64,000 nucleotides of DNA, taken from Phytopythium helicoides. Lineage: Eukaryota; Oomycota; Peronosporomycetes; Pythiales; Pythiaceae. The notes below the pieces were generated by a model, which saw only the letters and a program-made list of their open reading frames with translations, made no database searches and was not told the origin of the DNA. Of the stretch, positions 1 to 64,000 are shown piece after piece (within the stretch, counting starts at the first letter, position 1; the number at the start of each line of letters is the position of its first letter). A program made the translations under genes and the position numbers. The stretch spans positions 1 to 64,000 of the forward strand of contig JANFNE010000060.1 of assembly GCA_024867545.1 (NCBI GenBank). Direction: 5' to 3'.

Positions 1-41
1 TTAGCGCGTCAAGGGCTCTTTATGACGCAATCGCGATCGAA

Positions 42-1457
42 TTGAGAGCTCGAGCGGGTCTCCTCGCTCTCCTCATTCGACCATTCGACGCGTGGATCAT
101 GTCCGCAGCTGATCACGTTTATCGTGACCACCTCACCTTAGAAATCGGGCCGGGGATCACTCGTGGGTCGATGAGCTGTACAGCACCGACTTGGCGGTCC
201 CCTTCGTTCGTTTTCCCAAGCATTACAAGCGACTCGACGGACAGCAGCTCCGATGCGCCAACGTCGCTCCGATCTCTCCAGCCCTCTTCGTCGAAGTCGT
301 CCCAACCTGCACTCGCGCTCTCCTCGGGGCAAAGCGGCCTTAGCGATGATTTCATCCGACCGGTTGTTACTCGGGAGGAAAGAGAGTCTAGACACAGCTA
401 TTTGGAGTCCGGGCCAGATACCAGTGCCAGAGCATGGAAAATGGAGCGTATCCAGTCGAATGGATGGTACACTTACAGCAGGAAGGACAGGGTCAGCAGC
501 CAGTCCTCAGTGAGGCGTTCTCAATCCCTGGAATTGGGGACGAGGTCTTCTCAATTGCCCAAGCGGGCGAGCTCGGCCCTTGCGAAGCGAATCAAAACCG
601 AGCGCCGCCGTCAGCAGTGTCGAACGAACCAGGCTCGGTATCGAGAGCGCCAAAAGGCCAAACTCTGGGTCAAGGAAGAAGACAATGCAGGCCTCCGTGA
701 GGTTATCAGTCTCCTGGAAGTGCAACGATCGCTTGTGCGAGCAGTCAGGACTCCGCGCACCTCGTTCGCGCAGCACGTGGTTGTGGAGTTTTACAATCGG
801 TTCCGCACGGGTCTTTCAGGAGCATGCTGGACCAAGAAGAACTTTGAGGATAGCGAGATGTTGAGCTCATACGGCCATGCTTCTCTCCGATGGATCGGCC
901 AGGGTCGAGCAGAGAATAATGCGACACTTCTTAAGCAGATTGCGTTCATGCGCACAGTGATTCATCCAGACGCCGAGGTTGGCAACGGCTTGCGAGGTCC
1001 GGATGCGCTCTTGGAACAGCTATGGCGACACTCAGTGCTCTTCAAAAATCTACGACTGGAGCTGCAGACTATCGAGCGTGTCATGGTATCAGATTCGCAC
1101 AACCATAGTGTACTAGCTGTGGGTCAAGTGCGAGCGACCATAACACAGAGAACACTCGACATTGTGCTTCCCGGTTTGAGTTCGCATCTTCGAAAGCAGC
1201 TTATTGGAAGAACGCTCGTGTTTAGCAAGCGGCTTTGCATTGAATTCGAGGAAGCCTTCGACAGCCCCATACTTCAGATCACGCGAATAAACTTGACAGT
1301 GGAAAGCGCAGGCATATTTTCGGAGGCGTTGCGCCATCCATTGGAGATCGAAGAGGCTTTGACGTGTGCTCGAATCTCACCTCACGGGTTCATTGGGGAC
1401 TTGACGAACCACCCTGGTTCCTACCACGAAGCAATGCAACAACAGTACGAGCACTAG
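42..1457 (+). CDS. bZIP transcription factor, oomycete type
   Basis: A 471-codon open frame. A basic region lies at about residues 180-205 with the core RRQQCRTNQARYRERQ, followed by a weak leucine-zipper-like stretch (about 206-235). The second half (about 245-400) contains an FYNRFRTGL-type segment like the conserved C-terminal region of oomycete bZIP proteins. The residue matching the usually invariant asparagine that contacts DNA is cysteine, a variant reported for oomycete bZIPs. Inferred role: nuclear sequence-specific DNA binding as a dimer. The first 100 residues are low-complexity, and the start is uncertain: the methionine at 99 is also possible, and the window begins only 41 nt upstream. 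It converges on a second, shorter bZIP gene on the other strand. Confidence 0.75.
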   Translation: MRARAGLLALLIRPFDAWIMSAADHVYRDHLTLEIGPGITRGSMSCTAPTWRSPSFVFPSITSDSTDSSSDAPTSLRSLQPSSSKSSQPALALSSGQSGLSDDFIRPVVTREERESRHSYLESGPDTSARAWKMERIQSNGWYTYSRKDRVSSQSSVRRSQSLELGTRSSQLPKRASSALAKRIKTERRRQQCRTNQARYRERQKAKLWVKEEDNAGLREVISLLEVQRSLVRAVRTPRTSFAQHVVVEFYNRFRTGLSGACWTKKNFEDSEMLSSYGHASLRWIGQGRAENNATLLKQIAFMRTVIHPDAEVGNGLRGPDALLEQLWRHSVLFKNLRLELQTIERVMVSDSHNHSVLAVGQVRATITQRTLDIVLPGLSSHLRKQLIGRTLVFSKRLCIEFEEAFDSPILQITRINLTVESAGIFSEALRHPLEIEEALTCARISPHGFIGDLTNHPGSYHEAMQQQYEH

Positions 1458-1504
1458 GTGGTGTGTGCTAAGCTTGTATTTCAATAGATAATTTCGTGTT
1501 GCGC

Positions 1505-1762
1505 TCACTTTACTTCGGGTTTCGAGCTCAGCAACTCAGCTCGCCGACGCTCCAGCCACCGGATCGTCGCTTTAAGCTGCTCGACGTTAAGCTCGAGTTC
1601 TTGCTCTCGGGCTCGCTGCTTTTCACGGTACCGCGCCTGGTTGACACGGCATTGCTGCAGCCTCCGCTCCGTCTTGACGCGCGTCTTTGGTGCCTTGACA
1701 GCTGTTGGTGGCGACGGAGTCAGCTTACTCATCTCGATGCCTCGTGCCGCCAGCTCCTTCAT
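1505..1762 (-). CDS. Short bZIP protein or bZIP gene fragment
   Basis: 85 codons on the minus strand. It contains the core RRLQQCRVNQARYREKQ followed by a regular coiled coil with leucines spaced as in a zipper (ELELNVEQLKATIRWLERRR), then a stop. Cysteine again replaces the conserved asparagine of the basic region, as in the convergent neighbour 48 bp away, so the two may be old duplicates. The long C-terminal domain of the neighbour is missing. Either this is a mini-bZIP (dimerisation partner or competitor) or a truncated gene. No upstream exon was identified. Function is inferred from the domain only. Confidence 0.55.
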   Translation of the reverse strand: MKELAARGIEMSKLTPSPPTAVKAPKTRVKTERRLQQCRVNQARYREKQRAREQELELNVEQLKATIRWLERRRAELLSSKPEVK

Positions 1763-2853
1763 GAATCGTTTCTGCTTGGCGCGGCACCGTACTAGGATGT
1801 GGCATTGCTCCTGTTGGCGCGTTTTGAATCACGCGACGCCCAATCAGAAGTTAGAATTTGATTATCAGACCAATCAGATTGATCATTATTCACAAATTTA
1901 TATTTCATTGGTTATAATAGAAACATTTCAGCCAATCATAGTTGAAAAACACTTACTCTAAAATATCTGAACGTCGTGACAACCTGCTTGGTAGACTGTG
2001 TTCGAAACACTTGGTCCTGCATACACTAGCTGTAACGACCGGGTGCCTGCAATATTCGATCGCCACGTAGATGACGCGAAATGTAACATAAAAGCTGGCA
2101 CGGGCTTACGCGAAGGTTGGTGGTGCAATTAAGCATACTTGGGAAACTGACCACGAGGAAGCCGAACGCGTGGGTAAACGCTTGGCGTGTTCTTGGGGTT
2201 TAGCAGGTTGAGCGACCTCGAGCAGACCGGAATCGCCAACTTCCTAACTCCTAGAGCGAACAAAGAGCTCCCCTTGCTGCTACAATTTTTTTCATCGCCG
2301 CCACTACGCACCTGGATTGAAAACCGAGAAACAAAACTGGATTTTACCTGGATTCAAATCTGGATGAACTGTATCCGTAATATAAAGGGAAAAAACTCAC
2401 AAGTACAACCTAACACCTCGCATACTGCCACGTATTGAAAAATACGAGCGCACTAATCGAGGGCGTCGTCAGCAACCGGGTTGCGACGACTGCAGCACGA
2501 CGAGCTGTGCGTCCTGCACGGCAACGTTCAACCTCCTAGCACGCTCTACACTGCGTCAGCCACCTAGCGCAGCGTGCGTGCATATTTGCTCAACGCGCTC
2601 TGGTGTCAATAACTGACACCCAGTAACTGTCGCTCCCCGCTCCCCACATCATGAAACCGCTTCACAGAAACCCACGCATCGCAGCACAACCCGCGGACGA
2701 CCCCAAACAGCAAGGTATGCAAGGGCACCTAGCGGGGCCGGGTCGCCAGTTGCGCCAGTTGCGCCAGGACTCCGACAAGTTGCCTTCGTCGAGTTACAGT
2801 CCGCATGACACAGTTAGCGGGGGCAATGCCACGGGGACGACGACAGCGAAGCC
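1763..2853. other. Intergenic, no gene recognised
   Basis: An AT-rich stretch at about 1850-1960 has several CCAAT/ATTGG boxes in both orientations and could be promoter DNA of the minus-strand bZIP. From about 2650 a degenerate run of GATGATGCTAGCGGG-like units begins, which leads into the acidic N-terminus of the MULE-type relic. Short open frames here have no recognisable content. Confidence 0.5.
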
Positions 2854-3374
2854 ATGGATGATGCTAGCGGGGACGATGCTCGCGGGTATGACCCAAGCGA
2901 GGACGGTGCCAGCGGGTCTGACGACAGCGAAGACGATAGTAGCGGGGGCGGCGCAGGCGGGGGCAAACGCGGCGAGGCCGCGGGAGGAAAAATCGATAAT
3001 GTCACTAAGGGAGGCGCCATAGCCATAGCCAGTTATGCACATGAAGATGGGCCAGCGGGTGATGCGCCGGGTGGAAAATCAGATGGATTGGTGGAGGAGA
3101 AGTTGAGCGCGCAATGCACAGAGGGAGCAGGAGACAAAGAGATTCAAGAGCGCATCAATCCGCCTAAAACTTGGCACTCGAGCTGGCAGGAGTAGGACGC
3201 GTACTTGACCAAGTATTCGCAGGAGACAATGCAAGAAATCGTCGCGAAGCATTCGATCAACCGTGCAGAGCGGAATCGCAGGATCATGAAATCCAAGAAA
3301 GGCCAAGAAGGGATTACCAAGTTGTTTCTGGCTGGTATGGGAATATTCGAGCGTACCTACTGTTGCACGCATGC

Positions 3375-3384
3375 GGGGGGGGGT

Positions 3385-3416
<32 letters not shown>
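3375..3416. repeat. Poly(G) tract
   Basis: 42 nt, all G except one T at 3384; the uninterrupted part is 32 G. It falls exactly where the MULE-type reading frame changes. It could be a true expansion able to form G-quadruplexes or an assembly artefact. Confidence 0.9.
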
Positions 3417-3418
<2 letters not shown>

Positions 3419-3615
3419 GCACAAGAGTGTAAGCGCAGGAAAGAGCCCTCGTCAGCATGTACGTCGAATCGGGTTTGAGATTCGCTTCGTGGTCCAGTGG
3501 GTTCATGGTAAATCAAGCTGGCAGTTGATGGTAAAAAAAAATGGGACTTTCTACCCCAACCACCAAGTGTTTGTAGACGTTTTTGGCACGTATCACACCT
3601 TGCGAGGAATTACCC

Positions 3616-3616
<1 letters not shown>

Positions 3617-3647
<31 letters not shown>
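3617..3647. repeat. Poly(C) tract
   Basis: 31 consecutive C, about 200 bp downstream of the poly(G) tract and in inverted relation to it. It ends 14 bp before the target duplication of the Ty3/gypsy element. Confidence 0.9.
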
Positions 3648-3666
3648 ATGACCACTAAATCTGTCC

Positions 3667-4206
3667 TGTAACAGGGTTACACAGTTTGTGCAGTGGACTG
3701 AACAAACGAGTCACACTTTGTGCTGGGCACAAATCTGTGTGTTGCAGATTGTGCGAAACGCACAATCTGTGGAGCAATGGTGCGTCACCATGGCTCCGTT
3801 CCAAGCGTCGACAGTGGTGTGGGATACACCACTGCTAGTCAAGCTCCTGACGGGATAGTGCCGAGTCACTATTCCACTGCGTACGTCCGGACAGCCACTC
3901 ATGGCTGCCCTCGCTTCTCATTGGCTGTTAGCGGGCACTAATAGCCAATCAGCGTCGCTCATTTTTGGTGCGGCGCTCATGGCCACCCATGAGCGCCTGC
4001 AATAATGCATATATAGTTTCTAGGAGGTCAGGAGCCTTTGCACCCGTCTAGCGGGTTGCTAACAATCAATACAGTTCTCATTTCTACCAGTCAAGTGTCT
4101 TTCGTCTCACACTGTACATTCAGTACAGTGTGCATACGTTAACCAAGTCAACGCTTCCTCCTTACACGCGCACGTGTAAGTCGCGTAACTGGACAGCCCA
4201 GCTACA
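3667..4206 (+). repeat. 5' LTR
   Basis: 540 bp, TG...CA ends. Contains a run of perfect hairpins, for example 3746-3755 with 3759-3768, 3812-3820 with 3826-3834, and 4108-4117 with 4123-4132. The same sequence recurs at 11262-11801. Confidence 0.95.
4007..4016 (+). promoter_or_regulatory. TATA box of the 5' LTR
   Basis: TGCATATATAG lies about 190 bp before the LTR end, downstream of several ATTGG/CCAAT boxes. Expected position for the U3/R promoter of the element. Inferred, not measured. Confidence 0.5.
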
Positions 4207-4208
4207 CC

Positions 4209-4217
4209 TGGTAGCAC
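4209..4217 (+). other. Putative primer-binding site
   Basis: TGGTAGCAC starts two bases after the LTR end. TGG complements the CCA end of a tRNA, as expected for minus-strand DNA priming. I cannot name the tRNA. Confidence 0.55.
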
Positions 4218-4254
4218 TTAGTAGTCCGTCTCACGACCGACTATTCCGAGCGCA

Positions 4255-5211
4255 ATGAGTGCGCACGTCGCGGGTGAGGACCAGCCGATGAGCGGAGCGC
4301 CGCTCACCGGTTCCCACGACATCACACGAGAGATGTGCCCGCATCTCTCGGACGCCGAGTGGTTGGCGTTCCAGCGTCTCGCTGGAGTGATCGGAGAAGC
4401 ATCCGTGGCTGCGATGCTGCAGTCACAGTCCAAGGACCAGCACCTCGCTTCGATTCGCGGGTTCATGCTGCATGAACTCTAGCAGAAGCAACAGAAGACC
4501 ACTCCTGGGGAGCCGGGCGCGCGGGGCGCGTCCGTGAAGCTCATGGTGCCTCCCTACCACGGGAAGAAGGGCGAACCACTGCTTCGGTGGTTCGTGGAGC
4601 TCGAAGACTCCATCTCGCTACGACGGATCGGGGATCCGTCGGTTCAAGTCATGTACGCCATGCCGTGCCTTGGCGGCAGCGCTAGGCGCTGGGCGTATGG
4701 TCGTAGGCTCGCGGAGCCTACGTGCTTCGCCACGTACGAAGCTTTCAAGACCGAACTGCGTGCGGCATTCGAGCCAACGCAGAACGAATTCCGCTCGAGG
4801 GCTCAATTCCTCGAGCTCAAGCAAGGCAAGCTCGACATCCGAGCTAACCCGGAGCAAGCAAGCTACCTTGCTTCGAATGTTGTGAGCAAACCGCTCACCG
4901 AAGCCACGAAGGTCGTCACCTTCATGAAGGGATTGAACGATGGGCCTGTGAAAACCCATCTGTTCCGCGTCTACCCATCGACGATGAAGGAGGCGATTGA
5001 GATTGCCTTCGCCGAAGACTTCAGCTTGAATCAAGCTGAAGAGTATGCTGTCGTCCACCACCGTCGACCACGTCTTCGGGTTGACGAGCCAGAGCCGATG
5101 GATCTTTCCTCGGCTGCTGTCGAGCGTCGACAGCGACCGCGCAAGCCGAAGCATGAGCAAGAGTGCTTCCTGTGTGGCCGTCGGGGCCACTACACTCGCG
5201 AGTGCACGTGA
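4255..5211 (+). CDS. gag of the Ty3/gypsy element, one in-frame TAG
   Basis: Starts at the first ATG after the primer-binding site. The frame is open apart from a TAG at 4480-4482 (after residue 75) and ends with TGA at 5209. The central part matches the retrotransposon Gag domain pattern (a WA..R...PTCFATYEAFKTELRAAF-like block), and the C-terminus has a CCHC zinc knuckle, CFLCGRRGHYTREC, for nucleic-acid binding in the particle. The stop is followed by CAG AAG, which resembles but does not fully match known leaky UAG contexts. Either readthrough or a recent C-to-T change (CAG to TAG) explains it. Confidence 0.8.
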
Positions 5212-5238
5212 AGTGGTCAACGCCCGCCTCGGCGTGGG

Positions 5239-6270
5239 ATGCGCGCCGACGGATTCCGTCCGCGCGGTCCACCAAAAAAACGGCAACAACCAGTAGGGGC
5301 GGGGCGCCCTACTGGTGAAGCGACGTCACGAGCCGATGTTGGCAATGTGACTGTCGCTGCCCCCGGTGCGAGGGACTCGCACCGTGAAGAGGAGGACGGG
5401 TCAGCCGGGCTGATCGTCCTCGAGGTCGCGTCGGAGGGTAGCAACCTCCGCACTTTAATGGATTCAGGCGCGTCGAACAACTTCATTCGACGTCGGAGCC
5501 TGCAGAAGGTGTGCTTCGAGGAGACTGCTGCTCCTCGAAGCGATTTGGTGGTGCGCTTGGCCACAGGGGCCGAGCTGAGCACGCGGAAGCGCGTCGTGAA
5601 CGCGTGCTTCCGATTCAAGAGACGAGTCTTCCGGGAAGACTGCATCGTGCTTGATCTCGACGACAAGTACGATATGATCCTGGGCATGCCGTGGTTGCGA
5701 CGGCATGAGCCTGTGATCGATTGGGTGACCCAATCGATCAATTTCAGAGCACGCTCCCACAAGGCCGTGGAAGCGTCGAGTGCGACAGTGAGCGTGAGCC
5801 CTGTCAGCACCGCTAGCTCACAGCGATCCCAGGCGACAGTGAGCGATGGCCCTGTCAGCCTGGATCGAGAAGAAGATAGCCGTCCGACTCCGGGAGTCGG
5901 ACGCCCCTCCGCTCAGGGAGCCGAGGGCCGACGCCGGGCGTCGAACGCTGTCTCAACGAGGAGACCAGCGAACAAGAAGATTCCTCTGCCGCGGACGCGC
6001 GAGCAGAGTGAGACGGCTTCATCTCCTTCGGGAAAAGAGATGTCAAGCAGCACGCTCCCTCTTGGAGAGGTGGAAGCGAAAGAAGACAACAGTGGTGGGC
6101 ATAGCACTGCCACCACTGACGCGCTCATGACTGGGTCAGAGCAGCGATCAACGAGCGGGGCTCGCATTGCCGTCGGCCAACCAAAGCCGACGAGAGAAAA
6201 CAAGAAGAGCGTCGTGGCGATAAATGCCATGACACAAACCTGCACTGGTGTTGAGTGTAGAGTTACCTAG
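5239..6270 (+). CDS. Aspartic protease (retropepsin) region of the Ty3/gypsy element
   Basis: Same frame as gag, continuing directly after its TGA (open from 5212; first ATG 5239). It carries the retropepsin active site LMDSGASNNF and the later hydrophobic MILGMPWLRRHEPVIDW block usual for Ty3/gypsy proteases. It is followed by a long Ser/Arg-rich linker and a TAG at 6268. The protease would normally be made as part of a Gag-Pol polyprotein and cut it. The lone stops at 5209 and 6268 in one continuous frame are discussed in the findings. Confidence 0.8.
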   Translation: MRADGFRPRGPPKKRQQPVGAGRPTGEATSRADVGNVTVAAPGARDSHREEEDGSAGLIVLEVASEGSNLRTLMDSGASNNFIRRRSLQKVCFEETAAPRSDLVVRLATGAELSTRKRVVNACFRFKRRVFREDCIVLDLDDKYDMILGMPWLRRHEPVIDWVTQSINFRARSHKAVEASSATVSVSPVSTASSQRSQATVSDGPVSLDREEDSRPTPGVGRPSAQGAEGRRRASNAVSTRRPANKKIPLPRTREQSETASSPSGKEMSSSTLPLGEVEAKEDNSGGHSTATTDALMTGSEQRSTSGARIAVGQPKPTRENKKSVVAINAMTQTCTGVECRVT

Positions 6271-6318
6271 GTCGAGCAACCTCCGAGCACGGCATCGGAG
6301 CTGGTTGCTCTTCCAGTC

Positions 6319-9300
6319 TTGAGCTGGAAGCGATTCTCGAAGGAGCTGCGCAGGGGCGCGCTCGAACAAGTGTGCGTCATCTCTGAGCAAGAGATGACGA
6401 TCGACGTCAACAAGAAGGTCGAGGAGTTACGTCAACTCCTCGTAAGCGAGAATCCTGAGGATGAGAAGACCCTCAGTGCGAAGACCAAGCGTGAGCGATT
6501 CGAGGAACAAGGCTGGGCCGCCCTCGAATCGAGTCCGTTCTACGACGTCCTGCGTGAATACGCGGACGTATTCCCGGACGAGGTTCCGGAAGAACTCCCA
6601 AAGGACAAGGGAGTTCGGCACGAGATCGATCTCGTGCCGGGGACGAAGTACTGCGTGACGCGGCAGTGGCTACTGCCGCGTGAACAAGTCAAGGCGATCG
6701 ACGAGTTCTTTGAAGCTCGTCGGAAGGCAGGACAAGTGCGTGAGTCGACCTCACCGCACAGTGCCCCGACATTTTGTGTCAAGAAGGCACAGGGTGGCTG
6801 GCGCATCGTTCATGCTTACAATAAGCTGAACGATGCAACGGTGCCGGCACAGACGCCGATACCGAGGAAGGATGTCATCATCGATTCGATGAGCGGGAGT
6901 ACAATCTTCAGTGCTCTCGACCTGCGCGACGGCTTTTATCAAGTTCTCATGCGTGAGCAGGATATCCCGCTCACGGCAGTCAGCACCCCAAGCGGGATGC
7001 TGTGGGAGTGGCTAGTGATGCCACAAGGGCTCAAGAATGCCCCAGCAACATTCAACAGATGTGTGACGCACCTGTTGCGGCCGGTGCGTGAGTTTGCACC
7101 GAGCTACTTCGACGACGTGTACATCCACAGCCGAGCTGTGGATGAGAAGACTGACGTTGAGGTGCATAAGGAGCACCTCCGTCGCCTGCTGGAGCTCATG
7201 CGGAAGCATAAGCTCTATGCCAACCTGAAGAAGTGCATCTTCGGGGCAAACGAGATACCCGTGCTTGGGTGTCTCGTCGGACGTGATGGCGTTCGCCCGG
7301 ACCCCGAGAAAGTCCGGGTGATCAACGAGTGGCCGCAGCCAAACAACCCCAAGGAACTGCGTCAGTTCCTTGGCCTCGCCACGTACTTGTGCAAGTACGT
7401 GAGCAACTATGCGGGCCGCATTCGCCCACTCTCGCAGCTCTTGAAGAAAGAGGCTGCATGGGCATGGACACCCGAGTGTCAAGGTGCCTTCGAGGCGATC
7501 AAGCAGGGCTTGACCGAGGCACCAAACTTGGCCATCGCTGACCAAGATCGAGATTTCCACGTCGTGTGTGATGCCTCCGATTTTGCAATCGGATGTGCGT
7601 TGATGCAGCGTGATCACGAGGGGCGTGATCGCGTCGTCAGCTACCAGTCGCGCCAACTCAAGCCGTTTGAGCGGAACTACCCCGTTCATGACAAGGAGCT
7701 CCTTGCCATGAAGTACGCGCTTGCGAAGTTCCGAGTCTATCTGCTCGGTGATAGACCGTTCACCGTCTACACGGACCATGCGTCCCTGCGGACAGCCGTG
7801 AAGACGCCACACATCTCGCAAAGGATGGCGAGGTGGCTACCCTTCTTCGCAGAGTACAACTTCCAGGTTGAGTACAAACCTGGAAGGCTCAACGTCGTCG
7901 CTGACGCTCTATCGCGGCGACCCGACTATGCAGTCAGGCCGGAGGAACAAGTTAACGCCGTCGGCGCTTGGAGCGCTGACGTCCCAATATCGTCGCTGAT
8001 CGACGACGTCAAGACCGCCTACACGCTTGATGAGGACATCAAGCGACTTCTCAAGTACGCAGAGACACCGTCACCAGTGTCTCTGAAGGCGCTCCCTCCA
8101 CACCTCCGAGCTCGTGCACACCGCTTTGCTGTGCACGACGGTGTCTTGCTCTATCGCGACACCGACGGCGACGCGCGCCGCGTCGTCGTGCCAAATAGTG
8201 AGGATCTCAAGCTGCGGATCCTCTACGAGTACCATGATGCGCCGGTGGCCGGCCATCTTGGACGTGAGAAGACGTACGTGCTCCTCGCGCGTGACTTCTA
8301 CTGGCCGCACCAGTACAAGTGGGTGCGCAAGTACGTTCGTGCTTGCGAGATTTGCCAGCGTGTCAAACCAGCACCTGTGTCACAGGCGCCGCTCAACTCA
8401 CTACCGATCCCATCGGAGTGTTGGGAGTCCGTCTCCATGGACTTCGTGTTTGGGTTGCCGCCCGACGCAAAGCGTCGTACGGGTGTCGTCGTCTTCGTCG
8501 ACCGATTCAGCAAGATGGTGCATCTTGCTGCTGTTCCCAAGACCATAACAGGCGCGCAAACGGCACGCCTGTTCTTTGACACGGTGTTTCGATCTCACGG
8601 CATGCCGCGTGAGATCGTGTCGGACCGCGATCCGCGGTTCCGCGGTGGTTTCTGGCAGGAGCTATTCAAGCTCCTTGGTACGCAGTTGTCGATATCGACA
8701 ACTGATCACCCTGAAACGGACGGTCAGACCGAACGCGTCAATCGCGTACTCGGTGACGTCCTGCGCAGTTACGCGCACTCGTTCCGAGACTGGAGCGAGT
8801 GTCTGCCGATGGCCGAGTTCGCCATCAACAACTCGGTGCATGCCTCGCACGGGCACACACCGTTCTTCGTGAATGCCATGCGGCACCCACGTCTGCCTTC
8901 CGTCCTGGAGACGTTGGCTCCAACCTTGAGTGGGGGAGGACCCGCAGTCTCGACGCCGAGTCTGCGTGAGAACGCAAACACGAAGAAGCGCGGACAGCAC
9001 GTAACGCTGTCTGCGGCAAAGGCAAGTTCCGACCAGTCTAAGCCGTTCTTGGACCGTCGTCAAGCAGTGATCCGGTACGTCCAAGACGCACTGGTGGCCT
9101 CTGTCGATCGACAGAAGCTGAACGCAGACAAGCATGGACGAGGAAACGTCAATGAGTTTGAACCAAATTCATTAGTGTTGCTTAGCACAAGCAACCTGCC
9201 TACACATGCAGTGCCGGACTACGGAGCGAACAAGCTCGCTTCGCGCTGCATCGGCCCGTTCACGGTGCTCGCGCGCCGTGGTACAGCGTACACACTGGAC

Positions 9301-10074
9301 ATCCCGTCCAGCATGCAGCTGCACCCGACGTTTTACGTCGGCCGCTTGAAGCCTTACCGCCAGTGGCGCGACCGTGAGGGCGATGACGGCGCCCTCACGA
9401 GTAGTACGCCTCAGAGTCGCTCGAGCGCTCTGGAAGAGGGCTCGGAGAACGCGTCTCCATGTGAGCCGCGTCGCGAAGAATCGGATCCGCGCGACGGCGG
9501 AACCGGCGGTAGCTCGCTTGGAACTCGCGATGGCTCGCCGCCAAGCGGCGACGCGCGTTCACCTCCGCCTCCAGTTGCGTCTGGAGGCGCGAAATCACCG
9601 CAGCGTCCTCGGCGCGCTCACGGAAGCGCCGCTCGATCTCGGTCTCCAGCTGCGAGATCTGCAGCTGGAGTTGAAGAAGACGCTCACCATCGGAACACGT
9701 TGACTGCGGAGTCAACGCGCGCGGCGCACCCTCCGCCGCCGCCGCCGCTGCGCGATGCGGCTGGCGCGACCCGCTGGATTGTTGAGCGGGTCGTATCTCA
9801 CCGTACGGCACCGGACTCCCCAAGTCCGACGCATTTTCGAATTCGTTGGAGAGGATTTCCTCCCCAACAGGACACGTGGGAGCCGCGGGACGTCCTGATG
9901 CACGACGTCCCGGATCTGGTGATCGCGTACGAGGCGCAGCACTTGCCTCGTACGACCGCGACGACGACGCGTGGTCGAACTCGTCGAGCGGCCGGTCCGG
10001 CCACAGCCGACGGCGCTCCGAGACGATCTGGTCGGGTATGGCGCCGCCATACCCGCGGCAGTCCCAGTCTGTAA
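6319..10074 (+). CDS. pol: reverse transcriptase, RNase H, integrase, chromodomain
   Basis: 1251 codons, same frame as gag and protease (open from 6271). Reverse transcriptase spans about 6600-7400 with the catalytic YFDD near 7099. RNase H follows (VVCDASDFAIGCAL, TDHASL; about 7555-7900). Integrase shows the HHCC zinc region near 8255-8370 and the D, D, E core (MDFVFGLP; IVSDRDPRF; TDGQTERVN). Near the C-terminus a chromodomain (WIVERVV...RIRWRGFPPQQDTWEP; 9775-9930) probably directs integration to particular chromatin. No frameshift or stop is seen inside. The last 680 nt overlap a long antisense ORF. Confidence 0.92.
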   Translation: MSWKRFSKELRRGALEQVCVISEQEMTIDVNKKVEELRQLLVSENPEDEKTLSAKTKRERFEEQGWAALESSPFYDVLREYADVFPDEVPEELPKDKGVRHEIDLVPGTKYCVTRQWLLPREQVKAIDEFFEARRKAGQVRESTSPHSAPTFCVKKAQGGWRIVHAYNKLNDATVPAQTPIPRKDVIIDSMSGSTIFSALDLRDGFYQVLMREQDIPLTAVSTPSGMLWEWLVMPQGLKNAPATFNRCVTHLLRPVREFAPSYFDDVYIHSRAVDEKTDVEVHKEHLRRLLELMRKHKLYANLKKCIFGANEIPVLGCLVGRDGVRPDPEKVRVINEWPQPNNPKELRQFLGLATYLCKYVSNYAGRIRPLSQLLKKEAAWAWTPECQGAFEAIKQGLTEAPNLAIADQDRDFHVVCDASDFAIGCALMQRDHEGRDRVVSYQSRQLKPFERNYPVHDKELLAMKYALAKFRVYLLGDRPFTVYTDHASLRTAVKTPHISQRMARWLPFFAEYNFQVEYKPGRLNVVADALSRRPDYAVRPEEQVNAVGAWSADVPISSLIDDVKTAYTLDEDIKRLLKYAETPSPVSLKALPPHLRARAHRFAVHDGVLLYRDTDGDARRVVVPNSEDLKLRILYEYHDAPVAGHLGREKTYVLLARDFYWPHQYKWVRKYVRACEICQRVKPAPVSQAPLNSLPIPSECWESVSMDFVFGLPPDAKRRTGVVVFVDRFSKMVHLAAVPKTITGAQTARLFFDTVFRSHGMPREIVSDRDPRFRGGFWQELFKLLGTQLSISTTDHPETDGQTERVNRVLGDVLRSYAHSFRDWSECLPMAEFAINNSVHASHGHTPFFVNAMRHPRLPSVLETLAPTLSGGGPAVSTPSLRENANTKKRGQHVTLSAAKASSDQSKPFLDRRQAVIRYVQDALVASVDRQKLNADKHGRGNVNEFEPNSLVLLSTSNLPTHAVPDYGANKLASRCIGPFTVLARRGTAYTLDIPSSMQLHPTFYVGRLKPYRQWRDREGDDGALTSSTPQSRSSALEEGSENASPCEPRREESDPRDGGTGGSSLGTRDGSPPSGDARSPPPPVASGGAKSPQRPRRAHGSAARSRSPAARSAAGVEEDAHHRNTLTAESTRAAHPPPPPPLRDAAGATRWIVERVVSHRTAPDSPSPTHFRIRWRGFPPQQDTWEPRDVLMHDVPDLVIAYEAQHLPRTTATTTRGRTRRAAGPATADGAPRRSGRVWRRHTRGSPSL

Positions 10075-11218
10075 GACGTGGGTCGCCCGGCCAACATCTG
10101 CGGCAGTACTCAGTGCTGGGTACTGCGCAAGCCACACCCGCCTGCACGCACTGGTCGTGCAGGCGATCGATCTGAAGCGAACGCGAGAACGTATTGTAGC
10201 GTTCACGCGCGTCTTGCAGCCGCTTACGGTAAGCGGCTGGATCTCTGTTGAAATTGGTGACGAAATCGCTCCAAGCCTGTTGGAGCGCCTTCTCGACGGA
10301 GATCTTGCTTCGATCGCTCGTTCCCTTCCCGCGAAGGAAACGCAACTCATGGAACAGCGCAATGTAATAATCGCGCCGGCGCTCGCTTGCTGGAGGCAGG
10401 TTGAGCGCGCGCGCAACCTCGTCGTCTGCAATGCGCGAGCAGACGTACAGCATTTCGCTGTGATCTGGGTGTGAAAACCCATAGCGACGCCGAATGGTCT
10501 CGGCGTCGGGCATCCACGACGGTCGCTCGGCTCGCACGACTGCACCACGCGGTGCAGTCGATCTGGATGCAGTGTCTTCACCGCGCGCGCTCGCAGCGCG
10601 CGCGTCACGATCTGGAACCCGCGCGCGGTCGCGCGCTGCAGTGTCGAGTGAGCGGGGCTCACCCTTCAGCTTCTTCACCACCGAGCTCTCGTCCGAGAGC
10701 TCGCCCTCCTCACGCGTCCGCCGCGCGGCCAACGTTGGCTGCGCAGGTTTCTCTTCTTCAACCGCGTCGTCTGAGGACGACGCGCCGGACAACGGCTCTG
10801 TGAAGAACCGCATGTCTATCGCTGGCGCGGCCAGCTTGTCGACGATTGAACGCGCCGCCTCCGGCGCGGAGCCCTCGGGCGGCTCCAAGAAGATCTCCAA
10901 CGTCGTCAGCGGGGCTGACGACGACGACGGTTGCTCACTGGCCGCGCTCGCGAGAGCGGCGGCCTCTTCGCGCTGGACCGGGGTGCGGTGCAGACGGTCT
11001 TGATAGTCAGCGAGCGACAGACGCTGTCGCTCGGGCGCGCTTAAGGTTGTGGAAGCCGCCGGCGCGGTGCGCGCCGGCGCGGGGGCTTTCTCCTCGAGGT
11101 CGCCGTTGCCCGAGCTCATGTTGCTGTATGAGCTCGCCAAGGAGCACGCGCACGCGCTGCTCTCTTCTCCCCGTCGCTCTGCTGCGCTAGCAGAGTGAAT
11201 CCGACCAACAAGTGCCAC
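9395..11218 (-). CDS. Antisense ORF of the Ty3/gypsy element, unknown function
   Basis: 607 codons on the opposite strand, beginning 43 bp inside the 3' LTR and ending within pol. I do not recognise the family. The N-terminal half is acidic and Ser/Ala/Glu-rich. The middle (about 240-400) looks folded: segments such as GFSHPDHSEMLYVCSRIADD and YYIALFHELRFLRGKGTSDR, and a cysteine/tryptophan-rich part (EYCRRCWPGDPRLTDWDCRG). The C-terminal part has a predicted coiled coil (LLQLQLQISQLETEIERRF). The 3' 680 nt lie antisense to the chromodomain and linker of pol; about 1.1 kb upstream of that has no sense ORF, so this strand is the likely coding one there. A nuclear or particle role is possible but unsupported. 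Confidence 0.6.
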   Translation of the reverse strand: MALVGRIHSASAAERRGEESSACACSLASSYSNMSSGNGDLEEKAPAPARTAPAASTTLSAPERQRLSLADYQDRLHRTPVQREEAAALASAASEQPSSSSAPLTTLEIFLEPPEGSAPEAARSIVDKLAAPAIDMRFFTEPLSGASSSDDAVEEEKPAQPTLAARRTREEGELSDESSVVKKLKGEPRSLDTAARDRARVPDRDARAASARGEDTASRSTAPRGAVVRAERPSWMPDAETIRRRYGFSHPDHSEMLYVCSRIADDEVARALNLPPASERRRDYYIALFHELRFLRGKGTSDRSKISVEKALQQAWSDFVTNFNRDPAAYRKRLQDARERYNTFSRSLQIDRLHDQCVQAGVACAVPSTEYCRRCWPGDPRLTDWDCRGYGGAIPDQIVSERRRLWPDRPLDEFDHASSSRSYEASAAPRTRSPDPGRRASGRPAAPTCPVGEEILSNEFENASDLGSPVPYGEIRPAQQSSGSRQPHRAAAAAAEGAPRALTPQSTCSDGERLLQLQLQISQLETEIERRFRERAEDAAVISRLQTQLEAEVNARRRLAASHREFQASYRRFRRRADPILRDAAHMETRSPSPLPERSSDSEAYYS

Positions 11219-11248
11219 CCAACAGGTTTACAGCGGGGCTGCAACCTT

Positions 11249-11261
11249 AACGGGGGGAGGG
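11249..11261 (+). other. Polypurine tract
   Basis: Purine-rich AACGGGGGGAGGG immediately before the 3' LTR, the expected plus-strand priming site. Confidence 0.8.
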
Positions 11262-11801
11262 TGTAACAGGGTTACACAGTTTGTGCAGTGGACTGAACAA
11301 ACGAGTCACACTTTGTGCTGGGCACAAATCTGTGTGTTGCAGATTGTGCGAAACGCACAATCTGTGGAGCAATGGTGCGTCACCATGGCTCCGTTCCAAG
11401 CGTCGACAGTGGTGTGGGATACACCACTGCTAGTCAAGCTCCTGACGGGATAGTGCCGAGTCACTATTCCACTGCGTACGTCCGGACAGCCACTCATGGC
11501 TGCCCTCGCTTCTCATTGGCTGTTAGCGGGCACTAATAGCCAATCAGCGTCGCTCATTTTTGGTGCGGCGCTCATGGCCACCCATGAGCGCCTGCAATAA
11601 TGCATATATAGTTTCTAGGAGGTCAGGAGCCTTTGCACCCGTCTAGCGGGTTGCTAACAATCAATACAGTTCTCATTTCTACCAGTCAAGTGTCTTTCGT
11701 CTCACACTGTACATTCAGTACAGTGTGCATACGTTAACCAAGTCAACGCTTCCTCCTTACACGCGCACGTGTAAGTCACGTAACTGGGCAGCCCAGCTAC
11801 A
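11262..11801 (+). repeat. 3' LTR
   Basis: 540 bp, same as 3667-4206 except for two differences seen by eye near the end (within 11777-11788). Followed by target duplication TGTCC. Confidence 0.95.
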
Positions 11802-11814
11802 TGTCCACTTTTTT

Positions 11815-11853
11815 GGCATTGCAAACATGTTGTACATACAACATGTTAATGCC
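11815..11853. repeat. Perfect hairpin next to the insertion site
   Basis: AACATGTTGT (11824-11833), loop ACAT, ACAACATGTT (11838-11847), with an outer GGCATT/AATGCC pair (11815-11820, 11848-11853). It lies outside the LTR element, 9 bp beyond its target duplication. Confidence 0.85.
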
Positions 11854-12149
11854 GTGCAATGACTTAAAATTTGTATTGGGCCTGCGCACGGCTCTGAAAA
11901 ACGCTACATGGAGATTGGTGCATAGCTAAACCATATACAACAAGTTTGGCCATCGATGCTGTATATGTCTCCCACGGTACTGCTTGATATTGTATGTGTT
12001 ACCCCAATGCGTGAGTTGGTTGATGGCCCTTTTATCAAGAGACAGAGCACCAAGCACAATTTTTGCAATACACTGGTGTCAAAGTACGTTCACAAAGCAA
12101 AAGATGCAGATGAACGTTAGCATCGACAGTGCATTACCTTCCAGCAATC
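11854..12149. other. Intergenic, nothing firm
   Basis: Between the two retroelements. A short plus-strand open stretch ends at about 12120 (...KHNFCNTLVSKYVHKAKDAD) and reads like protein, but I cannot assign it and it is preceded by stops. Confidence 0.3.
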
Positions 12150-12152
12150 CAA

Positions 12153-14171
12153 CTAAATGTACACCGTGATCCGTCGTCCAGCAAGCTGTCCGTAACAGAC
12201 TTTCAGCACCCGAGGTAGTGCCAGCACCTCCCTTTCCGCTGGGTGGTATCTCGTCTCTGCGTCGTTTAACACGCGACCACAGAACCGCACATGGTGTAAA
12301 ACCCCATCGTGCATATGCATAACAGTTCCGCTGAGCGCCCAATTGTTCGCAAACACCATAATGCGGACTTCCAGATCTGGTTGGAAGTGCTTCAACACCG
12401 GTGCGGCTGCATCTTTTGCTTTGAGCATTTCGAAGGCCGCTCGGGCTGGTCCCAGTCGCTCTTCTGACAGGAAATCCTCGTTACTCAGCTAGTAGAGTGC
12501 CGCTCCGTAGACCGCCAGATCCTGGATGAACCGGTTGTAGTAGTTCAACGCCCCCAGGAATGCTTGAACGCCCCTTTTCGTGGAGGGGAATGGCAGGTCT
12601 TTCAGCTGTCCCAGCTTCTTCTTGTCAGCAGACAGACCATTTCCACTGACCTTGTGTGACAGGAAGGCGACTTCGTTCTTGCAGAACAAGCTCTTAGTGA
12701 AGCTCACAATGATCCCGCACTCTTCGAACCTGGCAAGCAGCCTCTCTAAAATGTCTAGACACTCTTCCGCTGTCTTCACGCCGAAACAAATGTCGTCCAC
12801 GAATGATCTTCTGCCAAACACTGGTACTAGCACTGAATCTTCAGGAGCTCCTTCGCTGAAAATGTCCTTAGCTACTGCGCTCACTGGCTTGCTTCCTTCA
12901 GCAGTATTTTCCGCTAGGGTTTCTGCTTGAGCTACTCGTTGCGCTCGTTCGGCCTAACCTTCCTCTGGCTTTACGAAGCCCCACAGTGCATTATCAATCA
13001 TCCGTTGGTATATCCTCGGCGCATTTTTCAGCCCAAATGGCATCCGCAGCCATTCAAAGTGTCCGAGGGGACAGACAAACGCCGACATCAGTCTCGCACG
13101 TGCAGAAATGACGATAGCCCAGAATCCACTCGCTGCATCAAGCGAGCAGAACCACAAATAGCTGTGCAATTCCGTGAGTAGGTCGTCCACCAGTGGCATA
13201 GCATACTCCAAGATCTTTGTGATCGCATTGACCATCTTGTAGTCGATGCACAACCTGATATCTACCTTGTTCTGCTTCATGACGATCACAATTGGAGATG
13301 CCCACTCGCTACTTGAGAACGCAATTAGCCCAGCACTCAACAATCCTTTCAGCAGCTCGTAAAACTTCTTCATGTGCTTCAACAGAATCCTGCGTGACTT
13401 CTGCTTGATTGGTGCGTGATCCCCCACATTGATATCGCACACCACACCATAAGCTAACGGTGGAAGCGCATTTCCGCTGGAAATTAAGATTGCTTTGTGC
13501 TTCTCCAGACAGCTTACCAACCGTCCTTGTTGCTCTGCGGTTAGCTCAGCATTTTCCACATTTTCCGCGGTAAAGTCCAGCTCATTCTGTCCAGTGTTGT
13601 CTACCTCGGGGAGGAAAGCGAGCTCTTGCGCATAGTCCTCAATCATTATCGGCTCTTCTTCCCGGGTGAATGTATCACCTGGCTCTTTATCACAGGGCAT
13701 TTCGTCGCCGGCTGCTGCAGCTGCAGATGCGTACACCGATTCGAGCTCGCTGAGGGGGTTTTCTACTCGCCACCGCTCTCTCGCCGGGGTAGAGTCTGGT
13801 TCTTCCTCATTTTCCGCTGAAAACTCTATTGCTTCCACGGATGAACTCAAGGCACTGGCAGCAGCGCAGATAGGCTCCGCTGGATCTCGTACCATCGTCT
13901 GGGCGCTTCCAGTTTCCGCTGGAGCCCTTGGCCTTCCCAAAATCGCTTTTGGCCACGGATACTCGGGCTTTGGGACGATTGGCGGCTGCTTAGCGAGCCA
14001 TTGCTCGTAGATCTCCTTTTCCACATGATATAGCTGCTTGTCTTTTGCAGCTGAATAAGCGAGTACATGAAAATCGACGTACTTTGGTGAGTGGACTCGA
14101 ACATATCCATATTGTTGAGGCATCCGCCCCGCGGAATCCACACAGCCATTTCCGCTCGCAGTGGACAGCAC
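12153..14171 (-). pseudogene. Reverse transcriptase and RNase H of the second Ty3/gypsy element
   Basis: The frame from 14171 to 12954 has a long acidic Ala/Glu-rich linker and then the reverse transcriptase start (SEWASPIVIVMKQNKVDIRL, FGLKNAPRIYQ). After a break, 12884-12489 continues in another frame with the catalytic FVDD and the thumb region. RNase H is represented by 12428-12153 (RFCGRVLNDAETRYHPAERE). The RNase H is cut off after the VYI of its core, and no integrase follows. Frame changes between these blocks show that the gene is dead. Confidence 0.85.
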
Positions 14172-14208
14172 ACTCCACTGTCGGTGACGTTCGTTAGCCT
14201 CACACTTT

Positions 14209-14775
14209 TCACTCGTCCCGACCTAGCGGAAAAACCGTGGGCACGAGCTCCTCCGTGCGCTTCACCCAAAGCTCGTGGGTTACCGCTCCAAGCTGGTTCT
14301 TCGGTGCCCGGTAGTCTTTAAAGCCTCGTGGCTCGATAGTCAACAGCTCTGTCAGCACATACAGAACTTCTTCTCCTGTCTCGGGCTCATCGGCATCATT
14401 CACCGATTTCACGAGCGGAATCACCACTTCATCTGGCAATTTTGCCTTCAGGTTGTACATGTCCAGCCGTACGCCGACTGGAAGCATGAAATTCGTCCCA
14501 AGGACCACATCCACTCCTGCGTTGTGATTCATCACCCACAGACCATACACGTACACCGTGTTCCATCCGAGGGTAATCTTCACCAGGACGCGTCCCCCAG
14601 CGACGCCACTCTTATCGTTGATTCCTTGCACGGTGATGACCTTGTTCCTCCTCATCGCTTTGGACAAGTTGAGTCTTTCCGCTAGCTTTTTGCTAATCAT
14701 GCTGACGTTTGCTCCTGTATCCAGCAGGATCTTCATCCGTGTGTCGTCCACCGCGCCATTCACCAACGCTCTCAT
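14209..14775 (-). pseudogene. Aspartic protease of the second Ty3/gypsy element
   Basis: 188 codons open. The retropepsin active site is KILLDTGANVSMIS, with the later VDVVLGTNFMLPVG block. It sits between the zinc-knuckle end of gag (upstream, 15135) and reverse transcriptase (downstream, 14171), in the usual order. The domain itself looks intact, but the element around it is broken. Confidence 0.8.
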
Positions 14776-15662
14776 CCTGATCTGTTTAACGAACCGCCTT
14801 GAGGCCCACCATCATCGGCGTTCTCCGTCCTTCAGCTCAAGGACCCGCTCTATCTGGAACAACTGTGCCGCATCCGCGTCATCCTCACTCACTTGACGGC
14901 TGGATGCGGCTCCTTGCCAACTGGTCGGGATTTCCGCTGTCGAATCCCACCACCTTACTCTCTTCCTTCCAACATCTTGCTCACCAGTCTCCATTTCTTC
15001 TCGTCCCAAGTCGTCTTCCGCTAGCAGCCATTCAGCCGAACCCACGTAGGCACAAATGTAATTCGCATCCAGCGTCGGTTCGGCTAACTGTGGCAGCCCG
15101 TTCGAGCCCAGCCCAGTTTCAGCTGGCGGGCCTGCTAGTTTAAAGACTCGTGGATCTCCTTGATGTCGTCGGGAAGAGTGTTGGGGTCGAATTTGGTGCC
15201 GACAAACTTGATCAGTCGCTCGAGATGCTTGTTCTTCTCACACTGCCCTGCTGGGTGAACTTGCAGGCACATTTTGCAGCGCTGGAAGCAGAGATGAGTC
15301 GGATGGTCTATTCTTCCGCACGCTCCACATGTCGTTTGGCTCCAGTCCTCTCGCAGCTCGCGGTTGCGAGGCGGGTATTGAGGATAGCCCATGCGGCGTC
15401 CGTCCGGTACTTGATGCTGCCCCTGGTATGAAGGTGGCTGCCTGTTGGCTTCCTGTTCAGCGGAATCGACGAATTATCCATCCGAATCGTACTCCTCATC
15501 TTCAGCTCGCCGATCATCGTGGTCCCAGTGGTCCCAGTAGCTTCCGTCGTGGTATTCATCATCGTAGTAAGTTTGTACTCGGTGACCGCGGTCTGGAGCG
15601 CGATTCGCACTGGCTGAAACGCGATTTCCGCTGGAAGTTCGGCGCATTAGAGCTTCGGGTCA

Positions 15663-17519
15663 GTTACTGTGTAGTTCGGTGAATGCTCCATGCATTACAA
15701 ATTGCACCATAGAATTGTGTTGGATACGAAACAAAACCATATATGGGGCACGCAAACATCCAGTCCGTGGTATTCGCTAAAACAGCCCGGCTGGGAAATC
15801 ACCGGCTCAGTTCAAGACAAACGGGAAAACAAACGCAACAATCGGTGGCTGGGCAAAAGCCCGATCGCCACATTAGCCTAGTCAAAGGCAACACTCTGAG
15901 CGAAGAGAAAGTCTTCGCTTTCCTCGCCACTGTCGATTAGGCTGGGGGGCGTCATGGACGGGCGAGAGTGGCGCGGGATTGTGCCACCGTGGCGCTCGAC
16001 ATGCGTGGCAAATAGCGTACGGAGGCGGGCTCGGCGATTCTCACGGTAGCGCTGCTGGATAGCGACTCTGTTGTCTCGGCGCTCAGTGCCAATGACATGT
16101 AGCCGCTTCAAGTAGTTCATGTACTTGGTGTTATCTTCCGCGCGGAGAGGATGAGCGCGAACATGCATGTTTGTGGGCGCGACACAGGCGCGGAAGAAGG
16201 TGTCGTAGTTGCGGCCTCCCCATCTGTACTTGTCCGAGCAAATTGACCATACAATGCACAAACGACCAAAGAAATTCTCGGCGATGATACGGTCATGGGC
16301 GAGCTCATCGTTTGCCTTCATCCGATCGAGAGTAAGTGGCTGGTGCGGGCGTTTTTTGTGTGGCGTGATAGCTCGGAAATCGGCAGCGAGACTCTGGTAC
16401 CCCTTGTCAGCAATTACAGCCCAGTCATCAGGGTATTGGTCAACAAGGCGACCCTCATCGGGGATCGCTGTCTCAACGTCTCGTTTGCGTAGTTGGGCGA
16501 CGTGAAAGGTGTGATTTTCACGAAATATTTCGATGTCGGCATGGCTTCCGGGGTGATGATGCGTGCAGTTAATGGCAAGGCCATTAGGTAGACCTGAGAC
16601 CTCCACCTTGAAGCCATGTAGGTGGTGCTTGGCACTGTAGAACAGCGTCCGCTCGTTCATGTTGCCAGACGGCATGTTCGTCTGCTGGAAAGTGACATCC
16701 GTCGCGTAACGCGCCCACGGGTAGTACTTGAACGTGTTGCCGTAGAGTGTCAGAGTCTCCATAGTGTACTTGTCAGCCATCTTCTCGACATAGTTCTCAT
16801 AGAGGAACGGCGACACCACCTCGGCAAACCCTAAGATCATCTTTTGGAATGTCGGGGCACGAATGCGAAACACGCTCGCCACCACGTCCCATTTACCACA
16901 GTTCTTCAGCACGCACAGGAACATGAAGAAGACGTCTTTGGGCGTTTGTGCACACTTCTTGCCGCGGCCAACATTCCAGTTCCGCGTGACGTGGTCACGT
17001 ACTTGAGCCCATAAGCGATCAAACTCGATTGGCCCAAAGTTTGTCATCAATAGTATGTTTTCGGTGTTGTCGTGGAGAAAAGAACGGTAGATTGGGGATG
17101 GAGAGTCGATCTCATCGTCGGACAAGTCGAGACGCACAGCCGCGACTCGATTGCTCTGCGCTTGGCGCTCGTTGTTAATCTCTCGAAGAGTGGCGACACC
17201 CTGCGAAACCACCCGGGGTGTGAGCTGCTCACTAGCAGTCCCTCCAGCTGCCTGGCTCCCACGCTTTTTCTTTTGTTGGGAGCTTGGCATTGTAGCTTCG
17301 GTCTTGGGCGGCAAGTTCGGAAATGGTGCGGTCTCCTGGTGGTGTGTGCAAGTGCTCGACAAGCAGTCGGTCGTGCGAGAAGGACTCGGTGGGAAAGTTT
17401 TCGAAGACCTTCAACTAAAGTTTGCCCACTTCAAGCCGGGCCGAGTCTTGCGTGGGAGACTTCCTGATATTGAATGGTGCACATGCAACTTATCGATTTA
17501 GTGCACAAAACTGGTAGTA
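15663..17519 (-). mobile_element. DDE transposon nested in gag
   Basis: Interrupts the gag reading frame. The word GTCA stands on both sides (15659-15662 and 17520-17523) and may be the target duplication. Terminal inverted repeats are not clear by eye, so the exact ends are uncertain. Confidence 0.55.
15878..17362 (-). CDS. DDE superfamily transposase (PIF/Harbinger-like, DDE_Tnp_4 type)
   Basis: 494 codons, uninterrupted; a likelier start is the methionine at 17291 (MPSSQQKKKRG). The N-terminus is basic, followed by a helix-turn-helix-like region, then the catalytic domain with D in YATDVTFQQ, D in WAVIADKGYQ and E in RIIAENFFGRL, spaced as in DDE_Tnp_4 transposases. Ser/Thr-rich acidic tail. 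No partner Myb-like ORF of the kind Harbinger elements often carry is visible in the 1.86-kb insert. The protein looks intact, so activity is possible. Confidence 0.8.
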   Translation of the reverse strand: MSSTCTHHQETAPFPNLPPKTEATMPSSQQKKKRGSQAAGGTASEQLTPRVVSQGVATLREINNERQAQSNRVAAVRLDLSDDEIDSPSPIYRSFLHDNTENILLMTNFGPIEFDRLWAQVRDHVTRNWNVGRGKKCAQTPKDVFFMFLCVLKNCGKWDVVASVFRIRAPTFQKMILGFAEVVSPFLYENYVEKMADKYTMETLTLYGNTFKYYPWARYATDVTFQQTNMPSGNMNERTLFYSAKHHLHGFKVEVSGLPNGLAINCTHHHPGSHADIEIFRENHTFHVAQLRKRDVETAIPDEGRLVDQYPDDWAVIADKGYQSLAADFRAITPHKKRPHQPLTLDRMKANDELAHDRIIAENFFGRLCIVWSICSDKYRWGGRNYDTFFRACVAPTNMHVRAHPLRAEDNTKYMNYLKRLHVIGTERRDNRVAIQQRYRENRRARLRTLFATHVERHGGTIPRHSRPSMTPPSLIDSGEESEDFLFAQSVAFD

Positions 17520-19283
17520 GTCAATATCTGCGTCGAAGATCTATTGTTAGCGCATCGATCAGCTCACTCTCTGTTGCTTCCACCAGACTGATTCTTGGCG
17601 GGTTTCGAGCCCCATCACGGCGGCGTTCATTGTCTCGTTCTGGTCTACCGCGCCCCATTGGGCTCCGGGCCTTCTTCCGCTCCTCACCGCGTAATTTCTC
17701 TTGGATCATCCGCTCGAGATCGTCAATTCGAGCGATTCCGAGCGGATAAAAGCGATCCATGAGCTCGTCGTCTCCGCACGTCATGTGGAACTGGCGAACA
17801 TGTTCCGCTCCTCCATCGAACAAGCTGATGCGAATTTTTGCCGCCTTGGCGTATCCGTTCAGCCGAAGCAGGTAATCGAGAACGTGCTCGTTCGACCGAC
17901 GAGCAGCCTGGTAATATCTGGCTGCTGGTTTGTCTGGCATTTTTGCAGTAGTACTCGAGGAATGCCTCGCACAGCTACGTCCACTTCCTCTTCGTCTTTG
18001 ACGATAGCTGGCGGAACCAGTCAAGAGCTCATTTGCGCAGCCGCAATTTGAACGTGTCGACCCACTGATCTTGCGGCCGCTTCAATCCTTTCATAGCGTA
18101 GACAAACATCTTCAGTCACTGCGTGGCTCCCTCTCCGCGGTCGCGATCGCCATAGAATAACGCGATCGTGTCCAGCGGAATATGCGTTTGTATCTGGATT
18201 GTCTGCGCTGTTCCCGCTCCTGGGTGAGCTGAAAAGGCTTCTCGCACTTCCTGAAAAGGATCTTCGCGGTCTCCATCGATGCTCTCCATCTCAACGTCTT
18301 CCTTGTCCACTTCCGCCTTGAAAGCCAGCTGAAAAAGCGTTTTCTCTCGCTTCTTCTCTTCAAAATCGTCATATTCATCTTCACCTAAGAAGGTAAGCGT
18401 CTTCCTTGCAGGTTTCTTGGCGGAATTTTTTGTTACGGTGGATGGAGTCTTCTGTTGGTCGGTTCCAGGCATCCGGGACGGGTGCGCGGACTTCCCACTC
18501 GGTGGGGGGATTCCGCTGGGTCCCGACATCTCGCTCCAGCCAAATTCTTCGACGATACGCCGCTTCCACTCCTTCACTTGGTCTCGGACCTCCTTGAAGT
18601 CGTACTTGTCGAGCGTTTCGACGTCGGGACGAGCGTTGCACCGTATCCCCAGAGACAGAAGCAGTCTCTCCGTCTAGAGAGTGAGCAGATTGATGTTCTC
18701 CACCGTCAGTGGCTCCCACAAGGTCTCCCACGCGACGACCCAAGACGGCTTTATCACGTATTCGGGATCGAATAATCCCATCCACCGCGCACTCCGCATC
18801 TGCTTCGCCAAGCTGAGCATCGTCTTTTCCGCTGCTGGCGAGTCCTTCAGCTTCGACTCGGTCGCAAGCGACAATTCAGCATGACGGACGTCGACAGGTG
18901 GGTCCGACGGGGAATTCGCACCAGCGGAAACTCTTCCAGCGGCAGAAGCACCTCCGGTTGAGCGTACTGGCGCCCCCGGGACGCTCCTAGCACCGCCTGC
19001 AGCCATTCCGCTGCTCAACAACACCTCTTTTTCATCTTGGTCACTCTCCTCCAGCTCCTCTCGCACTTCTTCAGCTGCTAACTTCTCCTCGAACAGGTCC
19101 GGAGTGACCTGCTCGGCGAATTCCGCCAGCTCTTCGTCTTCATCCCGCGCAGTCGTCACTGCTCGAGCTGCCGACTTGGCTGAAGTCGCACGCGAGTAGC
19201 TCTTCACCATCGTCTCCTCTTCACTCGTAAGTTGCTTGCTGAACCTGTTGGCACGACAACGCAATCCGGGCATGCGCACCAGT

Positions 19284-20019
19284 TGTGATATAGTGACTGT
19301 AAAATATACAGGCGTATTGAACCCCCCTCACGTTGTGTCCCCTTTTGGCAAGGTTCTTTCCCTATAAGCCGGGTTGCACACGTATGAACAGGGTCCAACA
19401 AGCAACACACACACCGCTCCGCTGGCTACGAGCAAGCCAGCGAGCTGCACTCGCACTCCGTGCCCTCAGCTAGAAAGCTGACGACGTGCACTAGGCACTA
19501 CACGGCAGCTGACGGACCGAAATCCCTCAGTCGAAGGGTCTTTCGCCGCACTAAAGGCGGCTCGGCCCACACACAGGGCCACCAAGCACTCCCACACTCT
19601 TGGCCTGACCTTGGGCGCAATCGCGACACTCATTGTGCGTTGGTGCAGCCGGCGGTCATATCCAGCCCACACCCATGACTCACCTTGCGCAGATGCTTGC
19701 GTCGGACTTGGAAAATTCCGCTCTGTATTGGTTACTCTATAGCTTCATCATCTTCCTACTGTCTCCTATAGAATATGCAAGTATAAAAATCCTACTTCCG
19801 CTGAGCAGTCGCGTCCGACCAGCAGCGGTGCCTCTTCATCTGTCCATTGGGCCGTTTGACTGGCCTTTGTATGGGCAGCTTGGGCGACCTTCCTGCCACC
19901 GCCCGCTCACCCACCCAGACTTTCGTCACAGTCCACTTATCACAGTCGGCTGTACACACCCACCACCGGCCAGTGTACCCGTCTACTGGCACTGCCGTCC
20001 GTCACCGTCTGAGGGTACA
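19284..20019 (-). repeat. Remaining 5' LTR of the second Ty3/gypsy element
   Basis: On the minus strand it begins TGTACCC and ends ATATCACA, 736 bp, followed after two bases by TGGTGCGCATGCC, a good primer-binding-site candidate (19267-19281). A TATA-like TTTTTATACTT lies at 19782-19792. No second copy is present in the window, so the ends rest on TG/CA and the primer site only. Confidence 0.5.
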
Positions 20020-20480
20020 TAACCGCCTACCCAAGCTTCCCAGCGACACTCAGACAACCAATGAGCGCTTGGCCAGAAGCGTAATTTGTTTCCCACCGAC
20101 GCTGGAACGCCTGCCTGATAGCCTTGGCGCTTGGTTATAATTGCAATTTCTTCGGGCGCCTGTCCAGCCGGCCGCTAAATAGCCCGGAACCTTGGTCAGA
20201 ATTGAAATTTGCTTCACCACAGAACGAAGGTGTCGACCGCCTCCGGTGTGTGTGCTCCAAGGCAAAAGCGGAGGGTATTTATGTAGTATGTAAAACCTAG
20301 ACGTAGAGGCAGCCCCCTTTGGCGAGCCCCTGTTCACAAGAAACAAATGCCCAAATGCATGGTAAGCAATAACTAGAAGCGCAATGACCAGTCTGTGCTG
20401 ATCCCACATGGCGATCCCAGCTCCATGTCGCACTGATGACTGGTGCCCAGAGTCAGGCCGCTGAGTCTCGATTCCTAGGC
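20020..20480. other. Gene-free DNA
   Basis: No coding sequence recognised. An imperfect direct repeat of about 26 nt occurs near 20130 and 20190 (both ending AATTTCTTC / AATTTGCTTC). Confidence 0.4.
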
Positions 20481-20580
20481 TCGGACTCGCAGGCCCAGAT
20501 TTGCAGGCCCGGTCTTGTTGGCCGAGACTCGTAGGCCGAGGCTTGTAGGCCCGGACTTGCAGGCCCGGACTTTGAGCCCC
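20481..20580. repeat. Minisatellite, about seven units of 14-15 nt
   Basis: Degenerate tandem units of the form GGACTTGCAGGCCC, for example CGGACTCGCAGGCCC, AGATTTGCAGGCCC, GGTCTTGTTGGCCG, AGACTCGTAGGCCG. Open in the minus direction, but no protein is supported. Confidence 0.8.
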
Positions 20581-21023
20581 AAAAAGTGTCGCAGGGAGAT
20601 ATGAGGGGTCACCTGACCGTTGGTCGGCAGTTCCCCCGGAAACTGGGGCCACATCACCACACAAACCCTACCATGCTTAAATAACACAAAACCTTCAGCT
20701 GCTCGTCGATGGTCTGGGTACCCTACTATACGTGCTTTGGTCACGTTGTAGTGTATATGTTACTGAATATTCGAGTATACAATCAATTATCATTTATCGA
20801 CTGACTAGGTCTTTTTTGTGCTGCCATCTAAGGTTTCCCCTACTCTCGTTTCTATCGTTTTTATCATGATCTTGCTTGGCTGCCACCCTCTCAAAAATGC
20901 TATCACTTTGAAAAGGAGTTACGGGGGTACGTTCTTAATATAGGTCCGCTCCGAGTCCTTCCTTTAGAAAGACCAACCTAACTAACAATTAACGCTCATA
21001 ATCTAACTAAGGTTTTGAGTGTC
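20581..21023. other. Gene-free DNA
   Basis: AT-rich toward the right. Nothing recognised. Confidence 0.4.
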
Positions 21024-21681
21024 CACTGGGTGCCCGCCAAAACTGGCCTGGATCAGATCAGTAATGCGGGGTTCTATATGTTTAAATCGTAAATGTTATG
21101 TATCTGTTATTAAATATTGCAGATAGATGTTTATGTCAGATGATTAAAGAATGTTGCTAAATAAGGGTGTGTATAGCTTGATATACTTTAATAAAGAGAA
21201 AGTTTAATTCAGTTGCTACTTCAGATGTTTATGTCGACACAAACATTTTAATTTAATGGACGCCTTCCAAAACTAGCATATGTCAATTGCTTTATCCGGA
21301 CATTTACGCGGATTTTTTCTAATCGTTCATTATCAGTTATGTAAAATTGCAGGTAGATGTTTATGTCAGATGATTATAGGAGGTTGCAAAATAGGGGTGA
21401 GCATATACATCTATACTTCAATCAAGTGAATATTTAAGCCGGTTGCATATTCAGATATTTATGTCGACTGAAGCGGCATATTTTAATGAGACCAAAAAAC
21501 GGTCTCAATAAACTATGCTATCTGGCAGGGGTGATATTGCGGAGTATAAGTCAGTCATATGCCAGTTTTGGTAGGCGTCCAATGCGACCGAAAAACGGTC
21601 TAAATAAACTTATGCCATCTGGCAGGGGTGATTATCGGGACTTAGTTTCAGTCACAGGCCAGTTTTGGCGGGCGCCCACTG
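21024..21681. mobile_element. MITE-like element with nested inverted repeats
   Basis: Outer terminal inverted repeats of 27 nt (21024-21050 and 21655-21681) match at all but two positions and contain GCCCGCCAAAACTGGCCTG. A second inverted pair of 25 nt (21258-21282 and 21556-21580) has the related core CCAAAACT and flanks AT-rich DNA. Direct repeats inside (GATGTTTATGTCAGATGATT at about 21125 and 21356) suggest two related copies inserted into or next to each other. No ORF: non-autonomous. Confidence 0.7.
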
Positions 21682-22052
21682 TCAATGATAAAATAGTCGG
21701 GTACCCCGACCAATATTTTCGCACTGAAAGATCACTGTGGGTTAGAACAGCAAGCGAGAGTGGTGCGTGACACTGGAGAATCGTATAAAGTCAGCAGGCG
21801 ACGTCGCTATCGCGAGCCCGAAAGATAAAGCGCCGTTGACAGCGTTGATCCTGTTCACTACTTCGTGCACAATCTTATCCAAGCGCAGCACATACTTCCC
21901 CAATCGCGGGGTGTTTATCATGGTCTCTTTGCAGTGCATGCTGGACCAACTAACTGCATGTGACGAATCAAACTCGATGCTAACAATCACCAGCCGCTAT
22001 TTGCGACTTCGGATTGTTGATATTACGCAACGGATTGTGCCCGACAGACAAA
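21682..22052. other. Gene-free DNA
   Basis: A short minus-strand open frame (21742-21990) has no recognisable domain. Nothing else is seen. Confidence 0.35.
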
Positions 22053-22574
22053 TATCTCTAAATCAAATTGCTTGTCGCTTAGACTAACAGCATTGTGTGT
22101 GTGAGGGATGCTACTTGCTAGTTTCTACTTGCATCTCTTCTCGAACCAAATAGCGATCAATTGATAATGCTCCTCCTTGGTGGAGAGTCGTTCCGGATTT
22201 TTGAGAACGAAAATCACACCGCCTAAAGTAAAGAGTGTGGTAGTGGTGATTGATGCAGCAGTAACATTTGCGCTTGGAATAGCGGTATCAATGCGAGTGC
22301 TCTTGAAACATCGGGCACCACAGAATCTGCGCGCAGTTGTATGTCAATACTTTGCATTTGATAATAATGGATAATCGTGACGATGTAGTGCTCAAACATC
22401 TCTAAATCAAATTGCTTAGAGGAGTGAGAGCTTGTCGCTTAGATTGACAACATTGCGCTGTGGGAGGGATGCTACTTGCTAGTTTCTACTTGCATCTCTT
22501 CCCGAACTAAATAGCGATCAATTGGTGGTGAGTCTCGTCGAGCCTTTGAAAACGAAGATCACACCGCCGAAAGT
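22053..22574. repeat. Direct duplication of about 177 bp ending at the assembly gap
   Basis: Copies at about 22053-22229 and 22398-22574. Both start ATCTCTAAATCAAATTGCTT, share GGGATGCTACTTGCTAGTTT, and end near ACACCGCC(T/G)AAAGT. The second runs straight into the run of N. Confidence 0.75.
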
Positions 22575-22584
22575 NNNNNNNNNN
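22575..22584. other. Assembly gap (10 N)
   Basis: Ten N. The left side is repeat DNA and the right side is the inside of a methyltransferase gene, so the true gap size is unknown and the join may be wrong. Confidence 0.98.
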
Positions 22585-22850
22585 GTAGCCGTCGTTGACC
22601 ATCTCCTCCGACAGCCGCGAGTTTCCCGCGCCCGCCATGAGCACCGCGTCCGACTTCTTGACGTACTGGTTCAGCAGTTCCTTGAGCCCGCCATAGCGCT
22701 GGTACCAGTCGAACTGCTCCGAGTCCCTTCCCGACGCACCCAGCGAGCGTCAGAGCGCGAAACTTCGCACAAAGCCGCAGCACACAGCCAGCCAGCCACT
22801 CACTTGGTGTAGCGCTCGTCCCAGTAGCTCGCCTTGCCGTACTGCGCCAT
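22585..22850 (-). CDS. SAM-dependent methyltransferase (METTL13/EEF1AKMT4-like), 5' part only
   Basis: Exon 1 is 22850-22804 (MAQYGKASYWDERY...), the intron is 22803-22727 (GTGAGT...AAG, 77 nt), and exon 2 begins at 22726 and reads DSEQFDWYQRYGGLKELL, then LMAGAGNSRLSEEM. The YWDERY...FDWY...GNSRLSEEM pattern is that of the eukaryotic methyltransferases related to METTL13 and EEF1AKMT4, where the glycine-rich loop binds SAM. The gene runs into the N gap, so the rest of the fold is missing. Upstream, at about 22922-22956, an 11-bp unit GGGGGTACGAT is repeated almost three times, probably in its promoter. Confidence 0.75.
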
Positions 22851-23265
22851 CGTCGCGGACCTCTCGCCACTGCCGGCGCACCCAATGCGGAAATGGAAGA
22901 TTGGGCGGCGGCAACGACTCGCGGGGGTACGATGGGGGTACGATGGGGGTACGACACGCCCCTTCCCCCGATGCTCAACTAGGTTTACATGGGTTCGTTT
23001 CTGTAGTTGAAAGGGAGGAAAATATACTTTAGCGGGAGAATGGAATGTAACTTTTCTTGCTAAGAGGAAACCAGCTATCGGACCAGCACGAAATCACTTA
23101 TTTATACATACAATAGATTGACCTATTAACATTGAATAGTGCACAAGTAGTGGTCCGATAGCGGCTGGCTGCTTCTGGAAGGTTCATCCGTTACTTGCCA
23201 CCGCTTCAACATGTAACCAACCGATGCGGCTACATGACAGGTTGGCACAGAGCTCAGCCACTCAA
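22851..23265. other. Intergenic with a small inverted-repeat element
   Basis: Holds the promoter of the methyltransferase and the 3' flank of the next gene. A 12-bp perfect inverted repeat, GCTATCGGACCA (23074-23085) and TGGTCCGATAGC (23151-23162), frames about 65 bp of AT-rich DNA, like a tiny MITE. Confidence 0.6.
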
Positions 23266-24793
23266 CTACTGCTGCGCCTTGGCCGCTGCCGCTGCCGCTG
23301 CCTGCTGCCTCAGCTTGGTGGACGAGATGTCGTTGCGGTAGTCGGACTCACTCAGAGGCACGAACAGCTTGCGGAACACGCGAGGGATGTGGCTCTCAAG
23401 CACCGACTCGGCCGAGATGAACGAGTTCGAGACCTTGTCATCGAAGCGGCCGGCCACCACGAAGGAGCAGCCATGGTCCGCGATGCGTTGCAGCGCCAGC
23501 ACCATGCGGTGCTCGTCGTCCTCGTAGTACTTTTTGTCCACGATGCGCACGGCCGTGTCGGCGCCGATCACGAACACGCAGTTGCGCAGCAGCTCGGCCT
23601 TCTGCCCGAAAAGTGTCGCGTTCGTGACCAGCACGGGGTACTCACCGAGCTTCAGAGAGCTGTCCGGGCCGAACTGCTTCACGCGCTCCATGACGGTCGA
23701 AGACGCGATTGAGCCCTTGTCGGCGTTGGCGACCGCCATCTCGAAGCCGATCGGGAGCTCGCGACCCTTCTCGGCTTTCCACTTGCGCTGCGCTGCGAGT
23801 GCCAAGTCGATGTGGCCGGTATGCAGCGGGTTGAAAGATCCCGGGAGGACGATGCCGCGGAACTCAAAGTCTTGAGTGATGAGCACCGACTTTTTCCCGC
23901 TCGCGCTGTCATGGTCCGGCAGGAAGCACACACTTGACAGTTGACTAGAAGCACCATCGCCGCAGATGGAATCCAAGGGATCGCGTACGTCACTCGGCGA
24001 CGAGGCTTGGGTCGAGACTACGCGGAAAGAATCCTGGCCGCTGAGCTCCTCCGTCAGCTCCGCGAAGAGGTCGTCGCAGCTTCCAGTGTCCACCGCCGCA
24101 ACTCGAGCCAGCGCGTACACGAGCCAGTTGCTCACAATGTCGTCTTCCTCTACACCCACAGCGTCACCTCCCCCTCATTAGCTGCTTGCAGAAGTATCAA
24201 AGCGGGCAATCCGCAACGTACGCAGGCGAGAGCGTCCGAGCGTCTTGTCGAGCGTCAGGTGGTACGTATCGCACCTCGGCGCCACGACGTTCGCGTCCGA
24301 GGGCGTCGCGCGGCAGACCGACACGAACGCCTCGTGCGGGCCCTTCTTGGCGTAGTTGGTCGCCAGCGCGGCCGTGCACGCGACGCCGACCGCCAGCTGG
24401 AACCTGGCGACCGCCTCCCCCGCGTCCGCGCCGTCCTTCCTCGCCAGCGCCGCCGCCTTCCTCCACGCCGCCGCCGCCATGCGCTGCGCCGTCTCAGCCG
24501 AGCAGAACTTGACCTCCGCGTCTGCGCACACCGATCCCTTCCATTAGACGGCCGGATCCCCCCGCCGAGCACCTCAACTCGGCCCCACCCGTCTCCTTCC
24601 CGCCCAAAAACTCGAGCAGACTCGCGCGCGCGTACGGCACCGAGAACTGCAGCATCGTCGACGAGCTGCCGGGCCGGAAGAGCAGCTGCGCCGCCGCGCC
24701 GCCGCCGCCGGTGACCGCCGCCGCCACCTGCAGCGCCGGCTGGCGCGCGTACACGGCGGCGAGCGCGCGCTCCACGGCCGCCGCGACCGCCAT
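23266..24793 (-). CDS. CinA-like (NMN deamidase) / nucleotidylyltransferase fusion protein
   Basis: Three exons: 24793-24589, 24521-24222 and 24149-23266. The introns of 67 and 72 nt end in GCAG and GTAG, the second with a GTACGT donor; phases join cleanly to 462 residues. Residues 1-190 match the C-terminal domain of CinA (an ALQVAAAVTGG start, VGVACTAALAT and QEDDIVSNWLVYALA), known in bacteria as nicotinamide mononucleotide deamidase. Residues 265-450 are an NMNAT-like nucleotidylyltransferase: GSFNPLHTGH at about 272 and ISSTKLR at about 443. This suggests one protein doing two linked NAD-salvage steps, NMN to NaMN to NaAD; this is inference. It ends with an Ala-rich tail. The gene is divergent from the channel gene at 25566. 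Confidence 0.8.
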
Positions 24794-25565
24794 GAAGGTG
24801 TTGGGGAAAATGGGGCGGGGGATTCCGCGCTGTGATTGGGCAATAATCGAATGGAGACTTCTGGTTGGCTGAAATGGACTGGATTGCACTTCAACCAGAG
24901 TGACGGTCGAGGGGTTTCCCTGCCAGTCGTCCTTTCTCCGACTCGAGCTCAAGCTTGGCAGCGCCCCAAAGCGTCGGAACTGCGGGAGGTCGCGGCCGAT
25001 TTGTATTGATTTGGATCTTTGAATTTGGGCTGAGACTTCCCTCTGTAGAAAATGAACCTGATCGAGAAGCATGAGTGCAAACACCGAGGTGTGGCAGCAT
25101 CAAGTTGTTTTTACGAGAAGTTTTTGTCGGATGGAATAGTAGGTTTCTGCAGGGGAATTCGGGAAACTCGAGCCACCAGGATCATTTGTCAAGCAGCAAA
25201 CCTTGTAATTTGCTTCTTGATGCTGTTTTCAAACACGTAGAGCCATGCGTAGAAGTTGTCGAAGGCTGCTGCCTCATCTTGAGCGTCGACGACACTTTTT
25301 CCGAAGTGACCAGACTTAAGACTGGCAACTCTGAATAACTGGAGAACTGCAATCCATTGAAGGCACACGAGTAGTCACGGGGTGATGTGATAGTTCAGCA
25401 AACTGCCTGGCATCTTTGCAGTTTCAATGAATCCAAGACTGCAATTGCAGGCATCTGGCTGAAATAGACTCGCGCGCATCGGTTGCATACGACCCAGAAT
25501 GGCTGCGAAACGACCAGATTTCTCGTCTGCAGGTATTCACTTTCCAAGACACCCCCGCAACACAC
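24794..25565. other. Divergent promoter region
   Basis: 770 bp between divergent genes; an ATTGG box lies near 24833 just upstream of the minus-strand start. No other gene seen. Confidence 0.5.
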
Positions 25566-28500
25566 ATGAACAACAGGTCAAAGAAGCCAGCGCCAATCGG
25601 GCGGCGCCACTCGACACTCGAGTATGGATCGAGTTCGTCAGAGCTGCAGCCGATCGATGAACCGAGCGAGAGAGATGCGGCAGAGCTCAGCGGGTCAGAA
25701 GAGCATCTGGCTCCGCCTTTGAAGAAGCGCCTAGTTCGCAGTACGAGTGCCAGGGGCTCCACAGGCTCTATTTTCCTGCGCAACGGACGTCAAGCCGAAG
25801 GTGTCCGAGTTTCGCACGCGGCTAAAGCAAATGCAAGTGTTATCGATCCGGCTTCACGCTACGAGGAGATGATGCTACGATTCCAGGTTCGTCAGCTGCA
25901 GCGCACACCTTCGACTTCAACAGACACGGCTGAGGCGAAGCGGTTGGCCATGGATGCAGGCGGCCCTGCAGGGGAATTTGGGGGTTTGAGTGAGAGAAGC
26001 AACGTGTCGCCGTTCCGAATCCCCTTGACGGCACGTCGGAACACATCTGTGTCGTCTCAACATGACCACGCCAGTAACAGGTACCAAATCAACTCGGAGA
26101 GAGCTGGTGCTGCTGCAACAGATAGAACCTCCTCAAGTTCAGTCATCTCTGGACAGGGTATCGATACTCCTGAAAACACCCACCAGACTCATTTTGTGCA
26201 GTACAGCTGGGGCGACCATGCCAGAGATACCCTACATCGTGCAATCCGATCGATCAAAGCACCCATTTCTCCCTTCTCAACATTCTCGCAGCTACGCTAT
26301 GCGATTCTGTTTGTGGCTACCGCCATCTATCTGCTACACTTCCCGGTCGAGCTGGCATTTCCCGATACTGTACTTGGTAGGAAGATCAGCATCGCCTTGT
26401 CAGTGTTTTTCGGCCTTGATGCGGTGCTGGAGATGAACACATCCTACGTCACCAAGTCGGGGTCATTGGTGACGTCTCGACCAAAGATCATGATCCATTA
26501 CATCAAGTATCGCCTCCTGATCGATCTGGTGTCCTCACTTCCATTGGATGCGATCTTCGAGCGTCACGTTGACGAGAGTTACGAAGCCTCCTCAACTTCC
26601 TCCTCGTGGGATTACATCATGTACATCTCCCGTCTCGAGCGACTTTGGATTATCGTTCGGCTCGTGAGACTCGTGTGGCAGCTTCGTGTGAACGAGTCCG
26701 CCAACACAATCTGGGCGTGGGCGTTGTACTCGCGATATTCGCATTTGTTGCGTATCGTGTGGATTATCCTGCTGGTTCTTTTCATTGCGCACTACATTGC
26801 CTGCATCTGGGCGATCCTCACGGCCGATTCGTCGTTGAGTAGTAGTAGTTCGTGGTCGGAAGAATACGCCTACAGCTTCTATACTGCACTCCAACTTCTC
26901 CAGGGTCAAGGTATTCCTACTGACTCGGCGGCACAAAACATCTTTGCGTCCTTCTCGATTCTACTAGGGTCATTGGTGCTCGCCACCGTGTTTGGTCACG
27001 TCGCGATTCTTGTTGCCAACTTCAATGCGACCATCACGAACTACCAACGCAAGATGGAGGGCGTCTTCGCTGTGATGACCAAGATGCGTCTCCCGACTCT
27101 GCTTCGGGAGCGTATCCATCTGTACTACGAACATCTATGGAACGAGTACGAATGCCTGGACGGCGAGATTGTGCAATTCACCAAGGAACTATCGCACTCG
27201 CTAGAGCTCGAAGTGGTGCTATTCAAGTATATGGAAGTCGTCATGCACATTCCTTTCTTCACGGACTGCACACCTGACTTCCAGAAGCAACTGCTATTGA
27301 GCCTTCAAGTCCGCGTGTACCTGCCAGACGACTTCATCATGCGTCATGGCGAAGTTGGTGACGAGTTTTATATTGTGAATCGAGGCTACTGTGAACTTGT
27401 TGGTGAGCCAAACACTTTCGAGCGCATAACAGGGCGATCGCTCGTGGGGAGCACGATGGAGAAGCAACGGCGATACGGACGACGAAGGTCGTCAAATATC
27501 TCCACAACCACAACCGATCGTGACATCAAATCAACATTTGACCTTGATCGAGAGCAATGGGAACGAGTCAAGGCAACAACATACAACACAAAACATTCGG
27601 CATCATACCTTTGTCAGCAAGCCGTCATCATGAGAGGACAGGCATTCGGTGATCTCGCATTACTCATGAATTACCCCTGTTCAGCCAATGTCCGTGCAAT
27701 CACCAACGTCGAGATGTGTGTACTCAGCCGCAAGAGCTTTCAAACCATACTCGCTCGCTACTCAGAGGATCGAAGGCGAGTAGTTCTTGGGATGCTTACG
27801 TCTTACCTGGAAAACTGCGAGAAAAACAAGCTCCCATGTCCATTGCTTGACACCGTTCGTTCTGTGTTCGTTCCAAGTGTTGTGAGTTCGCTCACTGCTG
27901 CCGAAGCTGCTGAGCGGGTGTATCGTGCCATCGACGCCGATCTGCGAGATACGTCGATCAAGTATGGAATCAACGAGATGACCAGGGACCGACTTGTGCA
28001 ACTTCGGGATCAGCGGCGTCGAGAGGCAAAAGCCGCAGAGACCAAAACAACTTCGACTGCATCTAATGACCACCCTCCACATCCGAGCAATTTGGGGAAA
28101 TCGAACTCGCACTGTGGTGCAAACAAACACTGCACACACCATCAACCCCCAGCAGCTATTCATTCATCAGGTGGATGCTCTACTCATGACTCGGAGATCA
28201 CGGCTCGACTGAAGGAGATAGAAGAGCGAGAATTGACCATCCAGGCAGTGTTACGGGAGCTCGATGAGTCGCTGATTGAGATGCAGGAGGTGCGAGCCGC
28301 CGAGCAAGCGCGATTTGCAGAGTATTTTGCACGAGAAACCACGTCCACTTCCACTCAAACAGATGAGAGCGCGTTCAGAGCAATTCCACCTCCACGTCCA
28401 ACGAAGAAGCCTCGTTGGGTCCGTGGCAAGTCGCAACCGCAGCTTCAGATCATGGGTGACATGGCTCAAGTTGACGAGAGTCAGCAGTCTGATCAAGGCA

Positions 28501-29213
28501 AACTACGAGGCACGGGTCGCTTTCAAGCGAAGCCTGCTAGGAAAATGACTCGCCAGCGTAGTCATTCCGTGATCGTATCTTCTAGTAATGATCCTGACCT
28601 CGTAGCTGAGAGTCCAGCAGTTTTCAGCATCCCAACAACAGCGGTGTCAGCGAAGCCACTGTTCCAACGCATGGGGACATTTGTCCGTTTGGGCCAAGCG
28701 ACTCCTGCAGCCACCGAGTCTCCAACTCGCTATGCAGACAAGCTTTTCAACCAAAAGAAGGTCCCTGAACAGAGTATGGCTGTTCAGGACGGTGCATACA
28801 AGGTTCGCAGGGGAGGCACCGTTGATTCATCTCAAATAGTTGGCGTCCAACAGAGTGACAACACTCCGGATGGCTCTGACAGCGCAGAGACAGCGGCCGA
28901 TCCACTCAGGGCTCGTCGGCAACAATTCCACCGAAGGCAGAGCCTCTCGCTAAGTAGCCTGGTCAATGCGGATGAGGGGCGCTCGGGCAGCATCCTGAAG
29001 GCCATGGGGTCCTTCGTGGGTCTCCTAGACATCTCGAAGCCACCAGAGGAGTCGCCAACCAAGTACGCGGACGAGCTGTTCCAGCAGCAACCGCGGCGAC
29101 GCAGCCAGGGCGAGCTCACGCGACGGCTCAGCCAAGACGCGTCCGAGCAGCAGCTGGCGCCAGTGATGGAGCACCACCCCGCCAGCGACCTGACTCACGC
29201 GCCGCCGAGTTGA
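25566..29213 (+). CDS. Cyclic-nucleotide-binding-domain cation channel (CNG/HCN/EAG superfamily)
   Basis: 1215 codons, single exon. The N-terminus (1-235) is disordered. S1-S6 lie at about 240-490, including an S4-like RLERLWIIVRLVRLVWQLRV and a pore loop with GQG near residue 444 where K+ channels have GYG/GFG. A C-linker follows, then the cyclic-nucleotide-binding fold (about 560-735) whose two halves, RHGEVGDEFYIVNRG and FGDLALLMNYPCSANV, are separated by about 75 extra Ser/Arg-rich residues. The phosphate-binding arginine usual after the P is replaced (PCSANV). The C-terminus has a coiled coil (about 880-925) and two copies of an M-G-(T/S)-F-V...E-S-P-T-(R/K)-Y-A-D-(K/E)-L-F motif. Plasma or flagellar membrane location is inferred. 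Confidence 0.85.
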   Translation: MNNRSKKPAPIGRRHSTLEYGSSSSELQPIDEPSERDAAELSGSEEHLAPPLKKRLVRSTSARGSTGSIFLRNGRQAEGVRVSHAAKANASVIDPASRYEEMMLRFQVRQLQRTPSTSTDTAEAKRLAMDAGGPAGEFGGLSERSNVSPFRIPLTARRNTSVSSQHDHASNRYQINSERAGAAATDRTSSSSVISGQGIDTPENTHQTHFVQYSWGDHARDTLHRAIRSIKAPISPFSTFSQLRYAILFVATAIYLLHFPVELAFPDTVLGRKISIALSVFFGLDAVLEMNTSYVTKSGSLVTSRPKIMIHYIKYRLLIDLVSSLPLDAIFERHVDESYEASSTSSSWDYIMYISRLERLWIIVRLVRLVWQLRVNESANTIWAWALYSRYSHLLRIVWIILLVLFIAHYIACIWAILTADSSLSSSSSWSEEYAYSFYTALQLLQGQGIPTDSAAQNIFASFSILLGSLVLATVFGHVAILVANFNATITNYQRKMEGVFAVMTKMRLPTLLRERIHLYYEHLWNEYECLDGEIVQFTKELSHSLELEVVLFKYMEVVMHIPFFTDCTPDFQKQLLLSLQVRVYLPDDFIMRHGEVGDEFYIVNRGYCELVGEPNTFERITGRSLVGSTMEKQRRYGRRRSSNISTTTTDRDIKSTFDLDREQWERVKATTYNTKHSASYLCQQAVIMRGQAFGDLALLMNYPCSANVRAITNVEMCVLSRKSFQTILARYSEDRRRVVLGMLTSYLENCEKNKLPCPLLDTVRSVFVPSVVSSLTAAEAAERVYRAIDADLRDTSIKYGINEMTRDRLVQLRDQRRREAKAAETKTTSTASNDHPPHPSNLGKSNSHCGANKHCTHHQPPAAIHSSGGCSTHDSEITARLKEIEERELTIQAVLRELDESLIEMQEVRAAEQARFAEYFARETTSTSTQTDESAFRAIPPPRPTKKPRWVRGKSQPQLQIMGDMAQVDESQQSDQGKLRGTGRFQAKPARKMTRQRSHSVIVSSSNDPDLVAESPAVFSIPTTAVSAKPLFQRMGTFVRLGQATPAATESPTRYADKLFNQKKVPEQSMAVQDGAYKVRRGGTVDSSQIVGVQQSDNTPDGSDSAETAADPLRARRQQFHRRQSLSLSSLVNADEGRSGSILKAMGSFVGLLDISKPPEESPTKYADELFQQQPRRRSQGELTRRLSQDASEQQLAPVMEHHPASDLTHAPPS

Positions 29214-29759
29214 CGCGTTGAAGACGGGAAGATGAGCAGGGCTTAGGCAATGCTCACTGTGCAACGCTCTCGCCTGCTCGAAGCCAGCAACGTGATGCGC
29301 AACAGCGCGACGGTCATCGCTTCACCTGCGCCTTCCAGTCGGTAACCGGCGCTAAGCATCGTCCATCTCCAAGCACCGATCGGACCGGAAGATGAGGCGC
29401 ACGGCCATGATCCGCGTCGGTCCCTACTCGCGAGGCCATTGGCTGCGACCCCCGAGACGAGACCGGCTGCAAGTCGACTTTGCGGAATCGATGGTGGTGA
29501 TTGGACGGGGAGGAGCGCCAATCACCTCGGACGATTCCGCCAACGAATGCGAATGGCGAGGCGGTACCGACTTTAGTCGGGGGTTAATCGTCGCTTTAAG
29601 CGCCACGGTGGGACCTGCCATGGAGGGCTCACATGCGGCTGTTCTGTTGCAGTCAGGCGCCTCGACCTGACCGGTTGGGGGGCCAGTCGGGGTCCGGGCC
29701 GTGCTGGCGATCGGTCACTTCGCAACTCGCCTCCGACCACGCAAGCCTCGCCAGAAGTC
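29214..29759. other. Intergenic, promoter of the first SulP gene
   Basis: 546 bp; ATTGG boxes near 29440 and 29500. No gene recognised. Confidence 0.45.
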
Positions 29760-31835
29760 ATGCCGCTGTTCAAGAGGGACTCGCGCACGGCCGGGCAGAT
29801 CGCCAGGGACAAGTTCTACTACTACCTCCCCATCGCCAAGTGGCTCCCCAACTACGATGTCCAGCGCAACCTGCTCTACGACATCGCGGCTGGTATCACC
29901 GTCGCCATGATGCTCATCCCGCAAGAGATCTCGCTCGCCAGTCTCATGAACGTGCCGGCGCACAACGGACTCTACACGGCCGCTACGGCCCCTCTCGTCT
30001 ACGCGCTGTTCGGGTCGTCGACCGTGCTTTCGGTTGCCAGTGGCTCCGAGGTCAGTCTGCTCGTCGGATCCACACTCGAGGACATCGAGAGCGAGGAGGA
30101 GCGTGTGGCCACGGGAGTCTTCATGGCGTTCCTCATCGGCGTGCTGCTGCTCATCATCCGCGTGCTCAACCTCGCTCAAATCGCCGACTTCTTCGCTCGT
30201 CCGGTCATGGGCGGCTTCATCTCTGCGGGTGGTTTGTTGGTGATGCTGTCGCAGGTACCCAACCTGTTCACGGTCAAGGTGGCGCACTCGGACTACCCGT
30301 TCCAGATTGTGTACTACGTGCTGAAGGACATTGGCCAGACGGAGTTCCGTGCGTTTGCTCTAGGTGTGGCGTCGATCGCGCTGCTGATTTTCCTCAAGGT
30401 CGCCAAGAAGCGCTACTTCCCGATTGGTGGAGGCAGTGCTCTGTTCAAGGAGGACGCCTCCGACGACAAGGATGGTAATGACGAAATCCCCACACCTGTT
30501 CACGACGGTGCCGCTGGTGCCCCACCTGTTCGCTCGACGAACAGCAACGGCTTCACGCTGACTGACCAGGACTATGTTCGATACGAGAATGAGCGCGCTC
30601 AGACCAAGCCGTCAAACCCGAACAGCTATGCGGCTCGCCGTGCCTGGTTGCAGAGCAAGCCGCCATCCACTCGTGCGCTCCTGTATTCTGCTCGCTTCAT
30701 TTGCGACCTCGGCCCGCTGCTCGTGTGCCTCATCGGTGGTTTCATTGGCTACGCTCTTGGTCCCGACAAGATCAAGCTTACGGGTGACGTGCCCAGTGGA
30801 TTCCCGGAGCCGAAGGTCCCGTGGTACGGATACAACGAGGGCATCATCAATGACGACTTTGGAACTATCTTTGTGAAGGCTGCCACGGTTGCTCTCGTCG
30901 TGTACCTGTCGAGTATCGCCATGTCGAAGCGTCTCGCCATCCAGCGCGGTGAGGACATCAACACCGACCAGGAGCTCACGGGTCTGAGTGCGGCTTCGAT
31001 CGTCTGCGGTTTCTTCCAGGCCATGCCTCCCACCGGTGGTATGTCCCGTACGGCCGTCAACTTCCAGAACGCACGCACACAGCTCGCCTCCATCCTCACC
31101 ACACTCATTGTGATTATCTCGCTGTATGTTGCGACGACCGCCATGTCGTACCTGCCAAAGGTGACCCTTGCTTCCATCATTATTGTTGCCGGCTACTCGC
31201 TCGTGGAGTTCCGTGAGGCCAAGTGGCTGCACAAGGTCCGTCGCGACGAGTTCTGGGTCTGGACGCTCTCGTTCATCCTCACTCTCGCACTGGGTGTGCT
31301 CAAGGGTCTCATCGCGTCGCTCATCGTGTCGGTGCTGTCGCTGATGCTCAAGGTGAAGATTGCTCCGCTCGTGTCTCTCGGTGAGCTCGAGAACGGGTCG
31401 TTCGTGGATCGCAACGAGTACCCTCAGGCGAAGGCGATCGACGGTGTAATTGCTGTGCGCGTGGAGAGCTCGATCATGTTCGCGAATGCGGAGCGTGTGT
31501 CGAACTTCATTGATGATGAGGTGGCGCGTGCCGCTGCGGCTGGTCATGTGATTCGCGGTGTGGTGCTTGATGCGCAGCACATCAACGACATGGACGCGAC
31601 GACGATCCAGGTGTTGTCTGACATCCAGGAGAAGCTTGCGAACCGCAAGGCTCGTTTTGCTGTGGCGAATGCCAAGGGCCGTGTGCACGACGTGATCGCG
31701 AACACGAACCTGATCAAGCGTATCCTAGACAACGATCCATACATCTCGCTGGAGGATGCGATTCGTCGATTCCATGAGCTCCCGTTTACCCCGGCGTCTC
31801 CGTCTAGCATTTCGAAGGACCGCGAAGTTGTCTAA
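29760..31835 (+). CDS. SulP family anion (sulfate) transporter 1
   Basis: 691 codons, no intron. SulP membrane domain with about 12-14 hydrophobic segments (residues 45-500): AGITVAMMLIPQEISLASL, FGSSTVLSVASGSEVSLLVG, and the later MSRTAVNFQNARTQLAS. A hydrophilic loop unique to each paralogue follows GGGSALFKE (about 235-275). The C-terminus is a STAS domain (about 530-650; VVLDAQHINDMDATTIQVL). Family members are proton- or anion-coupled sulfate or related anion carriers of the plasma membrane; the substrate here is not known. It is convergent with the next gene, stops 41 bp apart. Its STAS-coding DNA is nearly identical to that of four paralogues nearby. Confidence 0.93.
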   Translation: MPLFKRDSRTAGQIARDKFYYYLPIAKWLPNYDVQRNLLYDIAAGITVAMMLIPQEISLASLMNVPAHNGLYTAATAPLVYALFGSSTVLSVASGSEVSLLVGSTLEDIESEEERVATGVFMAFLIGVLLLIIRVLNLAQIADFFARPVMGGFISAGGLLVMLSQVPNLFTVKVAHSDYPFQIVYYVLKDIGQTEFRAFALGVASIALLIFLKVAKKRYFPIGGGSALFKEDASDDKDGNDEIPTPVHDGAAGAPPVRSTNSNGFTLTDQDYVRYENERAQTKPSNPNSYAARRAWLQSKPPSTRALLYSARFICDLGPLLVCLIGGFIGYALGPDKIKLTGDVPSGFPEPKVPWYGYNEGIINDDFGTIFVKAATVALVVYLSSIAMSKRLAIQRGEDINTDQELTGLSAASIVCGFFQAMPPTGGMSRTAVNFQNARTQLASILTTLIVIISLYVATTAMSYLPKVTLASIIIVAGYSLVEFREAKWLHKVRRDEFWVWTLSFILTLALGVLKGLIASLIVSVLSLMLKVKIAPLVSLGELENGSFVDRNEYPQAKAIDGVIAVRVESSIMFANAERVSNFIDDEVARAAAAGHVIRGVVLDAQHINDMDATTIQVLSDIQEKLANRKARFAVANAKGRVHDVIANTNLIKRILDNDPYISLEDAIRRFHELPFTPASPSSISKDREVV

Positions 31836-31876
31836 TATGTTATCCTAGTGTCGGTAACGTGTTTTCTTAGGTATTT

Positions 31877-34141
31877 CTAATGGAGTGATTTTCTATCATT
31901 GACGACTGCCTCGTTGAGCTCTCGTACCCAATTGTTTGTTGATTCCCTCTGCTGTGAGCATTGGTAGTTGATATTTCGCTGTTGCTCAGGAGACAAAGGC
32001 CGAATGATTTTGGTCGAAGCGGTTGTTATTGGCTTTTTTGGTGAACGTACCTGTGATTTTGAGGGAGTAATGATCGGTGTAACGTCAAGTTTCGGCGCCG
32101 ACATGCCGATGGGCATGCGATAATGTGGCTGCTTTAGCTGTTGTGCTGTCAACAACATGTCGATCTGATCAACCTGAGGTTGCGAGTGTGGTATGAAACC
32201 TTCAGAGAGGCGGGCTGACAGTCGTTTCTTCATGACTAGTAGAGCTGCCGTGAGTGTCTGCTGAATTGGCAACACGGGAGTTTCGACTGAATCAACGACT
32301 CGATTTCCACCAAGAAGGGTTCCACAGCGCTCAAGAAATTGATGGGAGCGGAGGTCAAGACTTAGTACACTTGCAACTGCACCGTCGTGGTCGCCACCAA
32401 GCAGCAGAACAACCTCGAGCATATTTTTCGTGAGTACTAGAGACTTGAGATCCGCGCTGGTGTTTGTTGGTGGCGGTTGGCGATGCATACAATCGGATTG
32501 AGCACTGTCATTGTCATTGCTTCGGCCTGATGTAGACCCAATGCCTCTGGCACTGGAGCTTGTTGCAGTGTAGCTGCTGGTATCGTCAGGTATCGGTAAT
32601 CGTGCAGCTTCGACATCATGCCCATCACTATTAGAGGTTGTCGCCGCTTCTTTTGGTCTCCGTTTTTTGTTGTGGGATACCTCGTCAACCTTTCGGTTTT
32701 GTTTACCTGGCGAGTTTCCACCTGGAGTTTTACGATGACGAGAAGATGTTGAGGTTGTTGATCCGTGACGTCCTGCATGCTGAGTATTGGTTGTGTGGGT
32801 AGGGTGGTGCTGCTGATGTGAGTGATGGGTATGGTTTCCATGGCTCTTATGCTTTTGCTTTCCTGGTGTTCGATCGGCGCGATCCGATGCATGAACATCA
32901 TCATCCAACTCCGTTTCGATAGAATCTGCTGCAACCTCTACGGTTTCAGTCTCCCCACTCGCTTTCCGATTCGATGCAACGTTAAAGGACGCTTGAGATG
33001 ACCGCCTGGATGCGCGGATAGCGCTCAGAGTTTCTAGAAGGTGCATGAGCGTCACGTCTTCTCCATCAGCAATCCCCTTCAGAAGAATCGCGAGTGTACC
33101 GTGAATATCAGCAAGCTCAAGCGGTTTTGCGAGGGCTGATAGCAATGCAAACATCTCGACTCGAGGAAGAGCACCACGGTTCAGGATGTCGAATGTCTGG
33201 AATTTATTGATGACAATCTGCACCACGCCAGGTGGAAACTGTGCTGCAAGCTCGGGAGACACAAGATATGCCCGAGCGGTGCGCTCGTCAAGTCGCTTCT
33301 GCTCTGCCAAGTCACATGTGAGGTCTGCGATCACTTCAGGAAATGCGCTGACGACACGAAAATCTTCTTTCTCATCTGAAGTGCACAACCGAGAGTTTGA
33401 TCGACCAAGTGGTAAACTAGACAAACTTTCCCATATTGAAAGCTGCCCTTCGCTTGGGAAATGGCGCAGCAAGGTACTTGATGATCCGACCCGTGGCAAC
33501 TCGCTGCTTGTTGTGGAAGTGGAACCAGGGTGGTCAAGAATGGAATCCAGTCTTGCTAATGTTATCTTCAGGGACTCGTCTGGTGTCACAGCTGGAAACT
33601 TGATCGAAGAAAGATGCAGAAGCGTCCCACAGAAGGCAGGAAACGGCAAAGCAGGGCGTCCATCGGCATCAAGATACGCTCTGAGGGATCCAAGCACGGC
33701 TTGAGCAAACAACTTTTCGACCATGGCAATTGTTAAATCACCACCAAGTAGGTCAGCATCTCTCAAAATCTCAAGGAGACGAGTACAATTGATTGAAGGC
33801 AAAGCGTCTCCCCTCGCAGATGAGTCGTAGAACCGGAAGAGAGCATATAAACGGGCAGTTTGAGGTCTTGATAGTATATGGAGTGCTGTTGTGTTTAGAT
33901 GCCAATGTTGGTGCGCCTTTTTCAGCAATGATGCACTGTCAGAGCCTGCTGCTGTTGTGTGCGGTCGTCTACTGGAGGAGGATCTATTTGCCGCAGCGAA
34001 CGAGTCGATTCTCGCGAGCTGACGCAGAGACGGTTGTTTCGATCGTGACCATCCTGCGGCAGGTGGTTCTGGTGCTGTCGACGGAGTTCCAGACACGGGT
34101 GCCGGAGAAAATGCGGGTGTTCTCGACCATCGTCGCGTCAT
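31877..34141 (-). CDS. Hypothetical protein, possible p25-alpha/EF-hand-like domain, His-rich linker
   Basis: 754 codons, single frame. The first 75 residues are Ser/Pro-rich. Residues about 100-185 (LYALFRFYDSSARG... then LPFPAFCGTLLHLSSIKFP) resemble the helical EF-hand-like p25-alpha (TPPP) fold, but the match is weak and judged by pattern only. Residues 265-400 are predicted helical. At about 425-465 there is a His/Thr/Ser-rich run (HKSHGNHTHHSHQQHH). The tail is disordered. It is the only non-SulP gene between SulP genes 1 and 2. Function unknown; a microtubule- or calcium-linked role would be a guess. Confidence 0.7.
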   Translation of the reverse strand: MTRRWSRTPAFSPAPVSGTPSTAPEPPAAGWSRSKQPSLRQLARIDSFAAANRSSSSRRPHTTAAGSDSASLLKKAHQHWHLNTTALHILSRPQTARLYALFRFYDSSARGDALPSINCTRLLEILRDADLLGGDLTIAMVEKLFAQAVLGSLRAYLDADGRPALPFPAFCGTLLHLSSIKFPAVTPDESLKITLARLDSILDHPGSTSTTSSELPRVGSSSTLLRHFPSEGQLSIWESLSSLPLGRSNSRLCTSDEKEDFRVVSAFPEVIADLTCDLAEQKRLDERTARAYLVSPELAAQFPPGVVQIVINKFQTFDILNRGALPRVEMFALLSALAKPLELADIHGTLAILLKGIADGEDVTLMHLLETLSAIRASRRSSQASFNVASNRKASGETETVEVAADSIETELDDDVHASDRADRTPGKQKHKSHGNHTHHSHQQHHPTHTTNTQHAGRHGSTTSTSSRHRKTPGGNSPGKQNRKVDEVSHNKKRRPKEAATTSNSDGHDVEAARLPIPDDTSSYTATSSSARGIGSTSGRSNDNDSAQSDCMHRQPPPTNTSADLKSLVLTKNMLEVVLLLGGDHDGAVASVLSLDLRSHQFLERCGTLLGGNRVVDSVETPVLPIQQTLTAALLVMKKRLSARLSEGFIPHSQPQVDQIDMLLTAQQLKQPHYRMPIGMSAPKLDVTPIITPSKSQVRSPKKPITTASTKIIRPLSPEQQRNINYQCSQQRESTNNWVRELNEAVVNDRKSLH

Positions 34142-34364
34142 GTTAAAGTTTATGGATCATCAAGATGTTGCAAAGCGCTTAACCATAAAAGCGGGGCGAT
34201 ATATTTAGCATAGCTCTCCATATCACCGCTGCAAAAAGTTCAAAAGTGAAATGCATGTGAACGACTGTCTTCGGCCTTGAATTGTCGCCACCTCTCTACG
34301 TGGGTTTTCCACGTTGCGGTATTCCCAAACTTCGTCCGTTCAGAAAAGAAGTACTCCGACTACT
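34142..34364. other. Short intergenic region
   Basis: Lies between the start of the 754-codon gene and the stop of SulP 2, both on the minus strand. Nothing recognised. Confidence 0.4.
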
Positions 34365-36407
34365 TTACGCGAGCTTGGGGGCACCACTGTCAGCGGCGTA
34401 CTCGTTGCGAATCTCAGCGATGGCATCCTCGAGCGATACACTCGGATTGCGAGCAATGAGACGCTTGATCAGGTTCGTGTTCGCGATCACGTCGTGCACA
34501 CGGCCCTTGGCATTCGCCACAGCAAAACGAGCCTTGCGGTTCGCAAGCTTCTCCTGGATGTCAGACAACACCTGGATCGTCGTCGCGTCCATGTCGTTGA
34601 TGTGCTGCGCATCAAGCACCACACCGCGAATCACATGACCAGCCGCAGCGGCACGCGCCACCTCATCATCAATGAAGTTCGACACACGCTCCGCATTCGC
34701 GAACATGATCGAGCTCTCCACGCGCACAGCAATTACACCGTCGATCGTCTTCGCCTGAGGGTACTCGTTGCGATCCACGAACGACCCGTTCTCGAGCTCA
34801 CCGAGAGAGACGAGCGGTGCGATCTTCACCTTGAGCATCAGCGACAGCACCGACACGATGAGCGACGCGATGAGACCCTTGAGCACACCCAGTGCGAGAG
34901 TGAGGATGAACGAGAGCGTCCAGACCCAGAACTCGTCGCGACGGACCTTATGCAGCCACTTGGCCTCGCGGAACTCCACGAGCGAGTAACCAGCCACGAT
35001 GATGATTGCCGCGAGAGAGACCTTCGGCAAATACGACATGGCACCGGTCGCAACGTAGAGTGAGAGAATGACGATGAGTGTGGTGAGGATGGAGGCGAGC
35101 TGTGTGCGTGCGTTCTGGAAGTTGACGGCCGTGCGGGACATGCCACCGGTGGGAGGCATGGCCTGGAAGAAACCGCAGACGATCGAAGCCGCACTCAGAC
35201 CCGTGAGCTCCTGGTCGGTATTGATGTCCTCGTTACGCTGGATGGCGAGACGCTTCGACATGGCAATACTCGACAGGTACACGACGAGAGCAACCGTGGC
35301 AGCCTTCACGAAGATAGTTCCAAAGTCATCCTGAATGATGCCGTCATTGTATCCGTACCACGGCAGCTTCGGCTCCGGGAACCCGCTCGGGACCTTGCCA
35401 GTGAGCTTGATCTTCTTAGGACCAAGAGCGTAGCCAATGAAACCACCGATGATGCACACGAGCAGCGGACCGAGGTCACAGATGAAGCGAGCAGCATACA
35501 GCAGCACACGAGTGGATGGTGGCTTGCTGTGAAGCCAAGCACGACGAGCCTCATAGCTGTTCGGGTTCTTTCCCAGAGCCGTACGCTCCTGCTCGTACTG
35601 GACATAGTCCTGGTCGCTGAGTGAGAAGCCGTTGCTGTTGGTGGACGGTCCGTTCGCGTGCGTGGCGGGGGTGTGGACATCATTAGCAGACTCGACAGGT
35701 TCGTCCTTGAAGAGTGCACTGCCTCCTCCGAGAGGGAAGAAACGCTTCTTCGCCAACTTCAGGAAAACCAACAGAGCAATGGACACCACGCCCACGATGA
35801 ACGCGCGGTACTCCGTCTTCCCAATATCCTTCAGCACGTAGTACACAATCTGCACGGGGTAGTCCGAGTGCGCCACCTTGATCGTGAACAGGTTGGGCAC
35901 CTGCGACAGCATCACCAACAAACCACCCGCAGAGATGAAGCCGCCCATGACCGGACGAGCGAAGAAGTCGGCGATCTGCGACAGGTTGAGCACGCGGATA
36001 ACGAGCAGCAGCACGCCGATGAGGAACGACATGAAGACTCCCGTGGCCACACGCTCCTCCTCGCTCTCGATGTCCTCGAGTGTGGATCCGACGAGCAGAC
36101 TGACCTCGGAGCCACTGGCAACCGACAGCACGGTCGACGACCCGAACAGCGCATACGTGAGTGGCGCCGTGGCAGCCGTGTAGAGTCCGTTGTGTGCCGG
36201 TACGTTCATGAGACTGGCGAGCGAGATCTCTTGCGGGATGAGCATCATGGCGACGGTGATGCCGGCGGCGACGTCGTAGACGAGTTTGTTGCGTACATCG
36301 TAGTTGGGGAGCCACTTGGCGATGGGGAGGTAGTAGTAGAACTTGTCTCTCGCGAACTGACCAGGCGTACGCGAGTCGTTCTTCTTGAAGAACGAGCTCA
36401 GCGGCAT
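34365..36407 (-). CDS. SulP family anion transporter 2
   Basis: 680 codons from the methionine of MPLSSFFKKNDSRTPGQF. The frame stays open upstream to 36749, but the start at 36407 is preferred because it fits the N-terminus of the paralogues. Membrane domain, variable loop (SANDVHTPATHANGPSTNSN) and C-terminal STAS domain as in SulP 1. Nearly identical to SulP 4 (42016-44070, opposite strand). The homology includes about 150-170 bp upstream of the start, so the promoter was duplicated too. The C-terminal tail (VSLEDAIAEIRNEYAADSG) differs slightly from SulP 4. Confidence 0.93.
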   Translation of the reverse strand: MPLSSFFKKNDSRTPGQFARDKFYYYLPIAKWLPNYDVRNKLVYDVAAGITVAMMLIPQEISLASLMNVPAHNGLYTAATAPLTYALFGSSTVLSVASGSEVSLLVGSTLEDIESEEERVATGVFMSFLIGVLLLVIRVLNLSQIADFFARPVMGGFISAGGLLVMLSQVPNLFTIKVAHSDYPVQIVYYVLKDIGKTEYRAFIVGVVSIALLVFLKLAKKRFFPLGGGSALFKDEPVESANDVHTPATHANGPSTNSNGFSLSDQDYVQYEQERTALGKNPNSYEARRAWLHSKPPSTRVLLYAARFICDLGPLLVCIIGGFIGYALGPKKIKLTGKVPSGFPEPKLPWYGYNDGIIQDDFGTIFVKAATVALVVYLSSIAMSKRLAIQRNEDINTDQELTGLSAASIVCGFFQAMPPTGGMSRTAVNFQNARTQLASILTTLIVILSLYVATGAMSYLPKVSLAAIIIVAGYSLVEFREAKWLHKVRRDEFWVWTLSFILTLALGVLKGLIASLIVSVLSLMLKVKIAPLVSLGELENGSFVDRNEYPQAKTIDGVIAVRVESSIMFANAERVSNFIDDEVARAAAAGHVIRGVVLDAQHINDMDATTIQVLSDIQEKLANRKARFAVANAKGRVHDVIANTNLIKRLIARNPSVSLEDAIAEIRNEYAADSGAPKLA

Positions 36408-38563
36408 GGTGTAGTTACGTGGTGGTCTTTGAGCAGCGTAGGTGTGTAGTTGTGTGCTTCTTCGGTTGGTGGAAGAGTAGCTGGCGTTGGTGGTCGCAGT
36501 GGGAGGCAAATGCGAGAATGAGCAGCCTGGAGAGGACGCTAGCGGCGGCAGCAGCGGCGACTTCTCGTTGTGCGATGGAGGTGAAGGTTGTCGTTGCGCA
36601 GTAGCTGCATCCTCTAGCTCATGTTGCTGACCACTTGCAGCAGTTCGGATCGCGGTGGGGCTCCGCGGTGCCATTGCACATGAAATTCCTGGCGCTAGAG
36701 GATACAGTAGCTGTGGCAAATGAGCCGTATGCCTCCAAGGCACTGGCACCGTTCCTCCTACAGTGCTCCAGAGGTGGACGCTCTAAACTCGGCTGCTAGC
36801 CCGCTGCCGCATGTGTGCAGACGAGCTGAGCGCCGATCTGCAACGCTGGACTGGAAGCAGCTTGAAGTGGTTTGCTGTCGCCTTTGCCGCTCGCCATTGG
36901 GCGATCCGAGAGCCAATGCGAGTGCAAATCCCGAGCAGCTTGGATGTGGAACGCATGGAGTGCGAGGAGCGTCCAGTCAGAACGAAGGTGGCAGGCGAAG
37001 CCGAAGATGGACGGCACTGTTGCAGCGTTGCAGCAGCACCAGCATATCTTCGAAAGAAGACTCTGCGGTGCATACACGCTCTTCTGCATGCGGTGCAATG
37101 TGAGGTGAGGCGAGGCTATTTGTCAAAAGGGACTGTATCCGCCTGCCCGGCCTCGCAACTCGAGGTCCAATCTCGAAAGCGCTCGTTCGCAGCTTTTGCA
37201 CTCGCGAGCGAGAAGTGAAAAAGTTGATACCGGTGCTGTCATATTCATCTCTCCAGGTGTGTGTTTCATAGGGATCCCGTGGTGCTCCTTTCGAGTCGGA
37301 GCTGCTCGACTTCTAGATGCAGACGAGGAGGAGCTGGCAGGATGGTGCATGTCCATCAACAAAGGAGGAGAACGAGCCGGCCCAAGCAGAGCCACGATGG
37401 CGCATTCGCTCTGCGGCCTCCTCATGGTCCACGCCTGCAGTTGGAGGCATTCGCATTGGTCGTCGACACCTGACGATCGGGCTTGGAGTGGCGCCGTTGG
37501 CTGTCGGACGGCCAATCAGCGGCGGCGTGAGCGCCACGACTTCAGTTCCAGCGGAGTGGGGCCAGCACCGTTCAGCATTTATTTCAGTGCATCGACACAG
37601 GATTACGGACGCAATAGAGCGGCAACTGACAACTGCCACGCCAGCACAAGGAGAAAAGATGAGATGCGAAGCAGGCGAGCATCGTATCGTGACTTGCGCA
37701 AATCCCGGAGGGTTCGATAGCACTCGTTGAGTCACCGATAAAGTATGTACCGCGCTCGGCTCTTCTGTGCAGTGCTTGATTTTCTTGACCTCGAGGACCA
37801 TCGAATCCGATGGCTGGCGGGGAGCAGCAATCTCGTTCGACGCCGAGTGGATCGAAACGAGCCAGCGTTGCGTCCAGAGCCGCGCATCGTTCCGGCGAGC
37901 GAGTCCTCCGGCCCTCTGCGCTCATGTGAAGAGTCCATCAGCGAATCAGCTGCCGCGTGAATGAAAAGTGAAAATCCGGGAAGAAACGCATCGGTGCACA
38001 GGGGCCGACCTGACAGGCTCACCACACTGCCCAAGCACTGCGTTGATCGTCGAGCATCGGCGCAGCAATCCCGCTCCCAAGCACAACGCCATGCAGTCTG
38101 CTCGCGCCACCATGATCCCACGAAACACAAGTCCTTGTACTGTTTTAGCGATATCACTTGACACTGTGCTTACACGGTCTCTTGTATCGGTTCTTATAGG
38201 TTTATATGTTATCAGAAAACGCAAAACCAGTATTAACAGAATGAATACATATTTAGAAAGCATGTGTAGTCAGCATCTCATCCAAAAGGAAAGGTTTTAA
38301 TCTAGTCGCCACCTTCGTACCAGTACTTTTGACACGGCTGGCTGACCGTCCATCACATGGCCTCGGCGGTCACTTCTCACGCTCGCGGCGCCGGCTCAAA
38401 GTCATTCGCTCCTTCTCAGCGTCGTCGATCCCTCGGGAGGCCGCTCTCTCTCTCTCTCGCTCGCTCTCCTGAGCTCCACCAGCTCGCGGCACGAACGTTA
38501 GTCGCTGCTGCTCACTTCGCAACTCGCCGCCTCCGACGCACTCGCCAAGCCTCGACGCCCAAG
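36408..38563. other. Divergent intergenic region between SulP 2 and SulP 3
   Basis: 2.1 kb. The part next to SulP 2 (about 36408-36570) is homologous to 41860-42015 upstream of SulP 4. Several CCAAT/ATTGG boxes (for example near 36897 and 37512). The small open frames on both strands have no recognisable content. Confidence 0.5.
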
Positions 38564-40666
38564 ATGCAGCTGCTGCAGCTGCGACGCCGGCGCAATGCGA
38601 ACCCGCACTTCAAGCCCAGGAAGCCCACGACCAGGGAGCGCGTCGAGCACTACCTGCCCATCGCTCGCTGGCTGCCCAACTACAACATCGCGCGCGACCT
38701 CAAGCAGGACATCATCGCTGGCATCACGGTCGCCATGATGCTCATCCCGCAGGAGATCTCGCTCGCCAACATCATGAACGTGCCGGCTCACCACGGACTC
38801 TACACGGCCGCGACCGCCCCGTTCGTCTACGCGCTGTTCGGCTCGTCGACCGTGCTGTCGGTTGCCAGTGGCTCCGAAGTCAGTCTGCTTGTCGGCACCA
38901 TCCTCGAGGACATTGAGGACGAGGACGAGCGCGTGGCCACGGGCGTCTTCTACGCCTTCATGGCCGGCGTCATCCTGCTGCTTGTGCGCATTTTCAACCT
39001 CTCGCAGCTCGCCGAGTTCTTCTCTCGCCCCGTCATGGGTGGTTTCGTGTCGGCCGGTGGTATCCTGATCGCGCTCGCCCAGGTGCCCAGCTGGCTCGGC
39101 ATCACCATCGACTCGTCGACGTTCACGCCAACCACGCTCTACCGCATCTTCAAGGAGATCGGCTCCACGAACCTCAACGCGTTCTTCCTCGGCCTTGGCT
39201 CCATGGTCTTGCTGCAGTCGCTGCGCATCGCCAAGAAGAAGTTCTTCCCGACGAACTCTGCCAGCGTGCTCTTCAAGTCCGACGGAAAGGTCCAGGATGT
39301 TGAGCAGGGAGAGACTGGCGTCCAGGAGCAGATCTACACGCCCGTGCCGGCGCAGCCCAGTGCTGGCAGCAACCTCGGCTTCTCTCTCACGGACCAGCAG
39401 TACGTCAGCTACGAGTCGCACCGTGCGGGTGTGGCCAACGAGTCGGAGAAGCTCGTCCCTGATGTTGCGACGGCTACCAAAACCCCGCGCTCATCATCGA
39501 CCCGCGTGCTCATCTTCCTCGCCCGCACGTTCTGCGATGTCGGTCCGCTCATTGTGTGTATCATCGGTGCCGGTGTTGGATACTCGCTTGGTAAGAAGCA
39601 CATCAAGCTGACGGGCACGGTTCCTGGTGGCTTCCCATCGCCGAAGGTTCCGTGGTACGGCTACAACGAGGGCATCATCCACACCGACTTCGGCACCATC
39701 CTGTACAAGGCGGTGATGATTGTGATCGTCATCTTCCTCTCGAGTATTGCCATGGCCAAGCGTCTTGCTATTCAGCGTGGCGAGAACATCAACACGAGTC
39801 AGGAGCTCACGGGTCTGAGTGCAGCGGATATTGTCTGCGGTTTCTTCCAGGCTATGCCTGCCACGGGTGGTATGTCTCGTACGGCCGTTAACTTTCAGAA
39901 TGCCCACACGCAGCTGGCTTCCATCATCACGTGCGCCATTATCATCATTGCACTGTACGCGCTGACTGGCGTCATGTACTACCTCCCCAAGGCTACGCTC
40001 GCGTCGATCATTATCGTTGCTGGTTTCTCGCTTGTCGAGTTCCACGAAGCCAAGTGGCTCTACCGGGTCAACCCGCTTGAGTTCTGGGTCTGGACGCTGT
40101 CGTTCATCCTCACGCTGTTCCTCGGTGTGCTTGACGGCCTCATTGGTTCGATCATCGTGTCGGTGCTTGCTCTGATGCTGAAGGCTCGCACAGCTCCCAT
40201 CGTTGTGCTTGGTCAGCTCGAGAACGGCAGTTTGGTCGACCGCGACCAGTTCTTGGAGGCCGAGCCGCTGGGCAACGTTGTGGCGATCCGCATCGAGACG
40301 TCTGTCATGTTTGCGAACGCTGAGCGCGTTGCGCAGCTCATGGACGAGGAGATCGCCCGTGTGCTTGCCGAGGACGGTGTGGAGCATGTGGCTGGCGTTG
40401 TGCTCGACCTTCAGCACGTGAATGAGATCGACGCGACGACGGTGCAGGTGATCTCGGACCAGCAGGAGAAACTGGCCGTGCACCACATCAAGCTCGCGGT
40501 TGCGAACGCCAAGGGCCGTGCCCATGACGTGATCGCCGCCACCAACTTGATCAAGCGCCTCGTGGCTGGCAACCCCTGCCTGTCGCTGGACGAGGCAGTC
40601 GCTCTGCTCCGCTTGGAGGACCCCGCCGCCGCCGCTACGAGCAGCTCGAACGGCGAGTCGGTCTAA
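38564..40666 (+). CDS. SulP family anion transporter 3, divergent paralogue
   Basis: 700 codons from MQLLQLRRRRNANPHFK; the frame is open further up to 38357, but that part is low-complexity and probably untranslated. Same domain plan as the others: membrane domain with AGITVAMMLIPQEISLANIM, variable loop (KVQDVEQGETGVQEQIYTPV) and STAS domain (VVLDLQHVNEIDATTVQVIS). Clearly the most diverged of the six intact copies: its STAS domain differs at many positions, whereas those of SulP 1, 2, 4, 5 and 6 are nearly the same. It appears to have escaped the homogenisation seen in the rest. A GT-rich short intron is not needed. Confidence 0.92.
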   Translation: MQLLQLRRRRNANPHFKPRKPTTRERVEHYLPIARWLPNYNIARDLKQDIIAGITVAMMLIPQEISLANIMNVPAHHGLYTAATAPFVYALFGSSTVLSVASGSEVSLLVGTILEDIEDEDERVATGVFYAFMAGVILLLVRIFNLSQLAEFFSRPVMGGFVSAGGILIALAQVPSWLGITIDSSTFTPTTLYRIFKEIGSTNLNAFFLGLGSMVLLQSLRIAKKKFFPTNSASVLFKSDGKVQDVEQGETGVQEQIYTPVPAQPSAGSNLGFSLTDQQYVSYESHRAGVANESEKLVPDVATATKTPRSSSTRVLIFLARTFCDVGPLIVCIIGAGVGYSLGKKHIKLTGTVPGGFPSPKVPWYGYNEGIIHTDFGTILYKAVMIVIVIFLSSIAMAKRLAIQRGENINTSQELTGLSAADIVCGFFQAMPATGGMSRTAVNFQNAHTQLASIITCAIIIIALYALTGVMYYLPKATLASIIIVAGFSLVEFHEAKWLYRVNPLEFWVWTLSFILTLFLGVLDGLIGSIIVSVLALMLKARTAPIVVLGQLENGSLVDRDQFLEAEPLGNVVAIRIETSVMFANAERVAQLMDEEIARVLAEDGVEHVAGVVLDLQHVNEIDATTVQVISDQQEKLAVHHIKLAVANAKGRAHDVIAATNLIKRLVAGNPCLSLDEAVALLRLEDPAAAATSSSNGESV

Positions 40667-42015
40667 ACTTTAGCCTCCATGAGGAGAAGATGATTGAGTA
40701 ATGGATGTAATTTTTTAAGGTTAGATCTTCGAGAGACCATGAGCTGCTTGCTCCTCCTCCACATGACTCCCACCGTTGCAGCATCCTCCTCGTTCATCTC
40801 CATCACCACAGAACAATAAGTCGCTTGCAGTGATCACTGATCGATGCGGGATCGGGCCAATGGGAGAGCGTGGGGGCGACAGCGTTCCTCTCGAGCAGTA
40901 AGTAGAGAAGACAAGTGAGCAAGCTTCGAAAGCCACCTGTGCCATTCCGCCAGGCTAACAAGTATACGTTGCTTGACTCGACTAACACTGAGCAACCCCA
41001 GCGAACTCTGAACTTGCGTTCGACTCTGCTGTTCCGACTTGCAGAAAGCCGCACCGACACAGCACAATGTCGAGTTTGCATGCGATCAATAGCTGCGGAG
41101 AGCCTCGATCTACATGGTGCCGTGTCGATTGATTCGCCTCGAGCTCAGGCGAAGCCTCTCAACCCGAAGCCACCACCACAACCCCTTGAGGCGTTCGAGG
41201 GGATGTTGAGATGGCTGAACATGCAATTTATCTTCGAGTGTTTCGCTCCAAGAGAGCACACGCGTTCCATTCCTCGCGTCCTCCACCATCACCTGTACTC
41301 CTCATGACGAGGCTCATCTTCACAGAGCAATCAGGCGTCAGGCAGCGAAGAAGGAATCACCTGCGCCTGACCAATCGACCGACGACGACGCCAAGCGGCA
41401 AGTCGGGCGGCGAGCTAGTGGCGGCGCGAGCTCGGTCCGCGTCACGTGTCGGGGCCGCGGTGGGTCGTCTCCACCTGCTGATTGGTCGGACCGCCTCTAA
41501 GCATCCGCCCAATCACGAAACGCAAAGCCCACAGCGGAGCAAAGCCTTGGAGCTGAGGCCGGAGCGTCTGGCGATATCACGCGGCTGTTAAGCGGGGCGA
41601 GTGAACATGCAACGGCAGCAAGTGCATACATGACTGGGCTGGCGACGAGAGACCGACGAGATGATTGCAGCGAGGAGCAGCCGAACGAGCGTATCGAACC
41701 ACTGTGGGACCAAGAGGCGGTGGTACGACGCTCTCTATACGCCTTCAACTTGGTGCAGGTGCAGGTGCGATGGATCGGCAGAGTCCGTCTGAATTGCTCC
41801 AAGTGGTCAGCAGCCACTGGTGGCCGACTCTGCTGCCGCATGAGAAGTCGTTGCTGCTGCCGCCGCTAGCGTCCTCTCCAGCCTGCTCATTCTCGCATTT
41901 GCCTCCCACTGCGACCACCAACGCCAGCTACTCTTCCACCAACCAAAGAAGCCCACAACTACACACCACCACCACAACTCCCTACGCTGCTCAAAGACCA
42001 CCACGTTACTACACC
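40667..42015. other. Intergenic region upstream of SulP 4
   Basis: 1.35 kb. The last 155 bp match the region upstream of SulP 2. CCAAT boxes near 41369 and 41508, ATTGG near 41480. No gene recognised. Confidence 0.45.
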
Positions 42016-44070
42016 ATGCCGCTGAGCTCGTTCTTCAAGAAGAACGACTCGCGTACGCCTGGTCAGTTCGCGAGAGACAAGTTCTACTACTACCTCCCCA
42101 TCGCCAAGTGGCTCCCCAACTACGATGTCCGCAACAAACTCGTCTACGACGTCGCCGCCGGTATCACCGTCGCCATGATGCTCATCCCGCAAGAGATCTC
42201 GCTCGCCAGTCTCATGAACGTACCGGCACACAACGGACTCTACACGGCTGCCACGGCGCCACTCACGTATGCGCTGTTCGGGTCGTCGACCGTGCTGTCG
42301 GTTGCCAGTGGCTCCGAAGTCAGTCTGCTCGTCGGATCCACACTCGAGGACATCGAGAGTGAGGAGGAGCGTGTGGCCACGGGAGTCTTCATGTCGTTCC
42401 TCATCGGTGTGCTGCTACTCGTCATCCGCGTGCTCAACCTGTCGCAGATCGCCGACTTTTTCGCTCGTCCGGTCATGGGCGGCTTCATCTCTGCGGGTGG
42501 TTTGTTGGTGATGCTGTCGCAGGTGCCCAACCTGTTCACGATCAAGGTGGCGCACTCGGACTACCCCGTGCAGATTGTGTACTACGTGCTGAAGGACATT
42601 GGGAAGACGGAGTACCGCGCGTTCATCGTGGGCGTGGTGTCCATTGCTCTGTTGGTTTTCCTGAAGTTGGCGAAGAAGCGTTTCTTCCCTCTCGGAGGAG
42701 GCAGTGCACTCTTCAAGGACGAACCTGTCGAGTCTGCTAATGATGTTCACACCCCCGCCACTCACGCGAACGGACCGTCCACCAACAGCAACGGCTTCTC
42801 ACTCAGCGACCAGGACTATGTCCAGTACGAGCAGGAGCGTACGGCTCTGGGAAAGAACCCGAACAGCTATGAGGCTCGTCGTGCTTGGCTTCACAGCAAG
42901 CCACCATCCACTCGTGTGCTGCTGTATGCTGCTCGCTTCATCTGTGACCTCGGTCCGCTGCTCGTGTGCATCATCGGTGGATTTATTGGCTACGCTCTTG
43001 GCCCTAAGAAGATCAAGCTCACTGGCAACGTCCCGAGCGGGTTCCCGGAGCCGAAGGTCCCGTGGTACGGATACAATGACGGCATCATTCAGGATGACTT
43101 TGGAACTATCTTTGTGAAGGCCGCCACGGTTGCTCTCGTCGTGTACCTGTCGAGTATTGCCATGTCGAAGCGTCTTGCTATCCAGCGTAACGAGGACATC
43201 AACACCGACCAGGAGCTCACGGGTCTGAGTGCGGCTTCGATCGTCTGCGGTTTCTTCCAGGCCATGCCTCCCACTGGTGGCATGTCCCGCACAGCTGTCA
43301 ACTTCCAGAACGCACGCACACAACTCGCCTCCATCCTCACCACACTCATCGTCATTCTCTCACTCTACGTCGCGACCGGTGCCATGTCGTATTTGCCGAA
43401 GGTCTCTCTCGCGGCAATCATCATCGTGGCTGGTTACTCACTCGTGGAGTTCCGTGAGGCCAAGTGGCTGCACAAGGTCCGTCGCGATGAGTTCTGGGTC
43501 TGGACGCTCTCGTTCATCCTCACTCTCGCACTGGGTGTGCTCAAGGGTCTCATCGCGTCGCTCATTGTGTCGGTACTGTCGCTGATGCTCAAGGTGAAGA
43601 TCGCTCCGCTCGTGTCTCTCGGTGAGCTCGAGAACGGGTCGTTCGTGGATCGCAACGAGTACCCTCAGGCGAAGGCGATCGACGGTGTAATTGCTGTGCG
43701 CGTGGAGAGCTCGATCATGTTCGCGAATGCGGAGCGTGTGTCGAACTTCATTGATGATGAGGTGGCGCGTGCCGCTGCGGCTGGTCACGTGATTCGCGGT
43801 GTGGTGCTTGATGCGCAGCACATCAACGATATGGATGCGACGACGATCCAGGTGTTGTCTGACATTCAGGAGAAGCTTGCGAACCGGAAGGCTCGTTTTG
43901 CTGTGGCGAATGCCAAGGGCCGTGTGCACGACGTGATCGCGAACACGAACCTGATCAAGCGTCTTGTCGCCCGCAATCCGAGTGTGTCTGTTGATGAGGC
44001 CATTGCTGAGATCCGTGATGAAGCTCATCATGTGTACGCTGCTGACAGTGGTGCTGTCAAACTTGCGTAA
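42016..44070 (+). CDS. SulP family anion transporter 4
   Basis: 684 codons from MPLSSFFKKNDSRTPGQF. Nearly identical to SulP 2 in inverted orientation (6.3 kb centre to centre, with SulP 3 between them). Differences are few: some substitutions and the last 20 residues (EIRDEAHHVYAADSGAVKLA). The N-terminal 240 residues are the same at DNA level as those of SulP 5 and 6 over long stretches. SulP membrane domain plus STAS domain. Confidence 0.93.
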   Translation: MPLSSFFKKNDSRTPGQFARDKFYYYLPIAKWLPNYDVRNKLVYDVAAGITVAMMLIPQEISLASLMNVPAHNGLYTAATAPLTYALFGSSTVLSVASGSEVSLLVGSTLEDIESEEERVATGVFMSFLIGVLLLVIRVLNLSQIADFFARPVMGGFISAGGLLVMLSQVPNLFTIKVAHSDYPVQIVYYVLKDIGKTEYRAFIVGVVSIALLVFLKLAKKRFFPLGGGSALFKDEPVESANDVHTPATHANGPSTNSNGFSLSDQDYVQYEQERTALGKNPNSYEARRAWLHSKPPSTRVLLYAARFICDLGPLLVCIIGGFIGYALGPKKIKLTGNVPSGFPEPKVPWYGYNDGIIQDDFGTIFVKAATVALVVYLSSIAMSKRLAIQRNEDINTDQELTGLSAASIVCGFFQAMPPTGGMSRTAVNFQNARTQLASILTTLIVILSLYVATGAMSYLPKVSLAAIIIVAGYSLVEFREAKWLHKVRRDEFWVWTLSFILTLALGVLKGLIASLIVSVLSLMLKVKIAPLVSLGELENGSFVDRNEYPQAKAIDGVIAVRVESSIMFANAERVSNFIDDEVARAAAAGHVIRGVVLDAQHINDMDATTIQVLSDIQEKLANRKARFAVANAKGRVHDVIANTNLIKRLVARNPSVSVDEAIAEIRDEAHHVYAADSGAVKLA

Positions 44071-45164
44071 ATGCCCAGCCCTCGGGTGTGAAAGGAACTC
44101 GTGGATATGATTCAACACTGCGATTTCGAAGCTGTCAAACGTTGAGTATAAGGCCTGTAGGTATGCCTAACGATATTCACCATCAGGATGAAATGGTTGA
44201 ATGAACTCGCGCATTTGTTACCTGAATCAGAGTTCTTGTCTGTACGTGCACCTACTTTCTTGCTTGAACAAATCCCTAAGACTTCATCTGGTCCATCATA
44301 ATTACATTTTCCATTCCGCTTTCCTCGAGTATAAGGTCCCCACAGTCGACTTGAAATGACCAACAAACAGCCTTCAAGCCAAGTGGTGTATCCCACTACC
44401 AAGTAGCCCGTTGAAACGAGGATGCAATTATACTCAGCACAATACTATCGATGCATTCATCGGGATGCTTCGAAGCAATAGCCTCGTTGAGTTGAAAGAT
44501 TACTCGTGGCTGGCCATGTTTCCTCAACACACACAAAACTCGTATGTGTTCTTACTCTTTGCCAAGGGTTACAACTCCGTTTCTTCTTGACCAGTGTCAA
44601 GAAATTTGAGCATCGCTTATCTCTTGAGATTATCATCCCTCACACACACGCACACGCACTCCCTCGTCAACTGTCTTGTGGACGTCTCAACTAACTCTCT
44701 ACTGTACAAGGCACGCTAACCATTTTACAACGCCCAAGCGTCTAAATCGCAACGATCTCAGCAACAAATTGGGACGAAAACGCCATCAAGTGTTGGCTAA
44801 AGCAGAACGCAAACTCGCAATGCTCCTCGTGTCTGAGACCTCCGCTCTTTTCTCATCCACACAATGAAACGAGACCTCGTTTAGAGGCTCGAGCGTGGTT
44901 CACGCTAGCTAGCTTTATACCTACAGTTGCTTTACGTTTAGCGTGGGTGACCTGTGAGGTCATATAAGTTACTTGCACGGCTCATGCGAACCATTACGAC
45001 ATAAGACAAAGAGGAATCGTTTCCTCAAGAATTGGTACGTCTCAGGAAGGTAACAAGCAGACTTACAAGGAATACACTCATTCCATTTTACAGTAACAAA
45101 CCCAGTCTAATCAGGTTGCTATTGACAGTCACGAAAGTGGCAAGGCACAACAAACAAGTAACAC
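44071..45164. other. 3' flank of SulP 4 and left palindrome arm
   Basis: No gene. From about 44312 the sequence is the mirror of 49904-50768, the first part of the palindrome. Confidence 0.7.
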
Positions 45165-47267
45165 TTAGACAGACGCAGCAGCCGGCGACGGACTCGCCGA
45201 CGGCGACATCGGAGCCAGCGGCAACGCCTGCAAGAGTCGAACTGCAGCGGCAATCTCAATACTAGGACTGTTGCCGACAAGACGCTTGATCAGGTTCGTG
45301 TTCGCGATCACGTCGTGCACACGGCCCTTGGCATTCGCCACAGCAAAACGAGCCTTGCGGTTCGCAAGCTTCTCCTGAATGTCAGACAACACCTGGATCG
45401 TCGTCGCATCCATATCGTTGATGTGCTGCGCATCAAGCACCACACCGCGAATCACGTGACCAGCCGCAGCGGCACGCGCCACCTCATCATCAATGAAGTT
45501 CGACACACGCTCCGCATTCGCGAACATGATCGAGCTCTCCACGCGCACAGCAATTACACCGTCGATCGCCTTCGCCTGAGGGTACTCGTTGCGATCCACG
45601 AACGACCCGTTCTCGAGCTCACCGAGAGACACGAGCGGAGCGATCTTCACCTTGAGCATCAGCGACAGCACCGACACAATGAGCGACGCGATGAGACCCT
45701 TGAGCACACCCAGTGCGAGAGTGAGGATGAACGAGAGCGTCCAGACCCAGAACTCATCGCGACGGACCTTGTACAGCCACTTGGCCTCACGGAACTCCAC
45801 GAGCGAGTAACCAGCAACAATAATGATGGAAGCAAGAGTCACCTTCGGCAGGTACGACATGGCGGTCGTCGCAACATACAACGACACAATAACGATGAGT
45901 GTGGTGAGGATGGAGGCGAGCTGTGTGCGTGCGTTTTGGAAGTTGACAGCTGTGCGGGACATGCCACCGGTGGGAGGCATGGCCTGGAAGAAACCGCAGA
46001 CGATCGAAGCCGCACTGAGACCCGTGAGTTCCTGGTCGGTGTTGATGTCCTCACCACGCTGGATAGCGAGACGCTTCGACATGGCAATACTCGACAGGTA
46101 TACGACGAGTGCGACGGTGCACGACTTGGCAAAGATTGAGCCAAAGTCGTCGTTGATGATACCCTCGTTGTATCCGTACCACGGCAGCTTCGGCTCCGGA
46201 AACCCGCTGGGCACGTCACCTGTGAGCTTAATACTGTCAGGTCCAAGGATGTATCCGATCAAACCACCGATGATGCAGACGATTAGCGGGCCGAGGTCGC
46301 AGATGAAGCGAGCAGTGTACAAGAGGGTGCGAGTGGGCAGAGGCTGACTCAGTAGCCACTCACGCCGAGCCTCATAGCTGTTTGGGTTCTTTGACTTGCT
46401 GCTGCTCTGTCCGCGCTCATGTTCGTAGCGTACGTAGTCGTGGTCGGTGAGAGTAAAACCCATACTGTTCGTCGAGCGTGCGACGTGAGTATCTTGTCCA
46501 TTGTTGCTCGTCAGAGGCTGAGTTTCGACGTGCTCAGAGTCGTCTTCCTTGAAGAGTGCACTGCCTCCTCCGAGAGGGAAGAAACGCTTCTTCGCCAACT
46601 TCAGGAAAACCAACAGAGCAATGGACACCACGCCCACGATGAACGCGCGGTACTCCGTCTTCCCAATGTCCTTCAGCACGTAGTACACAATCTGCACGGG
46701 GTAGTCCGAGTGCGCCACCTTGATCGTGAACAGGTTGGGCACCTGCGACAGCATCACCAACAAACCACCCGCAGAGATGAAGCCGCCCATGACCGGACGA
46801 GCGAAAAAGTCGGCGATCTGCGACAGGTTGAGCACGCGGATGACGAGTAGCAGCACACCGATGAGGAACGACATGAAGACTCCCGTGGCCACACGTTCCT
46901 CCTCACTCTTGATGTCCTCGAGTGTGGATCCGACGAGCAGACTGACTTCGGAACCACTGGCAACCGACAGCACGGTCGACGACCCGAACAGCGCATACGT
47001 GAGTGGCGCCGTGGCAGCCGTGTAGAGTCCGTTGTGTGCCGGTACGTTCATGAGACTGGCGAGCGAGATCTCTTGCGGGATGAGCATCATGGCGACGGTG
47101 ATACCGGCGGCGACGTCGTAGACGAGTTTGTTGCGGACATCGTAGTTGGGGAGCCACTTGGCGATGGGGAGGTAGTAGTAGAACTTGTCTCTCGCGAACT
47201 GACCAGGCGTACGCGAGTCCTTGAACGAAAGAATACCGGTTGTCGACATCGTCGGGAAGCTGCTCAA
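45165..47267 (-). CDS. SulP family anion transporter 5
   Basis: 700 codons starting MSSFPTMSTTGILSFKDSR. SulP membrane domain, variable loop (DDSEHVETQPLTSNNGQD) and STAS domain, ending with an Ala/Pro/Ser-rich tail. Mirror twin of SulP 6. It differs mainly in a patch at about 45768-46056 where it reads AIQRGEDIN and SLYVATTAMSYLPKVTLASI, like SulP 1, whereas SulP 6 matches SulP 2/4. The N-terminal half is of SulP 4 type. Confidence 0.93.
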   Translation of the reverse strand: MSSFPTMSTTGILSFKDSRTPGQFARDKFYYYLPIAKWLPNYDVRNKLVYDVAAGITVAMMLIPQEISLASLMNVPAHNGLYTAATAPLTYALFGSSTVLSVASGSEVSLLVGSTLEDIKSEEERVATGVFMSFLIGVLLLVIRVLNLSQIADFFARPVMGGFISAGGLLVMLSQVPNLFTIKVAHSDYPVQIVYYVLKDIGKTEYRAFIVGVVSIALLVFLKLAKKRFFPLGGGSALFKEDDSEHVETQPLTSNNGQDTHVARSTNSMGFTLTDHDYVRYEHERGQSSSKSKNPNSYEARREWLLSQPLPTRTLLYTARFICDLGPLIVCIIGGLIGYILGPDSIKLTGDVPSGFPEPKLPWYGYNEGIINDDFGSIFAKSCTVALVVYLSSIAMSKRLAIQRGEDINTDQELTGLSAASIVCGFFQAMPPTGGMSRTAVNFQNARTQLASILTTLIVIVSLYVATTAMSYLPKVTLASIIIVAGYSLVEFREAKWLYKVRRDEFWVWTLSFILTLALGVLKGLIASLIVSVLSLMLKVKIAPLVSLGELENGSFVDRNEYPQAKAIDGVIAVRVESSIMFANAERVSNFIDDEVARAAAAGHVIRGVVLDAQHINDMDATTIQVLSDIQEKLANRKARFAVANAKGRVHDVIANTNLIKRLVGNSPSIEIAAAVRLLQALPLAPMSPSASPSPAAASV

Positions 47268-47800
47268 GGTGCGCTAGGTCGACGTCGAGTTGGCAAGTGA
47301 GAGCGAAGAGGGGGCTATCGAGTCGTCCAATTTACTGAGCGATAAGAATTCTGGGCGAGCGCTCTTGACCGCATCACACTTGTGGTTTTCAACAAGTTTT
47401 GCTCCGAAGATCAGTTCCAGCTCGCTTGAATACGTTTGATACAAGTATCCTATGGTCGCAGTGATCGTATCAACAATTTGCGGTACCCACGAACACATGG
47501 TATGATTGATACTTCCTGCGAACCTGTTCCGACCAGCACCACCAAGTTGATAGCGAGGGCGAGTGCGCGTCACGAATCACTCCTGACATGGCTGCTCCAG
47601 CTCCGCTACACACACAGAACTCTCGTTGTCCATTGATCTAGACGGCTACCTACTACTATGCAGTCCACCCCAACCTCCAAAACCACAAGTGTGATGCGGT
47701 CAAGAGCGCTCGCCCAGAATTCTTATCGCTCAGTAAATTGGACGACTCGATAGCCCCCTCTTCGCTCTCACTTGGCAACTCGACGTCGACCTAGCGCACC
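47268..47800. promoter_or_regulatory. Shared divergent promoter of SulP 5 and 6
   Basis: 533 bp between the two start codons. The outer 122 bp on each side are mirror copies; the centre (47390-47678) is unique and holds several GATAC/GTATC words. It would drive both genes symmetrically; inferred from arrangement. Confidence 0.55.
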
Positions 47801-49903
47801 TTGAGCAGCTTCCAGACAATGTCGACGACCGGTATGCTTTCGTCCAAGGACTCGCGTACGCCTGGTCAGTTCGCGAGAGACAAGTTCTACTACTACCTCC
47901 CCATCGCCAAGTGGCTCCCCAACTACGATGTCCGCAACAAACTCGTCTACGACGTCGCCGCCGGTATCACCGTCGCCATGATGCTCATCCCGCAAGAGAT
48001 CTCGCTCGCCAGTCTCATGAACGTACCGGCACACAACGGACTCTACACGGCTGCCACGGCGCCACTCACGTATGCGCTGTTCGGGTCGTCGACCGTGCTG
48101 TCGGTTGCCAGTGGTTCCGAAGTCAGTCTGCTCGTCGGATCCACACTCGAGGACATCAAGAGTGAGGAGGAACGTGTGGCCACGGGAGTCTTCATGTCGT
48201 TCCTCATCGGTGTGCTGCTACTCGTCATCCGCGTGCTCAACCTGTCGCAGATCGCCGACTTTTTCGCTCGTCCGGTCATGGGCGGCTTCATCTCTGCGGG
48301 TGGTTTGTTGGTGATGCTGTCGCAGGTGCCCAACCTGTTCACGATCAAGGTGGCGCACTCGGACTACCCCGTGCAGATTGTGTACTACGTGCTGAAGGAC
48401 ATTGGGAAGACGGAGTACCGCGCGTTCATCGTGGGCGTGGTGTCCATTGCTCTGTTGGTTTTCCTGAAGTTGGCGAAGAAGCGTTTCTTCCCTCTCGGAG
48501 GAGGCAGTGCACTCTTCAAGGAAGACGACTCTGAGCACGTGGAAACTCAGCCTCTGACGAGCAACAATGGACAAGATACCCACGTCGCACGCTCGACGAA
48601 CAGTATGGGTTTTACTCTCACCGACCACGACTACGTACGCTACGAACATGAGCGCGGACAGAGCAGCAGCAAGTCAAAGAACCCGAACAGCTATGAGGCT
48701 CGGCGTGAGTGGCTAATGAGTCAGCCTCTGCCCACTCGCACCCTCTTGTACACTGCTCGCTTCATCTGCGACCTCGGTCCGCTAATCGTCTGCATCATCG
48801 GTGGTTTGATCGGATACATCCTTGGACCTGACAGCATTAAGCTCACAGGTGACGTGCCCAGCGGATTTCCGGAGCCGAAGCTGCCGTGGTACGGATATAA
48901 CGAGGGCATCATCAACGACGACTTTGGCTCCATCTTTGCCAAGTCGTGCACCGTCGCACTCGTCGTGTACCTGTCGAGTATTGCCATGTCGAAGCGTCTC
49001 GCTATCCAGCGTAACGAGGACATCAACACCGACCAGGAGCTCACGGGTCTGAGTGCGGCTTCGATTGTCTGCGGTTTCTTCCAGGCCATGCCTCCCACCG
49101 GTGGCATGTCCCGCACAGCTGTCAACTTCCAGAACGCACGCACACAGCTCGCCTCCATCCTCACCACACTCATCGTCATTCTCTCACTCTACGTCGCGAC
49201 CGGTGCCATGTCGTATTTGCCGAAGGTCTCTCTCGCGGCAATCATCATCGTGGCTGGTTACTCACTCGTGGAGTTCCGTGAGGCCAAGTGGCTGCACAAG
49301 GTCCGTCGCGATGAGTTCTGGGTCTGGACGCTCTCGTTCATCCTCACTCTCGCACTGGGTGTGCTCAAGGGTCTCATCGCGTCGCTCATCGTGTCGGTAC
49401 TGTCGCTGATGCTCAAGGTGAAGATCGCTCCGCTCGTGTCTCTCGGTGAGCTCGAGAACGGGTCGTTCGTGGATCGCAACGAGTACCCTCAGGCGAAGGC
49501 GATCGACGGTGTAATTGCTGTGCGCGTGGAGAGCTCGATCATGTTCGCGAATGCGGAGCGTGTGTCGAACTTCATTGATGATGAGGTGGCGCGTGCCGCT
49601 GCGGCTGGTCACGTGATTCGCGGTGTGGTGCTTGATGCGCAGCACATCAACGATATGGATGCGACGACGATCCAGGTGTTGTCTGACATTCAGGAGAAGC
49701 TTGCGAACCGGAAGGCTCGTTTTGCTGTGGCGAATGCCAAGGGCCGTGTCCACGACGTGATCGCGAACACGAACCTGATCAAGCGTCTTGTCGGCAACAG
49801 TCCTAGTATTGAGATTGCCGCTGCAGTTCGACTCTTGCAGGCGTTGCCGCTGGCTCCGATGTCGCCGTCGGCGAGTCCGTCGCCGGCTGCTGCGTCTGTC
49901 TGA
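47801..49903 (+). CDS. SulP family anion transporter 6
   Basis: 700 codons starting MSSFQTMSTTGMLSSKDSR. Mirror twin of SulP 5 across a 533-bp head-to-head promoter, with the same variable loop and tail. In the stretch coding AIQRNEDIN to SLYVATGAMSYLPKVSLAAI (about 49012-49300) it is identical at DNA level to SulP 4 rather than to its twin, a sign of gene conversion. STAS domain as in SulP 1, 2, 4 and 5. Confidence 0.93.
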   Translation: MSSFQTMSTTGMLSSKDSRTPGQFARDKFYYYLPIAKWLPNYDVRNKLVYDVAAGITVAMMLIPQEISLASLMNVPAHNGLYTAATAPLTYALFGSSTVLSVASGSEVSLLVGSTLEDIKSEEERVATGVFMSFLIGVLLLVIRVLNLSQIADFFARPVMGGFISAGGLLVMLSQVPNLFTIKVAHSDYPVQIVYYVLKDIGKTEYRAFIVGVVSIALLVFLKLAKKRFFPLGGGSALFKEDDSEHVETQPLTSNNGQDTHVARSTNSMGFTLTDHDYVRYEHERGQSSSKSKNPNSYEARREWLMSQPLPTRTLLYTARFICDLGPLIVCIIGGLIGYILGPDSIKLTGDVPSGFPEPKLPWYGYNEGIINDDFGSIFAKSCTVALVVYLSSIAMSKRLAIQRNEDINTDQELTGLSAASIVCGFFQAMPPTGGMSRTAVNFQNARTQLASILTTLIVILSLYVATGAMSYLPKVSLAAIIIVAGYSLVEFREAKWLHKVRRDEFWVWTLSFILTLALGVLKGLIASLIVSVLSLMLKVKIAPLVSLGELENGSFVDRNEYPQAKAIDGVIAVRVESSIMFANAERVSNFIDDEVARAAAAGHVIRGVVLDAQHINDMDATTIQVLSDIQEKLANRKARFAVANAKGRVHDVIANTNLIKRLVGNSPSIEIAAAVRLLQALPLAPMSPSASPSPAAASV

Positions 49904-50868
49904 GTGTTGCTTGTTTGTTGTGCCTTGCCACTTTCGTGACTGTCAATAGCAACCTGATTAGACTGGGTTTGTTACTGTAAGAAATGAAATGAGTGTATTC
50001 CGTGCGGATATGTGTAAGTCTGTTTGTTACCTTCCTGAGACGTACCAATTCTTGAGGAAACGATTCCTCTTTGTCTTATGTCGTAATGGTTCGCATGAGC
50101 CGTGCAAGTAACTTATATGACCTCACAGGTCACCCACGCTAAACGTAAAGCAACTGTAGGTATAAAGCTAGCTAGCGTGAACCACGCTCGAGCCTCTAAA
50201 CGAGGTCTCGTTTCATTGTGTGGATGAGAAAAGAGCGGAGGTCTCAGACACGAGGAGCATTGCGAGTTTGCGTTCTGCTTTAGCCAACACTTGATGGCGT
50301 TTTCGTCCCAATTTGTTGCTGAGATCGTTGCGATTTAGACGCTTGGGCGTTGTAAAATGGTTAGCGTGCCTTGTACAGTAGAGAGTTAGTTGAGACGTCC
50401 ACAAGACAGTTGACGAGGGAGTGCGTGTGCGTGTGTGTGAGGGATGATAATCTCAAGAGATAAGCGATGCTCAAATTTCTTGACACTGGTCAAGAAGAAA
50501 CGGAGTTGTAACCCTTGGCAAAGAGTAAGAACACATACGAGTTTTGTGTGTGTTGAGGAAACATGGCCAGCCACGAGTAATCTTTCAACTCAACGAGGCT
50601 ATTGCTTCGAAGCATCCCGATGAATGCATCGATAGTATTGTGCTGAGTATAATTGCATCCTCGTTTCAACGGGCTACTTGGTAGTGGGATACACCACTTG
50701 GCTTGAAGGCTGTTTGTTGGTCATTTCAAGTCGACTGTGGGGACCTTATACTCGAGGAAAGAGAAATGAGAGCGTCAGCCATTTAATGTCGACTCTGGCT
50801 TGAGCCATCTTGTATAATGATTTCCGATACGCATACTACCTCTGAAGAAGTCTCTCGTGCCTCGGGAA
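49904..50868. other. 3' flank of SulP 6 and end of the right palindrome arm
   Basis: Mirror of 44312-45164 up to 50768; the following 100 bp lead to the stop of the PHD/TAZ gene. No other gene is seen. Confidence 0.7.
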
Positions 50869-52387
50869 CTACACGAACTCCTCGGAACGGATTTTCTCGC
50901 ACAGAGGTACGTTGCACTGCGGCAATTCGCAACTCATAGCGTGATTTGCAAAAAGCTCGACAGTAACACGCGCAAGGCGACTCGCACGCCACGTCTCGTT
51001 ATGGGATGCCCAGCACGCGCTTCGCAGAAAGCGCTTCATGTGTGGACATAACTCCTGGAATTCAGCGCTCATGCAGCGTGTCGCCTCACAGTTGCACGCG
51101 TGCACGAGCAGGCTGTTGCTACGCGCAGGGTCCGCCTCGAGTGTGTGGGCAATCTTTTCTCGTGTAACGACCATTAGTACAGGCTGTAAAATAAACAAAC
51201 AAAATGACTTACCGAAGCCGAGGTAGCCGTCGATGGAGCGTTCGCATCTCCAGTGACACTCGGTGGCTGTTGGTTTCCGGTGTTTATCGCTCCGTTCGCC
51301 GAAGTTGCCGATGTCGAAGTCCCTGTGGCCGATGACTCGGAGGAATTAGACGAGCCAGAAGCCTGTGCACTCATGGTGGTTGGCTGGGTGCTCGATTGAG
51401 ACATCCCCAAACCGGCACTGAGGACAGGCTCCTGCTTGACAGCCACACTCGGAGTTGACTGCTGCTGCGGTTGCTGGGGCTGCTTTTTAGCGACGCACTT
51501 GGGGCAGAACCAGTCTCCTTCCGGCACGCCGGCGAGCGGGGGCTGTAGGCAGTAGGTATGATACTCTGCATGCACAAGCACGATCAGCCTCTTTCACACT
51601 CTCCACTTTGTTCGGCTGTCACAGCGAGCGCACCGTCCTCGCAGCCGTCGCAAATGAGGATTTGCGCCTCGTTCTCGCTTGTGGCGCACACGGCGCACAC
51701 TGTGTGGTCCTCGTCCTCCTCCATGTCTGCGTCTTCCTGGTCGACGCCCGTGGCCGACTCCGCTGCGTCGCTTGGCGCCTCGTAGCCCATGTCGACGTCT
51801 CCCTCGTCGTCCTCATCGACGACTCGTCTCCGGCCCGCCGAGGCCGCCAGGACCCTCGCGGGCGGCGTCTCCAAGTCGCTCATCTCTTCTTCGTCCTGAG
51901 CGTGTCCGTGCCAGCCGAGGCTCCTGACACTCGAGCTGGCGGGGGCTCAAAGTCGCTGAGCTCGTCCATGGGGTCGACCTCTCTCCCCTCGACCTCGCTC
52001 GACGCCTCGCTCAGGTAGTCCGCGGGGTCGATGTAGTCTGGCTGCGTCTGCTTCCTTGCCGGCGTGGGCACGGGCGGTTCTGCATCTGTCCACGCCAATC
52101 AAAACAACACCAACGGTGAGCAAAGAGACCTAGGCCTAGATCTCATTTTGAATGGCGCGGCCCCGCCCTAAAAACCGACTTTTCGGAGGCGCCACGCGCG
52201 CCTTGGGGGCCGCCGCCGCGCGAGGCGCGTACTTCTCCGCCTCGCCAGGGAAGTTGCGCGTCAGCACGAGCGCCAGCAGCTGCTGCAGCTTGGACACGCG
52301 CGCGTCCTCGCGCAGCGCGCGCTCCCAGTCGAACGCCGCGGCCGCCGCCATCACCTCGTGGTCAATTGGCTTGTGGACGTATAGATC
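50869..52387 (-). CDS. PHD finger and TAZ-like zinc finger protein (transcriptional co-regulator type), N-terminus unresolved
   Basis: Minus-strand exons in order. One starts at 52387 after a polypyrimidine tract and CAG ([12 protein letters not shown]..., helical, end uncertain). One covers 52089 to about 51900 (acidic). A further one ends at 51634 with half of a PHD finger ([20 protein letters not shown]). The intron is 51633-51566 (68 nt). The next exon, 51565-51213, completes the C4HC3 PHD finger ([18 protein letters not shown]) and a Gln/Ser-rich tract. A 29-nt GTAAGT...ACAG interval (51212-51184) precedes the last exon, 51183-50869, with a TAZ-like finger ([24 protein letters not shown]). 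PHD fingers read histone tails and TAZ domains bind transcription factors, as in CBP/p300; no acetyltransferase domain is present. Confidence 0.6.
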
Positions 52388-52751
52388 CTGCGCGGAGGAG
52401 GAGGAGGAGGGGGGAATGTGATTGGGTGGATTTTCAACCAATCATGGAAGAGATGAAAATGGCGCCCGTACAGCACATACTCACGACAAGAGAGAGCCGA
52501 CGGCGCCCGCTGATTGGCGCGCGCGGTGCCTCGTAAGCGACCCGGCGCTAGCCTCCACGGCGTACGCGGATTGGCCGAGGTCACGGCGTTTTTGGCCAAT
52601 GAGCGTGGTGGGTGAGAGGGGCTCTTTATTTGGCTAGTCGATGGCTTCAACCTGATCAAGCGAAAGCTCTTCAAATACCAAGTACGTCTCTCATTCGGTT
52701 GGCGGGGAAGGCGTTGGGCCCCTTATAAGTACACTACAAGCTCTCTACGAC
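52388..52751. other. Region between the PHD/TAZ gene and the GH5 gene
   Basis: Contains CCAAT/ATTGG boxes (near 52438, 52512, 52570 and 52597) and a (GGA)n run at 52393-52412. The first exon of the PHD/TAZ gene should be here but was not identified. Confidence 0.4.
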
Positions 52752-54508
52752 TCACATGGCGGCCAGCAGCAGGAAACTGGCGGCCAGGGAGGCGAAAGCG
52801 GCGGATGCAGACAGCGAGGCGAGGCCAGTGGCGCTGTTGCTGCCGTCGTCCGTGCCGCCATAGCACGGAATCTCGGACGATGGGATGCGGCTGAGCGCCG
52901 TCAGCAGGTCCTCGTACGGCTGCTGCCATGACTGGGTCTGGAAAATGCCGTAGTGGCCGCGGCTGAACGCGCCCTTCTTGCCGTCCGCCGTGTCCTCGAG
53001 GTAGAACTCCGAGTCCGGGTTGAGTGCCCAGAAGTATCCGCCCTGCACGGACGCGGCAAAGTCAATCAGGTAGTCCAGCGCAGCAGGTCTGGTGCGGCTG
53101 CGTCTTGGCGCCGTACACGCCGCTGAACGATCCAAGCACGAGCTGGGATGTCGCCGTTGGTCGGCAACGACCCAAGCGCCTCCTCCATGACCTTCTTGTA
53201 GTTGGTCACAATCTCGGTCGTCGACAGGTGCTCGTACTTCTTGCACATGACAGCAGACGTCGTGCACCCAATCTTGCTCTTGGTCTTGGTGCCGTTCACG
53301 TAGTCCCAGCACTCGGTCTCGGTCGCCGTGCTACTCAGGTCGTAGCTGTCAATGTCGTCCTGGTCCGACGAGCACTTGCTCTCGGGAGTGTAGAAGTAGT
53401 TGCGCGGGAGAACGGCGTGCGCGTGCGCGTGCGGCGCGTAGACGATCTTGTTGGGCACGCTGATGTTGACGGGGTTCACGGTCGCGTTGTGCATGTTGCC
53501 GCCGTCCCAGTGCGCGCTCGCCGTCTTGTACTCGTCCGAGACGAAGAACTCCTGCGCGCTCGAGGGCGAGCTGGCGCCGCCCACAAACGCGAGCCACTGC
53601 GGGCACAGGTTGACCATCGAGTTGGCGAGCACCTGCGCAGCCTGGTGCCAGTCGTACTGGACGTTCGAGTCGGCCTCGTTCTCGTTCCACTCGGCGTTGA
53701 GCATCTCGTTCTTGAGGTCAATGCCGATGACGTTCCAGTAGTCCTTGGTGCACAGCCGCTCGGCGAGGTAGGTGATGGCGCGGTACGCTCCTGACTGCGT
53801 GATGTTGACGTACGGCGCCGTGTACCAGTAGGCGTCCTGGTCGTACTTGGTGAGCAGGTGGATGTCAAGCAGCACGGTGATCTTCTTGTCCTGCAGCGTC
53901 TCAATGACACGCGCGAGCAGGTCGATGTACTTGACGTTGTTGATGTCGTCCCACGTCGTCAGCTCGGGGTTGTCGTACTGGTGGATGTACGCGATCTGCG
54001 GCTGCGGCTCGACGTACACGTACTCGGCGTTGAGCGGCAGGCGCACCGAGTTGAACGAGTTGTTGCTCAGGAAGGTCAGCAGCGTTTCCTGCAAACGTAG
54101 AGGTCAGCTTCCTCCATGCAAACCAAGTCGGCAATCGCAACGAGAGCGGGCCACGCACCACTTTGGTGCCCTGCGTGCCGTACGAGTTCTCGACCGTCGA
54201 GCCGTAGAGCCCGTCGGGGATCATGTTGATCTTCTCCATGCCGCTCCAGGACACGCCCTTGATCTTGATCTCGGTCTGCGCCGTCGAGTTGTCCGGGTCC
54301 ACGGCCCAGATCTTGCCGTCCTTGGCCAAGTAGTTGGGCTGGCGGCACACTGTTTGGCATCCATGGCAGCAGCACGAAAAACGCCATTGCGCCGTCAGTT
54401 TTCGCGCTGGGGACGCCGGAAAACTCGCCATTTACCCATAAAGGCGGCCGTAGAGCTCGCCCAGAGCGCGCAGACGGCCAGCAGGAGCCCGCGAGTCGTC
54501 GAGAGCAT
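52752..54508 (-). CDS. Secreted GPI-anchored glycoside hydrolase family 5 (endoglucanase/exoglucanase-like), two frameshifts
   Basis: Exons 54508-54436, 54349-54159 and 54089-52752; introns of 86 and 69 nt with good borders. It starts with a signal peptide (MLSTTRGLLLAVCALWASST). The (beta/alpha)8 barrel shows KGVSWSGMEKINMIPDGLYG, SFNSVRLPLN and the acid/base site GIDLKNEM. Near 53150 and 53085 single extra bases shift the frame; beyond them the frame continues FYLEDTADGKK... and ends in a small-residue, hydrophobic GPI signal (ATGLASLSASAAF...LLLAAM). At the expected nucleophile position (GEFS in relatives) the reading is LGSFSG, so the second glutamate seems absent. Role in cell-wall or host beta-glucan hydrolysis is inferred. 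Confidence 0.75.
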
Positions 54509-55990
54509 GGCGAAGAGCGGCGAGGAGCTCGAGGAGTGCGCGGCGGACGGCGAGTTGGCGAGTGGCATGGAGCCGAGCAGCGGTCGGCGGATTTTAGACT
54601 AGCGCCACAGACGGCCGCAGACCAGTCGCGCATGGCTGAAGCTTGTTAATTCAGTGGGTAGTGTGAATAGTTTGTACTTATACTAGGTAGTGATACACTG
54701 ATAGAAGAGCGGGTAAGAGGTACATTGCTGCCACCGATTGGACTGATGTAGCCACTGACGCTCTCTGTCTCTCGAGTTAATCAAAAATGTACGGTACAAA
54801 CAGCAAAAAGCGCGGCTAGAGAGAGAAGGAAAAAGTAGGTGCGCTGGTGCGACTGTCTTTTCGCGCGCTCGAGGTGAACCCACTCGCGGTTGGCGACCGA
54901 AAAATTGAGCGGATGATACAAAAGGTGCGTCGCCGCGGTATGATACGCGGCGGTCCCCAGTCACTCTCCTGCTGCTGCTGCTTGCTGTTGACGCCAAGAG
55001 GCAGCAACAGCAAGTCGACACCTACAACGGTGGCCATGTCGCACTTGGCGAAGAACGCTCGCGGGGTGTTCATGGCCGCTCGCGGGGGAGCGAGCTGAGG
55101 TTTGCAACGCCCTGGCGAAACGACTCGCGGCGGTTCACCGCCGAGCGATGGAGATTTTGCATCGCCGGCATATCATTTCGATCTTTTTGCGGCTGGGGCG
55201 CGAATACGATATAACCGCTCGCGTCGAGGGGTGGGAGTTCGTCGCACATGGTTCAGAGCAGATGGGATGCGCTCTATGGCGTTTCGCCTGTGCGCCGCCT
55301 CGTTGTGGACGGCGGTCGCGACAAAGCAGCCATGGCGTGTGACTAGCGTTCAGCACGCCGTCCGGTTCAGATTGGTTCAGAAAGAGCTCGCCTGTCGAGC
55401 CACCGAGAGTCACGAGTCACGAGCGGCGTGGCGCTCGTGGAAAGCACCCATGGCTCTCGCAACTGGATGCGAGCACGGACAGACAGGATGCTGAGTCATT
55501 CATTCAAATCATCTTGCGGGCCATGGGTGAGCAGAAAAAAACAAGATCGAGGTGGCGTACACCAACTTGAACTACCTCCACTCGTCCACTTGATGTGGCC
55601 CACAAAGTCGAGATGTCCACTTCGTGTGGACTACATGTTACCTAGAATGTGTGCGTTCGTGGCACATTCCGCGCGGACATGCGACAGTCCAAGATTCAGT
55701 ACCGCTCATCCCCGATTTAGTGGACGACCTCAAGATGCATTATAGCAGTCTTACTCCATACAAAATTGTAGATTATCGCTTAAAACTATATACTCACTAC
55801 ATCAACATATATTGAATGAAAGGTCAAAACGACTCATCGTTTCACATCCGGCACGTCCGTCTTAATCCGTCCCATAGCGTCCACTTTCCTACTTAAATAC
55901 GTCACTTCAACCAGGACAGAGCCCCTCACCACCGGAGACCGTCCAAGTGATCACTTCTGAAGCAGTTGCCCACCTCACGCCGCCGACCTC
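54509..55990. other. Intergenic, no gene recognised
   Basis: 1.5 kb between the divergent GH5 and SulP 7 genes. Small open frames only; none has a domain I recognise. Confidence 0.45.
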
Positions 55991-58082
55991 ATGGACTCGC
56001 AGCGCTCGCTGCTCGGCAGGTCTCCACTCCCCTCGCCAGCTCCATGACAGCAGGAGTGAAGGTCTCTCGTTCGTGGACCTGGCGCCCAGCGGCGAGCACG
56101 CGCCGTTCCTCGCGGAGCTGCTGGCGAGCGTTCGTCACGGCGCGAGTCGCGTAGGCGCGCGTTGTTCGCTCGGCCGAATTGTCGGCGCTGCGGCCGGCCG
56201 TGGGGCCCAAAAAGCTGCAGAAGGAGGTCGCGAGCGCCGGCCGCTTCTACTCGCAGAACCTCGTGGTGCTGCAGCGCGAGGTGCTGTGTGGTGTGGCCGC
56301 CATGCTGCTGCAGATCCCAGAGACCGTCGCGTTCAGCTACGTGGCCAACTTGGACCCCGTCATGGGGCTCTACGCCACGGGCTTCCTGGGCTTTGCCGTC
56401 AGTCTGTTTGGAGGAGTCCCCGCCACGATCGCAGGCGCGGCCGGCGCGCTGGCGGTCGCCATGCCCACACTCACGGGCAGCACCGGCGCGCTCAAGGACC
56501 TGCCGTACGAGGAGCGCAAGGAGCACCTGTTCGTGGCCATCACGCTCGTGGGCGCACTCCAGCTGCTCTTTGGCCTGCTCAACCTGTCCAAGCTCTTCTC
56601 CATGATCCCGCGCACGGCGCACATTGGCTTCCTCAACGGCCTCGCGCTCATGATGTTCATCTCGCAAATGACGACCTTTCAAGGTATGCTCCGTCGACAA
56701 CACGCTCTTCGGCGAGTGCGAGATCAACGGCGACCTCAAGTGGATGAATGCATCGTCCCCAGCCACGTGGATTACAGTCGCCACGGTCATCGCGACCATG
56801 CTCGTCATGCACTACTTCCCGCGCACGCCCATTGTCGGACGTCTGATCCCTCCCACGCTCGTGGTCGCCGTTCTTGGCGTCATCTTTGAACACGGCATCA
56901 ACCGCCAGGTCATTCACTACAACCTGCGAACGATTGGCGATACGTCTCCGCTCTCGGGTGGCTTTCCGACATTCGCTGTTCCTTCTTTCACAAGTGTCAA
57001 GGACTGGTCGGCTGTGATCTCAACAGCTGCGAGTCTTGCTGCCATCGGACTCTTCGAATCATTAATGACGTGCCAAGCCGTTGTAGACCTCAAGAAGGAG
57101 CAGCTATCGTCCCGTGCGACCCGAAAGGAGTGTATCGCTCAGGGCATCGGCAACATTGTGTGCGGTTTCTTCTCAGCCATGGGAGGCTGTTCCATGATTG
57201 CGCAGTCCACAGGAAATGTCCTTAACGGCGGTCGCCATCGCGTATCAGCATTTGTCGGCGGTCTGGCGACGTTCATCGTGGTCCTGGTCGCGAGTTCCGT
57301 CATTGAGCTCGTGCCCGTCGCCTGCCTCACGGGCATCCTTTTCGTAATTATCCTGCACACCTTCTACTGGCCGTCGCTGCTGCTTATCTTCCGCGTCCAA
57401 ATCACAGATTCCATCGCTATTGTGCTCGTCACGGCACTCGCTGCGGCAACAAACCTGGCAATCGCCGTGATCGTTGGTGTCGTCTGGCAGGCGCTTGTGA
57501 ATGGCTGGACCAGCGGACAGCAGCTCCGTCTGCGTACTGCTGTCGAGTATCTGGATGTGGTGGTGGTGAACCCTACGCCACTACAATCCCCATCTTCCAA
57601 GCGCCGCCGTAGTTGGCAATTCCAATATGGAGATTGCGCTCGAGCAGTATTTGGCGGACCGCGTCGAAGCCAAGGTGTACCACGTCAAGGGCCGGCTGCT
57701 TTTCTCCTCGGTTGCCATGTTCCGCGAGTTCTTTGATGTCATCGGTGACCCGCGCGTTGTCGTTCTTGATGTCAGCGACTGCATTTTCGCCGACTTTTCG
57801 GCTGTTGCAGCGCTGCGCGAGGCAATCAATCGGTACCGTGAAGTCGACAAGACACTCGTGGCTCGCAACTTGGATGCGCACGCCATTGAGCTGCTACGCC
57901 ACGACATTGGGTGGGTTTTCCTGGACCAGGTCACGGTTGCGCCAGTTTCGCTCAACGAACGCGCCGATGCCAAGCTCCTGATTGACGTCGATCAGGAAGA
58001 CGCTGACACGATGCGCCATCTCAACCTTGCGTCGCCCTACTCCCCCACGACGGCTTCTTTCCGCGCGCTGCACGACCACTAA
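55991..58082 (+). pseudogene. SulP transporter 7, divergent subfamily, with frameshifts
   Basis: The likely start is the ATG at 55991 (MDSQRSLLGRSPLPSPAP), but the N-terminal 60 codons change frame. The membrane domain is clear in two frames: 56179-56685 (FYSQNLVVLQREVLCGV, LQIPETVAFSYVANLDPVMG) and 56690-57595 (VPACLTGILFVIIL-like VPVACLTGILFVIILHTFY). A STAS domain in a third frame ends at 58082 (VVVLDVSDCIFADFSAVAAL). The two inner shifts each behave like one extra base (near 56678 and 57586). The sequence is unlike SulP 1-6 and closer to bacterial-type SulP. Either a recent pseudogene or a good gene with sequencing insertions. Confidence 0.75.
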
Positions 58083-58792
58083 CTATCCAACGATCGTCGA
58101 TACTGGCATAATTTGAGCACATCCAGTTGAGCGTTTGATATTCATGTTCATGTTACTGCTCCTACTTATGACAGACTTGCCTGCTCAAGCATTTCACAAG
58201 CCTGCGCTCAAGCATGGCAATGTATGCTCGAGTTGCTGCCAGTTTCCGCTCGAGACGTTGGACTTCATCTCGCTGCTTTCCATTGAACGCCTCGTACTTG
58301 CGAACTCTCAGTTCGAGTCTTGCAATCACTTGCTGGCTCTCCTTCCTTTCCGAGAGTTTCTTGGTCGATAGCTGTTTCTTCTGGCCCGACAGCTTGTTGC
58401 TCCTGGCTCGCGCTCTCAATTCCTCAAGCTCTCGCGCCTGCTCCATGACGATCACCTGCAGTCGCATCACCTTCTCGTCCTCGTTCACTCGGGACTTGCA
58501 CTCATTGGTCTCAATGATGTGTTCGCGACCCCGACTCGGTCGATCGTCGCTCAGCAGCGTCTGGTTGGTTCTCGCAAGCCGCTCCACGTGCGCCACCAGC
58601 TCCATGCAGCGCTCGAAGTCATGCCTCGCGCGCTCTTCACTCGTCCTCTCGATTCTCTGCAGCTCACTCTTCAGCTTCGTGCACTCCGCGCAAGTTCCAG
58701 TCGTCCGTGAAGTCGCCTTCATCGTTCTCTTGAGGCGACGATATGTAGCCATCCGCTCGTAAAGTAACAGCTCCCATGTTGAAGTGGATCAT
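58038..58792. repeat. Segmental duplication, copy 1
   Basis: 755 bp matching 61624-62564 with few differences, except for a 186-bp deletion. It includes the last 15 codons of SulP 7 and the coiled-coil gene. Confidence 0.9.
58162..58752 (-). CDS. Coiled-coil protein, short copy
   Basis: 196 codons. CAECTKLKSELQRIER near the start, then almost continuous charged helix of coiled-coil type. Compared with the second copy (61748-62524) an in-frame block of 62 residues is missing after SGQKKQL. No catalytic domain. Function unknown. It converges on SulP 7 (stop codons 80 bp apart). Confidence 0.65.
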   Translation of the reverse strand: MATYRRLKRTMKATSRTTGTCAECTKLKSELQRIERTSEERARHDFERCMELVAHVERLARTNQTLLSDDRPSRGREHIIETNECKSRVNEDEKVMRLQVIVMEQARELEELRARARSNKLSGQKKQLSTKKLSERKESQQVIARLELRVRKYEAFNGKQRDEVQRLERKLAATRAYIAMLERRLVKCLSRQVCHK

Positions 58793-59363
58793 CGCATCTC
58801 CTGTGGTCGCGGCAAAATATGCGGTCTCCACCGACCTAGGAACTGTGTACTGCTCGGTGTTCAAGATTCAAGACACTCGCGACCTTCACCTGGACATCTG
58901 CACTGAATGCATGCACACTGCCGCGTAGTGTCGCCTCCATGATCTAGTCCTCTCGGAAAGTCCCCGATGGACGCACCAACGCCAACGAGACAAAAGAAGA
59001 AGAATGCAGACTGTACTTGTCTTTTAGATGGAAGGGGGTTCGTAATAGTGGTAGGTAGGTGCCTACGCTGGGTCTTCTCTCGCTACGATACCTAGTGCCG
59101 CATCGTCAGTCTTTGCTGTTATACGGATGGAGGATCTTCGTCGAATGGGTTAAGCGTACCTGATGTCTGTACCAACTTGATCACCGCAGAAATGCCATTT
59201 CTCGTTCGAGCCAAGCTCGATGCTTTCAGAGGCGCTCTGCAGGCTCAGCAACATTTTATTCCCGAGATGCCCAGGACAGATTCGGTATTGACGGTGCGAT
59301 GCGAAAGATGTGCGTCGTCTCACTCAATCTTGTGTGTTGAGAGTTGGGAACGCATCTGATGTT
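58793..59363. other. Intergenic, no gene recognised
   Basis: 570 bp upstream of the short coiled-coil gene and downstream of the CRN gene. Nothing recognised. Confidence 0.4.
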
Positions 59364-61115
59364 CTACTCCAATCTTGCAAGCACCACTTCCGCCGTCAAC
59401 CCTGGAGTATCTACCGCCGATTTAAGGAGATCTCGCACATTCTGAAGATCCTCAGATAGCGTGAAAGGAAGACCCTCCATCAAGCGACCGAGCTGAAACA
59501 AATCGTGCCCAAATCGAAGTTTGTCGCCTTGGTGCGGATGATTCCACCCAATTTCCGTTGTGTTGGATCGGTGCGACTCGTCCATGTCGATCAACACCCA
59601 ATAACTCAACCCAGGTGCCGGCACATACACAATGTTTCGCCAACGAATATCACCGTGGCAATACCCGCACCCGTGCCAATACGTCAGCGCCACAAGCATT
59701 TGTCGTAACCACTCGCTCACCTCGTCGCTAGTTGGAACCCGTAGTTGGCCGATTGGAGACAGCTCCACGACTAGACGCCGATGCGTTGTCCTCCCTCTTC
59801 GCACATCCTTCACATACATCTTTTCCACGGTCTGCAAATGTGTGACGGAACTGCCTTCATTCAATCCTTCCAGGGTCTCGTATATGCTTATGAGTCGCTC
59901 AAAGTCCGGATCATTGATGCAATTTGCACTGTTGATCGTCCGTTCGATAACACCATCCATCAACACGATCTTCCGTTTCTCGTTTTCATCGGGTTTGAAC
60001 GGTTGGAGACCGCACCTGTATGGTTGCTTCGCCAACTTGATCATCTCGTAGATCAGCATTGCCAAGTTGTAAAAGAGCTTTAGCGCGCCTTCTTTATTCA
60101 CCAAAATGTTGAAATTGGCTATCGATGTTGAACGACACGGCCCGTCGGTTCTTGCGATTGCCACCACTTCGAGATCACTCCCAGAAGTAGCATACCCTAA
60201 GATGTACGGAAGCTCTCCGTAAATCATCACGTTCCATTGGCGCATCTTGGTAGCCAAGTCCTCTCGTGCCTCGTCTATTGTGTTCTGAAAACACCTTTCT
60301 TCTCCACGCATCAAGACGAGTCGATTGTGTAGGAGGATATAGTCCGGTTGTTTTCGTAAAGCGGTACTTCCTGTTGCATCGGTGGGATTTCTGCAGGGCT
60401 CAACCATGAGGCCATTGGCGAAACACATGCTGTTTGAAATCCGGTGCAACACGTCATAGAATACTTGCCACGAGTACTTCGACGCTGTTGCTGCAACTGG
60501 CGTATTACACAACTGCAGAAAGTAGTCCATCAATAACGTCAGGTCTGGACATGAAATCAGTGGACCATCCTGATCGAAAACACCAGCAGCAGTCACCGAA
60601 TCGCGCAAGGTCAGCTTGAATGGCAATGGCTTCTGGAGGAGCTCCGCCAATTGGCGTGGAGAAGGCAGCTTCTCGAGGTGCAACTCTGAGTATTGCCAAA
60701 GCTCCTTTAGCGACGTGCTGTGCTCAACCTTCTGTCGTTTCGCATTCATCTTGTCAGTGGGAGGTTCCACCAGCACGTGAATCTCTTTGGGCCTGGGCCG
60801 GAAGCTCTCCCCAAAGTACTTCTCGTCGTTCAGAGCCGACAAAGGCCGCATCTCCTCATACTCTGTGCTGATGCCAGCTCTCAAGAAGGCCTTCACGTGA
60901 CAGTCATCCTTGAGCCACTCGCCGTTCTTCCGCGCCAAGTACAACGTTAGCAACCTTGGAGCGACTCTGTTCTGCTCGGTACTCAACACTCTCGCGACAG
61001 CCTCTTGCAGCGCGCTCACTTTCGCTCCACGCGCAACTTTGACGGGAAACACAGTAGCTTCCCCATACACACCGCACCCCAGCTTCACCTCGGTCGTCTG
61101 CTCCTTCTCCTCCAT
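59364..61115 (-). CDS. Crinkler (CRN)-like effector with a C-terminal protein-kinase-like domain
   Basis: 583 codons from MEEKEQTTEV; the frame is open up to 61283, but a TTTACAG acceptor at about 61166 suggests that part is intron or 5' leader. Residues 9-70 match the ubiquitin-like Crinkler N-terminal domain, with VKLGCGVYGE at the start and LYLARKNGEWL at about 58-68, matching the LxLYLAR/K form described in Pythium and Albugo rather than LFLAK. No signal peptide is evident, as in many such proteins. The C-terminal half ends in a kinase-like fold: HGDIRWRN (catalytic loop, near 490) and LIDMDES in place of the DFG segment. CRNs with kinase domains act in host cells in plant pathogens; activity here is unproven. 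Confidence 0.75.
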   Translation of the reverse strand: MEEKEQTTEVKLGCGVYGEATVFPVKVARGAKVSALQEAVARVLSTEQNRVAPRLLTLYLARKNGEWLKDDCHVKAFLRAGISTEYEEMRPLSALNDEKYFGESFRPRPKEIHVLVEPPTDKMNAKRQKVEHSTSLKELWQYSELHLEKLPSPRQLAELLQKPLPFKLTLRDSVTAAGVFDQDGPLISCPDLTLLMDYFLQLCNTPVAATASKYSWQVFYDVLHRISNSMCFANGLMVEPCRNPTDATGSTALRKQPDYILLHNRLVLMRGEERCFQNTIDEAREDLATKMRQWNVMIYGELPYILGYATSGSDLEVVAIARTDGPCRSTSIANFNILVNKEGALKLFYNLAMLIYEMIKLAKQPYRCGLQPFKPDENEKRKIVLMDGVIERTINSANCINDPDFERLISIYETLEGLNEGSSVTHLQTVEKMYVKDVRRGRTTHRRLVVELSPIGQLRVPTSDEVSEWLRQMLVALTYWHGCGYCHGDIRWRNIVYVPAPGLSYWVLIDMDESHRSNTTEIGWNHPHQGDKLRFGHDLFQLGRLMEGLPFTLSEDLQNVRDLLKSAVDTPGLTAEVVLARLE

Positions 61116-61623
61116 TATCCTCCGCCTGGAACGTTCTCGACTGCGACGTAGATACTCCAAAACAATCTGTAAATGAAATTTGTCCAACCCAAGAAAATGA
61201 CGGGTAGTATCCACGAAATACGCTCTCATAGAGCGTATGAGAGCGTATTTCGTGGATACTGCCATGTAAAAGCGATCACCCACTTGACATCGCAGACGTT
61301 AGCAACAACGTACAAGGCTCAGGTGAACGCCAGCCTGTTCCATGTTGAGGATATTGGATGGACTGGTGCGTGGGAAATTTGCCCACGCCCAAGGAAAAGC
61401 ACCTTCCAATGACTTTCGGACACCGTTGACCTCTTCACGAAACTCACGACATGCACAAGTTGTGAGATGTGGTCAGCTCCCAGATGCACAGTTGTATCCT
61501 AGTAATTCTACAACTACAACAATCGGCATCGATTACATCGGAGCGTCCACGACAGAATCACGCGAAATCAATGCCGCCCCCATCCATACCCTTCCGATCC
61601 GTCAAGGGCTCGCTTCATCGCTA
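61116..61623. other. 5' region of the CRN gene
   Basis: Contains the probable 3' splice site (about 61166), a strong hairpin (61206-61260) and otherwise nothing recognisable up to the start of duplication copy 2. Confidence 0.5.
61206..61260. repeat. Perfect 25-bp inverted repeat with 5-nt loop
   Basis: Left arm 61206-61230, loop GAGCG 61231-61235, right arm 61236-61260; every base pairs. It lies 91 bp upstream of the CRN start codon in the leader or intron. Confidence 0.95.
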
Positions 61624-62564
61624 TACTCCCCCACGACGGCTTCTTTCCGCGCGCTGCACGACCACTAACTATCCAACGATCGTCGATACTGGCATAATTT
61701 GAGCACATCCAGTTGAGCGTTTGATATTCATGTTCATGTTGCTGCTCCTACTTATGACAGACTTGCCTGCTCAAGCATTTCACAAGCCTGCGCTCAAGCA
61801 TGGCAATGTATGCTCGAGTTGCTGCCAGTTTCCGCTCGAGACGTTGGACTTCATCTCGCTGCTTTCCATTGAACGCCTCGTACTTGCGAACTCTCAGTTC
61901 GAGTCTTGCAATCACTTGCTGGCTCTCCTTCCTTTCTGAAAGTTTCTTGGTCGACACGTTATCTAGCCGCGTTGCCAGTTTGTCCACGGCCGATTCAAGC
62001 TCACGAATGCGTCGATTCTTGGATTCCACTTGCGCCAGCAAAGACACTGGTGTGACTGCAAAGCGAGTAGACTGATCTGGCCACAATGCATCTACGGACG
62101 GTTGGTCGTCCTCCTCGTCATCTTGGTTTGGGATTGACAATAGCTGTTTCTTCTGGCCCGACAGCTTGTTGCTCCTGGCTCGCGCTCTCAATTCCTCAAG
62201 CTCTCGCGCCTGCTCCATGACGATCACCTGCAGTCGCATCACCTTCTCGTCCTCGTTCACTCGGGACTTGCACTCATTGGTCTCAATGATGTGTTCGCGA
62301 CCCCGACTCGGTCGATCGTCGCTCAGCAGCGTCTGGTTGGTTCTCGCAAGCCGCTCCACGTGCGCCACCAGCTCCATACAGCGCTCGAAGTCATGCCTCG
62401 CGCGCTCTTCACTCGTCCTCTCGATTCTCTGCAGCTCACTCTTCAGCTTCGTGCACTCCGCGCAAGTTCCAGTCGTCCATGAAGTCGCCTTCATCGCTCT
62501 CTTGAGGCGACGATATGTAGCCATCCGCTCGTACAGTAACGGCTCCCATGTTGAAGTGGATCAT
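61624..62564. repeat. Segmental duplication, copy 2
   Basis: 941 bp; matches 58038-58792 but retains 186 bp missing there. It carries the last 15 codons of a SulP 7-type gene as an orphan 3' end (61624-61668). Confidence 0.9.
61748..62524 (-). CDS. Coiled-coil protein, full-length copy
   Basis: 258 codons. Same as the short copy at 58162-58752 plus an internal 62-residue block containing an acidic stretch (NQDDEEDDQPSVDALWPDQ) and a further coiled-coil segment (VESKNRRIRELESAVDKLAT). Only a few substitutions elsewhere (for example MKATSW for MKATSR). Function unknown; probably structural or adaptor-like. Confidence 0.7.
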   Translation of the reverse strand: MATYRRLKRAMKATSWTTGTCAECTKLKSELQRIERTSEERARHDFERCMELVAHVERLARTNQTLLSDDRPSRGREHIIETNECKSRVNEDEKVMRLQVIVMEQARELEELRARARSNKLSGQKKQLLSIPNQDDEEDDQPSVDALWPDQSTRFAVTPVSLLAQVESKNRRIRELESAVDKLATRLDNVSTKKLSERKESQQVIARLELRVRKYEAFNGKQRDEVQRLERKLAATRAYIAMLERRLVKCLSRQVCHK

Positions 62565-62849
62565 ACTGGTATCGTAACTGATTTACCGGTATCGCCGGTG
62601 GTGTCGGTGGCCTTTACACATCTGGCTTGAAGGCTCGGCCGCCAGCTCGTCGCGTCGACCGCCAAGCGCTGCTCGAAGGCCGCCCGCCGCGCCGCCCCCA
62701 GGCCCCCGCCGCCGTCTTGGACTCGTCGAGCGCCTTCCTGACGTCTCCAGCTGCCGTCGCGTCCAAGTCCGGTGCGAAACGGCCGCCTATATCGGTCAGG
62801 ACGAGGGCGGACGCTCACGCAACTTTTGCTGCGCTTGGGGACGACAGAG
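62565..62849. other. Divergent promoter region
   Basis: 285 bp between the coiled-coil gene and the PH-domain gene. It has ACTGGTATCGTAAC / ACCGGTATCG repeats near 62568-62590. No gene. Confidence 0.4.
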
Positions 62850-63980
62850 ATGGCGCCGTCTAGCGCCGCGGCCGCTGCGGCGATGCGCAGGAGGGAGAGC
62901 AACCTGACGCTGGACGGAGAGGACGAGGCCCGCGTCGAGGTGGAGCCCGTGGCCGAGCGCTGGATGACGCGCGAGCTGTTCAAGACGCTGTGGGGCAACG
63001 CCACCATGCAGGTCAGCTCCAGCTGCTCCATCACCACGCGGCGGCGCCGCGCCTCGGCGATCAAGAGCGGGCCCTTGGAAGCAGTGCAGCCGCTCACGCG
63101 CTCGGCGGAGGACAACTCCACTGCGTTGAGCACGGACGGCGCCGAGACGCCGCCGGCGGCAGCGTCTGCCGGTTTTTCCAAGACCCCCAGCAAGAAGCAG
63201 CACTACTACGAGGCCCACGAGTTCCAGGAGATGCTGCTGAGCGCGCTAGGGGACGATATTGTCGCGTTCCCCGCAGAGGATATGGCAGGGGAGAGGCTCG
63301 TCGTGTTCGCGTACGCGAGCGTGTCGGACAACTACGGACTGCGCACGGTGCTCCTGCTGCGACTTGAGCAGCTCCACCGGTCCGAGCAGGTCGCCATCTC
63401 CATCAAGAACACGGACCCCATCGACCGCACGCGCATGAACGCCTTCCTGAGCATCATCCAGCAGCGCCTGCAGCCGGGAGAAGCGCCCAAGCGGCCGCAC
63501 GGCCGCATGGTCGATACGGATACACTCTTCCTCGACGAAAACAGCGACGACCAAGACTCGACAGACTCCGCCGTGACGCCCCCAGCTCGCAAGGCCACGG
63601 AACAGTCGACGCCTGCACAGACTGCGCGGGCACGCAGTATCTCGAGGTCAAACTCGGTCGTTCGAGGCCGGTCGCACACGATCCGGTACCGGACGGAGCG
63701 AAGCATTTCCTTCGAGGGGTACCTAAACAAGAAGAGCGACTTGCTGCCCAACTGGAAAGTGACGTACTGCGTGCTAGAAGAAGACACGCTCGCGTACTAC
63801 GAGTCTCGAGAAGACTTCATCTCCAACTCCAAGCTCATTGGCCGAGTGCACATTCAAGCGGTGCAGGATGACGACACGGGCAAGCCGAATGGGTTCCTCA
63901 TCATGACGGAAGGACATCACATCAATCACTTGAGCTCACGAACAGCGTTCGAAAAGGAGCAGTGGAAGCGAGCTATCACG
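62850..63980 (+). CDS. PH-domain protein, first exon (gene continues beyond the window)
   Basis: 377 codons from the ATG at 62850 to a GTACGT donor at 63981, phase 0. N-terminus Ala- and Arg-rich, with a conserved-looking segment at about 25-60 (AERWMTRELFKTLWG) and another around 110-190 (HYYEAHEFQEMLLSALGDDI, LVVFAYASVSDNYGLRTVLL). A PH domain begins near residue 288 (SFEGYLNKKSDLLPNWKVTY, CVLEEDTLAYYES) and reaches the last W (EKEQWKRAIT) at the exon end. PH domains bind phosphoinositides or proteins at membranes. What follows the PH domain is outside the window. Confidence 0.75.
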
Positions 63981-64000
63981 GTACGTGTTGAAGAGCGCAT

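What the first reader, a model, noticed from the sequence alone, without database searches (positions are those of the whole stretch)
3667..11801. Retrotransposon paved with short perfect hairpins from end to end, including its coding regions
Along the whole element, perfect inverted repeats of 7-13 bp with loops of 0-15 nt follow one another every 40-80 nt. Checked examples: 3746-3768, 3812-3834, 4108-4132, 4621-4641, 4702-4722, 5019-5041, 5513-5541 (11-bp stem), 5714-5740 (13-bp stem, 1-nt loop), 6375-6399, 6616-6639 (24-nt perfect palindrome), 6658-6681, 6803-6836 (stem within stem), 7349-7373, 7380-7401, 7860-7886, 8683-8704 (22-nt palindrome), 9373-9399. They sit in LTR, gag, protease, RT, RNase H, integrase and the antisense ORF. 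Neighbouring SulP genes and the second Ty3/gypsy element do not show it by eye. A coding sequence this regular in self-complementarity implies either selection on RNA/DNA structure (packaging, folding into local stems, hiding from small-RNA pathways) or a mutational process such as template switching by reverse transcriptase that perfects near-palindromes. I know of no described family with this property.
Basis: partly seen in the sequence, partly recalled or inferred. Interest (0 to 1): 0.92.

Follow-up and report, generated by a model that had tools for sequence, protein, structure and literature searches.

The report
Retrotransposon clade paved with perfect hairpins
A group of related jumping genes in what looks like a water-mould (oomycete) genome carries short, perfectly self-complementary hairpins every few dozen bases through genes and non-coding parts alike, and in at least one family evolution keeps them while the elements are active, for a reason not yet known.

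Summary
All 17 listed hairpins are exact. Element 3667-11801 holds 64 non-overlapping perfect stems of 8+ bp (loop 15 or less) against 2.5 in dinucleotide shuffles; 34 have 10+ bp against 0.15. Codon-preserving shuffles are exceeded in every ORF; 17 other open frames show no excess at 6+ bp.

It is wider than one element. Six related Ty3/gypsy families in this genome (A-F, 55-75% aa identity) show it; 13 other reverse-transcriptase loci do not, one being borderline. Stem length and outermost base pair differ by family. Most positions turn over between families while density persists.

In family F, single-copy mutations break hairpins at the random rate (67 losses, 72.7 expected), but mutations shared by or fixed between copies rarely do (12, 43.7) and often create them (24, 10.5). 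Family A, the finding itself, gave no significant signal.

G-U is no commoner than A-C, and both strands fold alike. One compensatory double change argues against template switching. Function is inferred: self-folding of single-stranded intermediates.

The parts
3662..3666 (.). target-site duplication TGTCC, left
   Evidence: read directly beside the LTR; same 5 bases at 11802-11806
3667..4206 (+). 5' LTR (begins TGTAAC; the 3' LTR ends TACA); 99.63% identical to the 3' LTR; carries hairpins 3745-3769, 3812-3834, 3972-3997, 4108-4132, 4161-4180
   Evidence: self-BLAST 1-540 vs 7596-8135 of the element; hairpins; ends
4534..5208 (+). gag ORF (Retrotrans_gag, Ty3_capsid; zinc knuckle just below cut-off); 6 stems of 8+ bp, 0.3 expected under codon shuffling
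5239..6267 (+). aspartyl protease ORF (RVP_2); 9 stems of 8+ bp, 0.54 expected
5289..5316 (+). hairpin whose sequence is nearly the same in A, B, C and E loci, in codons for PVGAGRPTG; the surrounding stretch (about 5275-5315) is 88-94% identical in the family pairs for which BLAST reported it, D included
6319..10071 (+). pol ORF: RVT_1, RT_RNaseH, Integrase_H2C2, rve, SH3_Tf2-1, Chromo; 25 stems of 8+ bp, 1.96 expected
5714..5740 (.). hairpin, 13-bp stem, 1-nt loop
6616..6639 (.). 24-nt perfect palindrome coding RHEIDLVP, residues largely conserved in homologues
7349..7373 (.). hairpin, 11-bp stem, 3-nt loop, codes PKELRQFLG; the first residue is V in 10 of 15 homologue rows and P in 1
7380..7401 (.). 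hairpin, 10-bp stem, 2-nt loop, codes ATYLCKYV; identical in four of the five closest Phytophthora proteins aligned, one residue different in the fifth
8508..8530 (.). hairpin, 10-bp stem coding FSKMVHLAA; an 8-bp stem of nearly the same sequence in L012 (B, aligned place) and in L015 (C, place inferred)
8683..8704 (.). 22-nt perfect palindrome
9395..11218 (-). antisense ORF, 607 aa, no Pfam match; 19 stems of 8+ bp, 1.84 expected; nearly all stems listed here begin CG
3745..11775 (.). whole paved stretch: 64 non-overlapping perfect stems of 8+ bp, loops 0-15
11262..11801 (+). 3' LTR, same five hairpins as the 5' LTR
11802..11806 (.). target-site duplication TGTCC, right

Best explanation
3667-11801 is a young, full-length Ty3/gypsy LTR retrotransposon with a chromodomain, in a probable oomycete genome. 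It belongs to a clade whose members are selected, while they replicate, to fill their sequence with short perfect hairpins (6-11 bp stems, loops about 0-9 nt). What is conserved is the density of local self-pairing; individual hairpins mostly come and go. SHOWN: the excess over chance and over codon constraint, the restriction to this clade among the loci surveyed, and, in family F only, loss-avoidance and gain in replicating lineages with random-rate loss in single copies. INFERRED: that the other families, A included, are under the same selection; and, because G-U pairs are not favoured over A-C and both strands fold about equally, that the target is either single-stranded DNA (cDNA) or both complementary strands as RNA. 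The most likely role is that single-stranded intermediates snap into local hairpins and stay away from complementary strands, limiting long duplexes that feed Dicer-type silencing or hinder cDNA handling, with each stem kept short. Family-specific stem lengths and closing pairs suggest that a family-specific factor (nucleocapsid or other) also reads the hairpins.
For: Excess over codon shuffles in A, B, D, E, F and C, over dinucleotide shuffles in all six (F). Clade restriction: codon-shuffle z 3.5 to 16.1 in A-F, -1.8 to 2.5 in 13 other RT loci. Family F, stems of 6+: shared mutations 6 losses vs 18.7 sd 3.6 and 11 gains vs 5.3 sd 2.6; fixed X/Y mutations 6 vs 25.0 sd 3.9 and 13 vs 5.2 sd 2.0; singletons 67 vs 72.7 sd 6.8 and 25 vs 16.0 sd 4.3. 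Stems of 7+: shared 5 vs 11.4 and 9 vs 2.6; fixed 2 vs 15.1 and 5 vs 3.5; singletons 48 vs 40.9 and 13 vs 10.6. Pooled test with stems defined in a copy not compared: third codon positions vary 2.6% in stems, 6.9% in loops, 3.0% unpaired; non-coding 1.1 / 4.0 / 2.0%; no difference between stems, big loops and unpaired at positions 1+2. Both arms often code conserved residues. One-mismatch stems: G-U 37, A-C 45 over eight sequences, 35 and 40 without the second gypsy element. MFE z per 120 nt in F -3.1 (+) and -3.6 (-). Small RNAs of both orientations map along P. infestans Gypsy elements (PMC3522703, passages).
Against: Family A, the finding itself, shows no significant ongoing constraint: stem rate about 0.78 of outside, p 0.16-0.32; gains and losses as random; 2:2 sites 15 changes vs 15.9 expected, although protein constraint is evident at the same sites (17 at positions 1+2, 50 at position 3). 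E and D show none either (few mutations). In F at stems of 7+ the polarised set taken together shows no fewer losses than random (53 vs 53.7). Stem against unpaired sequence is not significant at third positions (p 0.33). A selfish mutational drive in the replication cycle is not excluded. No expression, small-RNA or structure data for this genome. Short perfect stems could themselves be substrates of silencing. Family-specific closing pairs are not explained by simple self-folding.
Confidence: 0.42

Rival explanations
1. Mutational drive: template switching or quasi-palindrome correction by the element's reverse transcriptase (or by repair of hairpins) keeps perfecting imperfect inverted repeats; family differences reflect enzyme properties. 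No benefit to the element is needed.
For: Strict Watson-Crick pairing and strand symmetry, small loops, family-specific lengths and end pairs, gains 2.1-2.5 times random on internal branches and, less clearly, in singletons (25 vs 16.0 sd 4.3); a few stems with several changes mainly in one arm (L012 vs L013: 0 and 4, 4 and 1). Template switching can create and maintain hairpins (PMC8794818, abstract and Discussion read).
Against: Both arms often code conserved residues. Most differences are single points in either arm. In F, 38 clusters of 2+ nearby changes (86 mutations) gave 7 gains, 322 lone mutations gave 25: per mutation the same (8.1% and 7.8%), and in only 2 of the 7 do all changes lie in the stem. 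One compensatory double change among 28 changed fixed stem pairs, where I estimate about 10 if the missing losses had been corrected from either arm. The joint G-C and T-A orientation bias proposed for intrastrand switching is not seen: inside 5' arms G exceeds C in 7 of 9 sequences, but T exceeds A in only 2 of 9.
Confidence: 0.22
2. Selection on the genomic (+)RNA only: packaging, compaction or protection of particle RNA, as in genome-scale ordered RNA structure of RNA viruses.
For: Structure spread over the whole transcript including LTR and coding regions; density kept while most positions turn over. In F, gains repaired A-C mispairs more often than G-U ones (20 to 8) and losses made somewhat more G-U than A-C (32 to 24); in A one-mismatch stems have G-U 15, A-C 9.
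Against: G-U pairs on the (+) strand no commoner than A-C overall (42 vs 44 with one sequence per family: A, L013, L015, L016, L022 and L024); fixed one-sided changes in F 5 G-U, 13 A-C, 8 other; (-) strand z at least as strong in every paved sequence tested.
Confidence: 0.15
3. Selection on chromosomal double-stranded DNA: cruciform-prone repeats that affect chromatin, recombination or integration of the element.
For: Strand symmetry and strict Watson-Crick pairing; chromodomain integrase.
Against: Single-copy mutations, which I take to arise largely while the DNA sits in the chromosome, show random-rate loss; selection would have to act through later retrotransposition. Hairpins are not concentrated at insertion sites: 3 stems of 7+ bp against 1.9 expected in 20 flanks (3 kb) of A, D and F copies.
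Confidence: 0.1
4. Hairpins are chance, composition, codon usage, inserted foldback elements or an assembly artefact.
For: None found; palindromes in coding DNA can look impressive by eye.
Against: Dinucleotide and codon shuffles; seen in copies on different contigs; hairpins in pol lie inside aligned protein residues.
Confidence: 0.01

Closest known systems
Ty3/gypsy LTR retrotransposons with chromodomain (chromovirus type), as in Phytophthora
   Same: LTRs, 5-bp target duplication, gag, protease, RT, RNase H, integrase downstream of RT, chromodomain; RT proteins 85-89% identical in Phytophthora rubi, P. cinnamomi, P. idaei, P. ramorum
   Different: No description of pervasive perfect hairpins in such elements appeared in the listings; family A carries a long antisense ORF
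[quoted passage not shown]
   Same: Structure extending throughout the genome, found only in a subset of lineages (PMC3950689, passages); individual pairings need not be conserved (recalled)
   Different: Here an LTR retrotransposon; stems perfect, G-U not favoured, strand-symmetric, stem length and closing pair family-specific
Template-switch mutations that create or perfect hairpins
   Same: Perfect reverse-complement stems with small loops
   Different: Expected to leave clustered changes copied from the other arm and compensatory changes (PMC8794818); here both arms often code conserved residues and compensatory doubles are nearly absent
Dispersed packaging-signal hairpins of some ssRNA phages and viruses (recalled)
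   Same: Many different hairpins spread over coding sequence
   Different: No strong shared base at the loop edges in the tallies (loop motifs were not searched further); the shared feature is the outermost base pair

Membership tests
Ty3/gypsy (chromovirus-type) LTR retrotransposon | LTR pair and target-site duplication | tested here: met
   LTRs 99.63% identical; TGTCC on both sides
Ty3/gypsy (chromovirus-type) LTR retrotransposon | gag, protease, RT, RNase H, then integrase, in that order | tested here: met
   Pfam order
Ty3/gypsy (chromovirus-type) LTR retrotransposon | chromodomain towards the C terminus of the integrase ORF | tested here: met
   PF00385, E 4.2e-11, residues 1153-1205 of 1251
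Ty3/gypsy (chromovirus-type) LTR retrotransposon | tRNA primer-binding site | not tested
   no tRNA comparison was made
Genome-scale ordered RNA structure | folding energy below composition-matched shuffles along the genome | tested here: met
   mean z -2.28/-2.54 per 100 nt in A, -3.11/-3.59 per 120 nt in F; controls between -0.26 and 0.09
Genome-scale ordered RNA structure | structure kept while individual pairings turn over | tested here: met
   same-place hairpins: E-F 11 vs 3.1 by shift; the other 14 pairs together 20 vs 9.4, a minority of all hairpins
Genome-scale ordered RNA structure | RNA-type pairing, G-U accepted on the genomic strand | tested here: not met
   G-U not above A-C overall; A alone 15 to 9
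Genome-scale ordered RNA structure | positive-strand RNA virus, link to persistence | tested here: not met
   it is an LTR retrotransposon; persistence not testable here
Template-switch / quasi-palindrome mutation as the sole cause | clustered changes confined to one arm | tested here: not met
   mostly lone changes in either arm, with a few exceptions
Template-switch / quasi-palindrome mutation as the sole cause | compensatory double changes about as frequent as restorations | tested here: not met
   1 among 28 changed fixed stem pairs in F
Foldback or MITE insertion | hairpins are inserted copies of one another | tested here: not met
   hairpin sequences differ within a copy and those in pol sit within aligned protein

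The most novel reading that the evidence does not exclude
A clade of LTR retrotransposons evolves under genome-wide selection for strictly Watson-Crick, strand-symmetric hairpins with a family-specific grammar (stem length, loop limit, outermost base pair), read by a family-specific factor on single-stranded cDNA or on both transcripts: a pervasive structural layer written across LTR, gag, pol and an antisense gene, distinct from the RNA-only ordered structure of RNA viruses.
Probability: 0.3. Interest if true: 0.95.

Novelty: new variant of a known kind. Interest (0 to 1): 0.83.

Why it matters
If it holds, mobile DNA can be under strong selection for local self-pairing over its full length, on top of its proteins, in a way RNA wobble does not explain. 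It gives a natural experiment: six related families with different hairpin dimensions in one genome, beside RT elements without them. That makes testable whether pervasive structure protects mobile elements from silencing, serves cDNA or RNA handling, or is a by-product of their polymerase. It also warns that palindromes in coding DNA can be selected in bulk with few single ones being conserved.

Tried and rejected
Stem conservation first looked 2-4 fold among A copies. This was mostly ascertainment, because stems had been chosen as perfect in one of the copies compared; with stems taken from a third copy the ratio is about 0.78. A by-eye lean to G-U changes in A (12:5, note) became 8:6 and 6:2 in the two independent contrasts and is not seen over all families. 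A first gain/loss run in F mixed in X/Y differences of unknown polarity and was replaced by polarised runs. In one search (408 polarised mutations together) stems of 6+ gave 73 losses vs 90.5 and 36 gains vs 21.2; stems of 7+ gave 53 vs 53.7 and 22 vs 11.7; splitting by branch resolved this. Columns left out of the polarised sets: those with fewer than two copies read in a subclade, with more than two states in a subclade, or with both subclades variable; and, for fixed X/Y sites, those where the outgroup matched neither state or was not aligned (112 fixed sites remained).

Relatives elsewhere: viral contigs and genome-contig scans with the RT alignment confirmed no relative, so DNA of other species was not examined. 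Rfam, gathering scores, 3600-11900: no match. Direct and mirror repeats show only a mild excess (11 vs 5.3; 5 vs 2.4). Hairpins at insertion sites: 3 vs 1.9 in 20 flanks. Not every copy was read: of 35 places in the first DNA search (39 rows, four of them the palindrome matching itself), 16 are the focal copy or were fetched at length; 3 of 5 E copies and 7 of 10 F copies listed were used; 13 of 139 RT matches were taken for the survey, chosen by me for variety, and one of them (L043) is of the same family as the window's second gypsy element. C rests on one copy. One search timed out and was repeated in two parts.
Full report
What is there. The window lies in a 49-Mb genome of 100 contigs. 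The RT proteins closest to the element are from Phytophthora species (85-89% identity in four aligned ones), so the host is inferred to be an oomycete near Phytophthora; no tool named it. The element at 3667-11801 has two 540-bp LTRs (99.63% identical), a TGTCC target duplication, gag, protease and pol ORFs separated by stops, and a chromodomain. An antisense ORF of 607 aa (9395-11218) has no Pfam match and one database homologue, in P. ramorum (42% over 39% of the query; only the 7999 candidates sharing most words were scored). It is found without stops in two other A copies (93-96% aa; in L011 in two pieces), weakly in L013, and not in the partial A copy L010 or in L012, L015, L016, L020, L022, L024, L028.

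The observation. The element has 64 non-overlapping perfect stems of 8+ bp with loops of 15 or less; 100 dinucleotide shuffles average 2.5 with a maximum of 7. At 10+ bp it is 34 against 0.15. The rest of the window is at chance. Synonymous-codon shuffles give 0.3-2 stems per ORF where 6-25 are seen. Seventeen other open frames of the window (30.3 kb, the six sulfate-permease ORFs among them) have 58 stems of 6+ bp against 68 expected. Excess is confined to loops below about 12-16 nt; at loops of 31-120 nt numbers are as expected. Beyond 8 bp, stem lengths do not fall steadily: 8, 9, 10, 11, 12, 13 bp occur 14, 16, 20, 9, 1, 1 times in the one-LTR element, after 40 of 7 bp. Direct and mirror repeats are only mildly raised.

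A clade property. Searches of the same genome found close copies (L009-L011, 96-98% identical), and further families at roughly 65-76% DNA identity. I call them A (focal), B (L012-L014), C (L015), D (L016, L017, L019, L023), E (L020-L022) and F (L024-L030). In comparable 3-kb pol stretches, stems of 6+ bp exceed codon shuffles by z = 10.0 (A), 5.5 and 8.2 (B), 8.6 (C), 3.5 (D), 6.7 (E) and 16.1 (F). Thirteen other RT loci, picked for variety from 139 matches, give z from -1.8 to 2.5; L037 (2.5) is borderline, as is the window's second gypsy element (2.2). L018, a partial match, shows no excess at 5-7 bp (three 8-bp stems against 0.6). The families differ. A has stems of 9-11 bp; B 8-10; C mostly 6-8; E a strong excess at 5-7 bp that all but stops there (7 bp 24 against 4.6, 8 bp 4 against 1.5); D a weak one; F is densest, with 145 stems of 6+ bp in the L024 element at loops of 9 or less. 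The outermost base pair is 5'C-3'G in A (45 C, 5 G of 57) and C (26 C, 1 G of 29), but 5'G-3'C in B (28 G, 3 C of 34; 27 G, 4 C of 36); E and F lean to G (p 0.02-0.04); D has no bias. This orientation is the same on both strands. I have no explanation for it beyond a reading factor.

Hairpins are built from ordinary codons. Of 17 hairpins checked in pol, several have both arms in residues conserved in other Phytophthora proteins: RHEIDLVP (a 24-nt palindrome), RIVHAYNKLNDA, ATYLCKYV, FSKMVHLAA; others lie in poorly conserved stretches, and a few have one arm closer to the relatives than the other (6375-6399, 7122-7144). Some sit on residues that differ from most homologues (PKELRQFLG, usually V first). 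Between families most hairpins are not at the same place. E and F share 11 against 3.1 expected; the other 14 family pairs together share 20 against 9.4 (sums), highest B-D (3 vs 0.3), A-D (2 vs 0.4) and A-E (5 vs 1.9), so a minority is shared beyond chance. One hairpin, 5289-5316, is nearly identical in A, B, C and E.

Are they maintained? Comparisons that choose stems in one of the compared copies overstate conservation. With stems taken from a copy not compared, family A stems evolve at about 0.7-0.8 of the outside rate (p 0.16-0.32). Pooled over A, D, E and F, third codon positions vary 41/1601 in stems, 32/465 in their loops and 213/6996 in unpaired sequence; non-coding sites 20/1845, 18/453 and 161/8131; at positions 1+2 these three classes do not differ, though loops of 5-6-bp stems do vary more (31/1245). 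Stem against loop is significant (p 4e-5 and 1e-4); stem against unpaired only in non-coding sequence (p 0.009; 0.33 at third positions). The pooling treats sites as independent and includes overlapping contrasts within A, E and F.

The clearest test is family F: seven copies in two subclades, with E as outgroup (66% identical in the alignment), and mutations compared with random placements of the same base change in the same codon class. Of 520 polarised mutations, 322 are in one copy only. These show weak protein constraint (134 at positions 1+2, 105 at position 3) and random-rate loss: 67 losses against 72.7 sd 6.8, with gains slightly raised (25 against 16.0 sd 4.3). The 86 shared within a subclade (20:43) give 6 losses against 18.7 sd 3.6 and 11 gains against 5.3 sd 2.6. 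The 112 fixed between subclades (31:41) give 6 against 25.0 sd 3.9 and 13 against 5.2 sd 2.0. At stems of 7+ the pattern is the same (shared 5 vs 11.4 and 9 vs 2.6; fixed 2 vs 15.1 and 5 vs 3.5; singletons 48 vs 40.9 and 13 vs 10.6). So the replicating lineage keeps its hairpins, with gains at least balancing losses, and single copies let them decay. The same test in A, E and D, not split by branch, shows nothing, and A's 2:2 sites show 15 hairpin-changing differences against 15.9. For the focal family maintenance is therefore inferred from its relative, and F carries this part of the case.

Which molecule? If (+)RNA were the target, G-U pairs should be tolerated. One-mismatch stems have G-U 37 and A-C 45 over eight sequences (35 and 40 without the second gypsy element), and in three F copies 10-12 against 11-17 at 7+ pairs. 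In A alone it is 15 to 9. Fixed one-sided changes in F stems are 5 G-U, 13 A-C and 8 others. Gains in F repaired A-C mispairs more often than G-U (20 to 8), losses made 32 G-U and 24 A-C; these lean towards (+)RNA, and were not split by branch. Folding z-scores are alike on both strands, slightly stronger on the minus strand in every paved sequence and in three of four controls. The signal is strand-symmetric within this power.

Mechanism. Template switching can make and mend hairpins (PMC8794818; abstract and Discussion read). It predicts clusters copied from the other arm and compensatory pairs; here differences are mostly lone points in either arm, clusters are no richer in gains per mutation than lone changes, and only one compensatory double change is seen among 28 changed fixed stem pairs in F, against about ten that I estimate from the missing losses, with one more in A (5364-5384, L010). 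I therefore favour selection, acting when the element is copied. Since both strands must pair internally, I suggest that local folding keeps single-stranded RNA and cDNA, or sense and antisense transcripts, from long duplexes. Support from outside is thin: in Phytophthora infestans small RNAs of both orientations map throughout two Gypsy elements (PMC3522703, passages read). The family-specific stem length and closing pair point to an additional reader, unknown.

Literature. Ordered structure along whole genomes is known for positive-strand RNA viruses (PMC3950689, passages read). Searches for hairpins, inverted repeats or ordered structure in LTR retrotransposons or oomycetes listed nothing that by title and abstract start describes such paving; only the listings were read there (one listed paper, PMC3522703, was then read in passages), and most subscription papers are not held.

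Noticed in passing
window 9395-11218 (-): 607-aa antisense ORF without Pfam match; one homologue found, in P. ramorum (42% over 39%); nearly all its listed hairpins begin CG, and it is the densest paved stretch.
   Followed up: partly
window 5289-5316; L012, L013, L014, L015, L022: A hairpin in PVGAGRPTG codons near the gag-protease junction is almost identical in families otherwise about 70% alike; it may be a separate functional element.
   Followed up: partly
L012 positions 7895-9501 (first 1607 bases of its reverse complement): Tandem array of a 125-bp unit, each carrying a GC-rich 9-bp-stem hairpin, directly beside a family B element; 13 of the 48 stems counted for L012 come from it.
   Followed up: no
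L012 vs L013: The two B copies are 95% identical in the 5' part and 81.5% in the 3' part, which suggests recombination between B lineages.
   Followed up: no
window 29760-49903: Six sulfate permease (SulP + STAS) ORFs; those at 45165-47267 (-) and 47801-49903 (+) have equal length and point away from each other, like a recent inverted duplication (not aligned).
   Followed up: no
window 15881-17362 (-): DDE_Tnp_4 transposase ORF lying between ORFs of the second gypsy element.
   Followed up: no
window 11824-11847: 11-bp-stem hairpin just outside the element, 22 nt beyond its end; 20 flanks of A, D and F copies show no general excess (3 vs 1.9).
   Followed up: yes
window 60001-62000: A stem of 25 bp, the longest in the window at loops of 15 or less, in otherwise hairpin-poor sequence.
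   Followed up: no
loops in A, D, E, F copies: Loops vary about twice as much as unpaired sequence at third codon and non-coding positions; either loops are free while the rest is constrained, or loops mutate more.
   Followed up: partly
L009: Its two LTRs differ by 2.4%, against 0.37% in the focal copy and 0% over 529 bp in L011: the A copies differ in age.
   Followed up: no
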